A DNA stretch of 64,000 bases, taken from positions 5,704,001 through 5,768,000 of the forward strand of contig NZ_AP022601.1 in the NCBI RefSeq assembly GCF_010726765.1. Direction: 5' to 3'. A model generated the notes under the pieces. That model did no database searches, was not told where the DNA came from, and saw only the letters and a program-made list of their open reading frames with translations. Source of the stretch: Mycobacterium gallinarum (GTDB lineage Bacteria > Actinomycetota > Actinomycetes > Mycobacteriales > Mycobacteriaceae). Shown one piece after another: positions 1 through 64,000 of the stretch. The stretch's first letter is position 1; every line of letters starts with the position of its first letter. The translations under genes and the position numbers were made by a program.

Positions 1-768
1 CCCAGCGAAGCCGCGGATCGAGCCCAGACGGTCGTCAATGGTGGTACCGGGGTCGGAGTGGTGTTGTCCGCGCCGATCGCGCTTGCGCTCTTCACCCAGT
101 GGCGTCTGGCGTGGGCCGTATACGCGATCCTGGCCGTCCTCGTGACCATCGCGGTGATCCTGGCGGTACCGTCCACTTCGGGCCTGCCTGCCAAGGCTGC
201 GGCCGAACGATCCTGGCGCCCAGGTTCCTTCGGTCTCATCGCCGCATCCTTGATGATGGGAATCGGCAGCATTGCGGTCTGGACCTTCGGTCGCGATCTG
301 ATCACGACGGTCGGTGGAGCCGACACGACGCGCTCGTCGCTCATGTGGATCGTGCTCGGTGCGGCCGGCATCGTCGGAGCGTTGGCAGGCGACGCCGTCG
401 GCCGCATCGGACTGCGGCGGGCGTGGATCGCGGCGACGGTGACGATGGCCGCGGCTTCGGTGCTGTTGGCGCTGGTGCCGTCCAGCCTCGTCGCGGTCAT
501 GGTCGCGGCCGCGCTGTTCGGTGCTGCCTATATCAGTCTGACGGGACTGCTCCTGTTGTGGAGCGTGCGGCTGTACCCCGACCGGACTTCGTTCGGGGTC
601 GGTCTGTCGTTCTTCACCATCGCGGCGGGGCAGGCGTTGGGCGCACCTGCGGCCGGTCTGCTGATCGATGCTGTCGGGACCGCAGCGGCGTTCGTGACGA
701 TCGCACTGGTGGGCTTGAGCGTCGTTGCCCTGCGGCCGCCGGGGTCGGCTCAGCCTCGAACCGCCTAG
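1..768 (+). CDS. MFS family transporter, C-terminal part (5' end outside window)
   Basis: The frame is open from the first base and gives 255 residues with no start inside it, so the gene begins upstream. The visible part is strongly hydrophobic, with about seven membrane-spanning segments separated by short basic loops, one carrying an Arg-rich stretch (GRIGLRRAW) typical of the cytoplasmic loops of major facilitator transporters. This suggests the second half of a 12-TM permease. The substrate cannot be read. The stop (766-768) overlaps the stop of the convergent gene at 765, so the two genes share their ends with no room for a terminator. Confidence 0.8.
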   Translation, partial: PSEAADRAQTVVNGGTGVGVVLSAPIALALFTQWRLAWAVYAILAVLVTIAVILAVPSTSGLPAKAAAERSWRPGSFGLIAASLMMGIGSIAVWTFGRDLITTVGGADTTRSSLMWIVLGAAGIVGALAGDAVGRIGLRRAWIAATVTMAAASVLLALVPSSLVAVMVAAALFGAAYISLTGLLLLWSVRLYPDRTSFGVGLSFFTIAAGQALGAPAAGLLIDAVGTAAAFVTIALVGLSVVALRPPGSAQPRTA

Positions 769-1181
769 CCCTCGGTCGGGGTGGTCCACACCTTGTCGAC
801 GTCGATCTTCAATCGCAGGTTGTAGGCCGACAGGAATTCCTCGGTGAACCCAAGGCTGGTCGCCAGCTCGGCGTACTTCGCGCGATATCGCGTGTCCTGC
901 AACGGATCTGCGTTCTCGGCGTCGACGGTGGCCGCACCGCCCACCACGATGACGCCGGAACCGGCGCCATCGGAATCCAGATTCAGGCTGACCCGAGGGT
1001 GGTTCCTGATGTGTCGGACCTTCGCGGCGTCGGGTTCCGAATAGACGAAGACGTCCTTGCCGTCGAAGTAAAACCAGACCAACCGCGGCACGGGCTGGCC
1101 GGATTTGGCCACCGTGGTCAACCATCCCGAGTGATCGGTTGAAAGCCGGTCGGTGACTTCTTGCGTGAATTCGACTGCCAT
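765..1181 (-). CDS. PPOX-class F420/flavin-dependent protein (Rv3369 family)
   Basis: A 138-residue split-barrel protein. The segment DHSGWLTTVAKSGQPVPRLV followed by WFYFDGKDVFVYSEPDAAK is the hallmark of the pyridoxamine-phosphate-oxidase-like family that holds M. tuberculosis Rv3369 (TIGR03667 type). These proteins bind F420 or FMN and reduce unknown substrates. An in-frame extension reaches back to 1331, but it lies inside the divergent nitroreductase. The ATG at 1179-1181 is preferred because a TACATT hexamer lies seven bases upstream of it, which fits a leaderless transcript. The gene is divergent from the nitroreductase, with 23 bases between the two start codons. Confidence 0.88.
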   Translation of the reverse strand: MAVEFTQEVTDRLSTDHSGWLTTVAKSGQPVPRLVWFYFDGKDVFVYSEPDAAKVRHIRNHPRVSLNLDSDGAGSGVIVVGGAATVDAENADPLQDTRYRAKYAELATSLGFTEEFLSAYNLRLKIDVDKVWTTPTEG

Positions 1182-1188
1182 ACCGCCG

Positions 1189-1198
1189 AATGTAGTCT
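1189..1198. promoter_or_regulatory. Overlapping divergent -10 elements for two leaderless genes
   Basis: On the + strand TAGTCT (1193-1198) lies six bases before the GTG at 1205. On the - strand TACATT (complement of 1189-1194) lies seven bases before the ATG at 1181. The hexamers share bases 1193-1194. Neither gene has a Shine-Dalgarno sequence, so both transcripts would start at or next to their start codons. The two promoters probably cannot be occupied at the same time. Confidence 0.55.
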
Positions 1199-1204
1199 CC
1201 AAAT

Positions 1205-1843
1205 GTGACCCTGAACTTGTCTGTCGATGAAGTCCTGACCACCACACGTTCAGTGCGCAAGCGGCTGGACCTCGAGAAGCCGGTGTCGCGCGAGGTGTTG
1301 ATGGAGTGTCTGGAGCTATCGCTTCAGGCACCGACCGGATCCAACGCGCAGGGTTGGCAGTGGGTCTTCGTCGAGGATCCCGAGAAGAAGAAGGCGCTCG
1401 CCGACATCTACCGGTACAACGCCGAGCGGTACCTCGAGATGCCCAAGCCCACCTACGGCGACGAGCGTGACGAGCAGCGCCCGCGCGTCACGGATTCCGC
1501 GAAGTACCTCGCCGAGCATTTCCACGAGGTACCGGTGATGCTGATTCCCTGCCTTGCGGGCAGCCCGGACGACGCGGTCGCGGGCAGCGCCGGGTTCTGG
1601 GGCTCGCTGCTACCCGCGGTCTGGAGTTACATGTTGGCCCTGCGCTCGCGAGGGCTCGGTTCGGCGTGGACGACGCTGCATCTGGTCGGCAAGGGGGAGA
1701 AGCTGGCTGCCGAGGTCCTCGGCATTCCGTTCGACGAGTATCGCCAGGGTGGCCTGTTCCCCATCGCCTATACCAAGGGCACCGATTTCCGTCCGGCCAA
1801 GCGGCTGCCCGCTGAGCAGCTGACCCACTGGGATTCGTGGTGA
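1205..1843 (+). CDS. Nitroreductase family oxidoreductase (Rv3368c-like)
   Basis: A 212-residue FMN-dependent nitroreductase-fold protein. The N-terminal TTRSVRKRLD holds the Arg/Ser FMN-phosphate site, LQAPTGSNAQGWQWVFVED is the usual second FMN motif, and LALRSRGLGSAWTTLH is the conserved central helix. The close of the protein (KGTDFRPAKRLPAEQLTHW) agrees with the remembered Rv3368c sequence. Such enzymes reduce nitro, quinone or enone groups with NAD(P)H; the natural substrate is unknown. The GTG start follows from the leaderless -10 at 1193-1198. The gene ends three bases before the convergent trmL. Confidence 0.88.
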   Translation: MTLNLSVDEVLTTTRSVRKRLDLEKPVSREVLMECLELSLQAPTGSNAQGWQWVFVEDPEKKKALADIYRYNAERYLEMPKPTYGDERDEQRPRVTDSAKYLAEHFHEVPVMLIPCLAGSPDDAVAGSAGFWGSLLPAVWSYMLALRSRGLGSAWTTLHLVGKGEKLAAEVLGIPFDEYRQGGLFPIAYTKGTDFRPAKRLPAEQLTHWDSW

Positions 1844-1846
1844 AGC

Positions 1847-2311
1847 TCAGACTGCGCCGCTGAATCCCTGCTGCCGCCACGCTTCGTAGACGACGACCGC
1901 TGCGGCGTTGGAAAGGTTCAGTGACCGTCGACCCGCGAGCATCGGAATGCGCAACTGCGCGGTGATGTGCGGGTCGGCCAGCGTCGCCGCGTCCAGGCCG
2001 GTGGGTTCGGGACCGAACATCATCACGTCTGCCGGCTCATAACTGACGGTGTCGAACCGTGCCTTGGCATGTGCGGTGAACGCGTACACGCGCTTCGGTG
2101 CGATGGCTTGCCATGCGGCGGGCAAGTCGCGGTGCACGGTCACCGACGCGAGGTCGTGGTAGTCCAAGCCGGCCCGCCGCAGTTTGGGTTCGGACAAATC
2201 GAATCCGAGCGGCTCGACGAGATGCAATTCGCAGCCCGTTGCGGCGACCATTCGGATCGCGTTACCGGTGTTGGGTGCGATGCGCGGCGAGAAGAACAGC
2301 ACGCGGAACAT
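1847..2311 (-). CDS. trmL: tRNA (cytidine/uridine-34 2'-O)-methyltransferase
   Basis: A 154-residue SPOUT methyltransferase of minimal length for TrmL, with no RNA-binding extension. Visible motifs are the N-terminal FFSPRIAPNTGNAIRMVAAT, the SAM-knot element MMFGPEPTGL and the closing IPMLAGRRSLNLSNAAAVVV. This combination (FGxExxGL, then SLNLSN and YEAWRQ) is specific to the enzymes that methylate the ribose of wobble base 34 in tRNA-Leu. M. tuberculosis calls its homologue spoU (Rv3366). Activity depends on a trefoil knot and dimerisation, both consistent with the intact motifs. Confidence 0.92.
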   Translation of the reverse strand: MFRVLFFSPRIAPNTGNAIRMVAATGCELHLVEPLGFDLSEPKLRRAGLDYHDLASVTVHRDLPAAWQAIAPKRVYAFTAHAKARFDTVSYEPADVMMFGPEPTGLDAATLADPHITAQLRIPMLAGRRSLNLSNAAAVVVYEAWRQQGFSGAV

Positions 2312-2567
2312 TCATAGATCATTGCGCCGGGCGGGCTGACAGTCCAAAACGTGTTTGCTCTGTTATCACAAAGCGACTTAGACGTGCAGTTATGAACTCT
2401 GTCTGTTCAGTAAGAATTGTGGAATCAGCACGACACGGCTGGCATACTCGACCAATTGCCAGGCGCACACCGCCAGCCCGTGGACGCGGGCGAATTATCA
2501 GGAAGCATATGAACCACGCTCCAAAACCGAAATGCCGACTCGCGGGCGAAATCGCGGGAGAGCGTCG
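2312..2567. other. Intergenic region upstream of the conservon operon
   Basis: This 256-base spacer separates the divergent trmL and the kinase gene. It is richer in A+T than its surroundings (around 2340-2430) and so probably holds the promoter of the downstream five-gene operon, but no convincing -35/-10 pair could be picked out. No gene was recognised in it. GGGAGAG at 2556-2562 is the ribosome binding site of the kinase. Confidence 0.4.
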
Positions 2568-5390
2568 ATGACCGCCTTCTCGCAGGTGGAACCGTCTGAC
2601 GACGCGCCTGCAAATTTCGAAGCCAAAGCCGCGCCGCCGCCCAAGAGGCCGAGCCGTTGGTCGGTTTCCAATTGGCCGGTCCGCTGGAAAGTATTTGCGA
2701 TCGTATTGGTGCCACTGGTTCTCGCAGGTGTGTTTGGCGGGTTGCGCATCTACAGCAGCGTCACCGAAGCAACGGATTTGCGTCGTGCCGCGGACCGCAC
2801 CGAAATGGTGCCCGCGATCGTGAACTACATGGCGGCGCTCGACCGCGCAATGTTGGCGAGTTCCACCGGCGGTGATCCGCAGTCCGCCCTCACCGAGTTC
2901 GATTCGAGCAGGCAGGAATTGCAGCGCCGGCTGTCCGACACCGACATCGCCGACGACGTCAGCAAGGGCGTCACGAGCATGATCGACGGCGGCCAGGCGC
3001 TGATGGACAGGGTCACGGCCAACAACATCAACCTGTTCGAGCGCGTCACCACCTACGCGCCGATCCTGCTCACCGCGGAGGACGCCATCAACGGATCCGT
3101 ACGCGTCGACGACGAGCGCATCACGGCCGAGACACTCGGGTTGTCCCGCGCGGTCGGTGCGCGCGGACAGATGATGATGCAGCAGCTGCTGGTGAACCTC
3201 GGCGGCGAACTGCCGGAACCCGAGCTGCGCACCAGGATGATCGCGTTGGCCGGCACGGAGCCGTCGACGCTGTTCGGGATGAGCCAAGTGCTCGGCGTCG
3301 GTTCGGCGGAGGCCCAGCAGTTGCAGGGCGAGATGGTCAAGCGGTTGGCGATCATGTCGGATCCGGCTGCGGTTCTGGTCAACAACCCGGATCTGCGTGC
3401 CTCCGAAGCGGTCACCGATCAGATCGCGAGTCAGATCATCACCGACGCCACCGCTTCGGTGACGTCGACGGTGGATGAGCGCGCGGCCGCGCAGCGCACG
3501 GCGGCCATCCGGGATGCGGCGATCATCGGGGGAGCGATGCTGCTCGCCCTGATCGTGGTCATCGTGGTGGCGCGGTCGCTGGTGCGACCTCTGCGTCGAC
3601 TGCGCGACAGCGCGCTGCGGGTGGCCCATGACGACCTGGCCCGCGAAATCGAGCACGTGCGTGCCGGAGGCGACCCGGGACCGATCGATCCGATACCGGT
3701 GTACACCTCCGAGGAGGTGGGCCAGGTCGCGCACGCCGTCGACGAACTGCACGAGCAGGCGGTGCTGTTGGCCGGCGAGCAGTCGCGGCTGCAGCTGCAG
3801 GTCGGCGACATGTTCGAGACCCTGTCGCGGCGCAGTCGCTCATTGGTCGATCAGCAGCTGTCGCTCATCGACCGGCTCGAGCGCAACGAAGAGGATCCCG
3901 AGCGGTTGGAAAGCCTGTTCCGTCTCGATCACCTCGCGGCCCGGATGCGCCGCAACGGCGCCAACCTGCTGGTGCTCGCCGGTGCGAAGGTCCAGCGTGA
4001 GCAGGCGGAGCCGGTGCCGGTCTCGGCCGTCATCAACGCCGCGGCCTCCGAGGTCGAGGACTACACCCGCGTGGTGACCGCGACGGTGCCCGACAGCGAG
4101 GTCGCCGGCTCGGTGGCGGGCGACCTCGTTCACCTCGTGGCCGAGCTGCTCGACAACGCACTTCGCTACTCGCCGCCGATTTCGCAGGTGCGGGTGTCCG
4201 CCGTGCACACCGGTCAGGGTGGCCTCGTCATCGAGATCAGCGACATCGGCCTCGGCATGACCGATTCGGACCTGCGGGTGGCCAATACGCGTCTGCAGTC
4301 CGGGGGTGAGGTCACCCCGTACACCGCGCGGCACATGGGCCTGTTCGTGGTCGGCCGGCTGGCGGCGCAGCACGGTCTGGTGGTCAGGTTGCGCAGCACC
4401 ATTGCGGGCGAGCCGAATTCGGGCACGACCGCAGGGGTCTACGTCCCTCCCGAGCTGCTCGGCGGCGCGGATGCCCCGCATCAATACGGCGAACCGGAGT
4501 ACGCGGCCGATGCGCACGCGGGCATCGCGACCGCGTTGGCACTGGACGACGACCATTCAGACGGCTGGGGCGACTACGAAGACGAGCCGCAGTACCGCAA
4601 CGGCCGTTCCGAGGTACCGATCGCGTTGTTGCCGCAACGCGATCCCGGCGCCAGTGGGATCTCCGACGTCCCGGCGTCGCTCGCGCCGTCGGCGCATCAG
4701 GCCGAATGGGCGCAGGACGAGTGGCCAGAAGACGAGTGGCCCGAGGACTCCATGCCGGCCCAGACGGGCGAATGGGGCCAACCCTCTGCGCCCGCCGAGC
4801 GCCCGACGGACACGTCGGGCTTCTTCGCCGCAAGGCAGCAGGCCGCGAGCAACAGTGTGGCCGCCGCTGCGGCGACACCGGCTAGCCCGGCACCGCAGCC
4901 CGAACCCGTCCCGCCCGCGGAACCGTCAGCCACCTCGGGCTCCGATGATGCGATCTACCAGCGGATGCTCTCCGAGTGGCTGGTCGATCCGACGGAGCTG
5001 GCCAACAGCGCCGATCTGAATTGGGAATCGGTGTGGGACAGCGGCTGGTCCGCCGCCGAAGCCGCCGACGAGGCTCCGGTCGAGCAGCACACCGAGGAGG
5101 GGTTGCCGGTGCGTGAGCCCGGTGCCCGGCTGGTGCCCGGCGCGGCTGAATCCGCAGGTAGTGAGGTCGGACACCACCAAGACGAGGGCGCTCACAGGAA
5201 CACCGAGGTCGACGACGAGGTAGCATCGGCGGCTGAGTTCGGCTCCCCGGGGCCGGACGCATCATCCGCAGTCGGTGATTTACCGCAGCGCGATCCCGAT
5301 GCGGTCCGTGCGAGTCTCAGCAGCCATTTCGGCGGTGTGCACGCGGGCCGCTCGCACGCGCGAGAGACCAGAGGAACAGATAGCCAGTGA
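2568..5390 (+). CDS. Conservon sensor histidine kinase with nitrate/nitrite-sensor-type ectodomain (Rv3365c-like)
   Basis: A 940-residue membrane sensor kinase. After a Pro-rich cytoplasmic start it has TM1 at about 42-60, a 260-residue helical ectodomain of the NIT type, TM2 at about 318-338 ([20 protein letters not shown]), a HAMP linker, a helical dimer region containing [20 protein letters not shown] and a GHKL ATPase domain (N-box [12 protein letters not shown]1 DIGLGM, G2 [15 protein letters not shown]). The last 300 residues are acidic, Pro/Ala-rich and probably disordered. The start at 2568 was chosen over an in-frame ATG at 2532 because only 2568 has a Shine-Dalgarno (GGGAGAG). The gene heads the Rv3365c-Rv3361c-type operon and overlaps the next gene by GTGA. 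In conservons the kinase-like protein signals to the partner GTPase; no response regulator is present here. Confidence 0.88.
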
Positions 5391-5815
5391 CCTCCCCGTC
5401 CTACCCGCCACGATCGACGCAGCGCGATTCGCTCGACTGGCTGGTCTCAAAGTTCGCGCACGAAGTCTCCGGGGTCACCCATGCGGTCCTGGTGTCCGCG
5501 GACGGACTGTTGATGGCCTCCAGTGAGCACATCCCGGTCGAACGTGCCGACCAGTTGGCCGCGGTCGCCTCCGGGTTGGCCAGTCTGTCGACGGGCGCCG
5601 CGCAACTGTTCGACGGCGGTTACGTCATGCAGTCGATCGTCGAGATGGAGAACGGTTATCTGCTGTTGATGCGCGTGGGCGACGGCTCGAACCTGGCGAC
5701 GCTCGCATCGCGCAACTGCGATATCGGCCAAATCGGTTACGAGATGGCGATTCTGGTGGAACGGGTGGGCGCCGTGGTGCAATCATCGCGGCGACGCGCA
5801 CCCCAGCACATGTGA
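5387..5815 (+). CDS. Roadblock/LC7 domain protein of the conservon (Rv3364c-like)
   Basis: A 142-residue protein made almost wholly of one roadblock/LC7 fold: [20 protein letters not shown], then [15 protein letters not shown], and the closing strand/helix [20 protein letters not shown]. Roadblock proteins bind small GTPases and act as regulators or scaffolds. Placed between the kinase and the GTPase genes, this one is the expected link between them. The GTG start overlaps the kinase TGA by four bases, so translation is probably coupled. Confidence 0.9.
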
Positions 5816-5822
5816 GTGGCCG

Positions 5823-6194
5823 ATGGACAACTGGGAGCGGGAGGTCGACGACGAGCCGAGTCTGGTCCGGCCGTACACGCTGACGTCCGGACGCACCGAG
5901 GCCCGGTTGAATCTGCCGTTGGAAGCACCGATCGGGAAGCTCACGACGACCAAGCCGCCGCGCTGGCCGGGAAACGATGTGCGGGGCCAAATCCTCACGA
6001 TGAGCGTCGAGGTCCCCTCGGTCGCCGAGATCGCCGCGGGCCTGGCCCTACCGCTCGGGGTCGCACGGGTGCTGATCGGTGACCTCGTGACACAGGGATA
6101 TCTACAGGTACACACCACACTCGGCGATTCGGAGACCGATGACGAACGACGAGATCTCATAGGAAGGACGCTGCGTGGCCTCAGGGCACTCTGA
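5823..6194 (+). CDS. DUF742 conservon protein (Rv3363c-like)
   Basis: A 123-residue protein of the DUF742 family. The N-terminal half carries VRPYTLTSGRTEA, the family's signature. The C-terminal half is a winged-helix-like unit (VPSVAEIAAGLALPLGVARV, then LIGDLVTQGYLQVH), suggesting nucleic-acid or protein binding. It lies seven bases behind the roadblock gene, and its 3' end overlaps the GTPase gene by 20 bases. The family occurs almost only in actinobacterial conservons. Its molecular function is not established. Confidence 0.88.
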   Translation: MDNWEREVDDEPSLVRPYTLTSGRTEARLNLPLEAPIGKLTTTKPPRWPGNDVRGQILTMSVEVPSVAEIAAGLALPLGVARVLIGDLVTQGYLQVHTTLGDSETDDERRDLIGRTLRGLRAL

Positions 6195-6786
6195 GAGGCG
6201 GCATGTCTCGACGGACCTGGCGGCGAAGCGGGCCGCCGCTTCGACGAAGATCGTCATCTCCGGCGGCTTCGGCGCCGGCAAGACGACGTTCGTCGGCGCA
6301 GTCTCCGAGATCATGCCGCTGCGGACCGAGGCGTTGGTGACCAACGCGTCCGAAGGCGTCGACGGCCTGGATGCGACCCCGTCGAAGACCACCACGACAG
6401 TGGCAATGGACTTCGGCCGGATCACCCTCGGCGAAGACCTCGTGCTGTACCTGTTCGGCACACCCGGTCAGCGCCGGTTCTGGTTCATGTGGGACGACCT
6501 CATCCGCGGCGCCATCGGCGCGGTCATCCTGGTCGATGTCCGCCGACTGCAGGACAGCTTCGCCGCGGTCGACTTCTTCGAAGCCCGCCGCCTGCCATTC
6601 CTGATCGCGATCAACGAATTCGACGGTGCACCAAGATATTCCACTCAGGCGCTGCGCAAAGCGCTGGCACTCGCTGATCACATCCCGGTGGTCGCGGTCG
6701 ACGCCAGAGACCGCAACTCGTGCCGCGAGGCGCTGATCGCGGTCACCGAGTACGCGCTCGACACGCTATCCTCGCTGCCCGGCTGA
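6175..6786 (+). CDS. Conservon small GTPase, MfpB-type (Rv3362c-like)
   Basis: A 203-residue Ras-like GTPase. The P-loop is GGFGAGKTTF at about residues 30-39, the switch II/G3 equivalent is LFGTPGQRRFWFMWDDL, and the G4 position reads INEFDG instead of the canonical NKxD, as usual in this actinobacterial subfamily. The GTG start at 6175 lies within the end of the DUF742 gene and follows the Shine-Dalgarno AGGAAGGA. The homologue next to mfpA in mycobacteria (MfpB) modulates how MfpA acts on DNA gyrase. The partner gene follows four bases later. Confidence 0.9.
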   Translation: MASGHSERRHVSTDLAAKRAAASTKIVISGGFGAGKTTFVGAVSEIMPLRTEALVTNASEGVDGLDATPSKTTTTVAMDFGRITLGEDLVLYLFGTPGQRRFWFMWDDLIRGAIGAVILVDVRRLQDSFAAVDFFEARRLPFLIAINEFDGAPRYSTQALRKALALADHIPVVAVDARDRNSCREALIAVTEYALDTLSSLPG

Positions 6787-6790
6787 ACCG

Positions 6791-7354
6791 GTGGGTGACA
6801 ACGAAGAGGCGTGGGTCGAAAGGGAGTTCGTCGCGTACGACTTTCGCGACGAGGATCTCGGCCGGCTGCGCACCGAACGTGCGGTCTTCGACGAATGCGA
6901 CTTCCGCGGTGTCGATCTAGCCGAATCCGAGCACGTCGGCTCGGCATTCCGTAACTGCCGTTTCGAACGGGCCAGACTGCACCACAGCATATTTCAGCAC
7001 TGCAGCATGTTGGGATCGGTGTTCACCGAATGTCAGATGCGCCCGCTGAAGCTGGTCGAGGTCGACCTCACGCTCGCGGTCCTCGGCGGTTGCGATCTGA
7101 AGAACGTCGACCTGTCCGGATGTCGGCTGCGGGAGGCCAGCCTTGTCGAAACCGACCTGCGCAAAGCGGTGTTGCGCGGCGCCGACCTTCGCGGCGCCCG
7201 CCTGCAGAAGACCCGCCTCGAAGAATCCGATCTTCGGGGGGCGCGCACCGACGCGACGTTCTGGACCACTGCGGCCCTGCGCGGCGCGAAGGTCGACATC
7301 GAGCAGGCACTGGCCTACGCCGCGGCTCACGGTCTGAACATCCATGGGGAATAA
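6791..7354 (+). CDS. mfpA: Pentapeptide-repeat DNA-mimic gyrase modulator MfpA
   Basis: A 187-residue protein built from pentapeptide repeats of A(D/N)LxG/F type, clear at FDECDFRGVDLAESE, LGGCDLKNVDLSGCRLREA and VLRGADLRGARLQKTRLEES. Such repeats form a right-handed square beta-helix. MfpA dimerises through its C-terminal segment and copies the shape and charge of B-DNA, so it binds gyrase and lowers fluoroquinolone susceptibility. Length (183 in M. tuberculosis), the GTPase directly upstream and the conservon setting all match Rv3361c. The GTG start has only a weak ribosome binding site, so the protein probably depends on coupling to the GTPase gene. It is the last gene of the operon. Confidence 0.93.
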   Translation: MGDNEEAWVEREFVAYDFRDEDLGRLRTERAVFDECDFRGVDLAESEHVGSAFRNCRFERARLHHSIFQHCSMLGSVFTECQMRPLKLVEVDLTLAVLGGCDLKNVDLSGCRLREASLVETDLRKAVLRGADLRGARLQKTRLEESDLRGARTDATFWTTAALRGAKVDIEQALAYAAAHGLNIHGE

Positions 7355-7381
7355 CCCGTCGCGCGGGCGGTTAGACGTTGC

Positions 7382-8296
7382 ATGCGTGCTGTCATCTATG
7401 ACCCCGATGCACCCGCGAAACTCCGTCTCTCCGAAGTCGACGAACCCGTACCGGCCGAATCCCACGCCCTGATCGAGGTACATGCCATCGCCCTCAATTT
7501 CGGTGAGGTGCACTGGATCGACCAAGCGCGTCGACCCGGTGAGGTGCCTGGTTGGGACGCCGCCGGAGTCGTCGTGACGGCGGCTGCCGATGGCTCGGGT
7601 CCACCCGCGGGTACCCGCGTTGTGGGGTTCGACGGATCCGGCGGCTGGGCGCAACTGCGCGCGGTGCCGACGGAAAACCTTGCTGTCTTGCCTGATTCGG
7701 TCGACCTCGGTTCTGCGGCTGCACTGCCGGTTGCCGGTGTGACGGCCCTGCAGGCATTGCGTGCACTCGGCCCAGTCGTGGGGCGACGGGTGCTCATCAC
7801 CGGCGCGTCGGGCGGGGTGGGGCGCTTCGCGGTGCAGTTGGCCGCCAGAGCCGGTGCCCACGTGATTGCCGCGGTCGGCGCAACCGCCCGTGGTGAGGGT
7901 CTGGTGGAATTGGGGGCTGCCGAGGTGGTCGTTGGGCTTGCCGATGTGACCGAGCCGGTGTTCGGCGTGCTCGACAACGTCGGCGGGCAACTCCTCGCGG
8001 AGGCGTTCAGCCTCGTCGGCGACGGTGGTTCGGCGCAGTCGATCGGGATGGCATCGGGCCAGCCGACGACCATCGACTTCGAAGCTGAGCGACGGTTGGG
8101 CGTGCGAAAGCGGCTCGAACCGTTCACCGTTCGCACTCCGCTGGGGCCGGACTTGAGCTACCTCGTCGACCTGCTCGCCGTTGCAGAGATCGATCCGCAG
8201 ATCGGTCTGCGGACCTCGTGGGAGGATGTGTCGAAGGCGGCAGAGGCGCTGCTCGACCGTCGAGTCGCAGGTAAGGCCGTACTGGATGTGAAATGA
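7382..8296 (+). CDS. MDR-superfamily zinc-free oxidoreductase (quinone-oxidoreductase-like)
   Basis: A 304-residue medium-chain dehydrogenase/reductase. Residues 1-120 form the GroES-like domain. PVAGVTALQALRALG followed by GASGGVGRFA (141-150) is the Rossmann NADP site and the entry helix typical of the QOR branch. No catalytic or structural zinc cysteines are visible, which points to an NADPH-dependent quinone or enone reductase and away from an alcohol dehydrogenase. The stop overlaps the start of the next gene (ATGA), so the two are coupled. The substrate is unknown. Confidence 0.85.
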   Translation: MRAVIYDPDAPAKLRLSEVDEPVPAESHALIEVHAIALNFGEVHWIDQARRPGEVPGWDAAGVVVTAAADGSGPPAGTRVVGFDGSGGWAQLRAVPTENLAVLPDSVDLGSAAALPVAGVTALQALRALGPVVGRRVLITGASGGVGRFAVQLAARAGAHVIAAVGATARGEGLVELGAAEVVVGLADVTEPVFGVLDNVGGQLLAEAFSLVGDGGSAQSIGMASGQPTTIDFEAERRLGVRKRLEPFTVRTPLGPDLSYLVDLLAVAEIDPQIGLRTSWEDVSKAAEALLDRRVAGKAVLDVK

Positions 8297-9141
8297 CGGC
8301 ACAGACGGGGTTTCACGACGGAGAACTCGCGGTTCAGGAGCGCGCAGGCGTCCGCGCGCAGGCGGCTCGCCTCGGGGAGGCGATGCTCGCCACTCCCGAT
8401 CTGAATGGCGGCATGGGTGCCTTCCTGGCAGCCCGCGACTTCGCCGTGCTGACGGCCCGTGACGCCGACGGCCGGCTGTGGACGTCACCGCTGTTCTCCT
8501 CGCCCGGATTTCTGCAAGCGCACGACCGCGAGCTGAAGGTCCACGCCCTGCCGTCGCCCGGTGACCCGTTGCACGACCTTGCCGCGCAGCAGCCGGTCGG
8601 CTTGCTCGCCATCGAGTTCGCCACCCGTCGCAGGGTCCGGGTCAACGGCACCCTCGTCCATGTCGGCGAGGCCGGTCTGCTGCTTTCGGTGGAACAGGCA
8701 TACGGCAACTGCCCCAAGTACATTCACCCACGCCATCTCGAACATTCCGACACTCCCGCGCCGGCTATCGAACGTTCGCCGGCGCTCAGCCCCGAGCACG
8801 TACAGCTCGTCACCAACGCCGACACCTTCTTCCTCGGCACGGTCCACCCGTCTCGCGGAGCGGACGCCTCGCATCGGGGCGGCCCACCCGGATTCGTCCG
8901 TGTCGAGGGCAACCGCCTGTGGTGGCCGGACTACCCGGGCAACAACATGTTCAACAGCTTCGGCAATCTCGCGGTGGATCCCAGTGCAGCGCTGCTGTTC
9001 ATCGACTTCGACACGGGCACGACGCTGCACATCTCAGGCACCGCCACCGTCGAATGGGTGACGCCGAGCGACATCGACGGTGGTACGGGACGCCGTGTCA
9101 GCCTGACGGTCGAGTCGGTGGTGTGGGGAGCCCGCTGGTGA
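8293..9141 (+). CDS. Pyridoxamine-5'-phosphate-oxidase-fold flavin-binding protein
   Basis: A 282-residue protein with two PPOX-like halves. The first has FAVLTARDADGRLWTSPLFS, the second DTFFLGTVHPSRGADASHRG and LWWPDYPGNNMFNSFGNLAV. These fit a family of flavin-binding split-barrel proteins often paired with oxidoreductases. The conserved CPKYIHPRHLE in the middle is diagnostic of this subfamily. It is translationally coupled to the upstream MDR reductase, so the pair may perform one redox process. Function is otherwise unknown. Confidence 0.8.
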   Translation: MTAQTGFHDGELAVQERAGVRAQAARLGEAMLATPDLNGGMGAFLAARDFAVLTARDADGRLWTSPLFSSPGFLQAHDRELKVHALPSPGDPLHDLAAQQPVGLLAIEFATRRRVRVNGTLVHVGEAGLLLSVEQAYGNCPKYIHPRHLEHSDTPAPAIERSPALSPEHVQLVTNADTFFLGTVHPSRGADASHRGGPPGFVRVEGNRLWWPDYPGNNMFNSFGNLAVDPSAALLFIDFDTGTTLHISGTATVEWVTPSDIDGGTGRRVSLTVESVVWGARW

Positions 9142-9204
9142 GCACCCGCCACGCGATCGCTGAATCTCACCTGCGCTCGCCCCGGCGGAGAGCATGATCG
9201 GGAG

Positions 9205-10479
9205 ATGGCAGCCACCTGGGACATGATCGATCGCTATGTCGTCATCTCGACTGACACACACGCAGGCGCGGATCTCTACGACTACAAGGAGTATCTGCCC
9301 ACGCGACTTCATGACGATTTCGACGCATGGGCGAAGACCTACATCAGTCCCTTCGACGACCTGATCATCGCGACCGCCAAACGCAACTGGGACCACGAGC
9401 TGCGGATGTCGGAGATGGACGCCGACGGGGTGGCCGCCGAAGTGCTGCTGCCCAATACCGTGCCGCCGTTCTTCCCGACGTCCCCGAACATCACGATCAG
9501 CCTGCCGCGCACCCGAGAAGAGTTCGAACACCGATGGGCAGGCGTGCAGGCCCACAACCGGTGGCAGGTCGACTTCTGCTCGCTGGCACCGGATCGGCGT
9601 CGCGGGCTGATCCAGATATTTCCCAACGACATCGAGCTCGCTCTCGAGGAGATCCGCTGGGGTGCGCAGCAGCAGTGCTTCGGCGGCGTACTACTGCCGG
9701 CGGTCTCGCCCGGGGATCCGAACGTCGCCCCGCTCTTTCACACGCGTTACGAACCGATCTGGGCGCTGTGTACCGAGCTCGACCTGACGCTGGTTCAGCA
9801 CGCGGGTGCGGGCAGCCCCGTGATGCCGATGGATCAGCCGGCGTCGAACGCAGTGCTGGTGACCGAGATGGCGCTGTGGGCGCAACGCACGGTCAGCCAT
9901 CTCGTTCTCGCCGGGGTGTTCGAGCGTCACCCGACGCTGCGCTTCGTGCCGACCGAGCAGGGCACCATGTGGCTGCAAAACCAGATGATGCTGCTCGACG
10001 TCATGGTGCCGAGCATGAAAACCGAAGCGGGCAACCGTACGTACGGAATGTTCGGCGGTTCGTCGATCGACGAGCTCACCATGGCACCGAGCGAATATGC
10101 CAAGCGCAACTGCTACCTGGCGTCCGAACTCACGCCGTTCGAGAAGTCGATGGTCGACTACATGGGCGCCGATCACATCATGTGGGGCAGCGACTATCCG
10201 CACGAGGAGGGCTTCGCGCCGCACTCCAAGCTGGCGATCCGGTGGGCGCTACACGACCAGCCCGAGGACAACTGTCGAAAGATACTGGGCGGCAACGCCG
10301 GTCGCCTCTACCGCTTTGATCTCGACAAGCTCGCACCGATTGCCGCCAAGATCGGGCCGACGGTCGCTGAGGTCGCAACGCCGTTGGGGGACACCGGTTA
10401 CGTCGCTCCGCCCGCGTTCGGTTACCGGCCGTTCGAAGGCGGGCTGGCGCTCAAGCGGTTGGCTCCGGCACGGGTTTGA
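9205..10479 (+). CDS. Amidohydrolase (amidohydrolase_2) family metal-dependent hydrolase
   Basis: A 424-residue TIM-barrel hydrolase. The N-terminal metal site is degenerate (VVISTDTHAGADLYDYKEYL). LVQHAGAG holds the central His, and WGSDYPHEEGFAPHS carries the catalytic Asp in its usual WGSDYPH setting. This is the family of aminocarboxymuconate-semialdehyde decarboxylase and related decarboxylases/hydrolases, expanded in mycobacteria, where it often serves ring-compound or sterol breakdown. The substrate cannot be inferred. CGGGAG ahead of the ATG at 9205 supports the start. The 3' end overlaps the convergent acetyltransferase gene by 29 bases. Confidence 0.85.
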   Translation: MAATWDMIDRYVVISTDTHAGADLYDYKEYLPTRLHDDFDAWAKTYISPFDDLIIATAKRNWDHELRMSEMDADGVAAEVLLPNTVPPFFPTSPNITISLPRTREEFEHRWAGVQAHNRWQVDFCSLAPDRRRGLIQIFPNDIELALEEIRWGAQQQCFGGVLLPAVSPGDPNVAPLFHTRYEPIWALCTELDLTLVQHAGAGSPVMPMDQPASNAVLVTEMALWAQRTVSHLVLAGVFERHPTLRFVPTEQGTMWLQNQMMLLDVMVPSMKTEAGNRTYGMFGGSSIDELTMAPSEYAKRNCYLASELTPFEKSMVDYMGADHIMWGSDYPHEEGFAPHSKLAIRWALHDQPEDNCRKILGGNAGRLYRFDLDKLAPIAAKIGPTVAEVATPLGDTGYVAPPAFGYRPFEGGLALKRLAPARV

Positions 10480-11287
10480 CCAGGATCGCGCGGGTGTAGA
10501 GCAGGTCGAAACCGCGTCGCTGCACGTTTTCCTGGGACTTCGAACCGGGCGCCGTCGTGACGACCGCGATGTCGCATCCCGCCGCGGCCGCGTCGACGAG
10601 CCGGGCCGCCAGCAGCGCCGTCTGGACGCCGCGTCTGCGGTGTGCGGGAGCAGTCGCGGCACCGGTGAGTTGCGCGATGCGGTCGGCGAAGCGAACGCTC
10701 GCCGCACCTGCGAGGACTCCGTCGGCCATCGCGACATAGCGAGTGGCGCCGGCCGCCGCCATGTCGCGGGTCGCGTCGGCAAGGACGTCGCGCGGGAATT
10801 CCTCGTACGACGCGACGCCTTGGGTGTCCGGGTTGGCGAAGCCTTCGACCAGCGTGTCGAGCCAGGTCTCGAAGTCGTCGTCAGCACTGGGCCGAACGTC
10901 GACACCGGGCGGTGTGACCCGCTCCAACGCATCGGCCAGCGGGCGGCCCAGCACGTTCTCGAAGGAAACCAGCTGATAGCCGCGAGCTGTCAGCGCCGCG
11001 GCGATCTCGGGGTCGGCCAGGTGCGCCAGCTCGACCTGGGTCGGGCAACCGTGCGCGGCGAAAGCCGTTTCGATCTCGTCCAATTCGGCGTCGGCCGGCA
11101 TGCCGCCGAAGCCGAGCCCGACGACCTTGTTGAACGGCGAGTTCTCGCCGGCGAAGCACGCCGCGCCGCCCGCCATCGCAATCTCGAAGCCCTCACCGCC
11201 ACGGCGCCGTGCCGCAACAGCACCCGCGGCAATGAGACCTGCCTCCGCGCGCTCGATGCGCTCGGCCAGCGCAGTGCTGCAGAACAT
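10451..11287 (-). CDS. GNAT-family N-acetyltransferase
   Basis: A 278-residue protein whose C-terminal half is a GNAT domain. VAMADGVLAGAASVRF is the beta4 region, and QLTGAATAPAHRRRGVQTAL holds the acetyl-CoA pyrophosphate loop in the R-R-x-G form (HRRRGVQT). The N-terminal half is a second, degenerate GNAT-like unit, as in two-domain acetyltransferases. It follows the ABC exporter by four bases and is probably co-transcribed with it. The acceptor substrate is unknown. Confidence 0.83.
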   Translation of the reverse strand: MFCSTALAERIERAEAGLIAAGAVAARRRGGEGFEIAMAGGAACFAGENSPFNKVVGLGFGGMPADAELDEIETAFAAHGCPTQVELAHLADPEIAAALTARGYQLVSFENVLGRPLADALERVTPPGVDVRPSADDDFETWLDTLVEGFANPDTQGVASYEEFPRDVLADATRDMAAAGATRYVAMADGVLAGAASVRFADRIAQLTGAATAPAHRRRGVQTALLAARLVDAAAAGCDIAVVTTAPGSKSQENVQRRGFDLLYTRAILVKPVPEPTA

Positions 11288-11291
11288 TGGG

Positions 11292-13952
11292 TCAGCCGGC
11301 AGCGGCGAGCCGGATCTTCCACCGCACCAGGCCCAGGTAACCGACGCAGATCAGCGCTTGCATGGTCATGTTGAACCACCAGGCACCCGCGGTGTGCTTC
11401 CAATGCGAGTCCTGCGGTGTCAACGGGCCCGGTACGAGCCTGAGCAAATCGATCGTCGACGCCGTCGAGGCGAATCCCCAGCGGGCTGGAGTCACCCATG
11501 CCATCTGGTCGAGCACGATGCGACCGGTTACCGGGATCATGCCGCCCTGGAACACCAGCTGCGACATGATCGCAATCACCAGCAGCGGCATGATCTGCTC
11601 GTTCGACTTGGCAATCGCCGAGAGGGCCAAGCCGACCATCGCTGCCCCGATACAGCACGCCGCCACGTCGACGTACAACTCCAGGGACCGGTTGGGTATC
11701 ACCGCGCCGCTCTCGACGGCTCCGGGGCCCCAACCCTTGCCCCATATGTTGATGGCGACGACGATGCCCGACTGCATCAGCGCAAAGCCGGAGAAGACGA
11801 AGACCTTCGCGAGCATGTATGCGGTCGTGGACAATCCGACCGCCTGTTCGCGCAGGAAGATCGCCCGCTCGCTGATCAGCGCCCGGATCGTCAGTGCGGT
11901 GCCCATGAAGATGGCGCCCACATTGAGCAGCACCAGAATCTGTCCCGGTTCGTTCGGGGCTTCGCCGCCTTCCAACGCGGTCTTGGGAACACCGAAGCCG
12001 ACATCTCCGGGCACCGACAGCGACAATGCGCCCATGATGAACGGCAGGAACGCCAGGAAGATGAAGTAACCGCGATCCGAGATGATCAGTCGCATCTGGC
12101 GGCGGCTGATCGTGGAGAACTGCTTGCGCAGGCTCGTCTTCGTCGGCTCGCCGAGGTCGGAAGGTTTCTCTACCGCCGGCGGTGGTGGCGGCGGCCCGTG
12201 CTGGGCGAGGTATCGCGCTTTGGCCGCGTCCGGGTCTCCGGCGACCGAGCTGAAGATGTCGGCCCAGTTGGTGGTGCCCATCGACGGGCCGATCTCACTG
12301 GGCGGGCCGCAGAACGCGGTCTTTCCGCCGGGTGCCAGCAGCAGCACCTGATCGCAGACATCGAGGTAGGTCAGCGAGTGCGTGACCACGAGCACCACGC
12401 GGCCCGCATCGGCCAGCTGACGCAGCATCGTCATGACCTGGCGGTCCAGCGCCGGGTCCAGACCGGACGTGGGCTCGTCCAGGATCAGCAGTGACGGCCC
12501 GGTCAGCAGCTCGAGAGCGACCGAGGCGCGTTTGCGCTGACCGCCGGAGAGCTTGTCGACACGGGTTTCCAGGTGCTTGGTCATCTCGAGTTCTTCGAGG
12601 ACCTGCATGACGACCTGCTCGCGGTCGGCCTTCGTCGTGTCCGGTGGCAGCCGGAGCTCGGCGGCGTACATTAGCGCCTGCCGGACGGTCAACTGACCGT
12701 GCACCACGTCGTCCTGCGGCACCATGCCGATCCGGGAGCGCAGCGAGGCGTACTCGGCGTGGATGTTGTGCCCCTCGAAGGACACGGTGCCCGTCGTCGG
12801 TTGGGTATAGCCGGCCACCAACTTCGCGAAGGTCGACTTGCCCGCCCCCGACGGTCCGATGACGGCGGTCAACGTGCCGGGGCGCGCCGCGATCGAGATG
12901 CTGTCCAGCAGAGTCTTGTTGCCCTCGATCGTCCAGGTGACCGAGTGCACCTCGAGGCCACCGGTTTGGGTGGCGGCGGCGGTCTCGGTGCGCCGGGCCA
13001 GCGTGCCGCCCGTGAACACGAGGTCGATGTTGCCGATCGTGACGGTATCGCCCTCACGCAGTAGCGCTGAGTCGACTCGGGCACCGTTGACGAACGTGCC
13101 GTTGATGCTGCGGTTGTCCCGGATCTCGGTTCCGTTTGGTGTGGGCAACAGCGTCGCGTGATGACGCGACGCGAGCACATCGGGAACGACGATGTCGTTG
13201 TCGGTGGCGCGGCCGATCTTGACAGCGCCCGGGCCGGCCGCTGCGGCGGGCTTGCCCGGCCGCAGGATCTTCAGCATGCTCGTCGCGAGATTGCCCTCGC
13301 CCGCACGTGGGGCGGCCGTCGGACCCATCGCGGTGACCGACTCGAGCGCCGGCTGCGACATGGGCTGCGAAATCGGCGGTGGCCGCAGCGGCGGCACGGG
13401 GCTCGACGGGCTGGACGGATATCCCGGCCCGCCGCGGGCGGCCGGTTGTTGTGGCGACGACGGGTATCGCGGTTGCGGCGCGGACGGGTACGCCGGCCGC
13501 TGCGTGCTCGGCGGCTGCGGCCGCGAAACCTGCGGCGAGGAGGCCGGCGGATGTGCCGGTGCCTGCGTGGGCCACGACGTGTCAGCCGGGCGCGCCGCGC
13601 CGATGGGAACCGATTGGGTCGGTGTCCGGCCGGCGGCGCCCTGATGCCGCCCGATCTCGAAACTCAATTGCGGCCCATCGGGATTGCCGATGTTGAGGTG
13701 CTGACCGTCCTGCAGGTCGACAGTGGGCACCCGACGGTTGTTGACGTACATCCCGTTGAGGCTGCCGTTGTCGATGGCGACCCACCGACCCTGGTCGAAC
13801 CGCAGCACAAGGTGCGCGCGCGAGATCAACGGATGTGCGATTCGGATGTCGGCGCGAAGATCGCGGCCGACGACTACGTCGTTGCCCGGCGCGAAGGTTC
13901 GGGTCGACCCGTCGTATCGAACGGTCAGCGCGGGTGGGGCTGGTCGGCTCAT
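11292..13952 (-). CDS. FHA-domain ABC exporter, fused ATPase and permease (Rv1747-like)
   Basis: An 886-residue half-transporter. FHA1 lies at about 10-105 (VVVGRDLRADIRIAHPLISR, then NGSLNGMYVNN). A Pro/Ser-rich linker of about 120 residues with Thr-Pro sites follows, then FHA2 at about 245-315 (VKIGRATDNDIVVPDVLASR, DNRSINGTFVNG). The ABC ATPase has Walker A GPSGAGKST, signature LSGGQRKRA and Walker B LLILDEPTSGLD. The C-terminal third is an ABC2-type permease with six TM segments. M. tuberculosis Rv1747 has this exact layout, is phosphorylated in the linker by PknF and affects phosphatidylinositol mannosides. The ATG at 13952 is preferred to a TTG nine bases upstream; TAGAGT eight bases before it is a likely -10. 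Confidence 0.92.
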   Translation of the reverse strand: MSRPAPPALTVRYDGSTRTFAPGNDVVVGRDLRADIRIAHPLISRAHLVLRFDQGRWVAIDNGSLNGMYVNNRRVPTVDLQDGQHLNIGNPDGPQLSFEIGRHQGAAGRTPTQSVPIGAARPADTSWPTQAPAHPPASSPQVSRPQPPSTQRPAYPSAPQPRYPSSPQQPAARGGPGYPSSPSSPVPPLRPPPISQPMSQPALESVTAMGPTAAPRAGEGNLATSMLKILRPGKPAAAAGPGAVKIGRATDNDIVVPDVLASRHHATLLPTPNGTEIRDNRSINGTFVNGARVDSALLREGDTVTIGNIDLVFTGGTLARRTETAAATQTGGLEVHSVTWTIEGNKTLLDSISIAARPGTLTAVIGPSGAGKSTFAKLVAGYTQPTTGTVSFEGHNIHAEYASLRSRIGMVPQDDVVHGQLTVRQALMYAAELRLPPDTTKADREQVVMQVLEELEMTKHLETRVDKLSGGQRKRASVALELLTGPSLLILDEPTSGLDPALDRQVMTMLRQLADAGRVVLVVTHSLTYLDVCDQVLLLAPGGKTAFCGPPSEIGPSMGTTNWADIFSSVAGDPDAAKARYLAQHGPPPPPPAVEKPSDLGEPTKTSLRKQFSTISRRQMRLIISDRGYFIFLAFLPFIMGALSLSVPGDVGFGVPKTALEGGEAPNEPGQILVLLNVGAIFMGTALTIRALISERAIFLREQAVGLSTTAYMLAKVFVFSGFALMQSGIVVAINIWGKGWGPGAVESGAVIPNRSLELYVDVAACCIGAAMVGLALSAIAKSNEQIMPLLVIAIMSQLVFQGGMIPVTGRIVLDQMAWVTPARWGFASTASTIDLLRLVPGPLTPQDSHWKHTAGAWWFNMTMQALICVGYLGLVRWKIRLAAAG

Positions 13953-14015
13953 CGCGACCAACTCTATCGGTATGACACCGATCTCGGCGCAGGTCTGGGG
14001 GTCGTCAATCCGCAG

Positions 14016-14423
14016 TCATCGACACGGAATGCGCCATTGGGCAGTGTCGGTGATCTGGTGCAGTGCGGTTATCCGCTCGCCTCGTGTGGTGATGACGTGA
14101 GCGAAAGCGGCATCGACGGCAGTCGCACCGTCGCGCGAGGGACCCCGGTATTGGCCGATCACGACGACCCGGTCGTCGTCGACCGAGAGGAATTCGACGG
14201 GGTTGACCGTCACGTCGTAGAGCGCGTCGATGCGGCCCCAGACCCCGGCGATCATGTCGTCCGGGCCTTTGTGCTGACCGCCGACATCGTGGGGCATACC
14301 CGCGCTGACCGTTCCGACGAAGTCATCGGTGAGCAGCGCGAACAGCTCGTCGGCGGCGGACCGGGCGATGGCGTCATAGAAGCGCTGGGCGACGGTGACG
14401 GGACTGGATTCGGAAAGGGACAC
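14016..14423 (-). CDS. SnoaL/NTF2-like polyketide-cyclase-fold protein
   Basis: A 135-residue alpha+beta-barrel protein of the SnoaL-like/NTF2 superfamily, with VAQRFYDAIARSAADELFAL, LLTDDFVGTVSAGMP and VNPVEFLSVDDDRVVVIGQY. The GTG at 14421-14423 is taken as the start because GGAGG lies five bases before it. A longer reading from the ATG at 14441 would put the start codon inside the TetR operator and lacks a ribosome site. The gene is divergent from the TetR regulator and is presumably its target. Members act as isomerases, cyclases or small-ligand binders; no substrate can be named. Confidence 0.8.
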   Translation of the reverse strand: MSLSESSPVTVAQRFYDAIARSAADELFALLTDDFVGTVSAGMPHDVGGQHKGPDDMIAGVWGRIDALYDVTVNPVEFLSVDDDRVVVIGQYRGPSRDGATAVDAAFAHVITTRGERITALHQITDTAQWRIPCR

Positions 14424-14438
14424 GGCTGCCTCCAAACT

Positions 14439-14464
14439 CATAATAGAGAGTGACCTCTATTATG
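14439..14464. promoter_or_regulatory. Perfect palindromic TetR operator between the SnoaL gene and its regulator
   Basis: CATAATAGAG (14439-14448) and CTCTATTATG (14455-14464) are exact inverse complements around a six-base spacer. The 26-base site lies in the divergent intergenic region, nine bases before the regulator start and 15 bases before the SnoaL start. This is where a TetR dimer would repress both promoters. Confidence 0.8.
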
Positions 14465-14472
14465 ATAGGACG

Positions 14473-15036
14473 ATGCCGCGGCCCGCGCGATACACCGTCG
14501 ACCAACTGCTCGACGCCGCCGCGACCCTGCTGGCTGACGAGGGCCCGGCCGCCGTCACCATGTCGGCCGTCGCGCGCGCGGTGGGTGCGCCCAGCGGATC
14601 GATGTATCACCGCTTTCCGACCAGGGCCGCCCTGTGCGGCGAATTGTGGATTCGTACCGAGACGCGCTTCCACTCCGGTGTCACCGCGGCGCTATCCGAA
14701 CCGGCAGACCCGCAGACGCGGTGTGTCGCCGCGGCCCAGTTCACGGTGCGGTGGTGCCGCGAGCACCCGAACGAAGCGCAGGTGCTGCTGGCCGGAGCCG
14801 ACGCGCTGGCCGCCGCGGACTGGCCCGAACACCTGACCGCGGCCAGGCAGCGCCTGCACCGCAAACTGCGGCACCTCATGAAAGAAGTGCGGGCCGAGCC
14901 GGATCGAGTCAACGCGGCCATCGTCGACATCCCCTATGCCGTCGTCCGGCGGCATCTGCTGGCCAAGCAAGCCATTCCCGGCAGCGTGGACAGCATCGTT
15001 GCCGACTGCGCCAGGGCACTCATATCTGCCGGCTGA
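14473..15036 (+). CDS. TetR-family transcriptional regulator
   Basis: A 187-residue TetR-type repressor. The DNA-binding domain is at residues 1-50 (YTVDQLLDAAATLLADEG, then VARAVGAPSGSMYHRFPTRA, the recognition helix pair). The C-terminal ligand/dimer domain is divergent. It starts at the ATG at 14473 with TAGGAC just upstream, directly beside the perfect palindrome, so autoregulation and control of the divergent SnoaL gene are likely. The inducer is unknown. Confidence 0.88.
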   Translation: MPRPARYTVDQLLDAAATLLADEGPAAVTMSAVARAVGAPSGSMYHRFPTRAALCGELWIRTETRFHSGVTAALSEPADPQTRCVAAAQFTVRWCREHPNEAQVLLAGADALAAADWPEHLTAARQRLHRKLRHLMKEVRAEPDRVNAAIVDIPYAVVRRHLLAKQAIPGSVDSIVADCARALISAG

Positions 15037-15108
15037 AAAACGCAAATAAGTGTTGGTTCGTACGGCGAGTCGTTCGGCGTCGACGCTGTGTTCGTGGTGT
15101 CGTTGATC

Positions 15109-15555
15109 ATGGTGTCCAAACCGCCTGCAGCCCTGCTCACGGGCATGGCGGCGGTGTTGGCTGCGGCCGCGGCGATCACGTCGCCGATGGCGGCCGCGGA
15201 CCCGGCGTATCCCACTGACGATCGAGGTTTCGTCGATTCGCAGATTCGTTGCGATGCGCCGCAGTCGGCGGTCGCATTCAGCCGCACCGAACAGTCCATC
15301 GTGGCGATCTGCGTGGACCAGGCCGGGCGCTACCAATACCGGGGAGCGCAGGTGGCCAACAAGGATGCGGTGCTCACCGTGGTGGCCGAACCAACCGTGC
15401 CCGGCGAATTCTTCGCCCAAAAGGACGGCGTCACCTACACCGTGACCGCGCAGAACCTGATCATCAAGACCGACGAGTGGGTGCGCACCGAACCGGTGCT
15501 GCAATTCGGTACGCAGCCGATGCTCGCGGTGGAGATGCCGACACCGCCTCGTTAA
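15109..15555 (+). CDS. Small exported protein of unknown function
   Basis: A 148-residue protein with a clear Sec signal peptide: basic start (MVSKPP), hydrophobic core LLTGMAAVLAAAAAITS and a cleavage site near AAA-DPAYP. The mature part of about 115 residues is beta-rich and has one Cys pair (IRCDAP and VAICVD), possibly a disulfide. No family was recognised; short exported proteins of this size are frequent in mycobacteria. The ATG at 15109 is preferred to a GTG at 15088. The 3' end overlaps the convergent oxidoreductase by four bases. Confidence 0.65.
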   Translation: MVSKPPAALLTGMAAVLAAAAAITSPMAAADPAYPTDDRGFVDSQIRCDAPQSAVAFSRTEQSIVAICVDQAGRYQYRGAQVANKDAVLTVVAEPTVPGEFFAQKDGVTYTVTAQNLIIKTDEWVRTEPVLQFGTQPMLAVEMPTPPR

Positions 15556-16748
15556 CCGGGTGAACCGGTCACCACGCAGTGCGTGTGGCTGTAGATCGTC
15601 GCCATGCACTTGTTGCAGTGCGTGCACAGCGACCGGATCGAGTGGGCGTCCCCGTCGTCCTGGATACGGTTGATCAGATCGGGCTCGGCGAGTAGCGCTC
15701 GTCCCATCGCAACGAAGTCGAAACCCTCGGCCATCGCCAGATCCATCGTTTCGCGATTTGTGATGCCGCCCAACAGGATCAGGGGCATCTTGAGCTCGGC
15801 GCGGAACTGCTTGGCGTCGCGCAGCAGGAACGCTTCGCGGTAGGGGTACGCGCGAAGGAACTTCTTGCCCGTCATCCGGATGCCCCAGCGCAACGGTGGC
15901 TTGAACGCCGCCGCGAACTCCTTGACGGGTGCGTCGCCGCGGAACAGATACATCGGATTGACCAGTGAGCTGCCCGCGGTGAGCTCGATGGCGTCCAGAC
16001 CGCCGTCCTCCTCGAGCCACTTCGCGGTCTGCAGTGATTCCTCGAGTGAGATGCCCCCGCGCACGCCGTCGGCCATGGTCAACTTGGCGGTGACCGCGAT
16101 CGGAGTGCCTTCGGCCTCCACCGCGCGTCGCACCGCCATCACCATGCCGCGCGCCACCTTGGCCCGGTTCTCCAGCGAGCCACCGAATTCATCGGCTCGG
16201 CGATTGATCAGCGGGCTGAGGAACGAACTCGCGAAATAGTTGTGCCCCAAGTGGATTTCGACGGCGTCGAACCCGGCTTCGATCGCCATCCTGGCCGCGT
16301 TGGCGTGCGCGGCGATGATGTCGTTGATGTCGTCGCGTGTCGCCTTCTTGGCGAACCGCATCGAGAGTGGATTGAAGAACCGCACCGGCGCGTACGCCGT
16401 CGCCTTCGTCGCGCGGGCATTGGCCACCGGCCCGGCATGGCCGATCTGCGCGCTGATCGCCGCCCCCTCGGCGTGGATCGAGTCCGTGAGCTTCTTCAGT
16501 CCGGGCATGGCCTCGGGGCGCCACCAGATGACGTTGCCTTCGGTGCGTCCGCCCTTCGTCACCGCCAGATACGCGACGGTCGTCATTCCGACTCCGCCCG
16601 CGGCGGGCAGCCGGTGGTAAGTGATCAGGTCGTCCGTGACGAGGGCGTCCGGCGAAGAAGCCTCGAACGTGGCCGCCTTGATGATTCGGTTGCGCAGCGT
16701 CACCGGGCCGAGTTTGGCCGGGGTGAACACATTGGGCTGTGTGTTCAT
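15552..16748 (-). CDS. Old-yellow-enzyme family NADH:flavin oxidoreductase (Rv3359-like)
   Basis: A 398-residue FMN TIM-barrel oxidoreductase. [18 protein letters not shown] is the N-terminal FMN strand, [20 protein letters not shown] with [10 protein letters not shown] is the canonical barrel motif, and LLGGITN with FVAMGRALL form the FMN phosphate site. The C-terminal CTHCNKC followed by HTHC may bind an Fe-S cluster as in dienoyl-CoA reductases, but the second (FAD/NAD) half of those enzymes is absent. It probably reduces an activated C=C bond; the substrate is unknown. The ATG at 16748 is divergent from folD, 58 bases away. Confidence 0.87.
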
Positions 16749-16806
16749 AGGCAGTGAGCATGCCAGACTGGCTTCGCGGCCGAGCGAAGCGACGGGAGAA
16801 TCTTGC

Positions 16807-17664
16807 GTGGGTGCGATCACATTGGACGGTAAGGCCACACGAGACGAGATCTTCGTCGACCTCAAGGAGCGGGTGGCGGCGCTGACCGCCGCAGGTCACA
16901 CGCCTGGACTGGGCACGGTGCTGGTCGGGGACGACCCGGGCTCACATGCCTATGTCCGGGGCAAGCACGCGGACTGCGCCAAGGTGGGCATCAACTCGAT
17001 CCGCCGCGATCTGCCCGCCGACATCAGTCAGGCCACGCTCGACAAGACCATCGACGAGTTGAACGCCAACCCCGAGTGCACCGGCTACATCGTGCAGTTG
17101 CCGCTGCCCAAACACCTCAACGAGAACGCCGCCCTGGAGCGGGTCGACCCCGGCAAGGACGCTGACGGATTGCACCCGACGAATCTGGGCCGGCTGGTTC
17201 TCAACGAGCCGGCGCCGCTGCCCTGTACACCGCGCGGCATAGTGCATCTGCTGCGCCGCTACGAGGTCGAGATCGCCGGCGCCGAGGTCGTGGTGATCGG
17301 TCGCGGCGTGACAGTCGGCAGGCCGCTGGGCCTGCTGCTGACCCGACGCTCCGAGAATGCGACGGTCACGTTGTGCCACACCGCGACTCGGCATCTGCCC
17401 CAGCACACCCTCGAGGCCGACATCATCGTCGCCGCGGCAGGGGTGCCGCACATGGTGACCGCCGAGATGGTCCGTCCCGGCGCCGCGGTGATCGACGTCG
17501 GAGTGAGCCGCGACGACGCGGGCAAGCTGGTGGGCGACGTGCACCCAGACGTCTGGGACGTGGCCGGTCACGTGTCACCGAACCCCGGCGGAGTCGGTCC
17601 GCTCACGCGCGCGTTCCTGCTCACCAACGTGGTGGAGCGAGCCGAGGTCCTGGCAGATCAGTGA
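16807..17664 (+). CDS. folD: Bifunctional methylenetetrahydrofolate dehydrogenase/cyclohydrolase
   Basis: A 285-residue FolD, near the usual 280-290. The catalytic Lys lies in the [14 protein letters not shown] segment; [38 protein letters not shown] and [14 protein letters not shown] are all family signatures. The enzyme interconverts 5,10-methylene- and 10-formyl-THF with NADP, feeding purine, formyl-Met and methionine synthesis. The GTG at 16807 follows a good Shine-Dalgarno (GGGAGAA). The stop overlaps the DUF3017 gene by GTGA, as in the M. tuberculosis Rv3356c-Rv3355c pair. Confidence 0.96.
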
Positions 17665-17954
17665 CATTGCGGGAGTTCGCGCACAAGGTGTTCGGCCGGC
17701 AGTGGCCAATTCTGCTGCCCGGCGTCATCGTGGTGGCGGCCTTCGGGCTCGTGGTCGCCGGCTACTGGCGCCGCGGGGCACTGGTCCTCGCGATCGGAGT
17801 GGCCGTCGCCGCGGTGCTGAGGCTCACCCTGCCCGAAGACCGGGCGGGCCTACTCGCAGTACGCAGCCGCGGCATCGACGTCGCCACGACCGCCAGCGTC
17901 AGCGCGGCGATTCTCTACATCGCATGGACTATCGATCCGCTGGGCACCAGCTAG
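17661..17954 (+). CDS. DUF3017 small membrane protein (Rv3355c-like)
   Basis: A 97-residue protein with three hydrophobic segments: [37 protein letters not shown] and [18 protein letters not shown]. This is the layout of the actinobacterial DUF3017 family. The GTG start overlaps the folD stop, so it is translated with folD. Function is unknown; the conserved link to folD is positional only. Confidence 0.85.
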
Positions 17955-18036
17955 CGTCACGCCGCCGACGGCTGCGGTTTTGCTTGCGATGGGGGTGCAA
18001 TGGCCGTGAAGGTCGAAAGCGTCTGATCCGGCACGT

Positions 18037-18765
18037 CTAGCACACCGTGGCGCGGGTGCACACTGTGACGTACGGCAGCGAAAGACCGTTCGAGTTGGCC
18101 AGTGCGGGATGGGTGGTCAGCAGTTCTCGCACCCGGTCCAGCGTCGTGGTGCGCACCTTCTCCGGCGACGTGATGCAGTAGCTGCGTGAGGCGACCAAAT
18201 CGATGACGGCTTGCGGTGTCACGTAATTCGTCCAGTCGACGCGGTGATGTTCGACATCCGTGAACACCTCCGGCAGCGTCGTTTTTTCGTTGAAGTGGGC
18301 ATCTTCGTGGCCGATGATGGCGCCCAGATCCTTCACCCAGCCAAGCCGCTCGTCGCGCGCATTCCACACCAGGCCCAGCCGACCACCCGGCCGCAGGACA
18401 CGCGCCACCTCCTTGACGGCACGCTCGGTGTCGAACCAGTGCCAGGCTTGGGCCACCAGCACCGCGTCGACGCTGTCGTCGGGCAGCGGGATCTCCTCGG
18501 CCGTGCCCAGCAGTGCGGGGGTATCGGGAAGCGAATTGCTCAGTAGCTCCAGCATTTCCGGGATCGGGTCAACTGCGATGACATTCAGTCCGCGTTCGGC
18601 CAGCCGCGTGGTCAGCTTTCCCGTCCCGGCGCCGAGATCGAGGACATCGCGCGCCCGTTCTGGCAACAGCCAGTCGATCGCCTCCGGGGGATAGGACGGC
18701 CTGCCGCGCTCATATGCCGCGGCTTCCGCACCAAACGACAGCGAGCGCTGCTGGCTGCTCGTCAC
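18037..18765 (-). CDS. Class I SAM-dependent methyltransferase
   Basis: A 242-residue methyltransferase. Motif I is [19 protein letters not shown], the acidic motif II is [10 protein letters not shown], motif III is [20 protein letters not shown], and [15 protein letters not shown] follows. The HWFDTERA element is common in methyltransferases placed after metX in mycobacteria. It begins with a GTG overlapping the metX stop (GTGA), making it the third gene of the SAM-controlled metY-metX operon. The acceptor is unknown. Its position suggests a link to methionine/SAM metabolism, but this is inference. Confidence 0.88.
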
Positions 18766-19919
18766 CGCGCGGCCAACTCCAGCGTCTTGCGAATCAACTC
18801 GCCCACCGCCTCCGTCTCGACCAGGAACCCGTCGTGGCCATAGATCGAGTCGACCACGTTCAGTTCGGTGCAACCCGGAAGCAGCTCGGCCAATTCCTCC
18901 TGCAGTCGCAGGGGGTACAGCCGGTCCGAGGTGATACCGCCGACCACCACCGGCACCGGGCAGCTGCGCAACGCCGCCTCCACGCCTCCGCGGCCGCGTC
19001 CGACGTCGTGGCTGGACAGGGAATCCGTAAGCACCACATAGGTGCCGGCGTCGAACCGGGCCGACAGTTTGCGCCCCTGGTACTCGAGATAGCTCTGCAC
19101 GGAGTAGCGGCCGCCGGCCGCGGGATCCTCGTCGCCCTGTGGGTCGTTGGCGAAACGGTCGTCCAGTTCGGTCTCGCCGCGATAAGTGAGGTGCGCGAAC
19201 CGGCGTGCGATCTCCATACCGGTTCTCGGTGCGAGGCCGGTGTCGTAGTAGTCGCCGTCGCACCAGTTCGGATCGGACTTGATTGCCGCCACCTGGGTGC
19301 TCTGGGTGCCGATCTGGTCGGCGGTCGCGCGGGCCCCGACGGCCAGCACCAGCGCGGCGCGCACCTTGTCGGGATGGCCGACGATCCACTCCAGCGCTCT
19401 GGCGCCACCCATCGAGCCGCCGACCACGGCGGCGACCTCGGTGATGCCCAGCGCGCTCAAGGCGGCGATATCCGCTTCGACCTGGTCGCGCACCGAGACC
19501 GGCGGAAACCGGGAACCCCACGCCTTACCGTCGGGATGCGGCGAGCTCGGACCGGTCGATCCGCGGAAGCCACCGAGCACGTTGGTGGCGATGGCGCACC
19601 AACGGTTGGTGTCGATGGGCGCGCCGGGTCCGGCCACGCCTTCCCACCAGCCCTCAGTCTCGTCGCCTGGACCGGTGGGCCCCGTGACGTGGGAATCGCC
19701 CGTGAGCGCGTGCAGGACGACCACCACGTTGTCGCGGTTGGGCGAAAGCTCACCCCAGCGCTGCACGGCGATCGTGACGTCGTCGATGACGGCGCCGTTC
19801 TCCAGCGTCAGCGGGCCGATGTCGACGTAGCCGACTTCTCCTTCGGCGGGCAGCGTTGCGGAATCACGCTCTTCGCGCTCATCGATGTTCACGTCGAGTT
19901 CCTTATCGAGCAACGTCAT
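18762..19919 (-). CDS. metX: Homoserine O-acetyltransferase
   Basis: A 385-residue alpha/beta-hydrolase-fold acyltransferase. The nucleophile elbow is [14 protein letters not shown], the substrate-binding region [18 protein letters not shown] is intact, and the catalytic Asp and His lie in ITSDRLYPL and YGHDGFLVE. It acetylates L-homoserine from acetyl-CoA to give O-acetylhomoserine for the next enzyme, MetY. It agrees along its length with remembered M. tuberculosis Rv3341 (metA), apart from a longer N-terminus. The ATG overlaps the metY stop by one base (ATGA). Confidence 0.96.
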
Positions 19920-21259
19920 CAGAATGCCGCCGCGGATTTCGGATCGGCCGAGCCCCTGACCTGTTTGGCGGCGGCGAAGCCCTGTTCGAGGTCGGCAAGG
20001 ATGTCATCGATACCTTCGATGCCGACCGCGAGGCGTACGAGCCCCGGAGTGACTCCGGTGGCCAGCTGCTCCTCGGGCGACAACTGTGCGTGCGTCGTCG
20101 ACGCCGGATGGATGACCAGCGACCGCACGTCGCCGATGTTGGCGACATGGCTGTGCAATGTGAGCGCGTTGACGAACGCCTTGCCCGCGTCGATGCCGCC
20201 AGCCAGCTCGAACGCCAGCACCGCACCGGTTCCCTTGGGAGCCAGCTTCTTTCCGAGCTCATACCACGGTGAGCTGGGCAGCCCGGCGTAGTTCACCGAG
20301 ATGACGTCCCCGTGCCCGGCGAGGTACTCCGCGACGCGCTGCGCGTTCTGCACGTGCCGTTCGACCCGGAGGCTCAACGTCTCCAGCCCCTGGGCGACCA
20401 GGAACGCGTTGAACGGCGACGCCGCCGAGCCGAGGTCGCGGAGCAGCTGCACGCGCGCCTTCAATCCGTATGCGGGAGGGCCGAGTTCGGCGAACACCAC
20501 ACCGTGATAGCTCGGGTCGGGTGTGGTGAATCCGGGGAACTTGCCGTTGGTCCAGTCGAAAGTGCCGCCGTCGACGATCACGCCGGCGATCGCCGCGCCG
20601 TGCCCGCCGAGGTACTTGGTGGCCGAGTGCACGACGATGTCGGCGCCGTGGGCGAGCGGTTGAATCAGGTACGGCGTCGCGATCGTGTTGTCGACGATCA
20701 ATGGCACGCCGTTGTCGTGTGCTACGGCGGCTACCGATGGAATGTCGAGCACATCGATTTGAGGGTTGGAGATCGTTTCGCCGAAGAATGCCTTGGTATT
20801 GGGGCGGACCGCGGCTCGCCAGGAGTCCAGGTCGTCGGCGTCGTCGACGAAGCTGACCTCGATCCCGATCTTGGGCAGGGTGTAGTGGAAGAGGTTGTAG
20901 GTGCCGCCGTAGAGCCGTGGGCTGGAGACGATGTGGTCACCCGCGTTGGCGAGGTTCAGGATCGCGAAGTGCTCGGCGGCCTGGCCGGATGCCAGGAACA
21001 GCGCGGCGACGCCGCCCTCCAGCGCCGCGATGCGCTGCTCGACGACGTCCTGCGTCGGGTTCATGATCCGGGTGTAGATGTTGCCCGGCTCGGCGAGGCC
21101 GAACAGCGCGGCGGCGTGATCGGTGCTGTTGAACGTGTACGACGTGGTCTGGTAGATCGGCAGGGCACGTGCGTTGGTCGCGATATCGGGGGTTTGGCCC
21201 GCGTGGACCTGCTTCGTTTCGAACGCCCAATTCTGGCTCGGGTCTTCTGGCGCGCTCAT
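19919..21259 (-). CDS. metY: O-acetylhomoserine sulfhydrylase, PLP-dependent
   Basis: A 446-residue Cys/Met-metabolism PLP enzyme. The PLP-Lys is in [46 protein letters not shown] and [20 protein letters not shown] are characteristic of O-acetylhomoserine sulfhydrylases. It makes homocysteine from O-acetylhomoserine and sulfide. M. tuberculosis calls it metC (Rv3340). The start was set at 21259 because GGAGGG lies just upstream; a longer reading to 21295 is unlikely. A SAM-IV riboswitch ends about 40 bases before the start, so SAM should repress the whole metY-metX-methyltransferase operon. Confidence 0.96.
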
Positions 21260-21297
21260 GAGACGGCCCTCCATTTGTGTCAGGGGGCCCGTCAAAC

Positions 21298-21420
21298 GGA
21301 CCCGCGCTTGCCGGCAACCGCTCGCTAGCGGCTACTCAACCTGGTCTTCACCCGGAGCACCCCACCGCGGTTGGAGGGTTGCCGGCCAGCAAGCCGGGGC
21401 TTGACGCTGGCGCTCATGAC
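21298..21420 (-). ncRNA. SAM-IV riboswitch upstream of metY
   Basis: Read on the - strand from 21420, the leader carries the conserved GTCATGAG opening, the AGCGTCAAGCCCC core, GCTTGCTGGCCGGCAACCCT, GGTGGGGTGCTCCGGGTGA and the closing AGGTTGAGTAGCC and CAAGCGCGGGTCC segments. The order and wording match the actinobacterial SAM-IV aptamer, known in M. tuberculosis before the same gene. SAM binding lowers expression of the downstream methionine genes. The metY Shine-Dalgarno at about 21265-21270 lies some 30 bases after the aptamer, so control may act on translation or by termination. Confidence 0.93.
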
Positions 21421-21622
21421 CGAGCACAGACTATCGCATGGGGCTGACTGCGGGCCAGCAGCCTGTTTTCATGCGCCGAAAGCTACCCGCCGGTAGCTGA
21501 AGTCCGCCCGGGAGTACAACGTGGCCCACGCGTAGCGTCATGTTCGACGCAATACTTATAGCCGCCGCGCACAACGCGGAGCTTTGTCGAACTGGCCGAG
21601 AAGACCCCCGGGAGTGCATCAC

Positions 21623-23860
<2,238 letters not shown>

Positions 23861-23865
23861 GGCCT

Positions 23866-23882
23866 CGGCCGTGAACCGGCCG
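23866..23882. terminator. Possible bidirectional hairpin after icd
   Basis: CGGCC (23866-23870) and GGCCG (23878-23882) form a five-base stem with a seven-base loop between the convergent icd and TetR genes. There is no T tract, as usual for mycobacterial terminators. Evidence is weak. Confidence 0.3.
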
Positions 23883-23890
23883 GTGCATGG

Positions 23891-24493
23891 TCAGGACGGT
23901 GCAATCGCCCGCAAGATCATCTCGGTCAGCTGCTCGACATAGTCCTCGGTGACCGGCACGCCGCGGATGGTCTGGCGCCAGTAGATCGCCGAGGGAACCA
24001 AGTCGAGCACCAGGTCGATGTTGGTGGCGGCGGGCAGTTCCCCCCGAACGATCGCGCGCTCGAAGACGACGCGGCTCCGCTCGCGCCGCGGGTCACCCAG
24101 CATCGCCTTGACCGCCCGTCCCAGGGCCGGGTCTCGTGTTGTCTCGGCGATCAAGTCGGGCAGGATCCGCGAGGCTTGCGGGTGATTGAGCCAGGCCAGC
24201 AGCGAGGCGATCATCTCGGTCAGATCGGAGCGCAGACTTCCGGTATCGGGCGCCGCGGCCAGGCTGACGCCCAGCTCCCCGAGGACGGCGATCGCCATTG
24301 CCTGCTTTGACGGCCAGCGGCGATACAGGGCGCTCTTGCCGACGCCGGCGCGTTTGGCGACTCCTTCCATCGCGAGCCGTCCGTAACCGCGTTCGGCCCA
24401 TTCGTCGAGCACGGCGTCGGTGATGGCCCGAGTGATGTGCGGCTGCAGCAGCGCAGCGCCGGTCGGTGCCCGTGGTGACATGCCCATGAGCAT
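23891..24493 (-). CDS. TetR/AcrR-family transcriptional regulator
   Basis: A 200-residue TetR repressor. The HTH region is ITDAVLDEWAERGYGRLAME followed by VAKRAGVGKSALYRRWPSKQ, the standard Y-R-R-W-P-S-K recognition helix. The C-terminal LLAWLNHPQASRILPDLIAE and VLDLVPSAIYWRQTIRGVPV belong to the TetR_C subgroup with this ending. Three in-frame ATGs (24493, 24487, 24481) are possible and none has a clear ribosome site. It is divergent from a SnoaL-NmrA gene pair, with a nine-base-arm palindrome between them. Confidence 0.88.
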   Translation of the reverse strand: MLMGMSPRAPTGAALLQPHITRAITDAVLDEWAERGYGRLAMEGVAKRAGVGKSALYRRWPSKQAMAIAVLGELGVSLAAAPDTGSLRSDLTEMIASLLAWLNHPQASRILPDLIAETTRDPALGRAVKAMLGDPRRERSRVVFERAIVRGELPAATNIDLVLDLVPSAIYWRQTIRGVPVTEDYVEQLTEMILRAIAPS

Positions 24494-24532
24494 AGGGCCA
24501 GGACGGTACCGACCCGGCGCGTGCTAAGTTGG

Positions 24533-24557
24533 ATAGGACGACACCGTATCGTCCTAT
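24533..24557. promoter_or_regulatory. Palindromic TetR operator for the SnoaL-NmrA operon
   Basis: ATAGGACGA (24533-24541) and TCGTCCTAT (24549-24557) are exact inverse complements with a seven-base centre. The site lies 14 bases before the SnoaL start codon and next to its Shine-Dalgarno, and about 40 bases before the TetR start, so it probably controls both directions. Confidence 0.75.
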
Positions 24558-24570
24558 TAGGAGCACATTC

Positions 24571-25008
24571 ATGAATGTCATCGCTGTCACCAGACGAGCG
24601 CTGAGCCTGCTGTCCGCCAACGACTTTGTGGGGTTCGCCGACCTGTGGGCGGACGACGGGGTCATTGAGTTCCCCTTCGCGCCGCCCGGGTATCCGCAGC
24701 AGGTCCGTGGACGCGCCGCGATCCACGAATATCTGAAGGACTACCCGAACACGCTGCACATCGACCGCATCGTTGACCCGCACATCCATGCCACCGACGC
24801 GCCCGACGTCGCAGTGGTCGAGTTCGCCGCCGCCGGGACCGTGGTCGCGAGCGGGAAGCCCTACGAAATGCGTTACATCAGTGTGGTCACCGTCCGCGAC
24901 GGGAGCATCACCCGCTACCGCGACTATTGGAGCCCCGCGGCCGCGGCCGACATCATTGGTGGCCTGCCGGAGTTCGTGGCCGCGTTCGGCGGGACGGATG
25001 CGCGGTGA
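24571..25008 (+). CDS. SnoaL/NTF2-like protein
   Basis: A 145-residue SnoaL-like domain protein. ALSLLSANDFVGFADLWADD, then FPFAPPGYPQQVRGRAAIHE, and RYISVVTVRDGSITRYRDYW are the standard family blocks; the closing R-D-Y-W-P/S motif is typical of ketosteroid-isomerase-like members. The ATG at 24571 has AGGAG seven bases upstream. It overlaps the NmrA-type gene by GTGA and is probably induced with it when the TetR regulator is released. Confidence 0.85.
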   Translation: MNVIAVTRRALSLLSANDFVGFADLWADDGVIEFPFAPPGYPQQVRGRAAIHEYLKDYPNTLHIDRIVDPHIHATDAPDVAVVEFAAAGTVVASGKPYEMRYISVVTVRDGSITRYRDYWSPAAAADIIGGLPEFVAAFGGTDAR

Positions 25009-25829
25009 CGGTCCTCGTCACGGGAGCGGCGGGAACGACCGGCTCGCGCGTGGTCGCTGAACTGCGATGTCGTGGGGTGGCGTATCGCTCCGCGACGCGT
25101 CGGCCGCGTTCGTCAGATCAGGTCCGGTTCGATTGGGACGATTCCTCGACATTCGCCGACGCGCTGCGCGGCGTGCACGCGGTCTACCTGGTCGGTCCGA
25201 TCGAGGTGGTCGACCCCAGTCATCAGGTCGAAGCTTTTCTCGACGAAGCAACTGCCGCGAAAGTGCAACGTGTCGTCACGCTGAGCTCGTCGGCCGTCGA
25301 GGCGGGCGCCCCGGGACCCGGCGTCGTACACCGCATGATCGCGTCGGCGATGCCGGAGTGGACGGTGTTGCGACCGTCGTGGTTCATGCAGAACTTTTTC
25401 GGTGACCATCCCCTCGCGCACGCCGTCCGCCACGGCGAGATCGTCACCGCCACCGGCGACGCCAAGGTGGCCTTCATCGATGCCGGCGACATCGCTGCAG
25501 TCGCGGCCACGGTGCTCACTGACCACGCCCCGCACAACACCGACTATGTCCTCACCGGTCCCGAAGCGCTTAGCTACGCCCAAGCGGCCGACATCATCTC
25601 GCGTGCCGTCGGCCACATGGTGCGCCACCGATCGGTCGACCCCGACACTCTCGTTGCGCTGTTCACCAGCGCCGGGTTGTCCGCGGACTATGCCACCTTG
25701 CTGGCGAGCCTTGACGCGGTCATTGCAGCGGGCGCAGAGAACCGGGTCACCGAGTCGGTGCAGCGCATCACCGGCCGTCGGCCGCGGTCACTCGCCGAAG
25801 TGGTCAGGGCCGAGGGGCGCAGCGGCTAG
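25005..25829 (+). CDS. NmrA-like NAD(P)-binding atypical short-chain dehydrogenase
   Basis: A 274-residue Rossmann protein. The nucleotide-binding loop VLVTGAAGTTGSRVVAEL sits at the very N-terminus (GxxGxxG), followed by YLVGPIEVVDPSHQ, VVTLSSSAVE and TVLRPSWFMQNF, the classical NmrA/QOR2-like segments. The family includes redox sensors and NADPH-quinone reductases. It is co-translated with the SnoaL protein. The last codons overlap the convergent alpha/beta hydrolase by four bases. The substrate is unknown. Confidence 0.86.
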   Translation: MTVLVTGAAGTTGSRVVAELRCRGVAYRSATRRPRSSDQVRFDWDDSSTFADALRGVHAVYLVGPIEVVDPSHQVEAFLDEATAAKVQRVVTLSSSAVEAGAPGPGVVHRMIASAMPEWTVLRPSWFMQNFFGDHPLAHAVRHGEIVTATGDAKVAFIDAGDIAAVAATVLTDHAPHNTDYVLTGPEALSYAQAADIISRAVGHMVRHRSVDPDTLVALFTSAGLSADYATLLASLDAVIAAGAENRVTESVQRITGRRPRSLAEVVRAEGRSG

Positions 25830-26659
25830 CCGATCGCCTGGTGGGGCGGAGGCGTCGCGTGGCGGTCGGTGAACTCGACGATCAGGTCGGCGACCCGGCG
25901 CGGCGCCTCGAACATCGGGATGTGCCCGACGTCGTCGAGATGCGTGATCTGCGTGGACTCCGGCAGGTGAGTGGTGAAGTGCCGGGTGAACCTCGGATGC
26001 GGTAGCACCCGGTCTTTCTCGCAGATGACAAGATGCGTCGGCGTCTTGGCCTCGGCCAATTCCATCAGGCCGGGCATCAGTAGCGACTTGATCAGCAGCT
26101 GGTAGTAGGCCGGGCAGTGGGTGACGTCGTCGATGATGTCGAGCCACTGCTCGTCGTTGAGGCGGTCTGCTTTAGCGCTGATCGGCACATAACCGAGATG
26201 ACGCACGCCCGGCAGCTTCAGCGCACGCTGGCCGAGCAGCTTGGCGCCTAGGTAAACGGGCAGGCCGGCCACGAACTTGAACACGATCTCGAACTTGGCG
26301 GGGGTGTAACGATGCCAGCCGCCGGCGGGCGCGATGCCGGTCAGCGAGCGGGCGCGGCCGCGGCGCGACAGTTCGAAGGCCACCCAACCGCCGAGCGAGT
26401 TACCGACGATGTGCGCGGTGTCCCAGCCCAGCGCGTCCATCCGGCGTTCCATATCGTCGGCCAGCTCGACGGTGTCCAGGAAGAACCTGCCCTTGATACC
26501 GCCGTTGTGGCCGGGCATGGTGGGTGCCAGCACTTCGTACCGACCGGTGTCAGCAATCAGAGGTGCGACGCCTTTCCACACGTTCTGCGACATCATGAAC
26601 GGGTGTAGCAAAAGCAGTGGTTCGCCGGAGCCCAGGTGGATGGGTGCGCGCTCGATCAT
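25826..26659 (-). CDS. Alpha/beta-fold hydrolase
   Basis: A 277-residue hydrolase. The oxyanion region is LLLLHPFMMSQNVWKGVAPL, the nucleophile elbow is HIVGNSLGGWVAFELSRRG (Ser of GNSLG), the acid lies in VICEKDRVLPHP and the His in HLDDVGHIPMFEAP, giving a complete triad. Its substrate is unknown; mycobacterial relatives hydrolyse esters and epoxides. The ATG at 26659 lacks a ribosome site but has a TAGTGT hexamer seven bases upstream, suggesting a leaderless mRNA. Confidence 0.87.
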   Translation of the reverse strand: MIERAPIHLGSGEPLLLLHPFMMSQNVWKGVAPLIADTGRYEVLAPTMPGHNGGIKGRFFLDTVELADDMERRMDALGWDTAHIVGNSLGGWVAFELSRRGRARSLTGIAPAGGWHRYTPAKFEIVFKFVAGLPVYLGAKLLGQRALKLPGVRHLGYVPISAKADRLNDEQWLDIIDDVTHCPAYYQLLIKSLLMPGLMELAEAKTPTHLVICEKDRVLPHPRFTRHFTTHLPESTQITHLDDVGHIPMFEAPRRVADLIVEFTDRHATPPPHQAIG

Positions 26660-26666
26660 CTGCCCG

Positions 26667-26672
26667 ACACTA
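26667..26672 (-). promoter_or_regulatory. -10 element of the alpha/beta hydrolase gene
   Basis: TAGTGT on the - strand, seven bases before the ATG at 26659. Spacing and the missing Shine-Dalgarno fit a leaderless transcript. Confidence 0.45.
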
Positions 26673-26717
26673 AAGGTGGTACCGCCGGTACCGCAAGCCC
26701 GCAGCCCGGCCGATGGT

Positions 26718-26723
26718 TAGGGT
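26718..26723 (+). promoter_or_regulatory. -10 element of xthA
   Basis: TAGGGT lies seven bases before the GTG at 26731, with no ribosome binding site. This fixes the GTG as the start over an in-frame ATG at 26713. Confidence 0.5.
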
Positions 26724-26730
26724 CTGGCAC

Positions 26731-27555
26731 GTGATTGTCAGCACCATCAACGTCAACGGCATCCGCGCGGCGATCAAGGAGCGGTCAGCGGAGAACCTCG
26801 GGCTGCTGCCGTGGCTCGCCGCCACCACCGCCGACGTCGTGTGCCTGCAGGAGACCCGCGCGGACGACGATCAAGTCTCGACTGCGCTGGCGCCGGTGCT
26901 GGCCGACGGGTGGCAACTGGCGTCGGCGGAGCCGCATGTCAAAGGGCGTAGCGGCGTTGCGATCCTTTCGCGGCATCCGATCGACGACGCGCGGCTGATG
27001 GATTCGGACGAATTCGGTACGCACGGCCGCTATTTGGAGGTGGACACCGCGGGCACGACGGTCGCCAGCCTGTACATCCAGACCGGCGAAGCGGATACGC
27101 CGCGCCAGTCGGAGAAAGAGCGGTTCATGGAGACGCTGGCGGCCCGGATGGCCGTCCTGGCCGCGGCGGGTCGCGACGCCGTCATGTGTGGCGACTGGAA
27201 TATCGCGCACACCGAGAGCGACATCAAGAACTGGAAGGGCAACGTCAAGAAGTCCGGCTTTCTGCCCAGTGAGCGGGCCTGGCTGACGGATCTACTTGCG
27301 TCCGGCTGGGTCGACGTGGTGCGGGTGCTGCATCCTGACGTCGCAGGCCCGTATGCCTGGTGGTCCTGGCGGGGCCGCGCATTCGACAACGACGCAGGCT
27401 GGCGGATCGACTACCAGCTCGCCACCCAACCGCTCGCGGCGCGAGCCGTATCCGCCAGGGTCGAGCGGGCCGAGGCCTATGCGCTGCGCTGGTCCGACCA
27501 TGCCCCGGTCACCGTCGAATATTCACCTGCTGTGGACTGTAAGCGGCGCGCATGA
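26731..27555 (+). CDS. xthA: Exodeoxyribonuclease III (AP endonuclease)
   Basis: A 274-residue EEP-fold nuclease. The metal Glu lies in VVCLQETRADDDQVS, the catalytic Asp-Asn pair in VMCGDWNIAHTESDIKNWKG, and the closing Asp-His in WRIDYQLAT and WSDHAPVTVEY. All active-site residues of the Xth family are present. The enzyme cuts abasic sites and removes blocked 3' ends in base-excision repair. The GTG start is supported by the leaderless -10 at 26718. ndh begins 16 bases downstream with its own promoter. Confidence 0.93.
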   Translation: MIVSTINVNGIRAAIKERSAENLGLLPWLAATTADVVCLQETRADDDQVSTALAPVLADGWQLASAEPHVKGRSGVAILSRHPIDDARLMDSDEFGTHGRYLEVDTAGTTVASLYIQTGEADTPRQSEKERFMETLAARMAVLAAAGRDAVMCGDWNIAHTESDIKNWKGNVKKSGFLPSERAWLTDLLASGWVDVVRVLHPDVAGPYAWWSWRGRAFDNDAGWRIDYQLATQPLAARAVSARVERAEAYALRWSDHAPVTVEYSPAVDCKRRA

Positions 27556-27559
27556 CCGT

Positions 27560-27565
27560 TAGGGT
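27560..27565 (+). promoter_or_regulatory. -10 element of ndh
   Basis: TAGGGT, six bases before the ndh ATG at 27572, overlapping nothing but the 16-base gap after xthA. No Shine-Dalgarno is present, so a leaderless mRNA is likely. Confidence 0.55.
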
Positions 27566-27571
27566 CGGCCA

Positions 27572-28924
27572 ATGACCGACGAACCCATCGCTCCCCGGCG
27601 TCATCGCGTCGTCATCATCGGGTCCGGCTTCGGTGGGCTGTTCGCGGCCAAACACCTCAAGCGCGCGGACGTTGACGTCACCCTCATCGCGAAGACGACC
27701 CACCACCTGTTCCAGCCGCTGCTCTATCAAGTCGCCACCGGCATCCTGTCGGTCGGTGAAATAGCGCCGGCGACGCGAATCATCTTGCGTAAGAACAAGA
27801 ACGCCGAAGTATTGCTCGGTGATGTGGCCGGGATCGATCTCGAGAACAAGACGGTCACCTCCAAGCTGCTCGATTGGGAGCGGGTCACGCCGTTCGACAG
27901 TCTGATCGTGGCCGCAGGCGCACAGCAGTCCTATTTCGGCAACGACCACTTCGAGGCCTTCGCTCCGGGCATGAAAACAGTCGACGACGCGCTGGAGCTG
28001 CGCGGCCGGATCCTCGGCGCCTTCGAGGCGGCCGAGGTGACGACATCGGAGGCCGAACGCAAGCGCCGGCTGACATTCGTCGTCGTCGGCGCCGGACCGA
28101 CCGGTGTCGAGGTCGTCGGACAGATCGCCGAGCTCGCCGATCGGACCCTGGCCGGTGCGTTCCGCACCATCGACCCCACCGAGGCCCGGGTGATCCTGGT
28201 CGAGGCCGCCCCTGCAGTCCTGCCCCCGATGGGGCCCAAGCTCGGGCTCAAGGCGCAGCGCCGGCTGGAGAGGATTGGCGTCGAGGTCAAGCTCAACACG
28301 ATGGTCACCGATGTCGACTACATGGGCCTGACCGTCAAGGAAGACGGTGAAGAAAAGCGGATTGAATGCGCGGTGAAGGTGTGGTCGGCCGGCGTGCAGG
28401 CCAGCCCGCTGGGCAAGTTGATCGCCGAGCAGTCCGACGGCACCGAGGTCGACAGGGCCGGACGCGTCATCGTCGAGCCTGACCTCACGGTCAAGGGGCA
28501 TCCGAACGTTTTCGTCATCGGTGACCTGATGAGCGTTCCCGGCGTCCCGGGGATGGCGCAGGGCGCGATTCAGGGCGCGGTTTACGCCACCAAGCAGATC
28601 AAGAGCGAACTCAAGGGTTCGGCAGGCGAACGAAAGCCGTTCAAGTACTTGAACAAAGGCAGCATGGCCACCGTCTCGCGGTTCAGCGCGGTGTGCCAGA
28701 TCGGCAAGATCGAGTTCGGCGGGTTCCTGGCCTGGCTCGCGTGGCTCGGTCTGCACCTCTACTACCTTGTGGGCAGCCGAAACCGCATTGTCGCGGTGTA
28801 CTCCTGGTTCATCACCTTCCTGGGCCGCGGCCGCAGCCAGCTGGCGATCACGGAACGGTGGGTCTTCGCGCGCAGGGCCATCGAGGAGTCCCGGGAACAG
28901 AGCGCTCAAAAAGCCATTGGCTGA
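27572..28924 (+). CDS. ndh: Type II NADH:quinone oxidoreductase (non-proton-pumping)
   Basis: A 450-residue two-dinucleotide flavoprotein. The FAD site is VVIIGSGFGGLFAAKHLKRA, the NADH site is VVVGAGPTGVEVVGQIAELA, the second FAD motif is VFVIGDLMS, and FQPLLYQVATGILSVGEIAP is the conserved quinone-site loop. The C-terminal WLAWLGLHLYYLVGSRNRIV anchors the enzyme to the inner membrane. Ndh passes electrons from NADH to menaquinone and is the main NADH dehydrogenase of mycobacteria. It has its own leaderless promoter between xthA and itself. Confidence 0.95.
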   Translation: MTDEPIAPRRHRVVIIGSGFGGLFAAKHLKRADVDVTLIAKTTHHLFQPLLYQVATGILSVGEIAPATRIILRKNKNAEVLLGDVAGIDLENKTVTSKLLDWERVTPFDSLIVAAGAQQSYFGNDHFEAFAPGMKTVDDALELRGRILGAFEAAEVTTSEAERKRRLTFVVVGAGPTGVEVVGQIAELADRTLAGAFRTIDPTEARVILVEAAPAVLPPMGPKLGLKAQRRLERIGVEVKLNTMVTDVDYMGLTVKEDGEEKRIECAVKVWSAGVQASPLGKLIAEQSDGTEVDRAGRVIVEPDLTVKGHPNVFVIGDLMSVPGVPGMAQGAIQGAVYATKQIKSELKGSAGERKPFKYLNKGSMATVSRFSAVCQIGKIEFGGFLAWLAWLGLHLYYLVGSRNRIVAVYSWFITFLGRGRSQLAITERWVFARRAIEESREQSAQKAIG

Positions 28925-28939
28925 CCATGCCAAGATTGA

Positions 28940-29953
<1,014 letters not shown>

Positions 29954-29983
29954 CCAACGCCCGCAACTCGCTTGGAGGCTTGA

Positions 29984-31033
29984 ATGACACCTCCGGTCGA
30001 GCCGGGCAATCCGGACGAGTCCAAACCCGGAATTCTCGACCGCTTTCGCGCGCGATACCACTGGTTCGACCATGTGATGCGCGCCCAAGAGCGGTACCAG
30101 GAGAGCAAGGGCGACTTCTACGCCGCGGGCATCACGTACTTCACGATCTTCGCGCTCTTTCCGATGTTGATGGTGGGGTTCGCGATTGGCGGGTTCATTC
30201 TGGCGAGCCAGCCCGAGCTGCTCGCCGAGATCCAGGAGCGGATCAAGTCGACGATCTCCGGCGACGTCGGCCAGCAACTGGTCGATCTGATGGACTCGGC
30301 GATCGAATCGCGCACCTCCGTCGGCATCATCGGCCTCGCGACCGCCGCATGGGCCGGCCTGGGCTGGATGGCGAACCTTCGTGAAGCGTTGAGTCAGATG
30401 TGGGGAGGGGCGCGGAACGAGGCGAAGGGGTTCGTCCGCACCAAGTTGTCAGATCTGACGGCCATGGTGGGCTTGTTCCTCGCGCTGGTGCTGACGATCG
30501 GGCTCACCGTGCTGGGTAGTTCGGGCGCGATGAAGCAGGTGCTGGAATGGGTTGGACTGCAGGATGTTCCGGGCGTCAGCATAGCGCTGCGGGTGGCCTC
30601 GCTTGCGGTATCGGTGCTGATCACCTGGTGGTTGTTCACCTGGGTCATCGCGCGTCTGCCCCGGGAGTCGGTCAGCTTCCGCAGCGCGCTGAGGGCCGGG
30701 CTGATGGCCGCGGTGGCATTCGAAGTCTTCAAGCAGTTGGCGTCGATCTACCTGCGTTCAGTGGTGACCGGCCCGGCCGGCGCGACGTTCGGTCCGGTGC
30801 TGGGCCTGATGGTGTTCGCCTACATCACCTCTCGGCTCATTCTGTTCGCCACGGCGTGGGCCGCGACGTCATCCGACAACCTGGCGACGGCTCCGGTCGA
30901 TCCGCCCAACCCGGCACAGATCACCCCGCGCGTCGAGTTCCGAGAGGGCCTGGGGATTCGCGGTGCGCTGGCCGCGGCCGCCCTGGGAGCCGTTGGTGCG
31001 TTGGGGATTTCGCGGTGGAGCCGCCGCCCGTAA
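29984..31033 (+). CDS. YihY/YhjD-family inner membrane protein
   Basis: A 349-residue polytopic protein with about six TM segments. The family block GDFYAAGITYFTIFALFPMLMVGFA comes first, then AWAGLGWMANLREALSQMWG, and the Arg-rich VIARLPRESVSFRSALRAG between TMs. It belongs to the YihY (formerly RNase BN) family; YhjD relatives are implicated in lipid or LPS transport, but mycobacterial function is unknown. GGAGG precedes the ATG. The gene is convergent with the sodium:solute symporter across a strong hairpin. Confidence 0.9.
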   Translation: MTPPVEPGNPDESKPGILDRFRARYHWFDHVMRAQERYQESKGDFYAAGITYFTIFALFPMLMVGFAIGGFILASQPELLAEIQERIKSTISGDVGQQLVDLMDSAIESRTSVGIIGLATAAWAGLGWMANLREALSQMWGGARNEAKGFVRTKLSDLTAMVGLFLALVLTIGLTVLGSSGAMKQVLEWVGLQDVPGVSIALRVASLAVSVLITWWLFTWVIARLPRESVSFRSALRAGLMAAVAFEVFKQLASIYLRSVVTGPAGATFGPVLGLMVFAYITSRLILFATAWAATSSDNLATAPVDPPNPAQITPRVEFREGLGIRGALAAAALGAVGALGISRWSRRP

Positions 31034-31038
31034 GCCCC

Positions 31039-31061
31039 GGCTGCGCTATACGCGCGCAGCC
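31039..31061. terminator. Bidirectional hairpin terminator
   Basis: GGCTGCGC (31039-31046) pairs perfectly with GCGCAGCC (31054-31061) over a seven-base loop. It fills the gap between two convergent genes, ending six bases after one stop and touching the other. There is no T tract. Confidence 0.55.
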
Positions 31062-32582
31062 TCACCCCGCGAGCACAGGCTCCGTCTCGGTCTCCACTGT
31101 CGTGGAATCCAGGGCATCGTCGACATCCTGCGCGACCTGAATGTCCAGGCCGCGCAACGGTGCCGGCGGTGTCATCAGCGACACCACGACATAGGTCAGC
31201 AAGCCGGCCCCGAATGCGATGAAGGTGGGCCACCCGTCGAACGATGCGGTGATGAGGCTGTTCGGGATGTAGAGGATCGTGTTCTCGACCCCGAACATCG
31301 TCGGCGTCATGACGAACAGCACGATCCGGACAACGAACCCGACGCCGATCGCGGCGACCGCGGCCGTGGTGGTCCCTCGGCGCCACACCAACCCGAGGAT
31401 GAACGGCACGGCCAGGCACGCGAGCATCAGGTCGAAGGCGAGCGTCAGCAAGATTCCCGTCTGCTGCACGTAGACCGCGAACAGGATCGAGAACAGCGTC
31501 ATCGGCACCATTGCGATCCGCGTTGCCTTCAGTAGCGGATCCTTCTTGCCGGGCTCGTGCACGCGGCGGACACCGCCCAGATTGCGCACGCAGACATTCG
31601 AGATGGCCAGGATTGCGCCGTTCGCAGTGGACATCGACGCACCGACCAGCCCGCACAGCACGAGGACCGTCAGTCCGATTGGCGCGTACTGGTCCAGCAG
31701 GACGAAGAGCACCGGGCCGTCGAGCTCCGCGGGCATGAACGAATGTGCCGCTAGCACAACCAATCCGAACGGAACGCAGATTGCGACGGTGCCTGCCGCC
31801 GCGGTGAAACAGGCCTTGCGCGCGGCCTCGGGCGACTTCGCGGAGAACACGCGGGCCATGAAGTCGATCGCGACGATGTCACCGATGCCCAGTGCGATCA
31901 GCGTCGCCCAGTTGATGACCGCGCCCTGCGCGGGGTCGGACAATTGGCCGAGCGCCAAAGGTCCCGTGCCCTCGGCGATATCGAGACCGTGCGTCGTGGT
32001 CATCCACACGAGCAGCCCGATCGCGCCGATCAGGATCAGCGACATCTGGATGATCGCCGTGTAGGCGTCGGCGATCAGGCCGCCAGTTCCGGTGTAGGCC
32101 ACCGCGATTGCCGCGATCAGGACCACACCCAGCCAGTAGGGCATGCCGAGGAAGTAGTTGAACAAGAACCCGCCCGCGACGAGGTTGCCGGCCACCAGCA
32201 TGCAGAACGCGACGGCCAGGAGAACCGAGGCGCCCACCTCGACCGAACGCCCGAACCGCAGCCGGTAGTAGTCGGGAAACGACGTCAGCCCCATCCGGTT
32301 CATCGGTTTGGCGAAGAAGATGCCGGTGATCGTCAGACACAGCGCCAGACCCAGGGGCAGCGCCGCGCCGGCCCAGAAGCCGAATTCGAAGGCGAGGTCG
32401 GTGTTGCCGAGGGTCGCGTTGGTGTCGACGGCCGCGCCCATGAGTGCGCCGCCGACGAGCCAGAAGGGCAACATCCGGCCGCCGACAAGGAAATTGGAGC
32501 TGTCGCCCTCGATACGCTTGGACACGTAGAAGCCGACGGCCACGACAACGGCGATGCTGATCGCCACGCCGAGAAGAATCAT
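31062..32582 (-). CDS. Sodium:solute symporter family transporter, guanidine-riboswitch controlled
   Basis: A 506-residue SSS-family permease with about 13 TM helices. FLVGGRMLPFWLVGGALMGAA and FELGFW-like ALPLGLALCLTITGIFFAKP at the start, and GTGGLIADAYTAIIQMSLIL in the middle (the SSS signature core) are visible. It is the only gene behind a guanidine-I riboswitch, so it is expected to be made when guanidine is present and may import guanidine or a guanidino compound. The direction of transport is not shown by sequence; most guanidine-I genes encode exporters (SMR) or carboxylases, while SSS members usually import. AGGAG precedes the ATG. Confidence 0.9.
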   Translation of the reverse strand: MILLGVAISIAVVVAVGFYVSKRIEGDSSNFLVGGRMLPFWLVGGALMGAAVDTNATLGNTDLAFEFGFWAGAALPLGLALCLTITGIFFAKPMNRMGLTSFPDYYRLRFGRSVEVGASVLLAVAFCMLVAGNLVAGGFLFNYFLGMPYWLGVVLIAAIAVAYTGTGGLIADAYTAIIQMSLILIGAIGLLVWMTTTHGLDIAEGTGPLALGQLSDPAQGAVINWATLIALGIGDIVAIDFMARVFSAKSPEAARKACFTAAAGTVAICVPFGLVVLAAHSFMPAELDGPVLFVLLDQYAPIGLTVLVLCGLVGASMSTANGAILAISNVCVRNLGGVRRVHEPGKKDPLLKATRIAMVPMTLFSILFAVYVQQTGILLTLAFDLMLACLAVPFILGLVWRRGTTTAAVAAIGVGFVVRIVLFVMTPTMFGVENTILYIPNSLITASFDGWPTFIAFGAGLLTYVVVSLMTPPAPLRGLDIQVAQDVDDALDSTTVETETEPVLAG

Positions 32583-32608
32583 CTGGAGTCTCCTGTATGA
32601 AGCTGGAG

Positions 32609-32706
32609 TCTCCCGGGCTTTTGTCCCGCCGTGGAACGGTCATGCGTCGGTGCTGGCCGCCTGCGTCTCTCGGACCAGGCCCGGCGTGCCGGCGGAACCC
32701 TAGACG
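32609..32706 (-). ncRNA. Guanidine-I (ykkC) riboswitch
   Basis: On the - strand the three invariant blocks appear in order: CTAGGGTTCCG (32703-32693), GGTCCGAGAGACG (32676-32664) and GGCGGGACAAAAGCCCGGGA (32630-32611), which runs on into GA. These are the ykkC aptamer core that binds guanidinium. It ends 26 bases before the symporter ATG. The tail GGAGACTCCAG is repeated around the Shine-Dalgarno, so control of translation is plausible. Confidence 0.93.
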
Positions 32707-32856
32707 CGCCCCACAACTTTCTGTGAGTCCACGTCAGGAAAAGCCCGGTTGATTACGTGTCGTCGCGTCCGGTGTTAACGATGCGTTTCATTCAGCGCTG
32801 GACACGGATTCACAGACGTGCCAACAATGGCGTCAGGCGCTGCGAGATCCGGCGCC

Positions 32857-32898
32857 CCGGACGAGGTGCGTCGTACCCGGTCAGCGACAAGACGGCGC
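32857..32898 (+). ncRNA. Guanidine-III riboswitch
   Basis: The 42 bases read CCGGACGAGGTGCGTCGTAC, then CCGGTCAGCGACAAGACGGC and GC. CCGG (32857-32860) can pair with CCGG (32877-32880), and GCGTCGT (32868-32874) with ACGGCGC (32892-32898) with one G-U wobble, giving the family's compact pseudoknot. The wording is nearly that of the crystallised Thermobifida aptamer. GAGGAG of the ribosome site (32901-32906) follows at once, so ligand binding should expose or mask it. It lies 14 bases before the ureohydrolase start. Confidence 0.9.
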
Positions 32899-32912
32899 GT
32901 GAGGAGAATCTC

Positions 32913-34079
32913 GTGTCCGATTCGTCTGGCTACCCCGACCGTCCGGATCCGTCGCTGCCCAACGCCGAAGGTGCGTGGGCGCAGCAAGTCGAGGCAAATC
33001 TCGGCGATCGCCGGCTTCGCGAGGAGATCGATCGCGGTCTGAGCTACGGCCTGGAGGCCGCCCCGACCATCAACGACCGAACCATCTCGACGTTCGTCCG
33101 CGGTGAGAAACCGCACTTCGCGGGTGAGCGCGGCACATTCCTGAAGTGCCCGTTCATCGAGGATGTCAACGAGGTCGACGACGCCGAGGTGGCGATCTTC
33201 GGTGTGCCACTCGATGCCGGTGCGACCTATCGGCCTGGCACCCGGTTCGGTCCGCAGGGAATTCGTCGTTCCACGAACCTGTTCGGCACGTACAACTACG
33301 AGTCCGGGGTCGACCTGCGCGAGCAGCTGAACATGGTCGACATCGGCGACGTGTTCACGATCCCGGGCAATCTGGAGAAGTCTTTCGACCAGATCAGTCA
33401 GGCGATGGCACATGTGGCGCAGAAGGGCGTCATGCCGATCGTGCTGGGTGGCGACCACTCGATCGGCTTTCCGACAGTTCGCGGGCTGGCGCCCTACATG
33501 GACGGCAACATCGGCATCATCCACTTCGACCGCCATGTCGACACCCAGGAGACGGACCTCGACGAGCGGATGCACACCACCCCCTGGTTCCACGCGACCA
33601 ACATCAAGAACGCGCCCGCGACCAACCTCGTCCAGATCGGCATCGGCGGCTGGCAGAGCCCACGCGAGGGCGTGAAGGTCGGCCGCGAACGCCAGTCGAC
33701 GGTCATCACCGTTGGCGACGTGGAACGTGTCGGCGTCGAGAAAATCGCTGAGATGGCCCTCGAAATCGCATGGAAGGGCGCCAAAGCGGTCTATCTGTCG
33801 TTCGACATCGATGTGATCGACGCCGGTTTCGTGCCGGGCACCGGCTGGCCCGAGCCGGGTGGGCTGCTGCCGCGCGAAGCGCTGAACCTGGTCAAGATGG
33901 TGTCCGAGCCCGGGTTGGCCGGTATCGAAGTCGTGGAGTGCTCGCCGCCCTATGACTGGGCGGAGCAGACCGCGCTGATGAGCTCACGGGTGATACTCGA
34001 CAGCCTCGCCGCGCAGGTCCGATCGGGAAAGCTTGGCAAGAAGTCCGCGGCGCTGCCCCGACCGGCGTGGGGGCCGTGA
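32913..34079 (+). CDS. gdmH: Ureohydrolase, probable guanidine hydrolase (agmatinase family)
   Basis: A 388-residue arginase-fold enzyme. All six metal ligands are present: His182 (VLGGDHS), Asp206/His208/Asp210 (HFDRHVDT) and Asp298/Asp300 (SFDIDVIDAG). The usual DAHxD motif reads DRHVD, and there is an N-terminal extension of about 90 residues before the first core strand. Both features, and the length near 390, are as remembered for the Ni-dependent guanidine hydrolase GdmH (Synechocystis Sll1077) and not for agmatinases (about 310 residues). The direct guanidine-III riboswitch supports this strongly. The expected reaction is guanidine + water to urea + ammonia. The GTG at 32913 follows GAGGAG; an in-frame extension upstream runs through the riboswitch and is rejected. 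No Ni-delivery gene is in the window. Confidence 0.85.
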   Translation: MSDSSGYPDRPDPSLPNAEGAWAQQVEANLGDRRLREEIDRGLSYGLEAAPTINDRTISTFVRGEKPHFAGERGTFLKCPFIEDVNEVDDAEVAIFGVPLDAGATYRPGTRFGPQGIRRSTNLFGTYNYESGVDLREQLNMVDIGDVFTIPGNLEKSFDQISQAMAHVAQKGVMPIVLGGDHSIGFPTVRGLAPYMDGNIGIIHFDRHVDTQETDLDERMHTTPWFHATNIKNAPATNLVQIGIGGWQSPREGVKVGRERQSTVITVGDVERVGVEKIAEMALEIAWKGAKAVYLSFDIDVIDAGFVPGTGWPEPGGLLPREALNLVKMVSEPGLAGIEVVECSPPYDWAEQTALMSSRVILDSLAAQVRSGKLGKKSAALPRPAWGP

Positions 34080-34131
34080 CCTGATGTCGCCGCCGGGCGG
34101 CTCCGTGACTCGATGTCGCCGCGGGGCCTGA
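34074..34131. repeat. Two tandem 29-base units after the ureohydrolase
   Basis: Units 34074-34102 and 34103-34131 both begin CCGTGAC and contain GATGTCGCCGC; 18 of the first 20 bases agree. The first unit includes the stop codon of the ureohydrolase, and the array fills the gap to the convergent dacB1. GCCGC/GCGGC inside the first unit can form a short hairpin. Confidence 0.6.
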
Positions 34132-34133
34132 AA

Positions 34134-35357
34134 TCAGTGCTGGGGGCGGCGATTGAGTGACCGGGCGCCCATGATGAGCCCGAACACGATGATCGAGCCG
34201 GCGATGCCGACACCCACGCGCACGGGCGTGGCGTCGATGTCGGGCAGTACCGGTGCGGCGTTGAGCGCCTCGGCTCCTGCGGCCGCTTCCGGCTTCGGCG
34301 CGAGCAGCGAAGGGTCCGGTTCGATCAGAGTGCCGACCTTGGTGCCCGGCGCCGTCGCGAAGCCGTAGTCAAGCAGATGCGCCGCCTGCTCCCAGGGTGC
34401 GATCGGCTGGCGGGTTCCGCGCAGCAGCACCGCGACCAGTCGGCGTCCGTCACGGTTGGCCGCACCCACGAACGTCTGGCCCGCGTCGTCGGTGAAGCCG
34501 GTCTTGCCGCCGAGAGCGCCGGGATAGTTGGCGAGCAGCTTGTTGTCGTTCTCGATCGGATAGCCGGCATCACCACGACCCGGGAAGTCGAAGGTGCGCG
34601 TGCTGACGATGTCGCTGAAAATCGGGTTCTGCCAGGCATATCGGTAAAACAGGCCGATGTCGTAGGCAGACGTGCTCATGCCGGGACCGTCGAGACCCGA
34701 CGGCGTCGCGACTCGCGTGTCATGCCCGCCGAGCTTGTCGGCAAGGACGTTGAGCTTGCCGATCGTGGTTTCCATTCCGCCCATCTGGGCCGCCAGCGCG
34801 TGTGCGGCGTCATTGCCCGAATACATCAGCAGACCGTGCAGCAGGTCGTTGATGGAGTAGTGCCCGTTTTCGCCGACGCCGACCTTGGTGCCTTCCTGCG
34901 CCGAATCTTCAGCGGTGCCCGGCACGACCTTGTGGATCGGCAGTTCCCTGATGGCCTGCATTGCGACGAGGACCTTGATGATGCTGGCGGGCCGGTGCCT
35001 GCCGTGCGGATCCTTGGCGGCGATGACGTCGCCGGTGTCGAGGTCGGCGACCAGCCATGCTTCGGCCGAGATGTCGTTGGGCAGCGGTGGGGTGCCGGGC
35101 GCGGTGATGACGCCGCAACCCGAGAGCGCATCGCCGCCCATCGGCTTGGCCGGGACAGGCAGCGGACCGGGTGCGGCTTGGCCGGGTTTGGGCACCTCGG
35201 ACGCGTCGACGGCCGGTGGCGTCGATTGCTTGTACGGACAAGCGTTCGTGTCCGGCGCGGCATCCGGCTGAGCGGCGGCCACCGCGGGCGAGGTCAGCAG
35301 AAACAAGGCCGCCACCAGGGCAGCAGCGCGTTTGGACGAGGTTCGTACGTTCGCCAT
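34134..35357 (-). CDS. dacB1: D-alanyl-D-alanine carboxypeptidase (PBP5 type)
   Basis: A 407-residue exported DD-carboxypeptidase. It has a Sec signal peptide ([20 protein letters not shown]), a Pro-rich spacer, then the penicillin-binding motifs SxxK in [14 protein letters not shown], SxN in [12 protein letters not shown] and KTG in [16 protein letters not shown]-terminal TM ([20 protein letters not shown]) anchors it to the membrane. It trims the terminal D-Ala of peptidoglycan stem peptides. Length and layout match Rv3330. TAATCT nine bases before the ATG is a likely -10, and TGTGAYT repeats lie 50-80 bases upstream. Confidence 0.94.
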
Positions 35358-35405
35358 GGTGAGCGCAGATTAGGACGTTGCAGGCGGGTTTGCCGGGAGG
35401 CGCGC

Positions 35406-35439
35406 TGTGACTGGTGTGATTGGAGTTTCAAATGTGACT
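35406..35439 (-). promoter_or_regulatory. MtrA-like direct repeats upstream of dacB1
   Basis: TGTGACT (35406-35412), TGTGATT (35415-35421) and TGTGACT (35433-35439) are, on the - strand, RTCACA units whose starts are 9 and 18 bases apart. MtrA of mycobacteria binds 9-base direct repeats of GTCACA type and controls cell-wall and division genes. The position 50-80 bases before dacB1 fits an activator or repressor site. The identification is by pattern only. Confidence 0.45.
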
Positions 35440-35468
35440 CGGCGGGGTAGCGCGGGCGGGCGGGCCCC

Positions 35469-36488
35469 TCAGCGCAAGGCGGTGTCCGCCAGGTCGACGT
35501 GCGCGACGGCGGGGAAGCCGATGCTGCCCATCCACAGCTTGTCGCCGTTTTCGACCAGGCCCGTCACCATGCCGAACGCCGGATGGTCAGTGCGCACACC
35601 GGCGACGGCCTCGCCGCTGTCGGGGTCGAATGCCACCGCCCACACGATCGGTTTGATCTTGGGCTGCAGCCCGTCGGGCAGTCGCCACAGCAGCTTGCGC
35701 AAAGCCGGCGGACTTTTCGGCAGCCACTCCGCGGCGGCGTTCGTGGGCGAGACCATCGCGCACCAGATCCGGCCGTCGGCCCCCGTCGACAAGTTGTCCG
35801 GGCTGCCCGGCAGATTCACCGCAAGCGGTGTCACCATGCCTGCCTCATCGCCGGTGAGCCAGTACTTCGACAGCCGCCGCGCCTGCGTCTCGGCGAACAC
35901 CAGAGCCGACCCGTCGGCCGTCGGCGTGATGCCATTGGCGAAGTACAGCCCCGCGACGACGGTGAGCACTGTTCCATCGGGATCGCGACGGAACACGCTG
36001 CCGCGGTTGCGGGCCTCGAAGATCGGTCCGAGGAAGTGCTCGTAAGTGAACGCGCTGGTCGACTCGGTGAAATAGATTGTGCCGTCGGCCAATTCGGTGA
36101 CATTCGAGCAGAACTGCAAAGCCGGCCCGTCAACCTCCGGTACCAGCGGCTCGACGGCGCCGGTGGCCGGGTCGAGCACCAGCAGGCCGCCGGGGCTGCT
36201 GCAGACCAACAACCGGCCGTCCCGCGCGACGTGCAACCCCAGTGGCCGGTTGTCGATCTGGGCGACGACCACGGATGCGCCGCCATTCGGGTCGATGCGC
36301 ACGATCCTGCCATCGATCAGACCGGCCCAGATCTGGCCGTTGCCGTCGACGACGACATCCTCGGGCGCATCGCCCGGTACGGGCACAACCGTCAGTTCCG
36401 CGGAGGAAAACTCCGGCAACGGATCGACCGGTGGCGGATTCCAGCGGACGGGGTCGATCGGCGGCTTGGGCTGTTTGGCAGGCACCAT
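35469..36488 (-). CDS. SMP-30/gluconolactonase/strictosidine-synthase-like beta-propeller protein
   Basis: A 339-residue six-bladed propeller protein. Repeated blades of the form GDAPEDVVVDGNGQIWAGLI, LGLHVARDGRLLVCSSPGGL, YFANGITPTADGSALVFAET and PDNLSTGADGRIWCAMVS are visible; the Asn-Gly and Asp-Asn pairs supply the central metal ligands. No signal peptide is seen. Such proteins are lactonases or related hydrolases; the substrate is unknown. Confidence 0.85.
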   Translation of the reverse strand: MVPAKQPKPPIDPVRWNPPPVDPLPEFSSAELTVVPVPGDAPEDVVVDGNGQIWAGLIDGRIVRIDPNGGASVVVAQIDNRPLGLHVARDGRLLVCSSPGGLLVLDPATGAVEPLVPEVDGPALQFCSNVTELADGTIYFTESTSAFTYEHFLGPIFEARNRGSVFRRDPDGTVLTVVAGLYFANGITPTADGSALVFAETQARRLSKYWLTGDEAGMVTPLAVNLPGSPDNLSTGADGRIWCAMVSPTNAAAEWLPKSPPALRKLLWRLPDGLQPKIKPIVWAVAFDPDSGEAVAGVRTDHPAFGMVTGLVENGDKLWMGSIGFPAVAHVDLADTALR

Positions 36489-36629
36489 GCAAGTTTCGCC
36501 CGATGCCGATTTCCAGGAGCCCGTTATGGCGAGCTTTCGCTGCGCAGACCTCCGAAAGTCGTGCGGGTTTGGGTTTGTTCTCCGGATGCGCCGGGAAACC
36601 CCGACCAGTTATCCAGTCGAAAGGTCGAT

Positions 36630-37256
36630 ATGTCTGACGTCAGTGCGGCGGTGGGAGCGACGTTATCTGGGCTGGCAGGCGGCATCAGGCCCCTCGGCGC
36701 CGGATTGTTCGCCCAACCAGGCCGGACGTTTCGCGCAACGTTGACGATAGCTGCGCGATCACCGAGTCCAGCCGCCTTGCGGATATTTCGCGCGGACAGT
36801 CCGACTGACGCGGTGATCAGATTCGCCACGGAGCGAGATCAGGCGAACGATCGTCGATCACTGGTGCGGACGGCCTGCATCAAGCTGCCCAGCTACCACG
36901 GGCCACAACGCGATCAGGACTTCCTCCTGGCGTCGTCGGCCGACGGCATACCGTTTCACCACGCGGTGTTGCCCGCGGAAGGCCCGGGCGATCGGATCTA
37001 TTCGTCGCTGTGGCTGTACCTGTCGGGCGTGGAGCCGGTGGTCTTCGGCCTTCGATCGGACACGTTGTCCGACGACGACGCGGTCGGCCCCGGTGACCGG
37101 TTCACGTTCCTGACCGCCGGGATGCTCAGTAGGTTCGCCGACGCAGGCACGTTGGAGATCGGCGACGAAATGTCTGACGCGAAAGTGCAGTTCGCGGCCC
37201 GCAACAGCGGAGGAGGCCTGCGCCCACTACCGCCCACCCTGTTCTATCGCAGCTGA
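36630..37256 (+). CDS. Conserved hypothetical protein, weakly catalase-superfamily-like
   Basis: A 208-residue soluble protein without signal peptide or TM. The segments RTFRATLTIAARSPSPAALR, DAVIRFATE and ACIKLPSYHGPQRDQDFLLA recall the barrel strands of catalase-related proteins (xxRFS ... DxRGLA ... DLLL), but the haem Tyr and His context is not seen. This resemblance is only suggestive. The ATG at 36630 has GAAAGG upstream. It is divergent from the SMP-30 gene and convergent with the aminotransferase (8-base gap). Confidence 0.6.
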   Translation: MSDVSAAVGATLSGLAGGIRPLGAGLFAQPGRTFRATLTIAARSPSPAALRIFRADSPTDAVIRFATERDQANDRRSLVRTACIKLPSYHGPQRDQDFLLASSADGIPFHHAVLPAEGPGDRIYSSLWLYLSGVEPVVFGLRSDTLSDDDAVGPGDRFTFLTAGMLSRFADAGTLEIGDEMSDAKVQFAARNSGGGLRPLPPTLFYRS

Positions 37257-37264
37257 CAGCTCCC

Positions 37265-38644
37265 TCAGAGAAGCCGACCCGCTTCGTCAAGGACGCCGCG
37301 AAGGATCTGGTAGATCGCGTCGAACTCCTTCTGGCCGCTGATCAGCGGCGGCGCCAACTGCACGACTGGGTCGCCGCGGTCATCGGCACGGCAGTACAGG
37401 CCCGCCTCGAAGATCGCGGGGGTGAGAAAACCACGGAGTAACCGCTCAGATTCCTCGTCGTTGAAGGTCTCCTTGGTGGCCTTGTCCTTCACCAACTCGA
37501 TGCCGTAGAAGAAGCCCTCGCCCCGGACGTCGCCGACGATCGGGAGGTCATAGAGCTGCTCGAGCGTCGCGCGGAATGCCGGTGCCATCTCCTTGACGTG
37601 ATCGTTGAGACCCTCGCGCTCGAAGATGTCGAGGTTGGCCAGCGCCACCGCCGACGACACCGGATGCCCGCCGAAGGTGTAACCGTGCGCGAACGTCGTC
37701 TTGCCGTCATTGAACGGTTCGAACAGCCGGTCGGAGGCGATCATCGCGCCGATCGGCGAGTAACCCGACGTCAAACCCTTTGCGCAGGTGATGATGTCGG
37801 GCACGTAGCCGAAGTCGTCGCAGGCGAACATCGAGCCGATCCGGCCGTAGGCGCAGATTACCTCGTCGGACACCAACAGCACGTCGTACTCGTCGCAGAT
37901 CTCGCGAACGCGCTCGAAATACCCTGGCGGCGGCGGGAAGCAGCCGCCGGCGTTCTGCACGGGTTCCAGGAACACCGCGCAGACGGTGTCGGGGCCCTCG
38001 AACTCGATCGCCTCGGCGATGCGGTCCGCGCAGTACCGACCGAACGCCTTCGCGTCATGCTCGAAGAGCGCGGGTGCCCGGTAGAAGTTGGTGTTGGGCG
38101 CGCGGAAACCGCCCGGTGTCAGCGGTTCGAACTGCTCCTTGAACGCCGGCAGGCCGGTGATCGCCAGGGCGCCCTGCGGGGTGCCGTGGTAGGCGATCGC
38201 ACGCGAAATCACCTTGTGCTTACCGGGTTTGCCGGTCAGCTTGAAGTAGTTCTTGGCCAGCTTCCACGCCGACTCCACGGCTTCACCACCGCCGGTGGTG
38301 AAGAACACGCGGTTGAGATCGCCCGGTGCGTACCCTGCGAGGCGCTCGGATAGCTCGATGGCCGACGGCGTGGCGTAGGACCACAGCGGGAAGAACGCCA
38401 GCGTCTCGGCCTGCTTGGCCGCCGCCTCGGCGAGCTCCTTGCGGCCGTGGCCGACCTGGACCACGAAAAGCCCTGACAGGCCGTCGATGTAGCTCTTGCC
38501 CTTGCTGTCCCAGATGGTGACGCCTTCGCCGCGAGTGATGATCGGCGGCGTGATGCCGGCGCCGTGGCGAGCGAAGTGGCCCCAGAGGTGACGATCGGCG
38601 GTGGCGCCCAGCTCGGCGGAGAGATCGATATCGGTAGCAGTCAT
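37265..38644 (-). CDS. Class III PLP-dependent aminotransferase (Rv3329-like)
   Basis: A 459-residue omega-type aminotransferase. GVTIWDSKGKSYIDGLSGLF opens the domain, VFFTTGGGEAVESAWKLAKN is the PLP phosphate site, LLVSDEVICAYGRIG holds the PLP Asp, and CAKGLTSGYSPIGAMI carries the Schiff-base Lys (AKGLTSGY). It transfers an amino group from an omega-amine such as putrescine or GABA, usually to pyruvate or 2-oxoglutarate. The ATG overlaps the Lrp stop (ATGA), so regulator and enzyme form one operon, divergent from an aldehyde dehydrogenase. Together they look like an amine-to-acid pathway. Confidence 0.9.
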   Translation of the reverse strand: MTATDIDLSAELGATADRHLWGHFARHGAGITPPIITRGEGVTIWDSKGKSYIDGLSGLFVVQVGHGRKELAEAAAKQAETLAFFPLWSYATPSAIELSERLAGYAPGDLNRVFFTTGGGEAVESAWKLAKNYFKLTGKPGKHKVISRAIAYHGTPQGALAITGLPAFKEQFEPLTPGGFRAPNTNFYRAPALFEHDAKAFGRYCADRIAEAIEFEGPDTVCAVFLEPVQNAGGCFPPPPGYFERVREICDEYDVLLVSDEVICAYGRIGSMFACDDFGYVPDIITCAKGLTSGYSPIGAMIASDRLFEPFNDGKTTFAHGYTFGGHPVSSAVALANLDIFEREGLNDHVKEMAPAFRATLEQLYDLPIVGDVRGEGFFYGIELVKDKATKETFNDEESERLLRGFLTPAIFEAGLYCRADDRGDPVVQLAPPLISGQKEFDAIYQILRGVLDEAGRLL

Positions 38645-39150
38645 CTTGTACCCCAATTATATTGCTGTTTAACGAGTTTCAGGTAAACAAGTGTCTCGGT
38701 TGATATCACTCCCGGCAGTGCGCGGATCTGGGTGTTGAGGAGGTCGAGAAGGTCGTCGTCGTCGGTACAGACGACTTCGACGATGGCGTCGAACGAACCC
38801 GCCGTCAGGACCACGTAGTCGACGGATTCGATGGTGGCCAGCTTCTCGGCCACTTTGGTGGTGTCCCCGGTGCACTTGATGCCGATCATGGCCTGACGCG
38901 CGAAGCCCAGTTGCATCGGATCGGTCACCGCGACGATCTGCATGACACCCGCGTCGACCATGCGCTGCACCCGCTGCCGGACCGCGGCCTCGGAGAGGCC
39001 GACTGCCTTGCCGATGCCGGCATAGGAACGTCGGCCGTCCTGCTGCAGCTTCTCGATGATCTGTTTCGACAAGTCGTCGAGTTGGAACGCCGCGCCAGGT
39101 CTTGACTGGTTGACGCGGAACGACACGGGTCCAACGCCCGGGTTAGCCAT
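38641..39150 (-). CDS. Lrp/AsnC-family transcriptional regulator
   Basis: A 169-residue Lrp-type regulator. The winged HTH is DLSKQIIEKLQQDGRRSYAG followed by IGKAVGLSEAAVRQRVQRMV; the C-terminal RAM/ligand domain contains TKVAEKLATIESVDYVVLTA and VEVVCTDDDDLLDLLN. It is the first gene of an operon with the aminotransferase and divergent from the aldehyde dehydrogenase, so it probably senses an amino acid or amine and controls both. The start at 39150 avoids an upstream extension that has no ribosome site. Confidence 0.9.
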   Translation of the reverse strand: MANPGVGPVSFRVNQSRPGAAFQLDDLSKQIIEKLQQDGRRSYAGIGKAVGLSEAAVRQRVQRMVDAGVMQIVAVTDPMQLGFARQAMIGIKCTGDTTKVAEKLATIESVDYVVLTAGSFDAIVEVVCTDDDDLLDLLNTQIRALPGVISTETLVYLKLVKQQYNWGTR

Positions 39151-39260
39151 GCATGAGATTGTGCACGGAATCCGTCGTAGCAAGCAACTATGACCATGAA
39201 ATCACGCGTTTTGACGGCTTCGCGCTGCAGGAATGCGTAGCTTGGCCGGTCGGAGTCGGT

Positions 39261-39266
39261 TAGCGT
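39261..39266 (+). promoter_or_regulatory. -10 element of the aldehyde dehydrogenase gene
   Basis: TAGCGT, six bases before the ATG at 39273, with no Shine-Dalgarno: a leaderless promoter pattern. Confidence 0.45.
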
Positions 39267-39272
39267 TGAACG

Positions 39273-40778
39273 ATGACTGTGTCTTCCCCCGAGACCGTAT
39301 CGACACACGTGGCAGGCAGCTGGATCGACGGGGCGCCGGTGGTCACCGCCGGCGGCGTACATCAGGTGGTCAACCCCGCCAACGGATCGACGGTGGCCGA
39401 GATGGCGCTGGCGACTCCGGCCGACGTCGACCGCGCTGTGGCTTCAGCCCGTGCCGCGTTGCGCGGTTGGGCGACGGCTACCCCTGTCGACCGCGCCGGC
39501 GTGCTCGCCAAACTCGCCGAACTCGTCGACACCAACGCGGAGGCGATCATCGCCGAGGAAGTGAGCCAGACCGGAAAGCCGGTGCGGTTGGCCACGGAGT
39601 TCGACGTGCCGGGCAGCATCGACAACATCTCGTTCTTCTCCGGTGCGGCACGCCATCTCGAGGGCAAGGCCACCGCCGAGTACTCCGGTGATCACACGTC
39701 GAGCATCCGGCGCGAGGCGGTGGGCGTGGTTGCGACGATCACGCCGTGGAACTATCCGCTGCAGATGGCGGTGTGGAAGGTGTTGCCGGCGTTGGCCGCC
39801 GGATGCAGCGTGGTCATCAAACCCGCGGAGCTCACACCGCTGACGACGCTGACCCTGGCCCGGCTGGCGACCGAGGCAGGTCTGCCCGACGGAGCTTTCA
39901 ATGTCGTGACCGGCGCAGGCGGCGATGTCGGCACCGCCCTGGCCGGACACCCTGACGTCGACGTCGTCACGTTCACGGGCTCGACCCCGGTGGGGCGCAA
40001 AGTCATGGCGGCGGCCGCGGTGCACGGCCACCGCACGCAGTTGGAATTGGGCGGCAAGGCGCCTTTCGTGGTGTTCGACGACGCCGACCTGGACGCCGCC
40101 ATCCAGGGTGCCGTCGCCGGTGCGCTCATCAACACCGGACAGGACTGCACGGCAGCGACGCGCGCGATCGTGGCGCGAGATCTCTACGACGACTTCGTCG
40201 CCGGTGTCGCCGAGGTGATGGGCAAGGTGGTGGTCGGCGATCCGCAGGACCCCGACACCGACCTGGGTCCGTTGATCTCGATGGCGCACCGCGACAAGGT
40301 CGCGGGCATGGTCGAGCGGGCACCCGGTCAGGGGGGACGCGTGGTCACCGGCGGCGTGGCGCCCGATCTGCCGGGGTCGTTCTACCGTCCGACGCTGATC
40401 GCGGATGTCGACGAGGCCTCCGAGATCTACCGCGACGAGATCTTCGGACCGGTGCTGACGGTGCGGTCGTTCACGGACGACGACGACGCGTTGCGGCAGG
40501 CCAATGACACCGCGTTCGGTTTGGCGGCTTCGGCGTGGACACGCGATGTGTACCGCGCGCAGCGGGCATCACGTGAGATCAACGCGGGCTGTGTCTGGAT
40601 CAACGACCACATTCCGATCATCAGCGAGATGCCGCACGGCGGCGTCGGCGCGTCAGGATTCGGCAAGGACATGAGCGACTACTCGCTCGAGGAGTACCTC
40701 ACGATCAAGCACGTCATGAGCGATATCACCGGGGTGGCCGACAAGGAGTGGCACCGGACCATCTTCACGAAGCGCTAG
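39273..40778 (+). CDS. Aldehyde dehydrogenase, gamma-aminobutyraldehyde type
   Basis: A 501-residue NAD(P)-dependent aldehyde dehydrogenase. VATITPWNYPLQMAVWKVLP holds the catalytic Asn, TFTGSTPVGRKVMAAAA the NAD loop, LELGGKAPFVVFDDADLDAA the general-base Glu, and NTGQDCTAATRAIV the nucleophile Cys. GQDCTAATR is the spelling of gamma-aminobutyraldehyde dehydrogenases. With the divergent aminotransferase it would take putrescine or a similar diamine to GABA. Substrate assignment is inference from these two features. Confidence 0.9.
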   Translation: MTVSSPETVSTHVAGSWIDGAPVVTAGGVHQVVNPANGSTVAEMALATPADVDRAVASARAALRGWATATPVDRAGVLAKLAELVDTNAEAIIAEEVSQTGKPVRLATEFDVPGSIDNISFFSGAARHLEGKATAEYSGDHTSSIRREAVGVVATITPWNYPLQMAVWKVLPALAAGCSVVIKPAELTPLTTLTLARLATEAGLPDGAFNVVTGAGGDVGTALAGHPDVDVVTFTGSTPVGRKVMAAAAVHGHRTQLELGGKAPFVVFDDADLDAAIQGAVAGALINTGQDCTAATRAIVARDLYDDFVAGVAEVMGKVVVGDPQDPDTDLGPLISMAHRDKVAGMVERAPGQGGRVVTGGVAPDLPGSFYRPTLIADVDEASEIYRDEIFGPVLTVRSFTDDDDALRQANDTAFGLAASAWTRDVYRAQRASREINAGCVWINDHIPIISEMPHGGVGASGFGKDMSDYSLEEYLTIKHVMSDITGVADKEWHRTIFTKR

Positions 40779-40953
40779 CGGAGCTGACTCGTAGAGACGA
40801 TACTCGCCGTCCGCCCTGCGACGGAGGTGTGCGATTAGCGCGACGACGGGTGCCGGTTTTTTCGTCGGCTGTGCAGCCGGCTGCTGCTGAACCTGCTGTC
40901 GTGCGAGCAAGGTGACAGCGTCGGAACCCTGATCCGACCGGCAACACTCGGGT

Positions 40954-43900
40954 CTAATCGGCGGTCACGGTGATGAAAACTGTTGCGGTGTCGCTCCACG
41001 CAGGGTTCACGCTGTCGGTGACCCGGTACCCGAAGGTGGTGAGCCCGGTGAAGCCGGCCTTGGGGGTGAAGGTCCATCGGTTGCCGACAACCGTGACGGC
41101 GCCTCCGAGCGGTTGGCCGAAGATCACCGGCGCGCCAAGCGGGTTGCCGGTATAGGTCACGTCGTTGGCGGTGAGCGGTGGATCAAGCTCGGTGGAGACG
41201 CCCGCAGGTACCCAGTAGAAGTCGTTCTGAGACCTGATCGGATCGGTGACGATCAGGGTGACACGGGCGGGAAGGGATACGACGGTGGGATCGACACTGT
41301 CGGCCGCGGTGTAGAGGAAGCTGTCCTCGCCGCGAAACTCCGCGTCGGGCGTGTAGGTCAGGATGCCGTTGATCTCGGTGAGAGTGCCATGGGCCGGTTG
41401 GGTGAGAACGGTGATTGCCCCCACCGGTCCGTCCGCTTCGGTTCGGTCGTTCGAGACCATCTCCTCGGTGAGCGCGATCGGTTCGTTGGTGAAGACCGTG
41501 ATGCGGTCATCGCGGGCCCGGACCGGCAGCGAGTCGACGATGGTGAGCGTGACCGTCGCCGGATTCGAGACGATGTCCGGATAACCACTATCGGCCACGA
41601 TGTAGGTGAACGAGTCGGTCCCGGTGTAGCCGTTGCCCGCCCGGTACGTCAGTTCGCCGTTCTCCTCGGTGAGGTACCCGTGGGTGGGCTCGGTGAGGAT
41701 CGTGATCCGACCGAGGCCGTTAGCCGTGGTGGTGTCGTTTGCGGTGATCGCGGGCCGCATTGGGGTGAAGGTACCGGACAGCACCGTGTAGACGTCGTTG
41801 CGTGCGACGATCGGGCTGTACGGATGAACCGTGAGCTGAACCGTAGCGGGAACGGACTTCTGCGTGGGGTCGACGCTGTCGGCCACGGTGTAGGTGAAGC
41901 TGTCGGAGCCGACGTAACCGGTGTCAGGTGTGTAGGTCAGCGCGCCGCCCGTCGCGCTGAGGGTGCCGTGGGCGGGCCCTTTGACGACCGTGACGGCGCC
42001 CAGCGGGTGACCCAGGTCGGTGGTGTCGTTCGCGGTGATGCCCGGCGTCAGCACAGTGGGTGTTTCGAACGGGATCGAGTAGGCATCGGCGTTCGCAAGG
42101 ATGGGGTTGTAGGCGATGACGTTGAGGACAACGGTGGCGGGAACGGACTTCTGCGTGGGGTCGACGCTGTCGGACACGGTGTAGGTGAAGCTGTCGGAGC
42201 CGACGTAGCCGGAATTGGGCGTGTAGGTCAGCCCATCGCCCGTCGTGCTCAGGGTGCCGTGGGCGGGACCACTGACGACGGTGACAGCGCCTAGCGGTCT
42301 GCCCAGGTCGGTGGTGTCGTTGGCGGTGATCGCCGGGGTGAGCACAGTCGGCCTGCCCAGGATCGTGTAGGCGTCGTCGGCTGCCTTCAGGGGGTTGTAC
42401 GGGACTACGGTGACGGTCACTGTGGCCACGTTGGAGACGATGTCCGGATTGAACCTGTCGGCGACGGTGTAGGTGAAGGTGTCGGTTCCGGTGAAGCCGT
42501 TCCGAGGTCGGTAGGTCAGTACACCGTCGCTCTGGAACACGAGGCCGTTGGCGGGCTCGGTGACGATCGTGATCGTGCCCAACGGACTCCCGAATCTGTT
42601 GGTGTCGTTGGCCGTGAGTGCGGGGGTGAGGTCGGTGTAGGTACCCTCGTCCACCGTGTAGGCGTCGTCGTTCGCGGTGATCGGGCCGACGACGGTGACG
42701 GTGACCGTGGCTACGTTGGAGACGATGTCGGGATTGGCGCTGTCGGCGACGGTGTAGGTGAAGGTGTCGGTTCCGGTGAAGTTGTTCCTGGGTCGATAGC
42801 TCAGCACTCCGTTGGTCTCGAACAGCAAACCGTTGGTGGGCTCGGTCACGACCTTCACGGCGCCCAGTGCGCTGCCCAACGTTGTGGTGTCGTTGGCCGT
42901 CAATGCGGGGGTGAGGTCGGTGTAGGTACCCTCGTCCACCGTGTAGGCGTCGTCGTTCGCGGTGATCGGACTGACGACGACGGTGAGGACGAACGTGTCG
43001 GTGACGCGTTGTCCCGCGGCGTCGGTGGCGGTCACCGTGATCGTTGCCGTGCCGACGTCGGCACGGGCCGGGGTGCCGGTGAAGGTACGGGTAGCGGGGT
43101 CGAAGCTCAACCAGTTGGGAAGGGTGCCCGTGGTGTAGGTCAGCGCGTCGCCATCGATGTCGGCGAAGGCGTTGGACGGGATTTGGTAGGTGAAAGCTCC
43201 TCCCTCCGTGGCGTTCTGGTCCGGAATCGGGTTGGCCACCGTCGGGTCGTCGTTCTCATCGGTGACGGTGACCGCTGCGGTTGCGGTGGCGGTTCCGCCG
43301 TTGCCGTCGCTGATGGTGTAGGTGAACGAGTCGCTGCCGCTGAAGTTCGCGTTGGGTGTGTAGGTGACTGAGCCGTCGACCAGATGCACTGACCCGTTGG
43401 CACCCTGGGTGACGGCTATGACGGTCAGGGTGTCGCCGTCGATGTCGGTGTCGCCGGCGAGCACTTCGATGGTGTTGGCGCCGGAATCCTCGGTCACGGT
43501 GGCGGTGTCACCGATTGCGTTGGGTGGGTCGTTGACTCCGGTGACGGTGACGCTCACGGTGGCCGTGGCGGTTCCGCCGTTGCCATCGCTGATGGTGTAG
43601 GTGAAGGAATCGGTGCCATGGAAGTTCGCGTTGGGTGTGTAGGTCACTGAGCCGTCGACCAGATGCGCTGACCCGTTGGCACCCTGGGTGACGGTTGTGA
43701 CGGTCAGGGCGTCGCCGTCGGGGTCGGAGTCGTCGGGCAGCACGTCGATCGGATTCGCGATGGAATCCTCGGCCACCGTGGCGGTGTTACCGACGGCGGT
43801 GGGCGGGTCGTTGGCGGGGGTCACCGTGATGGTGACGGTCACGGGGTCGCTGAATTCGGATCCGTCGAATGCCTGGTAGGTGAAGGTGTCGGTGCCGTGG

Positions 43901-45321
43901 AAGTCGCGGTTGGGGGTGTAGGTCCATGCGCCGGCGTTGGGTCCTTGGTTGATCTCGGCGAGGGTGCCGTTTCGTGGAGCGGAGGTGAGCTTGCGATCCA
44001 GTGGATCGCCTTCGGGGTCGCTGTCGTTGGTCAGGGCATCAACGATCACCGCGACGTCTTCCACGGTGGTGTAGGTGTCGGGTTCGGCCAGCGGCGGGTC
44101 GTTGACTCCGGTGACGGCGACGTTCACGGTGACTGTCTCGGTGTGCCCGCCACCGCCGAAAAAGCCTGCGAGGCCGTGGATATGCCACGGGCTCGCTGCA
44201 TCGGAGATGCGATAGGTGAAGCTGTCAGTGCCGGAGAAGTCGGCATCCGGAGTGTAGGTGATGGTGCCGTCGGAGTTGAGGACGGTGATGCCGTGGCGCG
44301 GCTGGCTCAAGGCGGTCACGGTCACGGTATCCCCGTCGGAATCGGTGTCATTGGTGAGCACCGGAATGGTCGTGGCGACGTCCTCAGACGTCGTCACGTC
44401 ATCGACGCCAGCTTTGGGGGTGCTGTTGAAGAAGGTGCGTTGGATCTGCCGCCGGACGAACTCCAGCATCGCAAACAGCAGCGGCGGCTGAGCCGGGGCG
44501 ACCGGTCCGGGCGCCAAAAACGGCGCCACCATCAAGCCCACGACCGTTGTGGCGATACTGGCCACGACGCCGGGCAGCCCCAAAACTGCATCTACCGGGC
44601 CGGAGGGCTGCGGCACCAATGGCGCGGGCAATGCCGTCGTGGTGACGAGGCCAGGCATCTCGCTGCCGGCAAAGGTTGCCATCATCCGCCCATTACCCGG
44701 TGCTCCGATGTCTTGAGCGCCCAGGGCCGAGAACACACCGATCTGTGTGAGCTCGCCATCGCCGGTTGAGCCGTTTACGTCGCCCAGGTCGGGATCGCCG
44801 GCCGAGGGGTCGACAGCTTGCAGGCTCGTTTCGGTCGTTGCGACCGAGTGGTCTTGTGCTTGATCCTGCAGGCTTTGATCCAGGCTTTGGTCCGGCGGCG
44901 AGGGCGGGATCTCGGCTGCCGGCGGCATCTCAGGTGCCGGCGGTTCGGGCGTCGTCGTGGATGGCGGGTCCGCCAACCTCGCCTCGTTGTCGGTGCCGTC
45001 GTCGGCGTTGGTGTCGGTGTATTGGCCCTGGTCGTTGATCGAGGTGTGTTGGCCGCCGGAGTTGCCCACCTGCATACCCGGGTGCGCTGCGCCGTCCTCG
45101 GTCGGATCGGGGGCGGGATCGTTGGAGTCGGTTGCAGGACTCACTTCGTCGTTCTCGGACGTCAGTGATGGCGGATCTGGAGTAACACCGGGTGGGGTCT
45201 CGGTTGTACCGGTCTCGTCCGCGCAAGCCACCGCGGCGCCGTAGCCGGTGACCACCGCGACACCGACTCCAAGTGCCACCGCCAACGCGCCAACCCGACC
45301 CACATGCTGGGCATACCCCAT
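40954..45321 (-). CDS. Large exported repeat protein with cadherin/Ig-like domains
   Basis: A 1455-residue protein. The signal peptide (VGRVGALAVALGVGVAVVTG, cleavage near ACA-DE) is followed by about 200 Pro/Asp/Gln-rich residues, a hydrophobic segment (VVASIATTVVGLMVAPFLA), and the mycobacterial linker AMLEFVRRQIQRTFFNSTP. Eleven cadherin/VCBS-like repeats of about 90 residues follow. The first four have Ca-site NDTDSDGD-type motifs and end in TGVNDPP; the last seven have TANDTT...LG signatures. One putative-Ig (He_PIG) domain (IPDQNATEGGAFTYQIPSNA) sits between the two sets. No sortase signal or C-terminal TM is seen. Probably a surface or biofilm adhesin-like protein; its role is unproven. 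The ATG at 45321 is chosen because the signal peptide starts there. Confidence 0.85.
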   Translation of the reverse strand: MGYAQHVGRVGALAVALGVGVAVVTGYGAAVACADETGTTETPPGVTPDPPSLTSENDEVSPATDSNDPAPDPTEDGAAHPGMQVGNSGGQHTSINDQGQYTDTNADDGTDNEARLADPPSTTTPEPPAPEMPPAAEIPPSPPDQSLDQSLQDQAQDHSVATTETSLQAVDPSAGDPDLGDVNGSTGDGELTQIGVFSALGAQDIGAPGNGRMMATFAGSEMPGLVTTTALPAPLVPQPSGPVDAVLGLPGVVASIATTVVGLMVAPFLAPGPVAPAQPPLLFAMLEFVRRQIQRTFFNSTPKAGVDDVTTSEDVATTIPVLTNDTDSDGDTVTVTALSQPRHGITVLNSDGTITYTPDADFSGTDSFTYRISDAASPWHIHGLAGFFGGGGHTETVTVNVAVTGVNDPPLAEPDTYTTVEDVAVIVDALTNDSDPEGDPLDRKLTSAPRNGTLAEINQGPNAGAWTYTPNRDFHGTDTFTYQAFDGSEFSDPVTVTITVTPANDPPTAVGNTATVAEDSIANPIDVLPDDSDPDGDALTVTTVTQGANGSAHLVDGSVTYTPNANFHGTDSFTYTISDGNGGTATATVSVTVTGVNDPPNAIGDTATVTEDSGANTIEVLAGDTDIDGDTLTVIAVTQGANGSVHLVDGSVTYTPNANFSGSDSFTYTISDGNGGTATATAAVTVTDENDDPTVANPIPDQNATEGGAFTYQIPSNAFADIDGDALTYTTGTLPNWLSFDPATRTFTGTPARADVGTATITVTATDAAGQRVTDTFVLTVVVSPITANDDAYTVDEGTYTDLTPALTANDTTTLGSALGAVKVVTEPTNGLLFETNGVLSYRPRNNFTGTDTFTYTVADSANPDIVSNVATVTVTVVGPITANDDAYTVDEGTYTDLTPALTANDTNRFGSPLGTITIVTEPANGLVFQSDGVLTYRPRNGFTGTDTFTYTVADRFNPDIVSNVATVTVTVVPYNPLKAADDAYTILGRPTVLTPAITANDTTDLGRPLGAVTVVSGPAHGTLSTTGDGLTYTPNSGYVGSDSFTYTVSDSVDPTQKSVPATVVLNVIAYNPILANADAYSIPFETPTVLTPGITANDTTDLGHPLGAVTVVKGPAHGTLSATGGALTYTPDTGYVGSDSFTYTVADSVDPTQKSVPATVQLTVHPYSPIVARNDVYTVLSGTFTPMRPAITANDTTTANGLGRITILTEPTHGYLTEENGELTYRAGNGYTGTDSFTYIVADSGYPDIVSNPATVTLTIVDSLPVRARDDRITVFTNEPIALTEEMVSNDRTEADGPVGAITVLTQPAHGTLTEINGILTYTPDAEFRGEDSFLYTAADSVDPTVVSLPARVTLIVTDPIRSQNDFYWVPAGVSTELDPPLTANDVTYTGNPLGAPVIFGQPLGGAVTVVGNRWTFTPKAGFTGLTTFGYRVTDSVNPAWSDTATVFITVTAD
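42619..42969. repeat. 66-base perfect direct repeat inside the large repeat protein
   Basis: Bases 42619-42684 and 42904-42969 are identical over 66 bases and 285 bases (95 codons, one domain) apart. They encode the shared start of two neighbouring type-B domains. Identity at DNA level signals a recent duplication or ongoing exchange between repeats. Confidence 0.85.
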
Positions 45322-45467
45322 CGCAATCCGTCCGTCAGTGCGGACGCCTCGCGGCCCGCTGCATGATGAATCCATTCTGGCGTACGAAGTAGCAAACTTT
45401 ACGCTGAACGCGCTATTAATTTTCTGTGACGTAAAGCAGACCACTACTTACTCTGCGGCTCCGGCAG

Positions 45468-46331
45468 CTAGCCGTCCGACTTCGGGACGACGATCACTGG
45501 GACATCAACGCCGGCCAGGATGCGCGCAGCAGTCGACCCTAGGAAGATCCGCCGCGGCGCCGCGAACCTGCTGGACCCGACGACAAGCAGATCACCGTCA
45601 TTCCACCGGAGCTTCTTCAGCGCGGACTCCAGCGTCATACCTTCGGCGACACGCGATTCGATCTCGGGTGCGTCCGGAAGTGCGCGCGCCGCGACAGCGA
45701 GATTTTCTTCGGCGGCGGCCTTTTGGAGCTGGCGTACCTCTCGTGCGTTGGCGGCCTCGGAGAGATTCTCGGAGGATACGAGTGACAGCATCCGAATGGC
45801 CATGTTGCCCGCGCTGGCGAGGGTGATCGCGAACGGCAGCGGGTTGTCGTCGCCCGGACGGGTCGGAACGGCGGCCGTCACCGCAGCAAAGGCGTCGTCG
45901 GGATCGTCGGCATAACCGCGGGGAGCCAGCGCCACCGGAATCGGCGAAGAGTGCAGCAGGGAACCGGTCACCGGTCCGATGGTGTGGCCGCCGAAGAATC
46001 CGTCGCGCGCACCGCCGACCACGATCAGATCCGAATCCTTCTGTTCGGCAAAGCCGACGAGCGATTCGGCGAACGACTCACCGACCATCACGGTGGACGA
46101 TGCGCTGACACCGTTGGCGGTGAGCCGGTCGATGGCCCGGGAGATCCAGTCCTCTCCCCGTTCGACGAGCAGCTGTTGGTACTCGACGCGACCGGGGTGG
46201 CCGTCGGGAAGTTCTTGCCGCACAACGAGGACGACGTCGACCTGCGCGTCAAAGGTGCTGGCGAGAGCGCTCGCGAGCGCGACGCCGTCGTCCCCGGTCG
46301 GGGTTGCCAGATAGCCGACTGTCAGATGCAT
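45468..46331 (-). CDS. Tandem universal stress protein
   Basis: A 287-residue protein with two UspA domains. The first runs from VGYLATPTGDDGVALASALA to SDLIVVGGARDGFFGGHTIG with an ATP-binding-type G-2x-G-9x-G(S/T) end (VTGSLLHSSPIPV). The second ends LLVVGSSRFAAPRRIFLGST with ARILAGVDVPVIVVP. ATP or c-di-nucleotide binding is likely. GGAG precedes the ATG, and the gene follows the APC permease by eight bases, so it may regulate that permease. Fused or adjacent Usp domains commonly modulate APC transporters. Confidence 0.9.
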   Translation of the reverse strand: MHLTVGYLATPTGDDGVALASALASTFDAQVDVVLVVRQELPDGHPGRVEYQQLLVERGEDWISRAIDRLTANGVSASSTVMVGESFAESLVGFAEQKDSDLIVVGGARDGFFGGHTIGPVTGSLLHSSPIPVALAPRGYADDPDDAFAAVTAAVPTRPGDDNPLPFAITLASAGNMAIRMLSLVSSENLSEAANAREVRQLQKAAAEENLAVAARALPDAPEIESRVAEGMTLESALKKLRWNDGDLLVVGSSRFAAPRRIFLGSTAARILAGVDVPVIVVPKSDG

Positions 46332-46339
46332 TGCTTCTC

Positions 46340-47848
46340 CTAGAAGACGTCTGGGACCTTGACTTCGGTGTTCGCGTTGAGAGTCTCGCCGCGGAAGAAC
46401 CGCTTGGTCCCGAATGCGAAGCACGCCAACATCAGCGGAATGCCGAGCACGAGCATGCCGACGCCGAGCACGAAGACGCCGCCGATCGGGCCGAACGCGG
46501 TGTAGCCGTAGTCCGGGGCGATCATGTCCTTGGCGCTGATGCCGAACGCGGCCGCCATTGCGAGGCCGCCGATCAGCGGGAAGACGCCCCGGAAGAACAG
46601 GTTTCGTACCGAGGTGAACAACGTCCTGCGGAAGTACCAGACGCACGCGAACGCGGTGATGCCGTAGTAGAACGCGACCGCGAGCCCAAGCGAAGCGACC
46701 GAGTCGGCGAGTGCGTTCTCCGACAAGAAGGTCAGCAAGAGGTAGAAGAACAGAGCCGCCAGCCCCATCACGATGGTGCCGAAGGCCGGGGTCATGTAGC
46801 GCGGATGCACGTTCGAGAACCGTTTGGGGATGGCCTCGTACACCGCCATTGACAACGTGCCGCGGGCAGTGGGCAGGATGGTCGTCTGCGTCGACGACAG
46901 CGCTGAGACGGAGACGGTGAGCAGCAGCAGGGAGGCCGCGATGGTTCCTGCGACCGGCTTACCGAGCACGGTCAGCACATCGTCGGTGTTCATCGGGTTG
47001 TTCAGGCCGATGCCCACTTCGCTGAACCCGGAGAACGACTGCACCGCATAGGCGACGAGGACGTAGGTGCACACGAGGATCAGCGTGGTGATCACGGCGG
47101 CGATGCCGGGCGTACGGCCGGGGTCCTTGGTTTCCTCACCGACCGCCAGACAGGCGTCCCACCCCCAATAGATGAAGATGCACAGGATGATCGCGGCGGC
47201 GATCGAGGACATGTCCAGACCGCTCGGCCAGAGCCAGGACAGTTGGGGCGTGATCGCCTGGGCTCCGGCGGTTCCGGAGAACACGCGGATGAGCGCGATG
47301 ATGCTGACGATGACCAGCACGCCGAACTGGATGGCGATCAACACGTTCTGGAACCGCTCGGACACCACGATCCCTCGCGCACTGATCAGGGTCATTGCGA
47401 TGATGAAGAAGGCGCCGAGCAGCACCTTGGCCAGGATGTTCTCGGCGAGGTCGTCGAGGCCGAGGAACTTGAACAGGTAGATCGCCGCAATCTCGGCCAC
47501 GTTGGCCAGCACGATGATCGCCGACACGGCCAGGCCCCATCCGCCGATCCATCCGATCCACGGCCCGAACGCCTTGGTGCCCCAGGTGAAGGTGGTGCCG
47601 CAGTCCGGGGTGTCCTGGGACAGTTCCTTGTAGGCGAATGCGACGAGGAGCATCGGGATGAACGCGAGCACGAACATCGACGGTGCCTTGTCGCCGACCG
47701 CGAGGACGACGTAGCCGAGGGTGGCGGCCAGGCTGTAAGCGGGAGCCACCGCGGCGAGACCGATGACGATGTTGCCGACAAGACCTAGGGCGCCTGCCTG
47801 CAGCCCCTTGTCACCGACAGCGGGGGCGTCGGGTTCCTTGATTGCCAT
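46340..47848 (-). CDS. APC-superfamily amino acid/polyamine permease
   Basis: A 502-residue permease with 12 predicted TM helices. GALGLVGNIVIGLAAVAPAY is the conserved TM1 break, FTWGTKAFGPWIGWIGGWGL TM3, and LCIFIYWGWDACLAVGEETK the TM6 region with the E-E-T-K end typical of APC transporters. The ATG at 47848 has no ribosome site but a TATATT hexamer six bases upstream. It probably imports an amino acid or amine, and is co-transcribed with the stress protein. Substrate unknown. Confidence 0.88.
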   Translation of the reverse strand: MAIKEPDAPAVGDKGLQAGALGLVGNIVIGLAAVAPAYSLAATLGYVVLAVGDKAPSMFVLAFIPMLLVAFAYKELSQDTPDCGTTFTWGTKAFGPWIGWIGGWGLAVSAIIVLANVAEIAAIYLFKFLGLDDLAENILAKVLLGAFFIIAMTLISARGIVVSERFQNVLIAIQFGVLVIVSIIALIRVFSGTAGAQAITPQLSWLWPSGLDMSSIAAAIILCIFIYWGWDACLAVGEETKDPGRTPGIAAVITTLILVCTYVLVAYAVQSFSGFSEVGIGLNNPMNTDDVLTVLGKPVAGTIAASLLLLTVSVSALSSTQTTILPTARGTLSMAVYEAIPKRFSNVHPRYMTPAFGTIVMGLAALFFYLLLTFLSENALADSVASLGLAVAFYYGITAFACVWYFRRTLFTSVRNLFFRGVFPLIGGLAMAAAFGISAKDMIAPDYGYTAFGPIGGVFVLGVGMLVLGIPLMLACFAFGTKRFFRGETLNANTEVKVPDVF

Positions 47849-47854
47849 GTGCGG

Positions 47855-47860
47855 AATATA
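47855..47860 (-). promoter_or_regulatory. -10 element of the APC permease operon
   Basis: TATATT on the - strand, six bases before the ATG at 47848, giving a leaderless mRNA. Confidence 0.55.
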
Positions 47861-47949
47861 CGGTTTGCGCGGTTTTTGCGCGGGTCCTAACCGGGAATCG
47901 AGGAACAAACGCGATTTGGCTACGGAATCAGTGCACAACTCAGCGGTTC

Positions 47950-47955
47950 TAGACT
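47950..47955 (+). promoter_or_regulatory. -10 element of sigJ
   Basis: TAGACT, six bases before the ATG at 47962. It is a housekeeping-like hexamer, not the ECF41 type, so sigJ does not appear to be transcribed by its own product from here. Confidence 0.5.
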
Positions 47956-47961
47956 GGGGCC

Positions 47962-48918
47962 ATGACCCGGCTTTCGGGAACGACGCGCATCGATGAATTC
48001 GAGGAATTGCGGCCACACCTGCTGTCGGTAGCGTACCGGCTGACCGGGACGATCGCTGACGCAGAAGACCTCGTCCAGGATGCGTGGCTGCGATGGGATC
48101 GTGCCGACTCCGATGCGATCACCGATCTGCGGGCGTGGTTGACGACGGTCGTCAGCCGGCTGGCGCTCGACCGGCTGCGTTCGGCCGCCCATCGCCGCGA
48201 GATGTATTACGGCGAATGGCTGCCCGAGCCCGTCGTGACCGCGCTGGACGGCAACGATCCGCTGGCCGCCGTGGTAGCCGGTGAGGACGCCCGGTTCGCC
48301 GCGATGGTGGTGCTGGAGCGGCTGAACCCCGATCAGCGGGTGGCGTTCGTGCTGCACGACGGGTTCGCCGTGCCGTTCGGCGAGATCGCCTCGGTGCTTG
48401 GTGTTTCCGACGCGGCCGCACGCCAGCTGGCATCGCGAGCGCGACGCGCGGTGGCGGCAGCACCGCCCGCGGTCTCCGACGATGTGCACGCCGAGGTCGC
48501 CGGTGCGCTGATGCTCGCGCTCGCCGCCGGTGACATGAAAGCCGTTGTGGCCCTGCTACATCCGGATGTGACGTTCACCGGTGACTCGAACCGCAAGGCG
48601 CCGACGGCCGCGCGCGTCATCCACGGTCCGGACAAGGTGGCCCGTTTCCTGTTCGGGCTGGCCGCACGTTACGGGCCGGGTTTCCTGTCGTCGAGCCAGA
48701 TGGCGAACATCAACGGCCAGCTGGGCACGTACCTCGCCGGCTCGCCCGCGAACGACGGCTATCCGGAGGTCATGCCGCGGGTGACGGCGATGACAGTGCG
48801 CGACGGAAAGGTTTGCGCCATCTGGGATATCGCCAATCCGGACAAGTTCACCGGCTCGCCGCTGCGCCGCCGGCGTCCTCGGTCGCCCACGGAACCCGGC
48901 ACGCATCGCCGGAGTTGA
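47962..48918 (+). CDS. sigJ: ECF41-group RNA polymerase sigma factor SigJ
   Basis: A 318-residue ECF41 sigma factor. Sigma2 is LLSVAYRLTGTIADAEDLVQ, sigma4 is LNPDQRVAFVLHDGFAVPFG to GVSDAAARQLASRARRAV, with the group's linker motif YYGEWLPEP between. A C-terminal SnoaL-like domain of about 120 residues follows, which in this group serves as a built-in regulator in place of an anti-sigma factor. The usual DGGGK motif of that domain is altered (TGDSNRKAPT), and the C-terminal NPDKL reads NPDKF. The 3' end overlaps the convergent CMD gene by 71 bases. Confidence 0.93.
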   Translation: MTRLSGTTRIDEFEELRPHLLSVAYRLTGTIADAEDLVQDAWLRWDRADSDAITDLRAWLTTVVSRLALDRLRSAAHRREMYYGEWLPEPVVTALDGNDPLAAVVAGEDARFAAMVVLERLNPDQRVAFVLHDGFAVPFGEIASVLGVSDAAARQLASRARRAVAAAPPAVSDDVHAEVAGALMLALAAGDMKAVVALLHPDVTFTGDSNRKAPTAARVIHGPDKVARFLFGLAARYGPGFLSSSQMANINGQLGTYLAGSPANDGYPEVMPRVTAMTVRDGKVCAIWDIANPDKFTGSPLRRRRPRSPTEPGTHRRS

Positions 48919-49456
48919 AGCCCTGCTCGGTGATGCCCAGCGCCGAGTACATCCGCGCGCGCATGTTCTCCACACCGATCTGGTAGCTCAGCTCGATCAC
49001 GCCGTCGTTGCCGAAGCGGCGCACCAGATCGGCGACCTGCTCGTCGGTGATGGTGTGCGGGTCGGTGGTCATGGCGTCGGCGTAGGCGACGGCCGCGCGC
49101 TCGTCGTCGTTGAAGAGCGGGGACGTGGCGTAGTCGTCGATGTGCTTGAGTCGGTCGACGTCCAGGCCGTCGAGGCGCTGCAGCATCGAACCGAAGTCGA
49201 CACACCACGAGCAACCGACGGTGCGCGCGGTCCAGAACACCGCCAGCTCGAGCACGTTCTTGGGCAGCTTCTTCGACGCCGATCCCAGCATGCCCTCGTG
49301 CACCACGTTGGCCAGCATCAACCGTGGATGATGCGCCGCCACGGCGAAGGGTTCGGGTACCTCACCGAACTTGCGCTTGGCGACCCGGTAGAAGACCTTG
49401 GTCATCAGCGATGCGTGCTTCGGGGATACGGGTTCGATGCGAGATGTCTGAGTCAT
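48848..49456 (-). CDS. Carboxymuconolactone decarboxylase (CMD/AhpD-like) protein, SigJ partner
   Basis: A 202-residue AhpD-fold protein. The redox CxxC is in WTARTVGCSWCVDFGSMLQR; the His that usually follows by four positions is replaced (VDFG), so it may not be a classical peroxidase. DDERAAVAYADAMTTDP is the second family motif. CMD proteins are one of the three gene types always found next to ECF41 sigma factors. Its promoter (49465-49491) has the ECF41 consensus, so SigJ should drive it. Confidence 0.9.
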   Translation of the reverse strand: MTQTSRIEPVSPKHASLMTKVFYRVAKRKFGEVPEPFAVAAHHPRLMLANVVHEGMLGSASKKLPKNVLELAVFWTARTVGCSWCVDFGSMLQRLDGLDVDRLKHIDDYATSPLFNDDERAAVAYADAMTTDPHTITDEQVADLVRRFGNDGVIELSYQIGVENMRARMYSALGITEQGFNSGDACRVPWATEDAGGAAASR

Positions 49457-49464
49457 AACCCTTA

Positions 49465-49491
49465 GACGAGGCGGCCCGCAGAAGTGTGACA
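49465..49491 (-). promoter_or_regulatory. ECF41 (SigJ) promoter of the CMD gene
   Basis: On the - strand TGTCACA (complement of 49485-49491), a 16-base spacer, then CGTC (complement of 49465-49468). This is the published ECF41 consensus. Transcription would begin a few bases before, or at, the ATG at 49456, giving a leaderless mRNA. Confidence 0.85.
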
Positions 49492-49519
49492 GCCGTCAGC
49501 GCGCGGGTACCTAAGTCCG

Positions 49520-50638
49520 GTGAATGACGAATCGACAACGCTTCCCGTCCGCGGAACGATCTACAGCGCCCATCTTCGGTCGGCTGCGGTAGCTGCCGTT
49601 CAATTCATCGCTGTTGCCGCCGCGCTGTGGGTGTTGGCGTGGGTGGTGGGAAAGACGTGGGTGATCATCCTGCCCGTCTTCCTGGCGTTGATCGTGTGTA
49701 CCGTGCTGTGGCCGCCCGTGCGCTGGCTCCTCGGCAAGCGTCTGCCCCCCGCCGTCGCGGTCATCTCGGTCCTCCTGGTCGCGGTGGCGGTGCTCGCCGG
49801 TGTGGTGGCGGCGGTGGCGCCGGCAATCGTCGAGCAATCCGCGGAGTTGGCCGAACAAGCGACCGCCGGAGTCGTGCAGGTGCGCGACTGGCTGGGCGGT
49901 CCCCCACTGAACATCAGTGAGGCGCAACTCGATTCAGCGGTTACCGCGATAAACGAACAACTGAATTCGAGCAGCGCCCAGATCGCGTCGGGCGTGTTCA
50001 CCGGGGTGGGCGCAGCGACGTCGGCGTTGGTCACCCTGTTCACCACGATCGTCGTGGCGTTCTTCCTCCTCAAGGACGGCCCACGGTTCATACCATGGCT
50101 GCGCGGAGTCGTGGGTCGTCCTGCTGCGCCGCACGCTGCGGAGATACTCGAACGCGTCTGGTCGACCCTGGGAGGTTTCATCCGGACTCAGGCTCTGGTC
50201 AGCCTCATTGACGCAGTGCTCATTGGGGTCGGCCTCGTGATCATGGGAGTGCCGCTGGCATATGCGCTGGCGATCATCACATTCGTCGCCGGGTTCGTCC
50301 CGATCGTGGGGGCGTTCGTTGCCGGTGGTCTGGCTGTGCTCATTGCGCTGGTCTCCAACGGGCCGGTGGACGCGTTGATCGTGCTGGCCATCATCGTCGC
50401 GGTGCAGCAGCTCGAGGGCAACGTGTTGCAGCCGTGGCTGCAATCGAAATCGATGCAGCTGCACGCGGTGATCGTCTTGCTCGCGGTGACGCTTGGCGCG
50501 TCCACCTTCGGTGTCGTCGGCGCTTTTCTGGCTGTGCCGGTCGTTGCGGCAGCGGCGGTGGTGGTCCGCTATTACGGCGAACAGGTCGATGAGCGCACAG
50601 GCGAAAGCGTCAGCGCGCGAACATCAGCGCCCGCTTGA
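49520..50638 (+). CDS. AI-2E family transporter (PerM/YdiK-like)
   Basis: A 372-residue membrane protein with seven to eight TM helices. TLFTTIVVAFFLLKDGPRFI and ALAIITFVAGFVPIVGAFVA with LEGNVLQPWLQSKSMQLHAV are the AI-2E/UPF0118 signatures. Despite the name, substrates of most members are unknown and include ions or hydrophobic metabolites. The GTG at 49520 has no clear ribosome site. The last 29 bases overlap the end of convergent sdhB. Confidence 0.88.
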   Translation: MNDESTTLPVRGTIYSAHLRSAAVAAVQFIAVAAALWVLAWVVGKTWVIILPVFLALIVCTVLWPPVRWLLGKRLPPAVAVISVLLVAVAVLAGVVAAVAPAIVEQSAELAEQATAGVVQVRDWLGGPPLNISEAQLDSAVTAINEQLNSSSAQIASGVFTGVGAATSALVTLFTTIVVAFFLLKDGPRFIPWLRGVVGRPAAPHAAEILERVWSTLGGFIRTQALVSLIDAVLIGVGLVIMGVPLAYALAIITFVAGFVPIVGAFVAGGLAVLIALVSNGPVDALIVLAIIVAVQQLEGNVLQPWLQSKSMQLHAVIVLLAVTLGASTFGVVGAFLAVPVVAAAAVVVRYYGEQVDERTGESVSARTSAPA

Positions 50639-51401
50639 CCTCCTGGATGGCCTGCGTGACCTGGATGCCACGGGGGCACGACTCGGTGCAGTTGAACGTG
50701 GTGCGGCAGCGCCACACCCCGTCGACCTCGTTGAGGATGTCGAGCCGTTCGGCGGCGCCCTCGTCACGGCTGTCGAAGATGAACCGGTGCGCGTTGACGA
50801 TCGCGGCGGGCCCGAAATAGCTACCCTCGCTCCAGTACACCGGGCAGCTGGTGGTGCAGCACGCACACAGGATGCACTTGGTGGTGTCGTCGTAGCGGTG
50901 ACGGTCGGTCTGGCTCTGGATGCGTTCGCGGGTCGGCTCGTTGCCGGACGTCATCAGGTACGGCTTGATCGCACGGTAGGCGTCGAAGAACGGCTCCATG
51001 TTCACCACGAGGTCCTTCTCCACCGGCAGGCCGCGGATCGGTTCGATGGTGATGGTGAGCTGCTTGCTCGCCTTCTTCGGAAGCATGTCGCGCATCAGGA
51101 CCTTGCACGCCAAGCGGTTGACGCCGTTGATACGCATCGCATCTGAGCCGCACACCCCGTGTGCGCACGAGCGCCGGAACGTCAGAGTGCCGTCCAGATA
51201 CCACTTCACGTAGTGCAACAGGTTGAGCAGCCGGTCCGATGGCAGGCACGGCACGCGATAGCTCTGCCAGCCCCCCGAATCGGCGTGGGCGTCGGGATCC
51301 TCAGGATTGAACCGGGCGATCTTCAGCGTCACCATCACCGCGCCCTCTGGCACGGGTGGCAGCTCTGAGTCCTTCGTCGAGACTTCGGGAGCGATAGTCA
51401 T
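50610..51401 (-). CDS. sdhB: Succinate dehydrogenase iron-sulfur subunit
   Basis: A 263-residue SdhB. The [2Fe-2S] ligands lie in RRSCAHGVCGSDAMRINGVN and LAC, the [4Fe-4S] in CILCACCTTSCP, and the [3Fe-4S] in CRTTFNCTESCPRGI, all complete. It carries electrons from the SdhA flavin to the membrane quinone site in complex II. Its ATG overlaps the sdhA TGA by one base, as the last gene of sdhCDAB. Confidence 0.97.
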   Translation of the reverse strand: MTIAPEVSTKDSELPPVPEGAVMVTLKIARFNPEDPDAHADSGGWQSYRVPCLPSDRLLNLLHYVKWYLDGTLTFRRSCAHGVCGSDAMRINGVNRLACKVLMRDMLPKKASKQLTITIEPIRGLPVEKDLVVNMEPFFDAYRAIKPYLMTSGNEPTRERIQSQTDRHRYDDTTKCILCACCTTSCPVYWSEGSYFGPAAIVNAHRFIFDSRDEGAAERLDILNEVDGVWRCRTTFNCTESCPRGIQVTQAIQEVKRALMFAR

Positions 51402-53155
51402 CAGTACTTCCGTTCCATCGGCTCGTAGCGGGTCTGCACCACCGGCTTGTAGTCCAGCCGGACGTCGCTCAACAGATCCGTGCCTTCCTTGTACGCCATG
51501 GTGTGGCGCATGTAGTTGGTGTCGTCACGGTTGGGGTAGTCCTCGCGGGCGTGGCCGCCGCGGGATTCCTTGCGGTTGAGCGCACCGACGACGGTGACTT
51601 CGGCCAACTCCAGAAGGAAGCCCAGCTCGATAGCTTCGAGCAGGTCGCTGTTGTAACGCTTTCCCTTGTCCTGCACGGTGATTCGGGAATAGCGCTCCTT
51701 GAGCGCATGGATGTCGGTGAGCGCCTGCTTGAGTGTCTCTTCGGTGCGGAACACCGCGGCGTTGTTGTCCATCGACTGTTGCAGCGCGCCGCGGATGTCG
51801 GCGACGCGCTCGTTGCCGCGCTCGGACAGGATGTCGCCGACCCAGCTGACGACCATGCCCGCCGGGTCCGTGGGCAGGTCGACGAAGTCGTGACCGAGCG
51901 CGTAGTTGGCCGCCGCGATCCCCGCGCGCCTGCCGAATACGTTGATGTCCAGCAGCGAGTTGGTGCCCAGTCGGTTGGCGCCGTGCACCGAGACGCATGC
52001 GCACTCGCCGGCGGCGTACAGGCCCGGCAGGGGAGTGGTGTTGTCGCGCAGCACCTGACCGCTGATCGTCGTCGGGATACCGCCCATGACGTAGTGGCAC
52101 GTCGGGTAGACCGGCACCAGTTCGGTGACGGGGTCGACGCCCAGGTAGGTGCGGGCGAACTCGGTGATGTCGGGCAGCTTGGCCTCGAGCACATCCGCGC
52201 CCAGGTGCCGGACGTCGATGTACACGTAGTCCTTGTTGGGACCGGCGCCGCGGCCTTCGAGCACCTCGAGCACCATCGAGCGGGCGACGATGTCGCGCGG
52301 CGCCAGGTCGACGATCGTCGGCGCGTAGCGCTCCATGAAGCGCTCGCCGTCACCGTTGAGCAACCGACCGCCCTCACCGCGCACAGCCTCGGAGATTAGG
52401 ATGCCGAGGCCGGCCAGACCTGTCGGGTGGAATTGATGAAACTCCATGTCCTCCAAGGGAAGTCCCTTACGGAACACGATACCCAGGCCGTCTCCAGTCA
52501 GTGTGTGCGCGTTCGAGGTCGTCTTGTACATGCGGCCCGAGCCACCGGTCGCGAAGACGATCGCCTTGGCGTGGAAGACGTGGATGTCGCCGGTGGCCAG
52601 CTCATAGGCGATGACACCGGTGGCGACGGGGCCAGAGTGCGTCTCGGTGATCGCGATGTCGAGTGCGTAGTACTCGTTGAAGAACTCGACGTCGTGCTTG
52701 ACGCAGTTTTGGTACAGCGTCTGCAGGATCATGTGGCCGGTGCGGTCGGCGGCGTAGCACGCCCGGCGCACCGGCGCCTTGCCGTGGTCGCGGGTGTGCC
52801 CGCCGAACCGGCGCTGATCGATGCGCCCCTCGGGGGTGCGGTTGAACGGCATGCCCATCTTCTCGAGGTCGAGCACCGCGTCGATGGCTTCCTTGCACAT
52901 GATCTCGACGGCGTCCTGGTCGGCCAGGTAGTCGCCGCCCTTGACGGTGTCGAAGGTGTGCCATTCCCAGTTGTCCTCTTCGACGTTGGCCAGTGCAGCG
53001 CACATGCCGCCCTGCGCGGCGCCGGTGTGGCTGCGCGTCGGGTACAGCTTGGTCAGCACGGCGGTACGGGCCCGTGGGCCGGCCTCGACGGCGGCGCGCA
53101 TACCCGCGCCCCCTGCGCCGACGATCACCACGTCGTAGCGATGTTCTTGAATCAT
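51401..53155 (-). CDS. sdhA: Succinate dehydrogenase flavoprotein subunit
   Basis: A 584-residue SdhA. The FAD dinucleotide motif is VVIVGAGGAGMRAAVEAG, covalent FAD attaches to the His of PTRSHTGAAQGGM, and the substrate-site blocks are FHQFHPTGLAGLG, RRACYAADRTGHMILQ and GANRLGTNSLLDI. It oxidises succinate to fumarate, linking the TCA cycle to respiration. sdhB follows with a one-base overlap; sdhD lies 22 bases upstream. The set corresponds to the Sdh2-type locus Rv3316-Rv3319 of M. tuberculosis. Confidence 0.97.
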   Translation of the reverse strand: MIQEHRYDVVIVGAGGAGMRAAVEAGPRARTAVLTKLYPTRSHTGAAQGGMCAALANVEEDNWEWHTFDTVKGGDYLADQDAVEIMCKEAIDAVLDLEKMGMPFNRTPEGRIDQRRFGGHTRDHGKAPVRRACYAADRTGHMILQTLYQNCVKHDVEFFNEYYALDIAITETHSGPVATGVIAYELATGDIHVFHAKAIVFATGGSGRMYKTTSNAHTLTGDGLGIVFRKGLPLEDMEFHQFHPTGLAGLGILISEAVRGEGGRLLNGDGERFMERYAPTIVDLAPRDIVARSMVLEVLEGRGAGPNKDYVYIDVRHLGADVLEAKLPDITEFARTYLGVDPVTELVPVYPTCHYVMGGIPTTISGQVLRDNTTPLPGLYAAGECACVSVHGANRLGTNSLLDINVFGRRAGIAAANYALGHDFVDLPTDPAGMVVSWVGDILSERGNERVADIRGALQQSMDNNAAVFRTEETLKQALTDIHALKERYSRITVQDKGKRYNSDLLEAIELGFLLELAEVTVVGALNRKESRGGHAREDYPNRDDTNYMRHTMAYKEGTDLLSDVRLDYKPVVQTRYEPMERKY

Positions 53156-53177
53156 GAGGTGAGCTTCCCGTAGAAGG

Positions 53178-53669
53178 TCATGCGATGCTCGCGTCGAAGG
53201 TGACGAGCACGTAGCTGCCCAACACCAGGGTGAAGCCGGTCGCCAGCAACAGCAGCGAGTTCAAATAGAACTTCGTGGTGTTCTTGCGGGCGTAGTCGCC
53301 GATGATCGTGCGCATGCCGTTGGCGCCGTGGATCATCGCCAGCCACAGCAGGGCCATGTCCCAGATCTGCCAGAACGGTGAGGCCCACCGCTGCGCGACG
53401 AAGTTGAAGTCGATGCGGTACACGCCGCCGTCCCAGATCAACATGATGAAGAGGTGGCCGAGCGCGAGAAACACAAGGGCGACACCAGAAAATCGCATGA
53501 ACAGCCACGCGTACTTCTCGAAGTAGGGGATGCCACGCGGACGCCGCGGCGCCCGAGGATGATCCAGGCTGGCCGGGCGGTCGTACTCCTTCTCCATCAC
53601 CGGGGCGATACGGCCCTCCTTGTGATGCGGCGTCCAAACTCCTCCCGGCGTCCCCTCTGGCGTGCTCAC
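53178..53669 (-). CDS. sdhD: Succinate dehydrogenase membrane anchor subunit
   Basis: A 163-residue anchor with three TM helices after a basic N-terminus of about 50 residues. FMRFSGVALVFLALGHLFIM is TM1 with the haem-region His; WDMALLWLAMIHGANGMRTI is TM2 with the MIHGANGMR block of actinobacterial SdhD. The GTG at 53669 overlaps the sdhC stop (GTGA). With SdhC it forms the quinone pocket. Confidence 0.92.
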   Translation of the reverse strand: MSTPEGTPGGVWTPHHKEGRIAPVMEKEYDRPASLDHPRAPRRPRGIPYFEKYAWLFMRFSGVALVFLALGHLFIMLIWDGGVYRIDFNFVAQRWASPFWQIWDMALLWLAMIHGANGMRTIIGDYARKNTTKFYLNSLLLLATGFTLVLGSYVLVTFDASIA

Positions 53670-54094
53670 AGGAACCGCTCCACCATGTGCATCCCGATCA
53701 TGCCGAGGGCGGGAATGAAGACGGCGAGAAAGACACCGATGACGACCCACAGCATCTGCCTCTGATATCGGGGACCCTTCGCCCAGAAGTCGATGAGGAT
53801 CACCCGGATGCCGTTCAGGGCGTGGTAGAGGACCGCTACCACGAGCCCGATCTCCATCAGCCCGATGATCGGTGTCTTGTACGTCTCGATGATCTCGTTG
53901 TACGCCTGCGGGCTGACCCGCACGAGCGCGGTGTCGAGCACGTGGACGAACAGGAAGAAGAAGATGGTGGCACCGGTGATGCGATGCAGCACCCAGGACC
54001 ACATCCCGGGGTCACCGCGATAGAGGGTGCGTCTGCGCGACCGTTCGGATCGCGGAGCAGGCACCTCCGTGCTCGCGGGTGTTGCAGTACTCAT
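53666..54094 (-). CDS. sdhC: Succinate dehydrogenase cytochrome b556 subunit
   Basis: A 142-residue anchor with three TM helices. WSWVLHRITGATIFFFLFVH carries the Ser/Arg quinone-site residues and the haem His environment of SdhC, and LYHALNGIRVILIDF is the second signature. It is the first gene of sdhCDAB. GGAGG precedes the ATG at 54094. An extension upstream would lack a ribosome site. Confidence 0.94.
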   Translation of the reverse strand: MSTATPASTEVPAPRSERSRRRTLYRGDPGMWSWVLHRITGATIFFFLFVHVLDTALVRVSPQAYNEIIETYKTPIIGLMEIGLVVAVLYHALNGIRVILIDFWAKGPRYQRQMLWVVIGVFLAVFIPALGMIGMHMVERFL

Positions 54095-54337
54095 CTGGCC
54101 TCCAACGCCTTCGGTGGACGCTTGGGCTCGGAGCCGCCACGGCGGCCGGACACTGGCCGTGGCTGCGAACCGCTGCCCAAACCTCGGGGCGACTCTAAAC
54201 CCACTTCTACTCCCTAACGAACTACCGTTTAGCCGTCGGTGCACGTAAAACGGGAAAAGTTAGGGTTACCTTGGTCACTGGCCGACCGCGGACGGGAGCT
54301 TCGGAATGCATTCAGAATCGATCCAGGCAAGGGCGAC

Positions 54338-54760
54338 ATGACATCCGAAATCGACTGGAAAATGCTGCGCCACAAGGCAACTGAGGCGAGTATCCATGCG
54401 TATGCGCCGTATTCGGGCTTCTCCGTCGGGGCTGCCGCGCTGGTTGACGACCACCGGATGCTGTCCGGCTGCAATGTGGAGAATGTCTCATATGGCCTAG
54501 GTCTCTGTGCCGAGTGTTCAGTGGTCTGCGCCCTTCATTCCAGCGGGGGCGGAAGGCTCATCGCGCTGTCGTGCGTGGACCGTGCGGGAGAGGTGCTGAT
54601 GCCATGCGGGCGGTGCCGGCAGGTGCTGCTCGAGCATGGCGGGCCTCAGATGCTGATCGACCATCCCATGGGGCCACGGCCGCTGGGCGAGTTGCTCCCC
54701 GACGCGTTCGGGCCGCAGGACCTGGCACGGCGTGAGGGGCCTCAGGAAGAAGTACCGTAA
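54338..54760 (+). CDS. cdd: Cytidine deaminase
   Basis: A 140-residue tetrameric-type cytidine deaminase. The Zn ligands and catalytic Glu lie in NVSYGLGLCAECSVVCAL (C-A-E) and MPCGRCRQVLLE (PCxxC); the N-terminal YAPYSGFSVGAAALVDD is the family opening. It deaminates cytidine and deoxycytidine in pyrimidine salvage. AAGGG lies upstream of the ATG at 54338. It starts a run of salvage genes (cdd-deoA-add) and is divergent from sdhC across a 243-base region. Confidence 0.95.
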   Translation: MTSEIDWKMLRHKATEASIHAYAPYSGFSVGAAALVDDHRMLSGCNVENVSYGLGLCAECSVVCALHSSGGGRLIALSCVDRAGEVLMPCGRCRQVLLEHGGPQMLIDHPMGPRPLGELLPDAFGPQDLARREGPQEEVP

Positions 54761-54798
54761 TCCGGTGATGCAGTTCACATTCGATGCGCGGAGGCTGG

Positions 54799-56115
54799 AT
54801 GTCGCATCCGTTTGATGCTCCGACGATCATCAGGACCAAGCGCGACGGCGGCGCGCTCTCCGACGCGGCGATCGACTGGGTGATCGACGCCTACACCCAC
54901 GGCCGGGTCGCCGATGCGCAGATGTCGGCGCTGTTGATGGCGATCTTCATCCGCGGTATGACGCGATCGGAGATCACTCGCTGGACGGCGGCGATGGTGG
55001 CCTCCGGCGAGCGCATGGACTTTACAGATCTGCGTCGCGATGGAAAGCCATTGGCGTTGGTGGACAAGCACTCCACCGGCGGGGTGGGTGACAAGATCAC
55101 CATCCCGCTCGTGCCGGTCGTGATGGCGTGCGGCGGCGCGGTGCCACAGGCGGCAGGGCGCGGGCTCGGCCATACCGGCGGCACCCTCGACAAGCTGGAG
55201 TCCATCCCCGGGTTCACCCCCGAGCTGCCGAAAGCCCAGATACGTCAACAACTTTGCGATATCGGTGCCGCGATATTCGCCGCCGGTGAGCTGGCGCCGG
55301 CGGACCGAAAGATCTATGCGCTGCGCGACGTCACGGGCACCACCGAGTCACTGCCGTTGATCGCCAGCTCGGTGATGAGCAAGAAGATCGCCGAAGGGAC
55401 CGCGTCGCTGGTGCTCGATTGCAAGGTGGGTTCGGGCGCGTTTCTCGACACCGAGGAGGAGTGCCGAGAACTGGCCCACACGCTCGCCGATCTCGGCACC
55501 GAAGCCGGGCTGGTGACCCGGGTGCTGCTGACCGACATGTCGACGCCCCTGGGGCGCACGGTGGGTAACGCCATAGAGGTCGCCGAGTCCCTGGAGGTGC
55601 TGGCCGGCGGAGGCCCGTCAGACGTGGTGGAGCTGACGCTGGCGCTGGCCGCGGAAATGCTCGACGCCGCAGGCATCGACGGTGTCGATCCGGCTCAGAC
55701 GATGCGGGACGGCACCGCCATGGATCGGTTCCGCAAGCTGGTCGCCGCGCAGGGCGGCGATCTCGGCGCCCTCTCTCCGGACACGTTGCCCATCGGCGCC
55801 TATACCGAGACCGTCACCGCGCCGCGCGGTGGCACCATGGAAAACATCGATGCGATGGCGGTTGGACTTGCGGTGTGGCGGCTCGGTGCGGGTCGCTCTG
55901 TGCCCGGTGAGCGCGTGCAGTCCGGTGCGGGTCTGCGTATCCACCGCCGTCCCGGCGAGCCTGTGGCACCCGGTGAGCCGCTGTTCACGCTGTACACCGA
56001 AACACCGGAGCGTTTCGAGGCCGCGATGGCCGAACTGGACGGCGGCTGGCGCGTGGGGGACCATGCGCCGCCCGTGCGCCCGCTGATCATCGATCGGATC
56101 ACGAACGGAGGTTGA
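54799..56115 (+). CDS. deoA: Thymidine phosphorylase
   Basis: A 438-residue nucleoside phosphorylase II. The phosphate/substrate motifs [19 protein letters not shown] and [20 protein letters not shown] are intact, as are [20 protein letters not shown] and [13 protein letters not shown]. It releases thymine or uracil and 2-deoxyribose-1-phosphate. The ATG at 54799 is preferred to one at 54784 because GGAGG lies five bases upstream. It is followed one base later by the add start region. Confidence 0.95.
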
Positions 56116-56116
56116 C

Positions 56117-57202
56117 ATGGCTGCACTGACGTTGGAGTCGATCCGGCAGGCGCCCAAGGCGCTGCTGCACGACCACCTCGACGGCGGGCTGCGACCGGCC
56201 ACCGTGCTCGAGCTCGCCGATGCGAACGGCTACAGCGACCTGCCGGCTACCGACGTCGACGGACTTGCCGCGTTCTTCCGTACGGCGGCACACAGCGGAT
56301 CGCTGGTGCGCTATCTGGAGCCTTTCGCACACACCGTCGGGGTGATGCAGACACCCGAGGCCCTGCACCGGGTGGCCTTCGAATGCGTCGAGGACCTTGC
56401 AGCCGACAACGTGGTCTACGCCGAGATCCGTTTCGCGCCTGAACTTCACATCGACGCCGGCCTGTCTTTGGACGCGGTCGTCGATGCCGTGTTGGCCGGT
56501 TTCGCCGATGGTGAGAAAGCGGCCAGCGCCGAGGGCCGCTCGATTGTGGTGCGGTGCCTGGTCACGGCGATGCGGCATCAGGCACGGTCGCTGGAGATCG
56601 CCGAGTTGGCGATCCGGTTCCGTGATAAGGGCGTCGTGGGCTTCGACATCGCGGGCGCCGAGGCCGGGTATCCGCCGACGCGACACCTCGACGCGTTCGA
56701 GTACATGCGGGGCAACAACGCCCGGTTCACGATTCACGCTGGAGAGGCGTTCGGACTGCCGTCCATCCACGAGGCGATAGCGTTCTGCGGCGCCGACCGC
56801 CTCGGTCACGGGGTGCGGATCGTCGACGACATCACCGAGCGGCCGGACGGGACGATGGAGTTGGGCAGGTTAGCGTCGTTGTTGCGGGACAAGAGGATTC
56901 CGTTCGAGATGTGTCCCAGCAGCAACGTGCAGACCGGTGCGGTCGGCAGCATCGGCGAGCACCCGTTCGATCTGCTCGCCCGGCTGCGGTTCCGCGTCAC
57001 CGTCAACACCGACAACCGGCTGATCAGCGACACGACGATGAGCCAGGAGATGCTGCGACTCGTCGAGGCGTTCGGTTACGGGTGGAGCGACCTTCAGCGA
57101 TTCACGATCAACGCGATGAAGTCCGCCTTCATCTCGTTCGACGAGCGCCTATCCATCATCGACGACGTGATCAAGCCACGTTTTGCGGTCCTGATCGGTT
57201 GA
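56117..57202 (+). CDS. add: Adenosine deaminase
   Basis: A 361-residue Zn-dependent TIM-barrel deaminase. Metal ligands lie in [15 protein letters not shown] (HxHxD type with DHLDGG), catalytic His and Glu in [14 protein letters not shown], a further His in [13 protein letters not shown], and the Asp in [12 protein letters not shown]. It turns adenosine and deoxyadenosine into inosine products. GGAGG seven bases before the ATG overlaps the end of deoA, so it is in the same operon. It is convergent with the Rv3311-like gene. Confidence 0.95.
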
Positions 57203-57211
57203 GCTGCAACC

Positions 57212-58468
57212 TTATTCGGCGCGCAGGCGCGATTCGAGGAAGGCTTCCAGCGACTCCCACTGTTCAACCGCCTTGGCGTACGGGGGTGTCGGTTTCCGGA
57301 TATTCTCCGGATCCAGCACGTACGAGACGATCTTGCCTAGCGGCTGGTCGGCATCCAGGGACTCTTCGACCACGGTGTCCTCGGCGTAGTCGCCCACGTC
57401 CCTGAGCAATTCGATTGCCAGGTCCAGCTGGTCACGGTCGATCGCGTCGGGTCCCTCGGCGAGATAGTCGACGATCTCGGTGAGTACGTACACGTTCTCG
57501 TCGGCGACGTTCACGCGCAGTGACCCGTCGTTGGCGGCCGTCCGGATGTCGTCGTATGTGGCGAGGTTCGAAATGTCGTGGTCGTGCTCGTCGGCCAGAT
57601 ACCGCGCCAATGCGCGCTCGGATCCGAACACGCTGATGCGGCCGTTGCGACCGAGGAAGACCGGCTGATCGTCGAGGTAGCACCGCAGGGTGTAGTACGT
57701 ACCGCCGGTGGTCATGATCCGCACCGGGTCGATGCCGACCTTGACCCAGAAGTCGTCGTCGCTGCCGAGCACCGCGCCGCCGGCGTGGTCCTCGAGGTCG
57801 TCGGTTTCCTCGACGTCGTCCTCGCCGGCCTCGTCGTCCTCGTCGACAACTTCCTCCTCGAGTTCGGGAGCGTCCTCGGCCAGTTCCTCGGCAGCCTTCT
57901 TCGCAGCCGCGGCGTCGACATCGGGGGTGCTGATGAGCTCGTCGATGGCATCGACGACGTTGTCCCAGCTGCGACCGATCGCCAACTCGATCTCGGCCCA
58001 CCGCTTCCGGCCGGTGCGGCCGGAGAACGCGTCGACTCCGCCGCCGAGCTGGCTGAGCCCCGGGTTGCCGTTGAAGAACTTGCTGATCGCGGGCAGCTCA
58101 CACACCGATCCGATGGACGATGCGATGGCCAGCGACCGGTGCAACTGCGTCACGGTCTCGTCGCTGGGCTTCTCTGCGGCCAGCTCCGGGACACCGACGA
58201 CGTCGTATTCCCGCTCCTCGGTGGGGTTCAGCCGATGCGCATTGGCCTGGGTGAGCTTCTCCCAGGCGGGATGGTCGGCGAGGTCGTTGTCCTTGTTGGT
58301 CCTGACGAACGCGACCAGGTCAGCCACCGTTTCAAAGGCATAGAGATCCTCGTCCTTGCCGAGGAACGCCTCCCACTCGTCGCCTTCGTCGCGCCACCGC
58401 GGCGCCCACAGCGTGTAGAGGTCGCCCTTGGTCAGCCCAAGCCGGATGGGCACGATGTCAGCAGCCAT
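57212..58468 (-). CDS. Acidic conserved protein of unknown function (Rv3311-like)
   Basis: A 418-residue soluble protein. It opens VPIRLGLTKGDLYTLWAPRW and has a repeated motif, YAFETVADLVAFVRTN and later ISVFGSERALARYLADEHDH, suggesting duplicated domains. In between lies a very acidic segment (EEEVVDEDDEAGEDDVEETD). Similar proteins are annotated primosomal without evidence. It corresponds to M. tuberculosis Rv3311 by position beside add. The ATG at 58468 has TATTCT seven bases upstream. Confidence 0.82.
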   Translation of the reverse strand: MAADIVPIRLGLTKGDLYTLWAPRWRDEGDEWEAFLGKDEDLYAFETVADLVAFVRTNKDNDLADHPAWEKLTQANAHRLNPTEEREYDVVGVPELAAEKPSDETVTQLHRSLAIASSIGSVCELPAISKFFNGNPGLSQLGGGVDAFSGRTGRKRWAEIELAIGRSWDNVVDAIDELISTPDVDAAAAKKAAEELAEDAPELEEEVVDEDDEAGEDDVEETDDLEDHAGGAVLGSDDDFWVKVGIDPVRIMTTGGTYYTLRCYLDDQPVFLGRNGRISVFGSERALARYLADEHDHDISNLATYDDIRTAANDGSLRVNVADENVYVLTEIVDYLAEGPDAIDRDQLDLAIELLRDVGDYAEDTVVEESLDADQPLGKIVSYVLDPENIRKPTPPYAKAVEQWESLEAFLESRLRAE

Positions 58469-58475
58469 GGCGCAC

Positions 58476-58481
58476 AGAATA
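58476..58481 (-). promoter_or_regulatory. -10 element of the Rv3311-like gene
   Basis: TATTCT on the - strand, seven bases before the ATG at 58468, with no ribosome site. Confidence 0.5.
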
Positions 58482-58578
58482 GCCACCGAGTTCGTCGGTC
58501 CTGTCGGCGAGCAGCCATCAGTGGTGCTGCACCGCGTCCCTTGCGGCCGCAGACACGGCCGACGACGCTGTCGCCGCA

Positions 58579-59421
58579 CTACCCGGAAAGGGTGAATTTG
58601 CCGGATGTGCCGTAGACCGACAGAGAGATGAGCAACGTGATCACGACCACGACAATCAACGAGGTGCGGACTGCGTCGCCGGTCGCGACTCCCACGCCGA
58701 CCGGCCCGCCCTCCGCGTTGTAGCCGTAATAGGTGTGCACCAGCATCACCGCGATCGACATGACGATGGCCTGCAGGAACGACCACAGCAGATCCACCGG
58801 GATCAGGAACGTATTGAAGTAATGGTCGTAGAGACCTCTCGACTGCCCACTGAGATAGATGGTGATGGTGCGGGCGGAGAAAAACGACGCGAGCGTGGCG
58901 ACCGAATAGATCGGGATGATCACGATGATGCCCGCAATCATCCTCGTCGCAACCAGGTACGACAACGATCGCACCGCCATCACCTCTAGTGCGTCGATCT
59001 CTTCGGCAATGCGCATCGCACCCAGTTGTGCCGTGGTCCCCGCGCCGATGGTGGCCGCAAGTGCGATACCCGCGATCACCGGCGCGACGATCCGGATGTT
59101 GATGAACGCCGAAAGGAAGCCGGTCAACGCTTCGATACCGATATCGCCGAGTGACGCGTAGCCCTGCACGGCGATGACGCCGCCCGACGCCAATGTCAGC
59201 AACGCGGTCACGCCGACGGTCCCCCCGACGGCCAGCAGCGCGCCTGTGCCGAGGGCCATCTCAGCGATCAGCCGGGCCGTTTCCCGGCGATAGAGCCTGA
59301 TAGCGACGGGGATTGAGTGCAGTGACTGGCCGTAAAACAAGGCCTGCTCGCCGAAAGCGCCGACCAGTTTCGGCGCCCATTTGAAAGCCCGTCGCAAGCG
59401 CCGCGCGTCGGGCGACGTCAC
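58579..59421 (-). CDS. Mce-type YrbEB/MlaE-like ABC permease (orphan)
   Basis: A 280-residue permease. [60 protein letters not shown] with [15 protein letters not shown], and [20 protein letters not shown] are the blocks of YrbEB proteins of Mce lipid-transport systems. The EExDALEVM motif is the coupling-helix region. An Mce operon normally holds yrbEA, yrbEB and six mce genes; none is adjacent. The GTG start follows a 112-residue helical protein by 33 bases. Whether it joins another locus's subunits is unknown. Confidence 0.88.
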
Positions 59422-59454
59422 GGGCAGCCGGCCATGCGGAGGGGCCCGGAAGGG

Positions 59455-59793
59455 TTACTTGGCGGGTTCGTCGGGCGGGCGGAGTGTCCGGTCCGCGCTG
59501 CGCACCACGCTGCGCAAGAACTCGTACTGCGTCGTGACGAGCCGGTCGGCCATGTCGAGGGCTGCGTCGATCACGGTCTCTCGCCGTGATGGGTGGTCGT
59601 CCTTCGCGGGAAGCGCCTCGTCGACGGTGTCGACGAACTTGCGCACCGCGTCGATGGCGGCCCGCTGGCCGGCCTCGACCGACTTGAGCACGTCATCGGA
59701 CAAGTCCGCGGCGCGCTCCACCACCGTTTGGACGGTGCTCGCGGCGGTGTCGACCGGCTTCGTGGCCGAGGGTGTTCCGGCGTCTTCTGTCAT
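59455..59793 (-). CDS. Small phasin-like helical protein
   Basis: A 112-residue Ala-rich, almost fully helical protein. [40 protein letters not shown] and [20 protein letters not shown] are amphipathic helices like those of phasins and of mycobacterial helical membrane-binding proteins. No named family was recognised. AGGAG precedes the ATG at 59793. It is the first gene of a pair with the orphan YrbEB permease. Confidence 0.75.
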
Positions 59794-59944
59794 GATCGTG
59801 CTCCTGAGATCGGATTTCGGTGGGTCACTCGAGAATCCGCTTCCAGGGAGTTTCACAACAAGGGTCTTTGGGCTCCAGGTATGTGCGCTGGACTCGGCTA
59901 CTTCGGTGAAATCGGAGGCTGCGGCTTCTTGCCCGGATCGGCGC

Positions 59945-60070
59945 CGGCTGGCCCAACGCGACCCTGTCGTCGAGTATCAAAGCGAGGGCTATGAGATGTT
60001 CGTGCGCATGCTCGAAGGCGCCAAGGAACATTGCGTGCGGTCATTGTTCAACGCGGCCGTCAAAGAGGCC
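59945..60070 (+). pseudogene. Remnant of a SecA C-terminal helical region
   Basis: Over 42 codons the + frame reads [20 protein letters not shown] followed by [20 protein letters not shown]. This tracks the end of the SecA helical scaffold (AQRDPLVEYQxEGYxMFxxM, then LxGxKEExVxxLFN), with about two thirds of positions agreeing from memory. No start, no other SecA domain and no downstream similarity are present, so it is a decayed fragment. The surrounding 59794-60242 region (449 bases) holds no other recognised gene. Confidence 0.55.
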
Positions 60071-60242
60071 TCGGCGCTACGCATGCGGCGGATAACGCGT
60101 ACGGGCGTCACGAACGCGCGATTGGTTGAGGGAATCCCTTGCGCAGTACGGTGCGGAATTTCTGTTGGCGCCTCAGACCCAACTCAGCCGCAAAAGCTCA
60201 CGATTCACTCGATCATGTCCTTTCGATGAACTGGACGTGCTG

Positions 60243-61337
60243 TCATCCAGTCGGGCGCCAGAACCCCTGAAAGCCTTGCCCGGCGTTCGTCGTACGAACC
60301 GACGAAAGTTGGACCGGATCGCCCGCCTCGATCATGACCCCGTTCCCGACGATCATCGCGACATGGCCATCCCACACGGCGAGGTCGCCCGGCCGCACCT
60401 TGCCTGCCTCGACAGGCGCACCGACGTCTTGCTCCTGTGCCAGTCGCGGAAGACTCAGTCCCGCTTCGGAATACGCCCACTGGGTGAGTCCGCTGCAGTC
60501 CAAACCGACTCCCGGCGTCGTGCCGCCCCAGTCGTAAGGCACTCCCAGCTGTGTCAGCGCATGCCGGACCGCGCTGGCCGCCATCGCATTCGGCGCTGTG
60601 GCGGTACTGCCATCGGGGAGCCGGATCGCGACGCCGTCGCCGAAGACATCCGCTTCGGGTAACGATGCCGGCGGATCCGGCTTGAACAGCGAAGCCAGAT
60701 CACCGAAACCCGAACCCGAGGCGCCACCGGACATAGGGCTCATCGGTGCAAGTCCGCCCATCCCCGAGCCCATCCCCGAGCCCATCGACGGCATTGCCGA
60801 GCCGATCCCGGACGGCGCCGTTGACGCCGGTGGCGGAGCCGACGGGCGAGCGAGTGCCGAGGCGTGCCCGTCCAGCTCGGCCTGAAGTTCCTCGACGACT
60901 GCGAGGGCGTCGGTGAGCGACTGCTGCGCCTCGGCCCGCAGCGCCGCGACGACCTCGGGTGAATCCAAGAACGGCTCCAAAGCTGCGGCGTGCGTTTCGA
61001 AGTCCTCGATGATGTCGCGCAGCCGCTCATGCGCGCGTGTCACGGCGGCCCCGACGGTGCTCGCCACCGCATTCATCCGGTCGGCACGTTCGGCCAGGCT
61101 GTCGATGGCCGACTGCGTCACCGCCATGAAGGCAGCTGCGCCGTCGGCGCCCGCCCCGGTCCATTCGGTCTGACGCCACGACCGCGCGGTCGCCGCCGAT
61201 ATGCCGGAAAGCGCGTCTCGCGCCCTGGCCAGCGCCGCCACTGGCTCGGCAGCTGTATCTCCGGACCATCCCGGACCGACCATCGACTGCACCGCTCGCA
61301 GTGGTGCCGTCAGCGCAGCGACCAGAGCGCCGGTCAC
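60243..61337 (-). CDS. NlpC/P60 peptidoglycan hydrolase with WXG100-like N-terminus (predicted type VII secretion substrate)
   Basis: A 364-residue protein. Residues 1-115 are helical with a WTG turn (W59-T60-G61) as in WXG100-type ESX proteins. Residues 165-215 are Pro/Gly/Met/Ser-rich (SMGSGMGSGMGG). The C-terminal NlpC/P60 domain has Cys281 (GLDCSGLTQWAYSEAG), His325 (VWDGHVAMIVGNG) and Glu337 as the likely third residue. It should cut cell-wall peptides. There is no Sec signal. The GTG at 61337 lies two bases after the stop of its small partner, so the two are co-translated. Confidence 0.85.
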   Translation of the reverse strand: MTGALVAALTAPLRAVQSMVGPGWSGDTAAEPVAALARARDALSGISAATARSWRQTEWTGAGADGAAAFMAVTQSAIDSLAERADRMNAVASTVGAAVTRAHERLRDIIEDFETHAAALEPFLDSPEVVAALRAEAQQSLTDALAVVEELQAELDGHASALARPSAPPPASTAPSGIGSAMPSMGSGMGSGMGGLAPMSPMSGGASGSGFGDLASLFKPDPPASLPEADVFGDGVAIRLPDGSTATAPNAMAASAVRHALTQLGVPYDWGGTTPGVGLDCSGLTQWAYSEAGLSLPRLAQEQDVGAPVEAGKVRPGDLAVWDGHVAMIVGNGVMIEAGDPVQLSSVRTTNAGQGFQGFWRPTG

Positions 61338-61339
61338 GG

Positions 61340-61636
61340 CTAGGTGCCCGCGATGCGGATGCCCGCGGCGCTGTCGGCCGAGTCGTAAGCGGACGCAACG
61401 GCGTACGCCGCGGCATTCGACGCCCACAGTCGCTCGCTGAGTGCGGCCGCCGCGCGGGATCCATCGGCCACGGCCTCGGTCAGGGCGGACAGGAAACCGG
61501 CGCCGACGGGTCCCAGAGACCGTCCGGACGCCGCAATCGGCAGTGACGACAGCGTCGCGGCGACGTCGGCGAGGTCGTCGGCATGAGCCGAGTTGGCGGA
61601 TCCCAGCGCACGTATTGCATCGGTATCGGCGAACAT
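61340..61636 (-). CDS. Small helical ESX-type partner protein (EspC/DUF2580-like) with YxxxD signal
   Basis: A 98-residue Ala/Ser-rich helical hairpin protein. It has SLGPVGAGFLSALTEAVADG as the turn region and ends with AYAVASAYDSADSAAGIRIA. Tyr84 and Asp88 give the YxxxD/E motif near the C-terminus that directs type VII (ESX) export. Size and shape recall EspC and other DUF2580 proteins. As in PE/PPE or EspC/EspA pairs, it lies directly before its larger WxG-bearing partner. Start at 61636. Confidence 0.7.
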   Translation of the reverse strand: MFADTDAIRALGSANSAHADDLADVAATLSSLPIAASGRSLGPVGAGFLSALTEAVADGSRAAAALSERLWASNAAAYAVASAYDSADSAAGIRIAGT

Positions 61637-61672
61637 GCGCTTATGACGGACTCCGGGACTGATCGGTTCCAC

Positions 61673-61678
61673 TAATGT
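61673..61678 (+). promoter_or_regulatory. -10 element of upp
   Basis: TAATGT, six bases before the upp ATG at 61685, with no Shine-Dalgarno: leaderless pattern. Confidence 0.55.
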
Positions 61679-61684
61679 GCGCCC

Positions 61685-62308
61685 ATGGACGTTCGTGTCA
61701 TCGACCATCCGCTCGCCGCGGCGAGGCTGACCACGCTGCGCGACGCCAATACCGACAACGCGGCATTCCGGGCGGCGCTGCGTGACCTCACCCTCATGTT
61801 GGTCTACGAGGCCACCCGTGACTCCGCTGCCGAAACCGTCACGGTTCGCACCCCGCTCGCGGAGACCATCGGGCACCGGCTGGCCAATCCGCCGCTGCTC
61901 GTCCCCGTGTTGCGAGCCGGGCTCGGCATGGTCGACCAGGCACACGCGTTGATCCCGGAGGCGCGTGTCGGCTTCGTCGGCGTCGCTCGCGACGAGACAA
62001 CACACCAGCCCACGCCGTATTTGGAGTCGCTGCCCGACGATCTGAGCACCCAACCCGTCATCGTGCTCGACCCGATGCTGGCCACCGGCGGGTCGATGGC
62101 CCACACGATCGGACTGCTACAGGCTCGCAATGTCGTTGACGTGACGGCGATCTGCGTCGTGGTCGCACCCGAGGGCCTCGCGGCGCTGGAAAGCGTGGCC
62201 CCAGATCTGCGTCTGTTCACCGCGACGATCGACGAACGACTCAACGACATCGCCTATATCGTTCCCGGCCTCGGCGACGCGGGGGACCGACAGTTCGGGC
62301 CGCGGTAG
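61685..62308 (+). CDS. upp: Uracil phosphoribosyltransferase
   Basis: A 207-residue UPRTase. [20 protein letters not shown] is the substrate loop, [20 protein letters not shown] is the PRPP-binding motif, and [17 protein letters not shown] is the uracil-binding tail, all intact. It makes UMP from uracil and PRPP, completing the pyrimidine salvage set with cdd and deoA. The ATG at 61685 is set by the leaderless -10. Corresponds to M. tuberculosis Rv3309c. Confidence 0.97.
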
Positions 62309-63001
62309 CCGCTCACGAACTGCGCCGGACCCCGCGGGTTAGCGGAAAGCCTTTACCGTCGGTCACAAACAATTGGCTATAAAGTCGTAATCTTTCCCAC
62401 GTTTGGGAATTCTGACCCAGCACTGCGGCATCTCGAATTTTGTGCCATTTCGCTTTGCTAAAAATCCGTTATGACGTCTCTTACGGTAGCTGCGTCATGC
62501 TGGACACGGTATGAAGCAATGTTTGCGTGACAGGCGTACTGCTTGGCCGTGGCTAACATCGGCTTCGGCGATGGCACGCGATCAAGCGGCGATAAATCGA
62601 AACTGCCAGTAACCAATGGCAATATTCTTGCACGTAAATAAGAGATTGCCGCGCGGCTTTCCCGACGCATCGGTATTGCATCGATTTCCTGGCCGGGCTA
62701 ACCTTGGTCCGCGCGTGAGGTGCCGAGGTGTGTCACCCACGGCGTCCGGGCGGTCGAGTTGAGTTCGTCACAGCGCAGTGCGACAAGACTGGCTAAGTGT
62801 TAGCCTCCGCGCATAGCAATGAATTTGTCTGACTCGCAGTTTCTGTTCAGAAACGAGATGCGGTAACGGCGTAGCCAGCTAGTGACTAAATCTGTAGGGG
62901 AATGCGTTGCTGAAAGTGTGCAGATGCGTCGATTTTGCACAGGGCGCCGGCGTCGTGGTCGACAGCGTCGCGGTCGTGCCGTGAGTGCCCGGATAGAGCT
63001 C
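62309..63001. other. AT-richer intergenic region with palindromes; no gene recognised
   Basis: About 690 bases with visibly lower G+C than the rest (for example 62340-62660). No reading frame gives a recognisable protein. It holds an imperfect inverted repeat at 62618-62650 (GGCAATATTCTT against AAGAGATTGCC, ten-base loop) and a perfect palindrome at 62839-62854. It may hold promoters for the flavoprotein gene, an unknown RNA or the trace of past insertion. Confidence 0.4.
62839..62854. promoter_or_regulatory. Perfect 16-base palindrome upstream of the flavoprotein gene
   Basis: GTTTCTG (62839-62845) and CAGAAAC (62848-62854) are exact inverse complements around TT. The close spacing suits a dimeric repressor site better than an RNA hairpin. 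Confidence 0.45.
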
Positions 63002-63859
63002 ATGACCATGTTCAACAGCGAACTCGTCGACATCGTCTGCATCGGATCGGGCAGCGCTTGCCTGGCCGCCGGCATCGCCGCCGCCGACGCCGGCCAGTCT
63101 GTTTTCGTGGCCGAACCGCGTCGACGGACACCGCAGATCGGGTCCCTCGCCGAAGCTGAGGAGTCCTGGGCCGCGCAGCTGCAGAAGTACTGGGGCGCCA
63201 ACGAGTTTGATGGACCCACCACCGCCTACCTCCGAGAGCTGACAGACGAGCTCGGTCCGGCGCGCCGAACCCACGCCACCGGCCAGCTGCCAACCGCTGC
63301 CGTGCGATCTTTCGGAGAAGCCGCCACCGACCGGCGGGCGCCGGTGCCACCGTTCTATGGACACGCGTTGGCGGACTGGGCGCGCGACTGCCTGAACTCG
63401 CCGTTCGGTCTGGTGTTCAGCAGGTTGTCAGCGTTGTCGATGTCCGAAATGCGACTGCAGGACGGCACGTCGATCCTGGCCAGCGTCGTCGCGGACATTC
63501 CTTCGGCTCGGCGGTCCGGGCTGACCCTGCGCCATTGGCTGCGGGATGTGGCCAAAGAGCGCGGCGTAAAGATCCACGGTTCCAGCGCGATTCAGCAACT
63601 GATCTTCAACGACGGCCAGCCCGTCGGGGCCATGGTCGACACACCCGACGGCGTCCGCCACGTGCGGGCCCGCCATGGCGTGCTGCTCGGCACCGGCAAC
63701 TCGGTCTCTGATGATCTGCTCGCCATGCACCCGGCGTCGGTGCTGCGCGAGGGCAGGCTGTCCCTGGTGAGCAGGAGCGCGAGTCGGTTCGCCCGGTTGG
63801 AACTGCTGACCACTGCCGAGAGCATGAGTCTCTGCGCACCGCAGGGTCAGCTGGCGTGA
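63002..63859 (+). CDS. Short FAD-binding oxidoreductase-like protein
   Basis: A 285-residue protein. The N-terminal VDIVCIGSGSACLAAGIAAA with ADAGQSVFVAEP is an FAD dinucleotide-binding motif of the fumarate-reductase/SdhA type. SGLTLRHWLRDVAKERGVKI with GSSAIQQLIFNDGQPVGAMV matches the following FAD-domain strands. The related flavoproteins have 450-580 residues; here the capping and C-terminal substrate regions are missing or very short. It may be a small stand-alone flavoprotein or a truncated relic. The ATG at 63002 is chosen; a longer reading from 62882 passes through an implausible Arg-rich stretch. Confidence 0.6.
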   Translation: MTMFNSELVDIVCIGSGSACLAAGIAAADAGQSVFVAEPRRRTPQIGSLAEAEESWAAQLQKYWGANEFDGPTTAYLRELTDELGPARRTHATGQLPTAAVRSFGEAATDRRAPVPPFYGHALADWARDCLNSPFGLVFSRLSALSMSEMRLQDGTSILASVVADIPSARRSGLTLRHWLRDVAKERGVKIHGSSAIQQLIFNDGQPVGAMVDTPDGVRHVRARHGVLLGTGNSVSDDLLAMHPASVLREGRLSLVSRSASRFARLELLTTAESMSLCAPQGQLA

Positions 63860-63872
63860 CCTGACGAGCGGT

Positions 63873-64000
63873 TCACCACCGCTGCGCCTCATGCCGCAGC
63901 TGTGCGGCCAGCGCCTCGGCGCGTGAGCGCGCCGCACCAAGATCGTGGACGTCGCCGCACCGAACTTCGATGTAGCACTTTACTTTCGGCTCTGTTCCCG
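63873..64000 (-). CDS. 3' end of an unidentified protein (continues beyond the window)
   Basis: On the - strand an open frame enters at base 64000 and ends with TGA at 63873-63875. It encodes the last 42 residues, including PKVKCYIEVRCGDVHDLGAA and a helical tail ending AAQLRHEAQRW. Codon use is like that of neighbours, so it is probably a real gene. No family was recognised. Confidence 0.5.
   Translation of the reverse strand, partial: GTEPKVKCYIEVRCGDVHDLGAARSRAEALAAQLRHEAQRW

Follow-up and report, generated by a model that had tools for sequence, protein, structure and literature searches.

Why should two neighbouring genes that are transcribed away from each other be headed by two structurally unrelated riboswitches for the same ligand? 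The question is raised by a divergent gene pair of Mycobacterium gallinarum, located in the 64,000-nucleotide stretch of DNA that we analysed (hereafter the window), in which a guanidine-I riboswitch precedes the gene for an SSS-family permease and a guanidine-III riboswitch precedes the gene for a hydrolase (Table 1). In this environmental species, guanidine sensing by the two RNAs appears to activate a predicted importer of guanidine on one side and an enzyme that splits it on the other, and the locus probably provides guanidine as a nitrogen source.

Table 1. Features of the divergent guanidine locus, in window coordinates.
Feature	Position	Strand	Basis or detail
SSS-family permease, 506 aa, predicted guanidinium importer	31062..32582, ATG 32582	-	Pfam, gene context
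Probable translational expression platform of guanidine-I	32585..32614	-	predicted pairing: tail GGGAG (32614-32610) with CTCC (32588-32585); CTCC (32608-32605) with Shine-Dalgarno GGAG (32593-32590)
Guanidine-I riboswitch aptamer	32714-32608	-	RF00442, 77.2 bits (cut-off 63); covariation
Extra 5-bp hairpin before guanidine-I aptamer	32710..32727	-	CTCAC 32727-32723 with GTGGG 32714-32710
118-bp spacer with both promoters	32715..32832	.	between aptamers
Candidate GlnR box, GAAAC-n6-TTAACA	32773..32789	-	third in-phase half-site GTAAT at 32756-32752
Promoter-like site of hydrolase gene, TGGACA-18-AACAAT	32799..32828	+	promoter-motif match
Guanidine-III riboswitch aptamer	32833-32901; core with pseudoknot 32857-32898	+	RF01763, 64.6 bits (cut-off 36); covariation
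Shine-Dalgarno AGGAG and GTG start (32913)	32902..32915; AGGAG 32902-32906	+	directly 3' of guanidine-III aptamer; sequence read
Guanidine hydrolase (GdmH / guanidinase), 388 aa	32913..34079	+	matches to solved guanidinases, residues

An earlier note on this DNA had proposed a guanidine-I aptamer reading left and a guanidine-III aptamer reading right, and a covariance-model search matched both Rfam families at these places, above their curated cut-offs (whole-window E-values of 5.4e-12 and 4.8e-11, respectively). The two aptamers are the only matches at E <= 1 in a 501-base Rfam scan, and in the 6.3-Mb genome (two contigs) each family has one match, both in this locus. Covariation of both structures likewise bears out two unrelated guanidine riboswitches on one divergent pair. 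Paired cells make up 91.1 per cent of the guanidine-I alignment (30 rows) and 93.3 per cent of the guanidine-III alignment (44 distinct of 51 rows); in each, the paired share and the covariation score exceed those of all 500 shuffles, and each consensus structure beats all slid versions of itself. Two-sided changes are found in eight guanidine-I pairs (a count reached by 6 of 500 shuffles) and in seven guanidine-III pairs (reached by 32 of 500), and one pair of the guanidine-I model (columns 7-70) is formed in none of the 30 rows.

Both candidate marker adenosines of the guanidine-I motif CCRAGAG are A in all 30 aligned loci, whereas the ppGpp and PRPP subtypes carry a pyrimidine at the marker position, as described in the accessible part of PMC6031431. 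The guanidine-III RNA has the ACGA core and a CCGG/CCGG pseudoknot (32857-32860 with 32877-32880; 98.3 per cent of cells paired), and the seven-pair helix that had been noticed near the ribosome site is real (32868-32874 with 32892-32898; 99.4 per cent). Both RNAs are thus assigned to their classes by sequence and structure, and are predicted to bind guanidine and to control the gene behind them. In addition, our analysis revealed a covarying hairpin preceding the guanidine-I aptamer, in which 154 of 155 cells across 31 loci are paired, with compensatory changes, a result that none of 5000 shuffles reaches; its first arm was picked by motif, and for 23 of 30 loci a motif-free search arrived at this arm too.

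The right-hand gene is, by homology, a GdmH-family guanidine hydrolase. Among solved chains, the protein matches guanidinases best (9fek, 509 bits; 7esr and 7oi1, 495 bits), followed by the guanidinobutyrase 3nio (165 bits) and agmatinases (at most 127 bits). Assuming that chain numbers exceed protein numbers by two, the residues that a guanidinase must have, Thr105, His222 and Trp313 of the Nitrospira inopinata enzyme, correspond to T105, H221 and W312, and Glu344 corresponds to E342. When the window protein was compared with those of 79 of 80 named GdmH loci (L160, a partial protein, was dropped), the threonine, tryptophan and glutamate were kept in 80 of 80 proteins and the histidine in 79. 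Ni-dependent hydrolysis of guanidine is accordingly a prediction for this protein. The guanidinase match begins at residue 16-19 of the protein counted from GTG 32913; the GTG at 32757 given in the mechanical list of open reading frames was rejected as a start, as translation from there would traverse the aptamer and the match begins after GTG 32913.

An aminotransferase and an aminobutyraldehyde dehydrogenase are encoded 3-7 kb away, and NCBIfam agmatinase models match the hydrolase below their cut-offs, so that the gene product might be taken for an agmatinase or a guanidinobutyrase that supplies the putrescine/GABA-type genes at 37265-40778. Given the difference in bit scores, on which we rejected the agmatinase reading, the guanidinase residues and the position of the gene behind a guanidine riboswitch, this explanation is highly improbable. 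The earlier remark that neither gene type is the classic guanidine exporter or carboxylase needs correction for the hydrolase, which falls within known guanidine biology as a member of the Ni-dependent GdmH family. Genes of the speB type behind ykkC-III were already noted in a 2010 paper, in the part available. GdmH relatives (E <= 1e-60) are present in 11 of 72,556 plasmid records.

The left-hand protein fits the SSS family profile (PF00474 [SSF], 84.2 bits; cut-off 22.8), and its closest solved chain is a choline transporter (75.5 bits). In 198 genomes of the genus we found 31 full-length orthologues (at least 69 per cent identity; one partial hit, G052, is left out of the count), and guanidine-I lies directly upstream of 30 of them, the exception being G152. 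By position, guanidine-I precedes none of nine SSS paralogues (48-49 per cent identity), and a permissive scan before the four that were fetched detected none. In a Pseudonocardiales MAG (L143), the divergent layout is identical, with both RNAs over cut-off, and an APC permease occupies the slot of the SSS gene; similarly, in Actinomycetospora (L149) the partner that guanidine-III and GdmH face is an APC permease gene headed by guanidine-I, and each RNA scores just under cut-off. Because 30 of 31 orthologues carry guanidine-I and an APC permease fills the same slot in the MAG, the SSS permease is most likely a guanidinium importer, as predicted from gene context. Searches made for an SSS-family guanidine transporter found none.

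SSS-family proteins transport many substrates. The permease could therefore carry something else, such as urea from GdmH or another cation, with guanidine acting as a signal only; consistent with this, one orthologue lacks guanidine-I, and no GdmH is found at E <= 1e-60 in 5 of the 31 orthologue genomes. We nevertheless regard another substrate as improbable, given the almost complete link to guanidine-I, the APC permease in the same layout and the nearest solved relatives, which transport choline, itself a cation. Moreover, two acidic positions, D172 and D235, are invariant across the 90 orthologue rows (several loci are represented twice) and are replaced by Ser and Asn in the four fetched paralogues.

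If the permease is a guanidinium importer, why does its riboswitch differ in class from that of the hydrolase? The back-to-back pair is present in 24 of the 198 genus genomes, as counted in searches whose partly stricter filters lose weak matches, and the gap measures 117-118 bp in 14 of the 24 (range 113-227). In all 24, the permease gene is the one headed by guanidine-I and the GdmH gene the one headed by guanidine-III. An SSS neighbour is found at 29 of the 80 named GdmH loci, several of which belong to the same genomes as the genus sample, and guanidine-I precedes the SSS gene in 26 of these; guanidine-III is also over cut-off in 22 of the 26 and is a variant or remnant in the other 4. (Four hits on another contig [L097, L102, L142 and L154], recognised by sequence, were ignored, and L150 was dropped, the gene behind its guanidine-I lacking an identity.) Four SSS/GdmH loci (L067, L103, L106 and L107) have what we describe here as a putative insertion variant of guanidine-III, which led us to reject plain losses of the riboswitch; because the scores are below cut-off (18.9-22.7 bits against 36; E 0.9-8.5), this assignment rests on position and sequence. 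A fifth such locus (L160/G044) gives no Rfam guanidine-III hit and looks decayed.

The constant assignment, which also holds for the APC permeases of L143 and L149, would be expected if the two classes had been selected for different thresholds or timing, for example to produce the hydrolase before the importer. Modular inheritance yields equal constancy, however, and each half also occurs by itself: guanidine-I is present with the SSS gene in four of the five genomes in which no GdmH was found, and guanidine-III accompanies GdmH in the absence of an SSS gene and, at all 11 lone loci examined (of 81), accompanies SMR exporters. Selection for different thresholds is therefore an unlikely explanation. 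Because each riboswitch class also occurs with its gene alone, the pair appears from its distribution to have been put together from two modules, in which each gene retained its accompanying riboswitch (guanidine-I that of the permease, guanidine-III that of the hydrolase), and this is simpler than separate thresholds. In a sample of the phylum, guanidine-I was detected in 21 of 396 genomes, 3 of them of the genus, and at 19 of the 22 hit loci (our own, G011 and one second hit were left out) no guanidine-III lies within about 1.5 kb at E <= 0.01, a threshold at which variants would be missed.

For the permease gene, the sequence between aptamer and start codon suggests a feature added by this analysis: the guanidine-I tail probably serves as the basis of an anti-Shine-Dalgarno hairpin. 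In this folding model, the 3' tail CCCGGGAG, which we mapped to the strand forming the ligand-binding S-turn, and the CTCC that follows would fold onto the Shine-Dalgarno sequence and the bases behind it; bound guanidine would hold the tail inside the aptamer, and the start of the SSS gene would open. Predicted pairing probabilities are 0.80 for the tail and 0.99 for CTCC with the Shine-Dalgarno sequence in the window, with means of 0.65 and 0.74 across 24 scored loci (of 26; G184 and G159 were dropped, as no start fell within the stretch used). The anti-Shine-Dalgarno pairing falls below 0.4 in 5 of the 24 (G144, G123, G178, G079 and G044), mean openness is predicted to rise no further than from 0.09 to 0.22 when the tail is held out, and the window's own leader does not stand out in folding (z = -1.43, with 21 of 200 shuffles doing equally well). 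An intrinsic terminator was rejected as the platform, as none was found.

For the hydrolase gene, guanidine would stabilise the guanidine-III pseudoknot, whose last helix stops three bases 5' of the Shine-Dalgarno sequence. Folded without pseudoknots, the leader is no better than shuffles (z = -0.19); we therefore rejected the unpseudoknotted fold and propose no switching model beyond the published one. Through these unrelated RNAs, guanidine would turn both messages on.

The promoter-like site of the hydrolase gene is the sole such match in 32560-32960 (shuffle mean 0.0), and transcription would start near 32835. The spacer also holds a candidate GlnR box, added in this analysis, which has one mismatch to the consensus Gn2AC-n6-GnAACA given for M. 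smegmatis in the part of the source available (AC-n9-AC type), a short and common motif. At no more than one mismatch the consensus occurs in 21 of 26 spacers, 19 times at the same place (our own included), against 7 per cent of mononucleotide shuffles, the spacers being related rather than independent; across the window there are 23 hits at one mismatch against 39.8 expected. In M. chubuense, which has lost the SSS gene and guanidine-I, no GlnR-type box was found at the corresponding place. Lying between the promoters, the box may add nitrogen shortage as a second condition for both genes. We hypothesize, tentatively and with slightly less than even confidence, a nitrogen-and-guanidine gate, in which GlnR would license both genes under nitrogen shortage, the two RNAs would then license importer and hydrolase separately, and the importer would be the first guanidinium symporter of the SSS type, in a slot where the same riboswitch heads an APC permease in relatives.

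The genome encodes a urease alpha subunit elsewhere, and in M. scrofulaceum (L118) the GdmH gene is part of the urease cluster, flanked by ureF on one side and ureG/ureD on the other. The permease would bring in guanidinium with a driving cation, the guanidinase would convert it to urea and ammonia, and urease would release the remaining nitrogen. The urease gene, the M. scrofulaceum cluster, the permease's importer family and the candidate GlnR box all speak against detoxification as the role of the locus, which we consider improbable even though guanidine-III controls SMR exporters elsewhere in the genus and export is, in the part of a review that we could access, often under guanidine riboswitches. 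The compact import-and-hydrolyse system proposed earlier remains the best reading in view of the GdmH family, the link between SSS and guanidine-I, the APC swap and the urease gene. We consider it likely that this is a modularly assembled guanidine-assimilation locus combining SSS import, guanidinase and urease, with both messages guanidine-ON via unrelated RNAs.

Parts of this arrangement have precedents, which we compare as far as the available portions of the sources describe them. In the comammox bacterium N. inopinata, guanidine-I precedes an APC permease, for which ATP-independent import was proposed, and a guanidinase of the same family; there, a single riboswitch heads both genes in line, whereas here the permease is of the SSS family, the genes diverge and a second class serves the guanidinase. 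In enterobacteria (Raoultella, Erwinia and Klebsiella), two classes, guanidine-I and guanidine-II, likewise serve importer and degradation genes in one cluster (2025 review), but with a carboxylase pathway, an ABC importer and two riboswitch-headed gene sets of which the second directly follows the first, instead of a hydrolase and divergent classes I and III. The Synechocystis GdmH operon (7oi1/7esr) encodes the same hydrolase family along with Ni-loading accessory genes and an ABC importer; no such gene is among the seven for which we determined protein families in and around the locus here. The guanidine-III half matches the known association of ykkC-III with emrE/SMR and speB genes (2010 paper) and the occurrence of guanidine-III beside SMR genes in Actinobacteria (PMC8492726), except that the divergent partner here bears guanidine-I. 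As in tandem riboswitches, two lie in one intergenic region; unlike tandems, which share one 5' leader, they are on opposite strands and in different mRNAs. A tandem arrangement is reported for none of the four guanidine classes in the accessible part of a 2022 review.

If correct, our reading would add a further transporter superfamily to guanidine import and extend guanidine assimilation to environmental mycobacteria. It would also allow two unrelated RNA sensors of one ligand to be compared side by side within the same cell and the same intergenic region, and the swaps among relatives (APC for SSS permeases, normal for insertion-variant guanidine-III, and SMR for GdmH genes behind guanidine-III) may show how genes trade riboswitches.

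The paired riboswitch locus is real, conserved and mostly explained. The gap between the divergent genes for an SSS permease and the guanidine hydrolase GdmH carries a guanidine-I (RF00442) and a guanidine-III (RF01763) aptamer, both matching their Rfam families over cut-off where the earlier note had placed them; the seven-pair guanidine-III helix it described is also correct. Each family occurs once in the whole genome (Rfam family search), and apart from these two only a SAM-IV riboswitch passes an Rfam cut-off within the 64 kb window.

Coordinates of the features discussed (window positions unless a named-genome locus is given)
Feature	Sequence	Position	Strand	Rfam score (bits)	Cut-off (bits)
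SAM-IV riboswitch	window	21421-21299	-	105.9	38
SSS permease gene	window	31065-32582	-		
Intergenic gap	window	32583-32912			
Guanidine-I aptamer	window	32714-32608	-	77.2	63
Guanidine-III aptamer	window	32833-32901	+	64.6	36
GdmH start codon (GTG)	window	32913	+		
Putrescine/GABA-like cluster	window	37265-40778			
Open frame, 1496 aa	window	40954-45444	-		
Insertion-variant guanidine-III	L067	1409-1489			
Insertion-variant guanidine-III	L103	2228-2307			
Insertion-variant guanidine-III	L107	3195-3275			
Insertion-variant guanidine-III	L106	5894-5974			
GdmH among urease genes	L118 (M. scrofulaceum)	4282-12876			

Across 30 loci of the genus, 91.1 per cent of cells in the Rfam structure of guanidine-I are paired, its covariation score is higher than that of any of 500 shuffles, and two-sided changes occur at 8 pairs (reached by 6 of 500 shuffles); the model pair of columns 7-70 is formed in none of the 30 rows. 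The adenosine that separates guanidine-I from the ppGpp and PRPP subtypes (PMC6031431) is A in 30/30 loci, for either of two candidate A's. For guanidine-III, aligned as 44 distinct rows from 51 loci with GdmH downstream, 93.3 per cent of cells are paired when the CCGG/CCGG pseudoknot is included, the covariation score again exceeds all 500 shuffles, and two-sided changes occur at 7 pairs (32 of 500 shuffles). Each structure beats its own slid versions.

Among 198 genomes of the genus (own genome counted), guanidine-III has 119 matches in 109 genomes and guanidine-I 62 matches in 59, while GdmH is found in 46 (E<=1e-60) and SSS relatives in 41 (E<=1e-120). Both aptamers stand back to back in 24 genomes, always with GdmH after guanidine-III and an SSS orthologue after guanidine-I, and 117 or 118 bp apart in 14 of the 24 pairs (range 113-227). 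Two further genomes (G159 and G044) have guanidine-I, SSS and GdmH, with guanidine-III as a variant or remnant. Among the full-length SSS orthologues (identity 69 per cent or more), 30 of 31 are preceded by guanidine-I, the exception being genome G152; by position, none of the nine paralogues at 48-49 per cent is, and a permissive scan of the four paralogues fetched found none. Guanidine-III lies upstream of GdmH in 38 of the 46 GdmH genomes; of 81 matches elsewhere, 11 were fetched and all have an SMR-type gene downstream (a call tested by Pfam for one of the 11), an association already in print (PMC8492726, PMC2864571).

An insertion variant of guanidine-III precedes GdmH at four named-genome loci (see table) and, decayed, at L160, the locus of G044. 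It keeps the ACGA core and the CCGG pair, and GACAAGACGGCGC is largely intact (L103 has a single substitution there and L106 a single inserted base). A longer stretch takes the place of the CGTACCCGG segment, and the scores of the four, 18.9-22.7 bits, are under the cut-off. A sequence model of the five variants found no further variant among the 80 named loci, the weaker matches being the normal form.

GdmH (388 aa) scores far higher against solved guanidinases (N. inopinata 9fek, 509 bits; Synechocystis 7esr/7oi1, 495 bits) than against guanidinobutyrase (165 bits) and agmatinases (at most 127 bits). The residues that call a guanidinase, Thr105, His222 and Trp313, with Glu344 named too (PMC11410670), correspond to T105, H221, W312 and E342; in a comparison of 80 proteins (the window's plus one from each of 79 named loci out of 80), all have T, W and E, and 79 have H. 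Further use of urea is possible because urease alpha is encoded in the genome. The closest solved relatives of the SSS permease are choline transporters (best 75.5 bits). Its acidic D172 and D235 are candidates for guanidinium binding: all 90 orthologue rows, a set that includes some loci twice, have them, but the four of nine paralogues fetched have Ser and Asn. Nearby in the window lie a putrescine/GABA-like cluster (aminotransferase, Lrp/AsnC-type regulator, aminobutyraldehyde-type dehydrogenase) and a long open frame that looks repetitive by eye.

We searched the genomes of 80 named GdmH loci, several of which are also in the genus sample, for both RNAs. The nearest locus returned is that of M. 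tusciae DSM 44338 (GdmH 99 per cent, SSS 98 per cent), in a search that may omit records very close to the window. SSS adjoins GdmH in 29 of the 80: in 26 mycobacterial or mycobacterium-like loci, guanidine-I always precedes SSS and guanidine-III is over cut-off in 22 and a variant or remnant in 4, and three Nonomuraea loci have neither RNA. In one Pseudonocardiales MAG (L143), the single case of the shared divergent layout outside mycobacteria, the region has an APC permease in place of SSS, and both aptamers exceed their cut-offs (75.6 and 65.3 bits). The Actinomycetospora locus L149 has guanidine-III/GdmH in convergent orientation to an APC permease that bears guanidine-I, both RNAs falling slightly under cut-off (34.1 and 62.1 bits), and in L150 the RNAs are arranged alike (35.4 and 60.1 bits). 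In M. sphagni (L108, L157), an APC permease stands in line before GdmH, with neither RNA adjoining. On the GdmH tree, the mycobacterial SSS group includes L108, and L143 is placed next to it on the outside (support 0.84; the group with L116, a locus without either RNA nearby, has 0.98). Permeases were thus exchanged more than once, from SSS to APC or the reverse. In M. scrofulaceum, guanidine-III/GdmH sits between ureF and ureG/ureD (Pfam) and adjoins PPE-like genes (by eye); in contrast to the window, some 110 bases separate the aptamer from the start codon there.

Guanidine-I accompanies permease genes with or without GdmH, and guanidine-III accompanies GdmH with or without a permease, as well as SMR genes. 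The simplest account of these associations is that each gene brought its own riboswitch; that the two classes give different thresholds, as the earlier note proposed for uptake and hydrolysis, is possible.

In SSS leaders, the aptamer ends in CCCGGGAG and a pyrimidine-rich CTCC comes next; some 10-13 bases further on lie the Shine-Dalgarno GGAG and another CTCC. The two GGAG-CTCC copies are predicted to pair with mean probabilities of 0.65 (tail) and 0.74 (CTCC with Shine-Dalgarno) across the 24 scorable loci (of 26), falling below 0.4 in five (G144, G123, G178, G079 and G044); the predicted probability of an open Shine-Dalgarno is 0.09, or 0.22 with the tail kept out. By our own mapping, the tail would include the strand that makes the S-turn in the guanidine pocket (an S-turn in P3 is described in PMC6031431), and because of this, ligand binding and hiding of the start would be mutually exclusive. 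Four leaders (L036, L050, L055 and L059, of genomes G125, G184, G169 and G159) seem by eye to have gained an extra GGAG-CTCC copy between aptamer and start. A 5-bp hairpin (CTCAC/GTGGG in the window) precedes the aptamer in 31 loci, as CTCAC/GTGAG, CTCAT/ATGAG, CTCGC/GCGAG, CCCAC/GTGGG and others. With the first arm chosen by motif, 154 of 155 cells are paired, equalled by none of 5000 shuffles; a motif-free search recovered the same arm in 23 of 30, chose a different one in 5 and gave no arm in the other 2. The element may instead be a DNA palindrome. If it is a hairpin, the SSS message is expected to start upstream of 32727.

On the other side, guanidine-III ends directly before AGGAG; guanidine binding to this class frees the Shine-Dalgarno and shields the message from RNase E (PMC12186494). 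Folding of the GdmH leader adds no support. Between the promoters, the minus strand reads GAAAC-n6-TTAACA, which departs by a single mismatch from the GlnR consensus of M. smegmatis (PMC3662644). The box stops 9 bp before TGGACA-18-AACAAT, the sole promoter-like match within 32560-32960. A GlnR-type match occurs in 21 of 26 spacers, 19 at the same place, compared with 7 per cent for mononucleotide shuffles, and L143 retains GAAAC-n6-TTAAC (two mismatches in all). Because the spacers are related to each other and the motif is commonplace (23 in the window, below the 39.8 expected), the box is a candidate only. In the spacers of L059/L067 and L038, a short GC-rich repeat (GCGACCCGGGAA plus flanks) is inserted between the candidate box and the GdmH promoter, with three copies in G159 and a single one in G082.

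Related arrangements are guanidine-I plus guanidine-II clusters in enterobacteria (PMC12186494, a 2025 review), guanidine-I/APC/guanidinase in comammox (Nature 2024, PMC11410670), ykkC-III before emrE and speB (2010, PMC2864571) and T-box plus guanidine riboswitches in Bacillota (PMC12452182); a 2022 review gives no tandem arrangement of guanidine classes in the text consulted (PMC9481103). The titles, abstracts and text examined contain no report of a divergent two-class arrangement or an SSS guanidine transporter, and the original guanidine-I and guanidine-III papers or the 2021 guanidine-utilisation paper may contain an earlier mention. The locus is of specialist interest for two riboswitch classes divergently paired, for candidate nitrogen control, and for an SSS permease that probably imports guanidinium and occupies the position of an APC permease.
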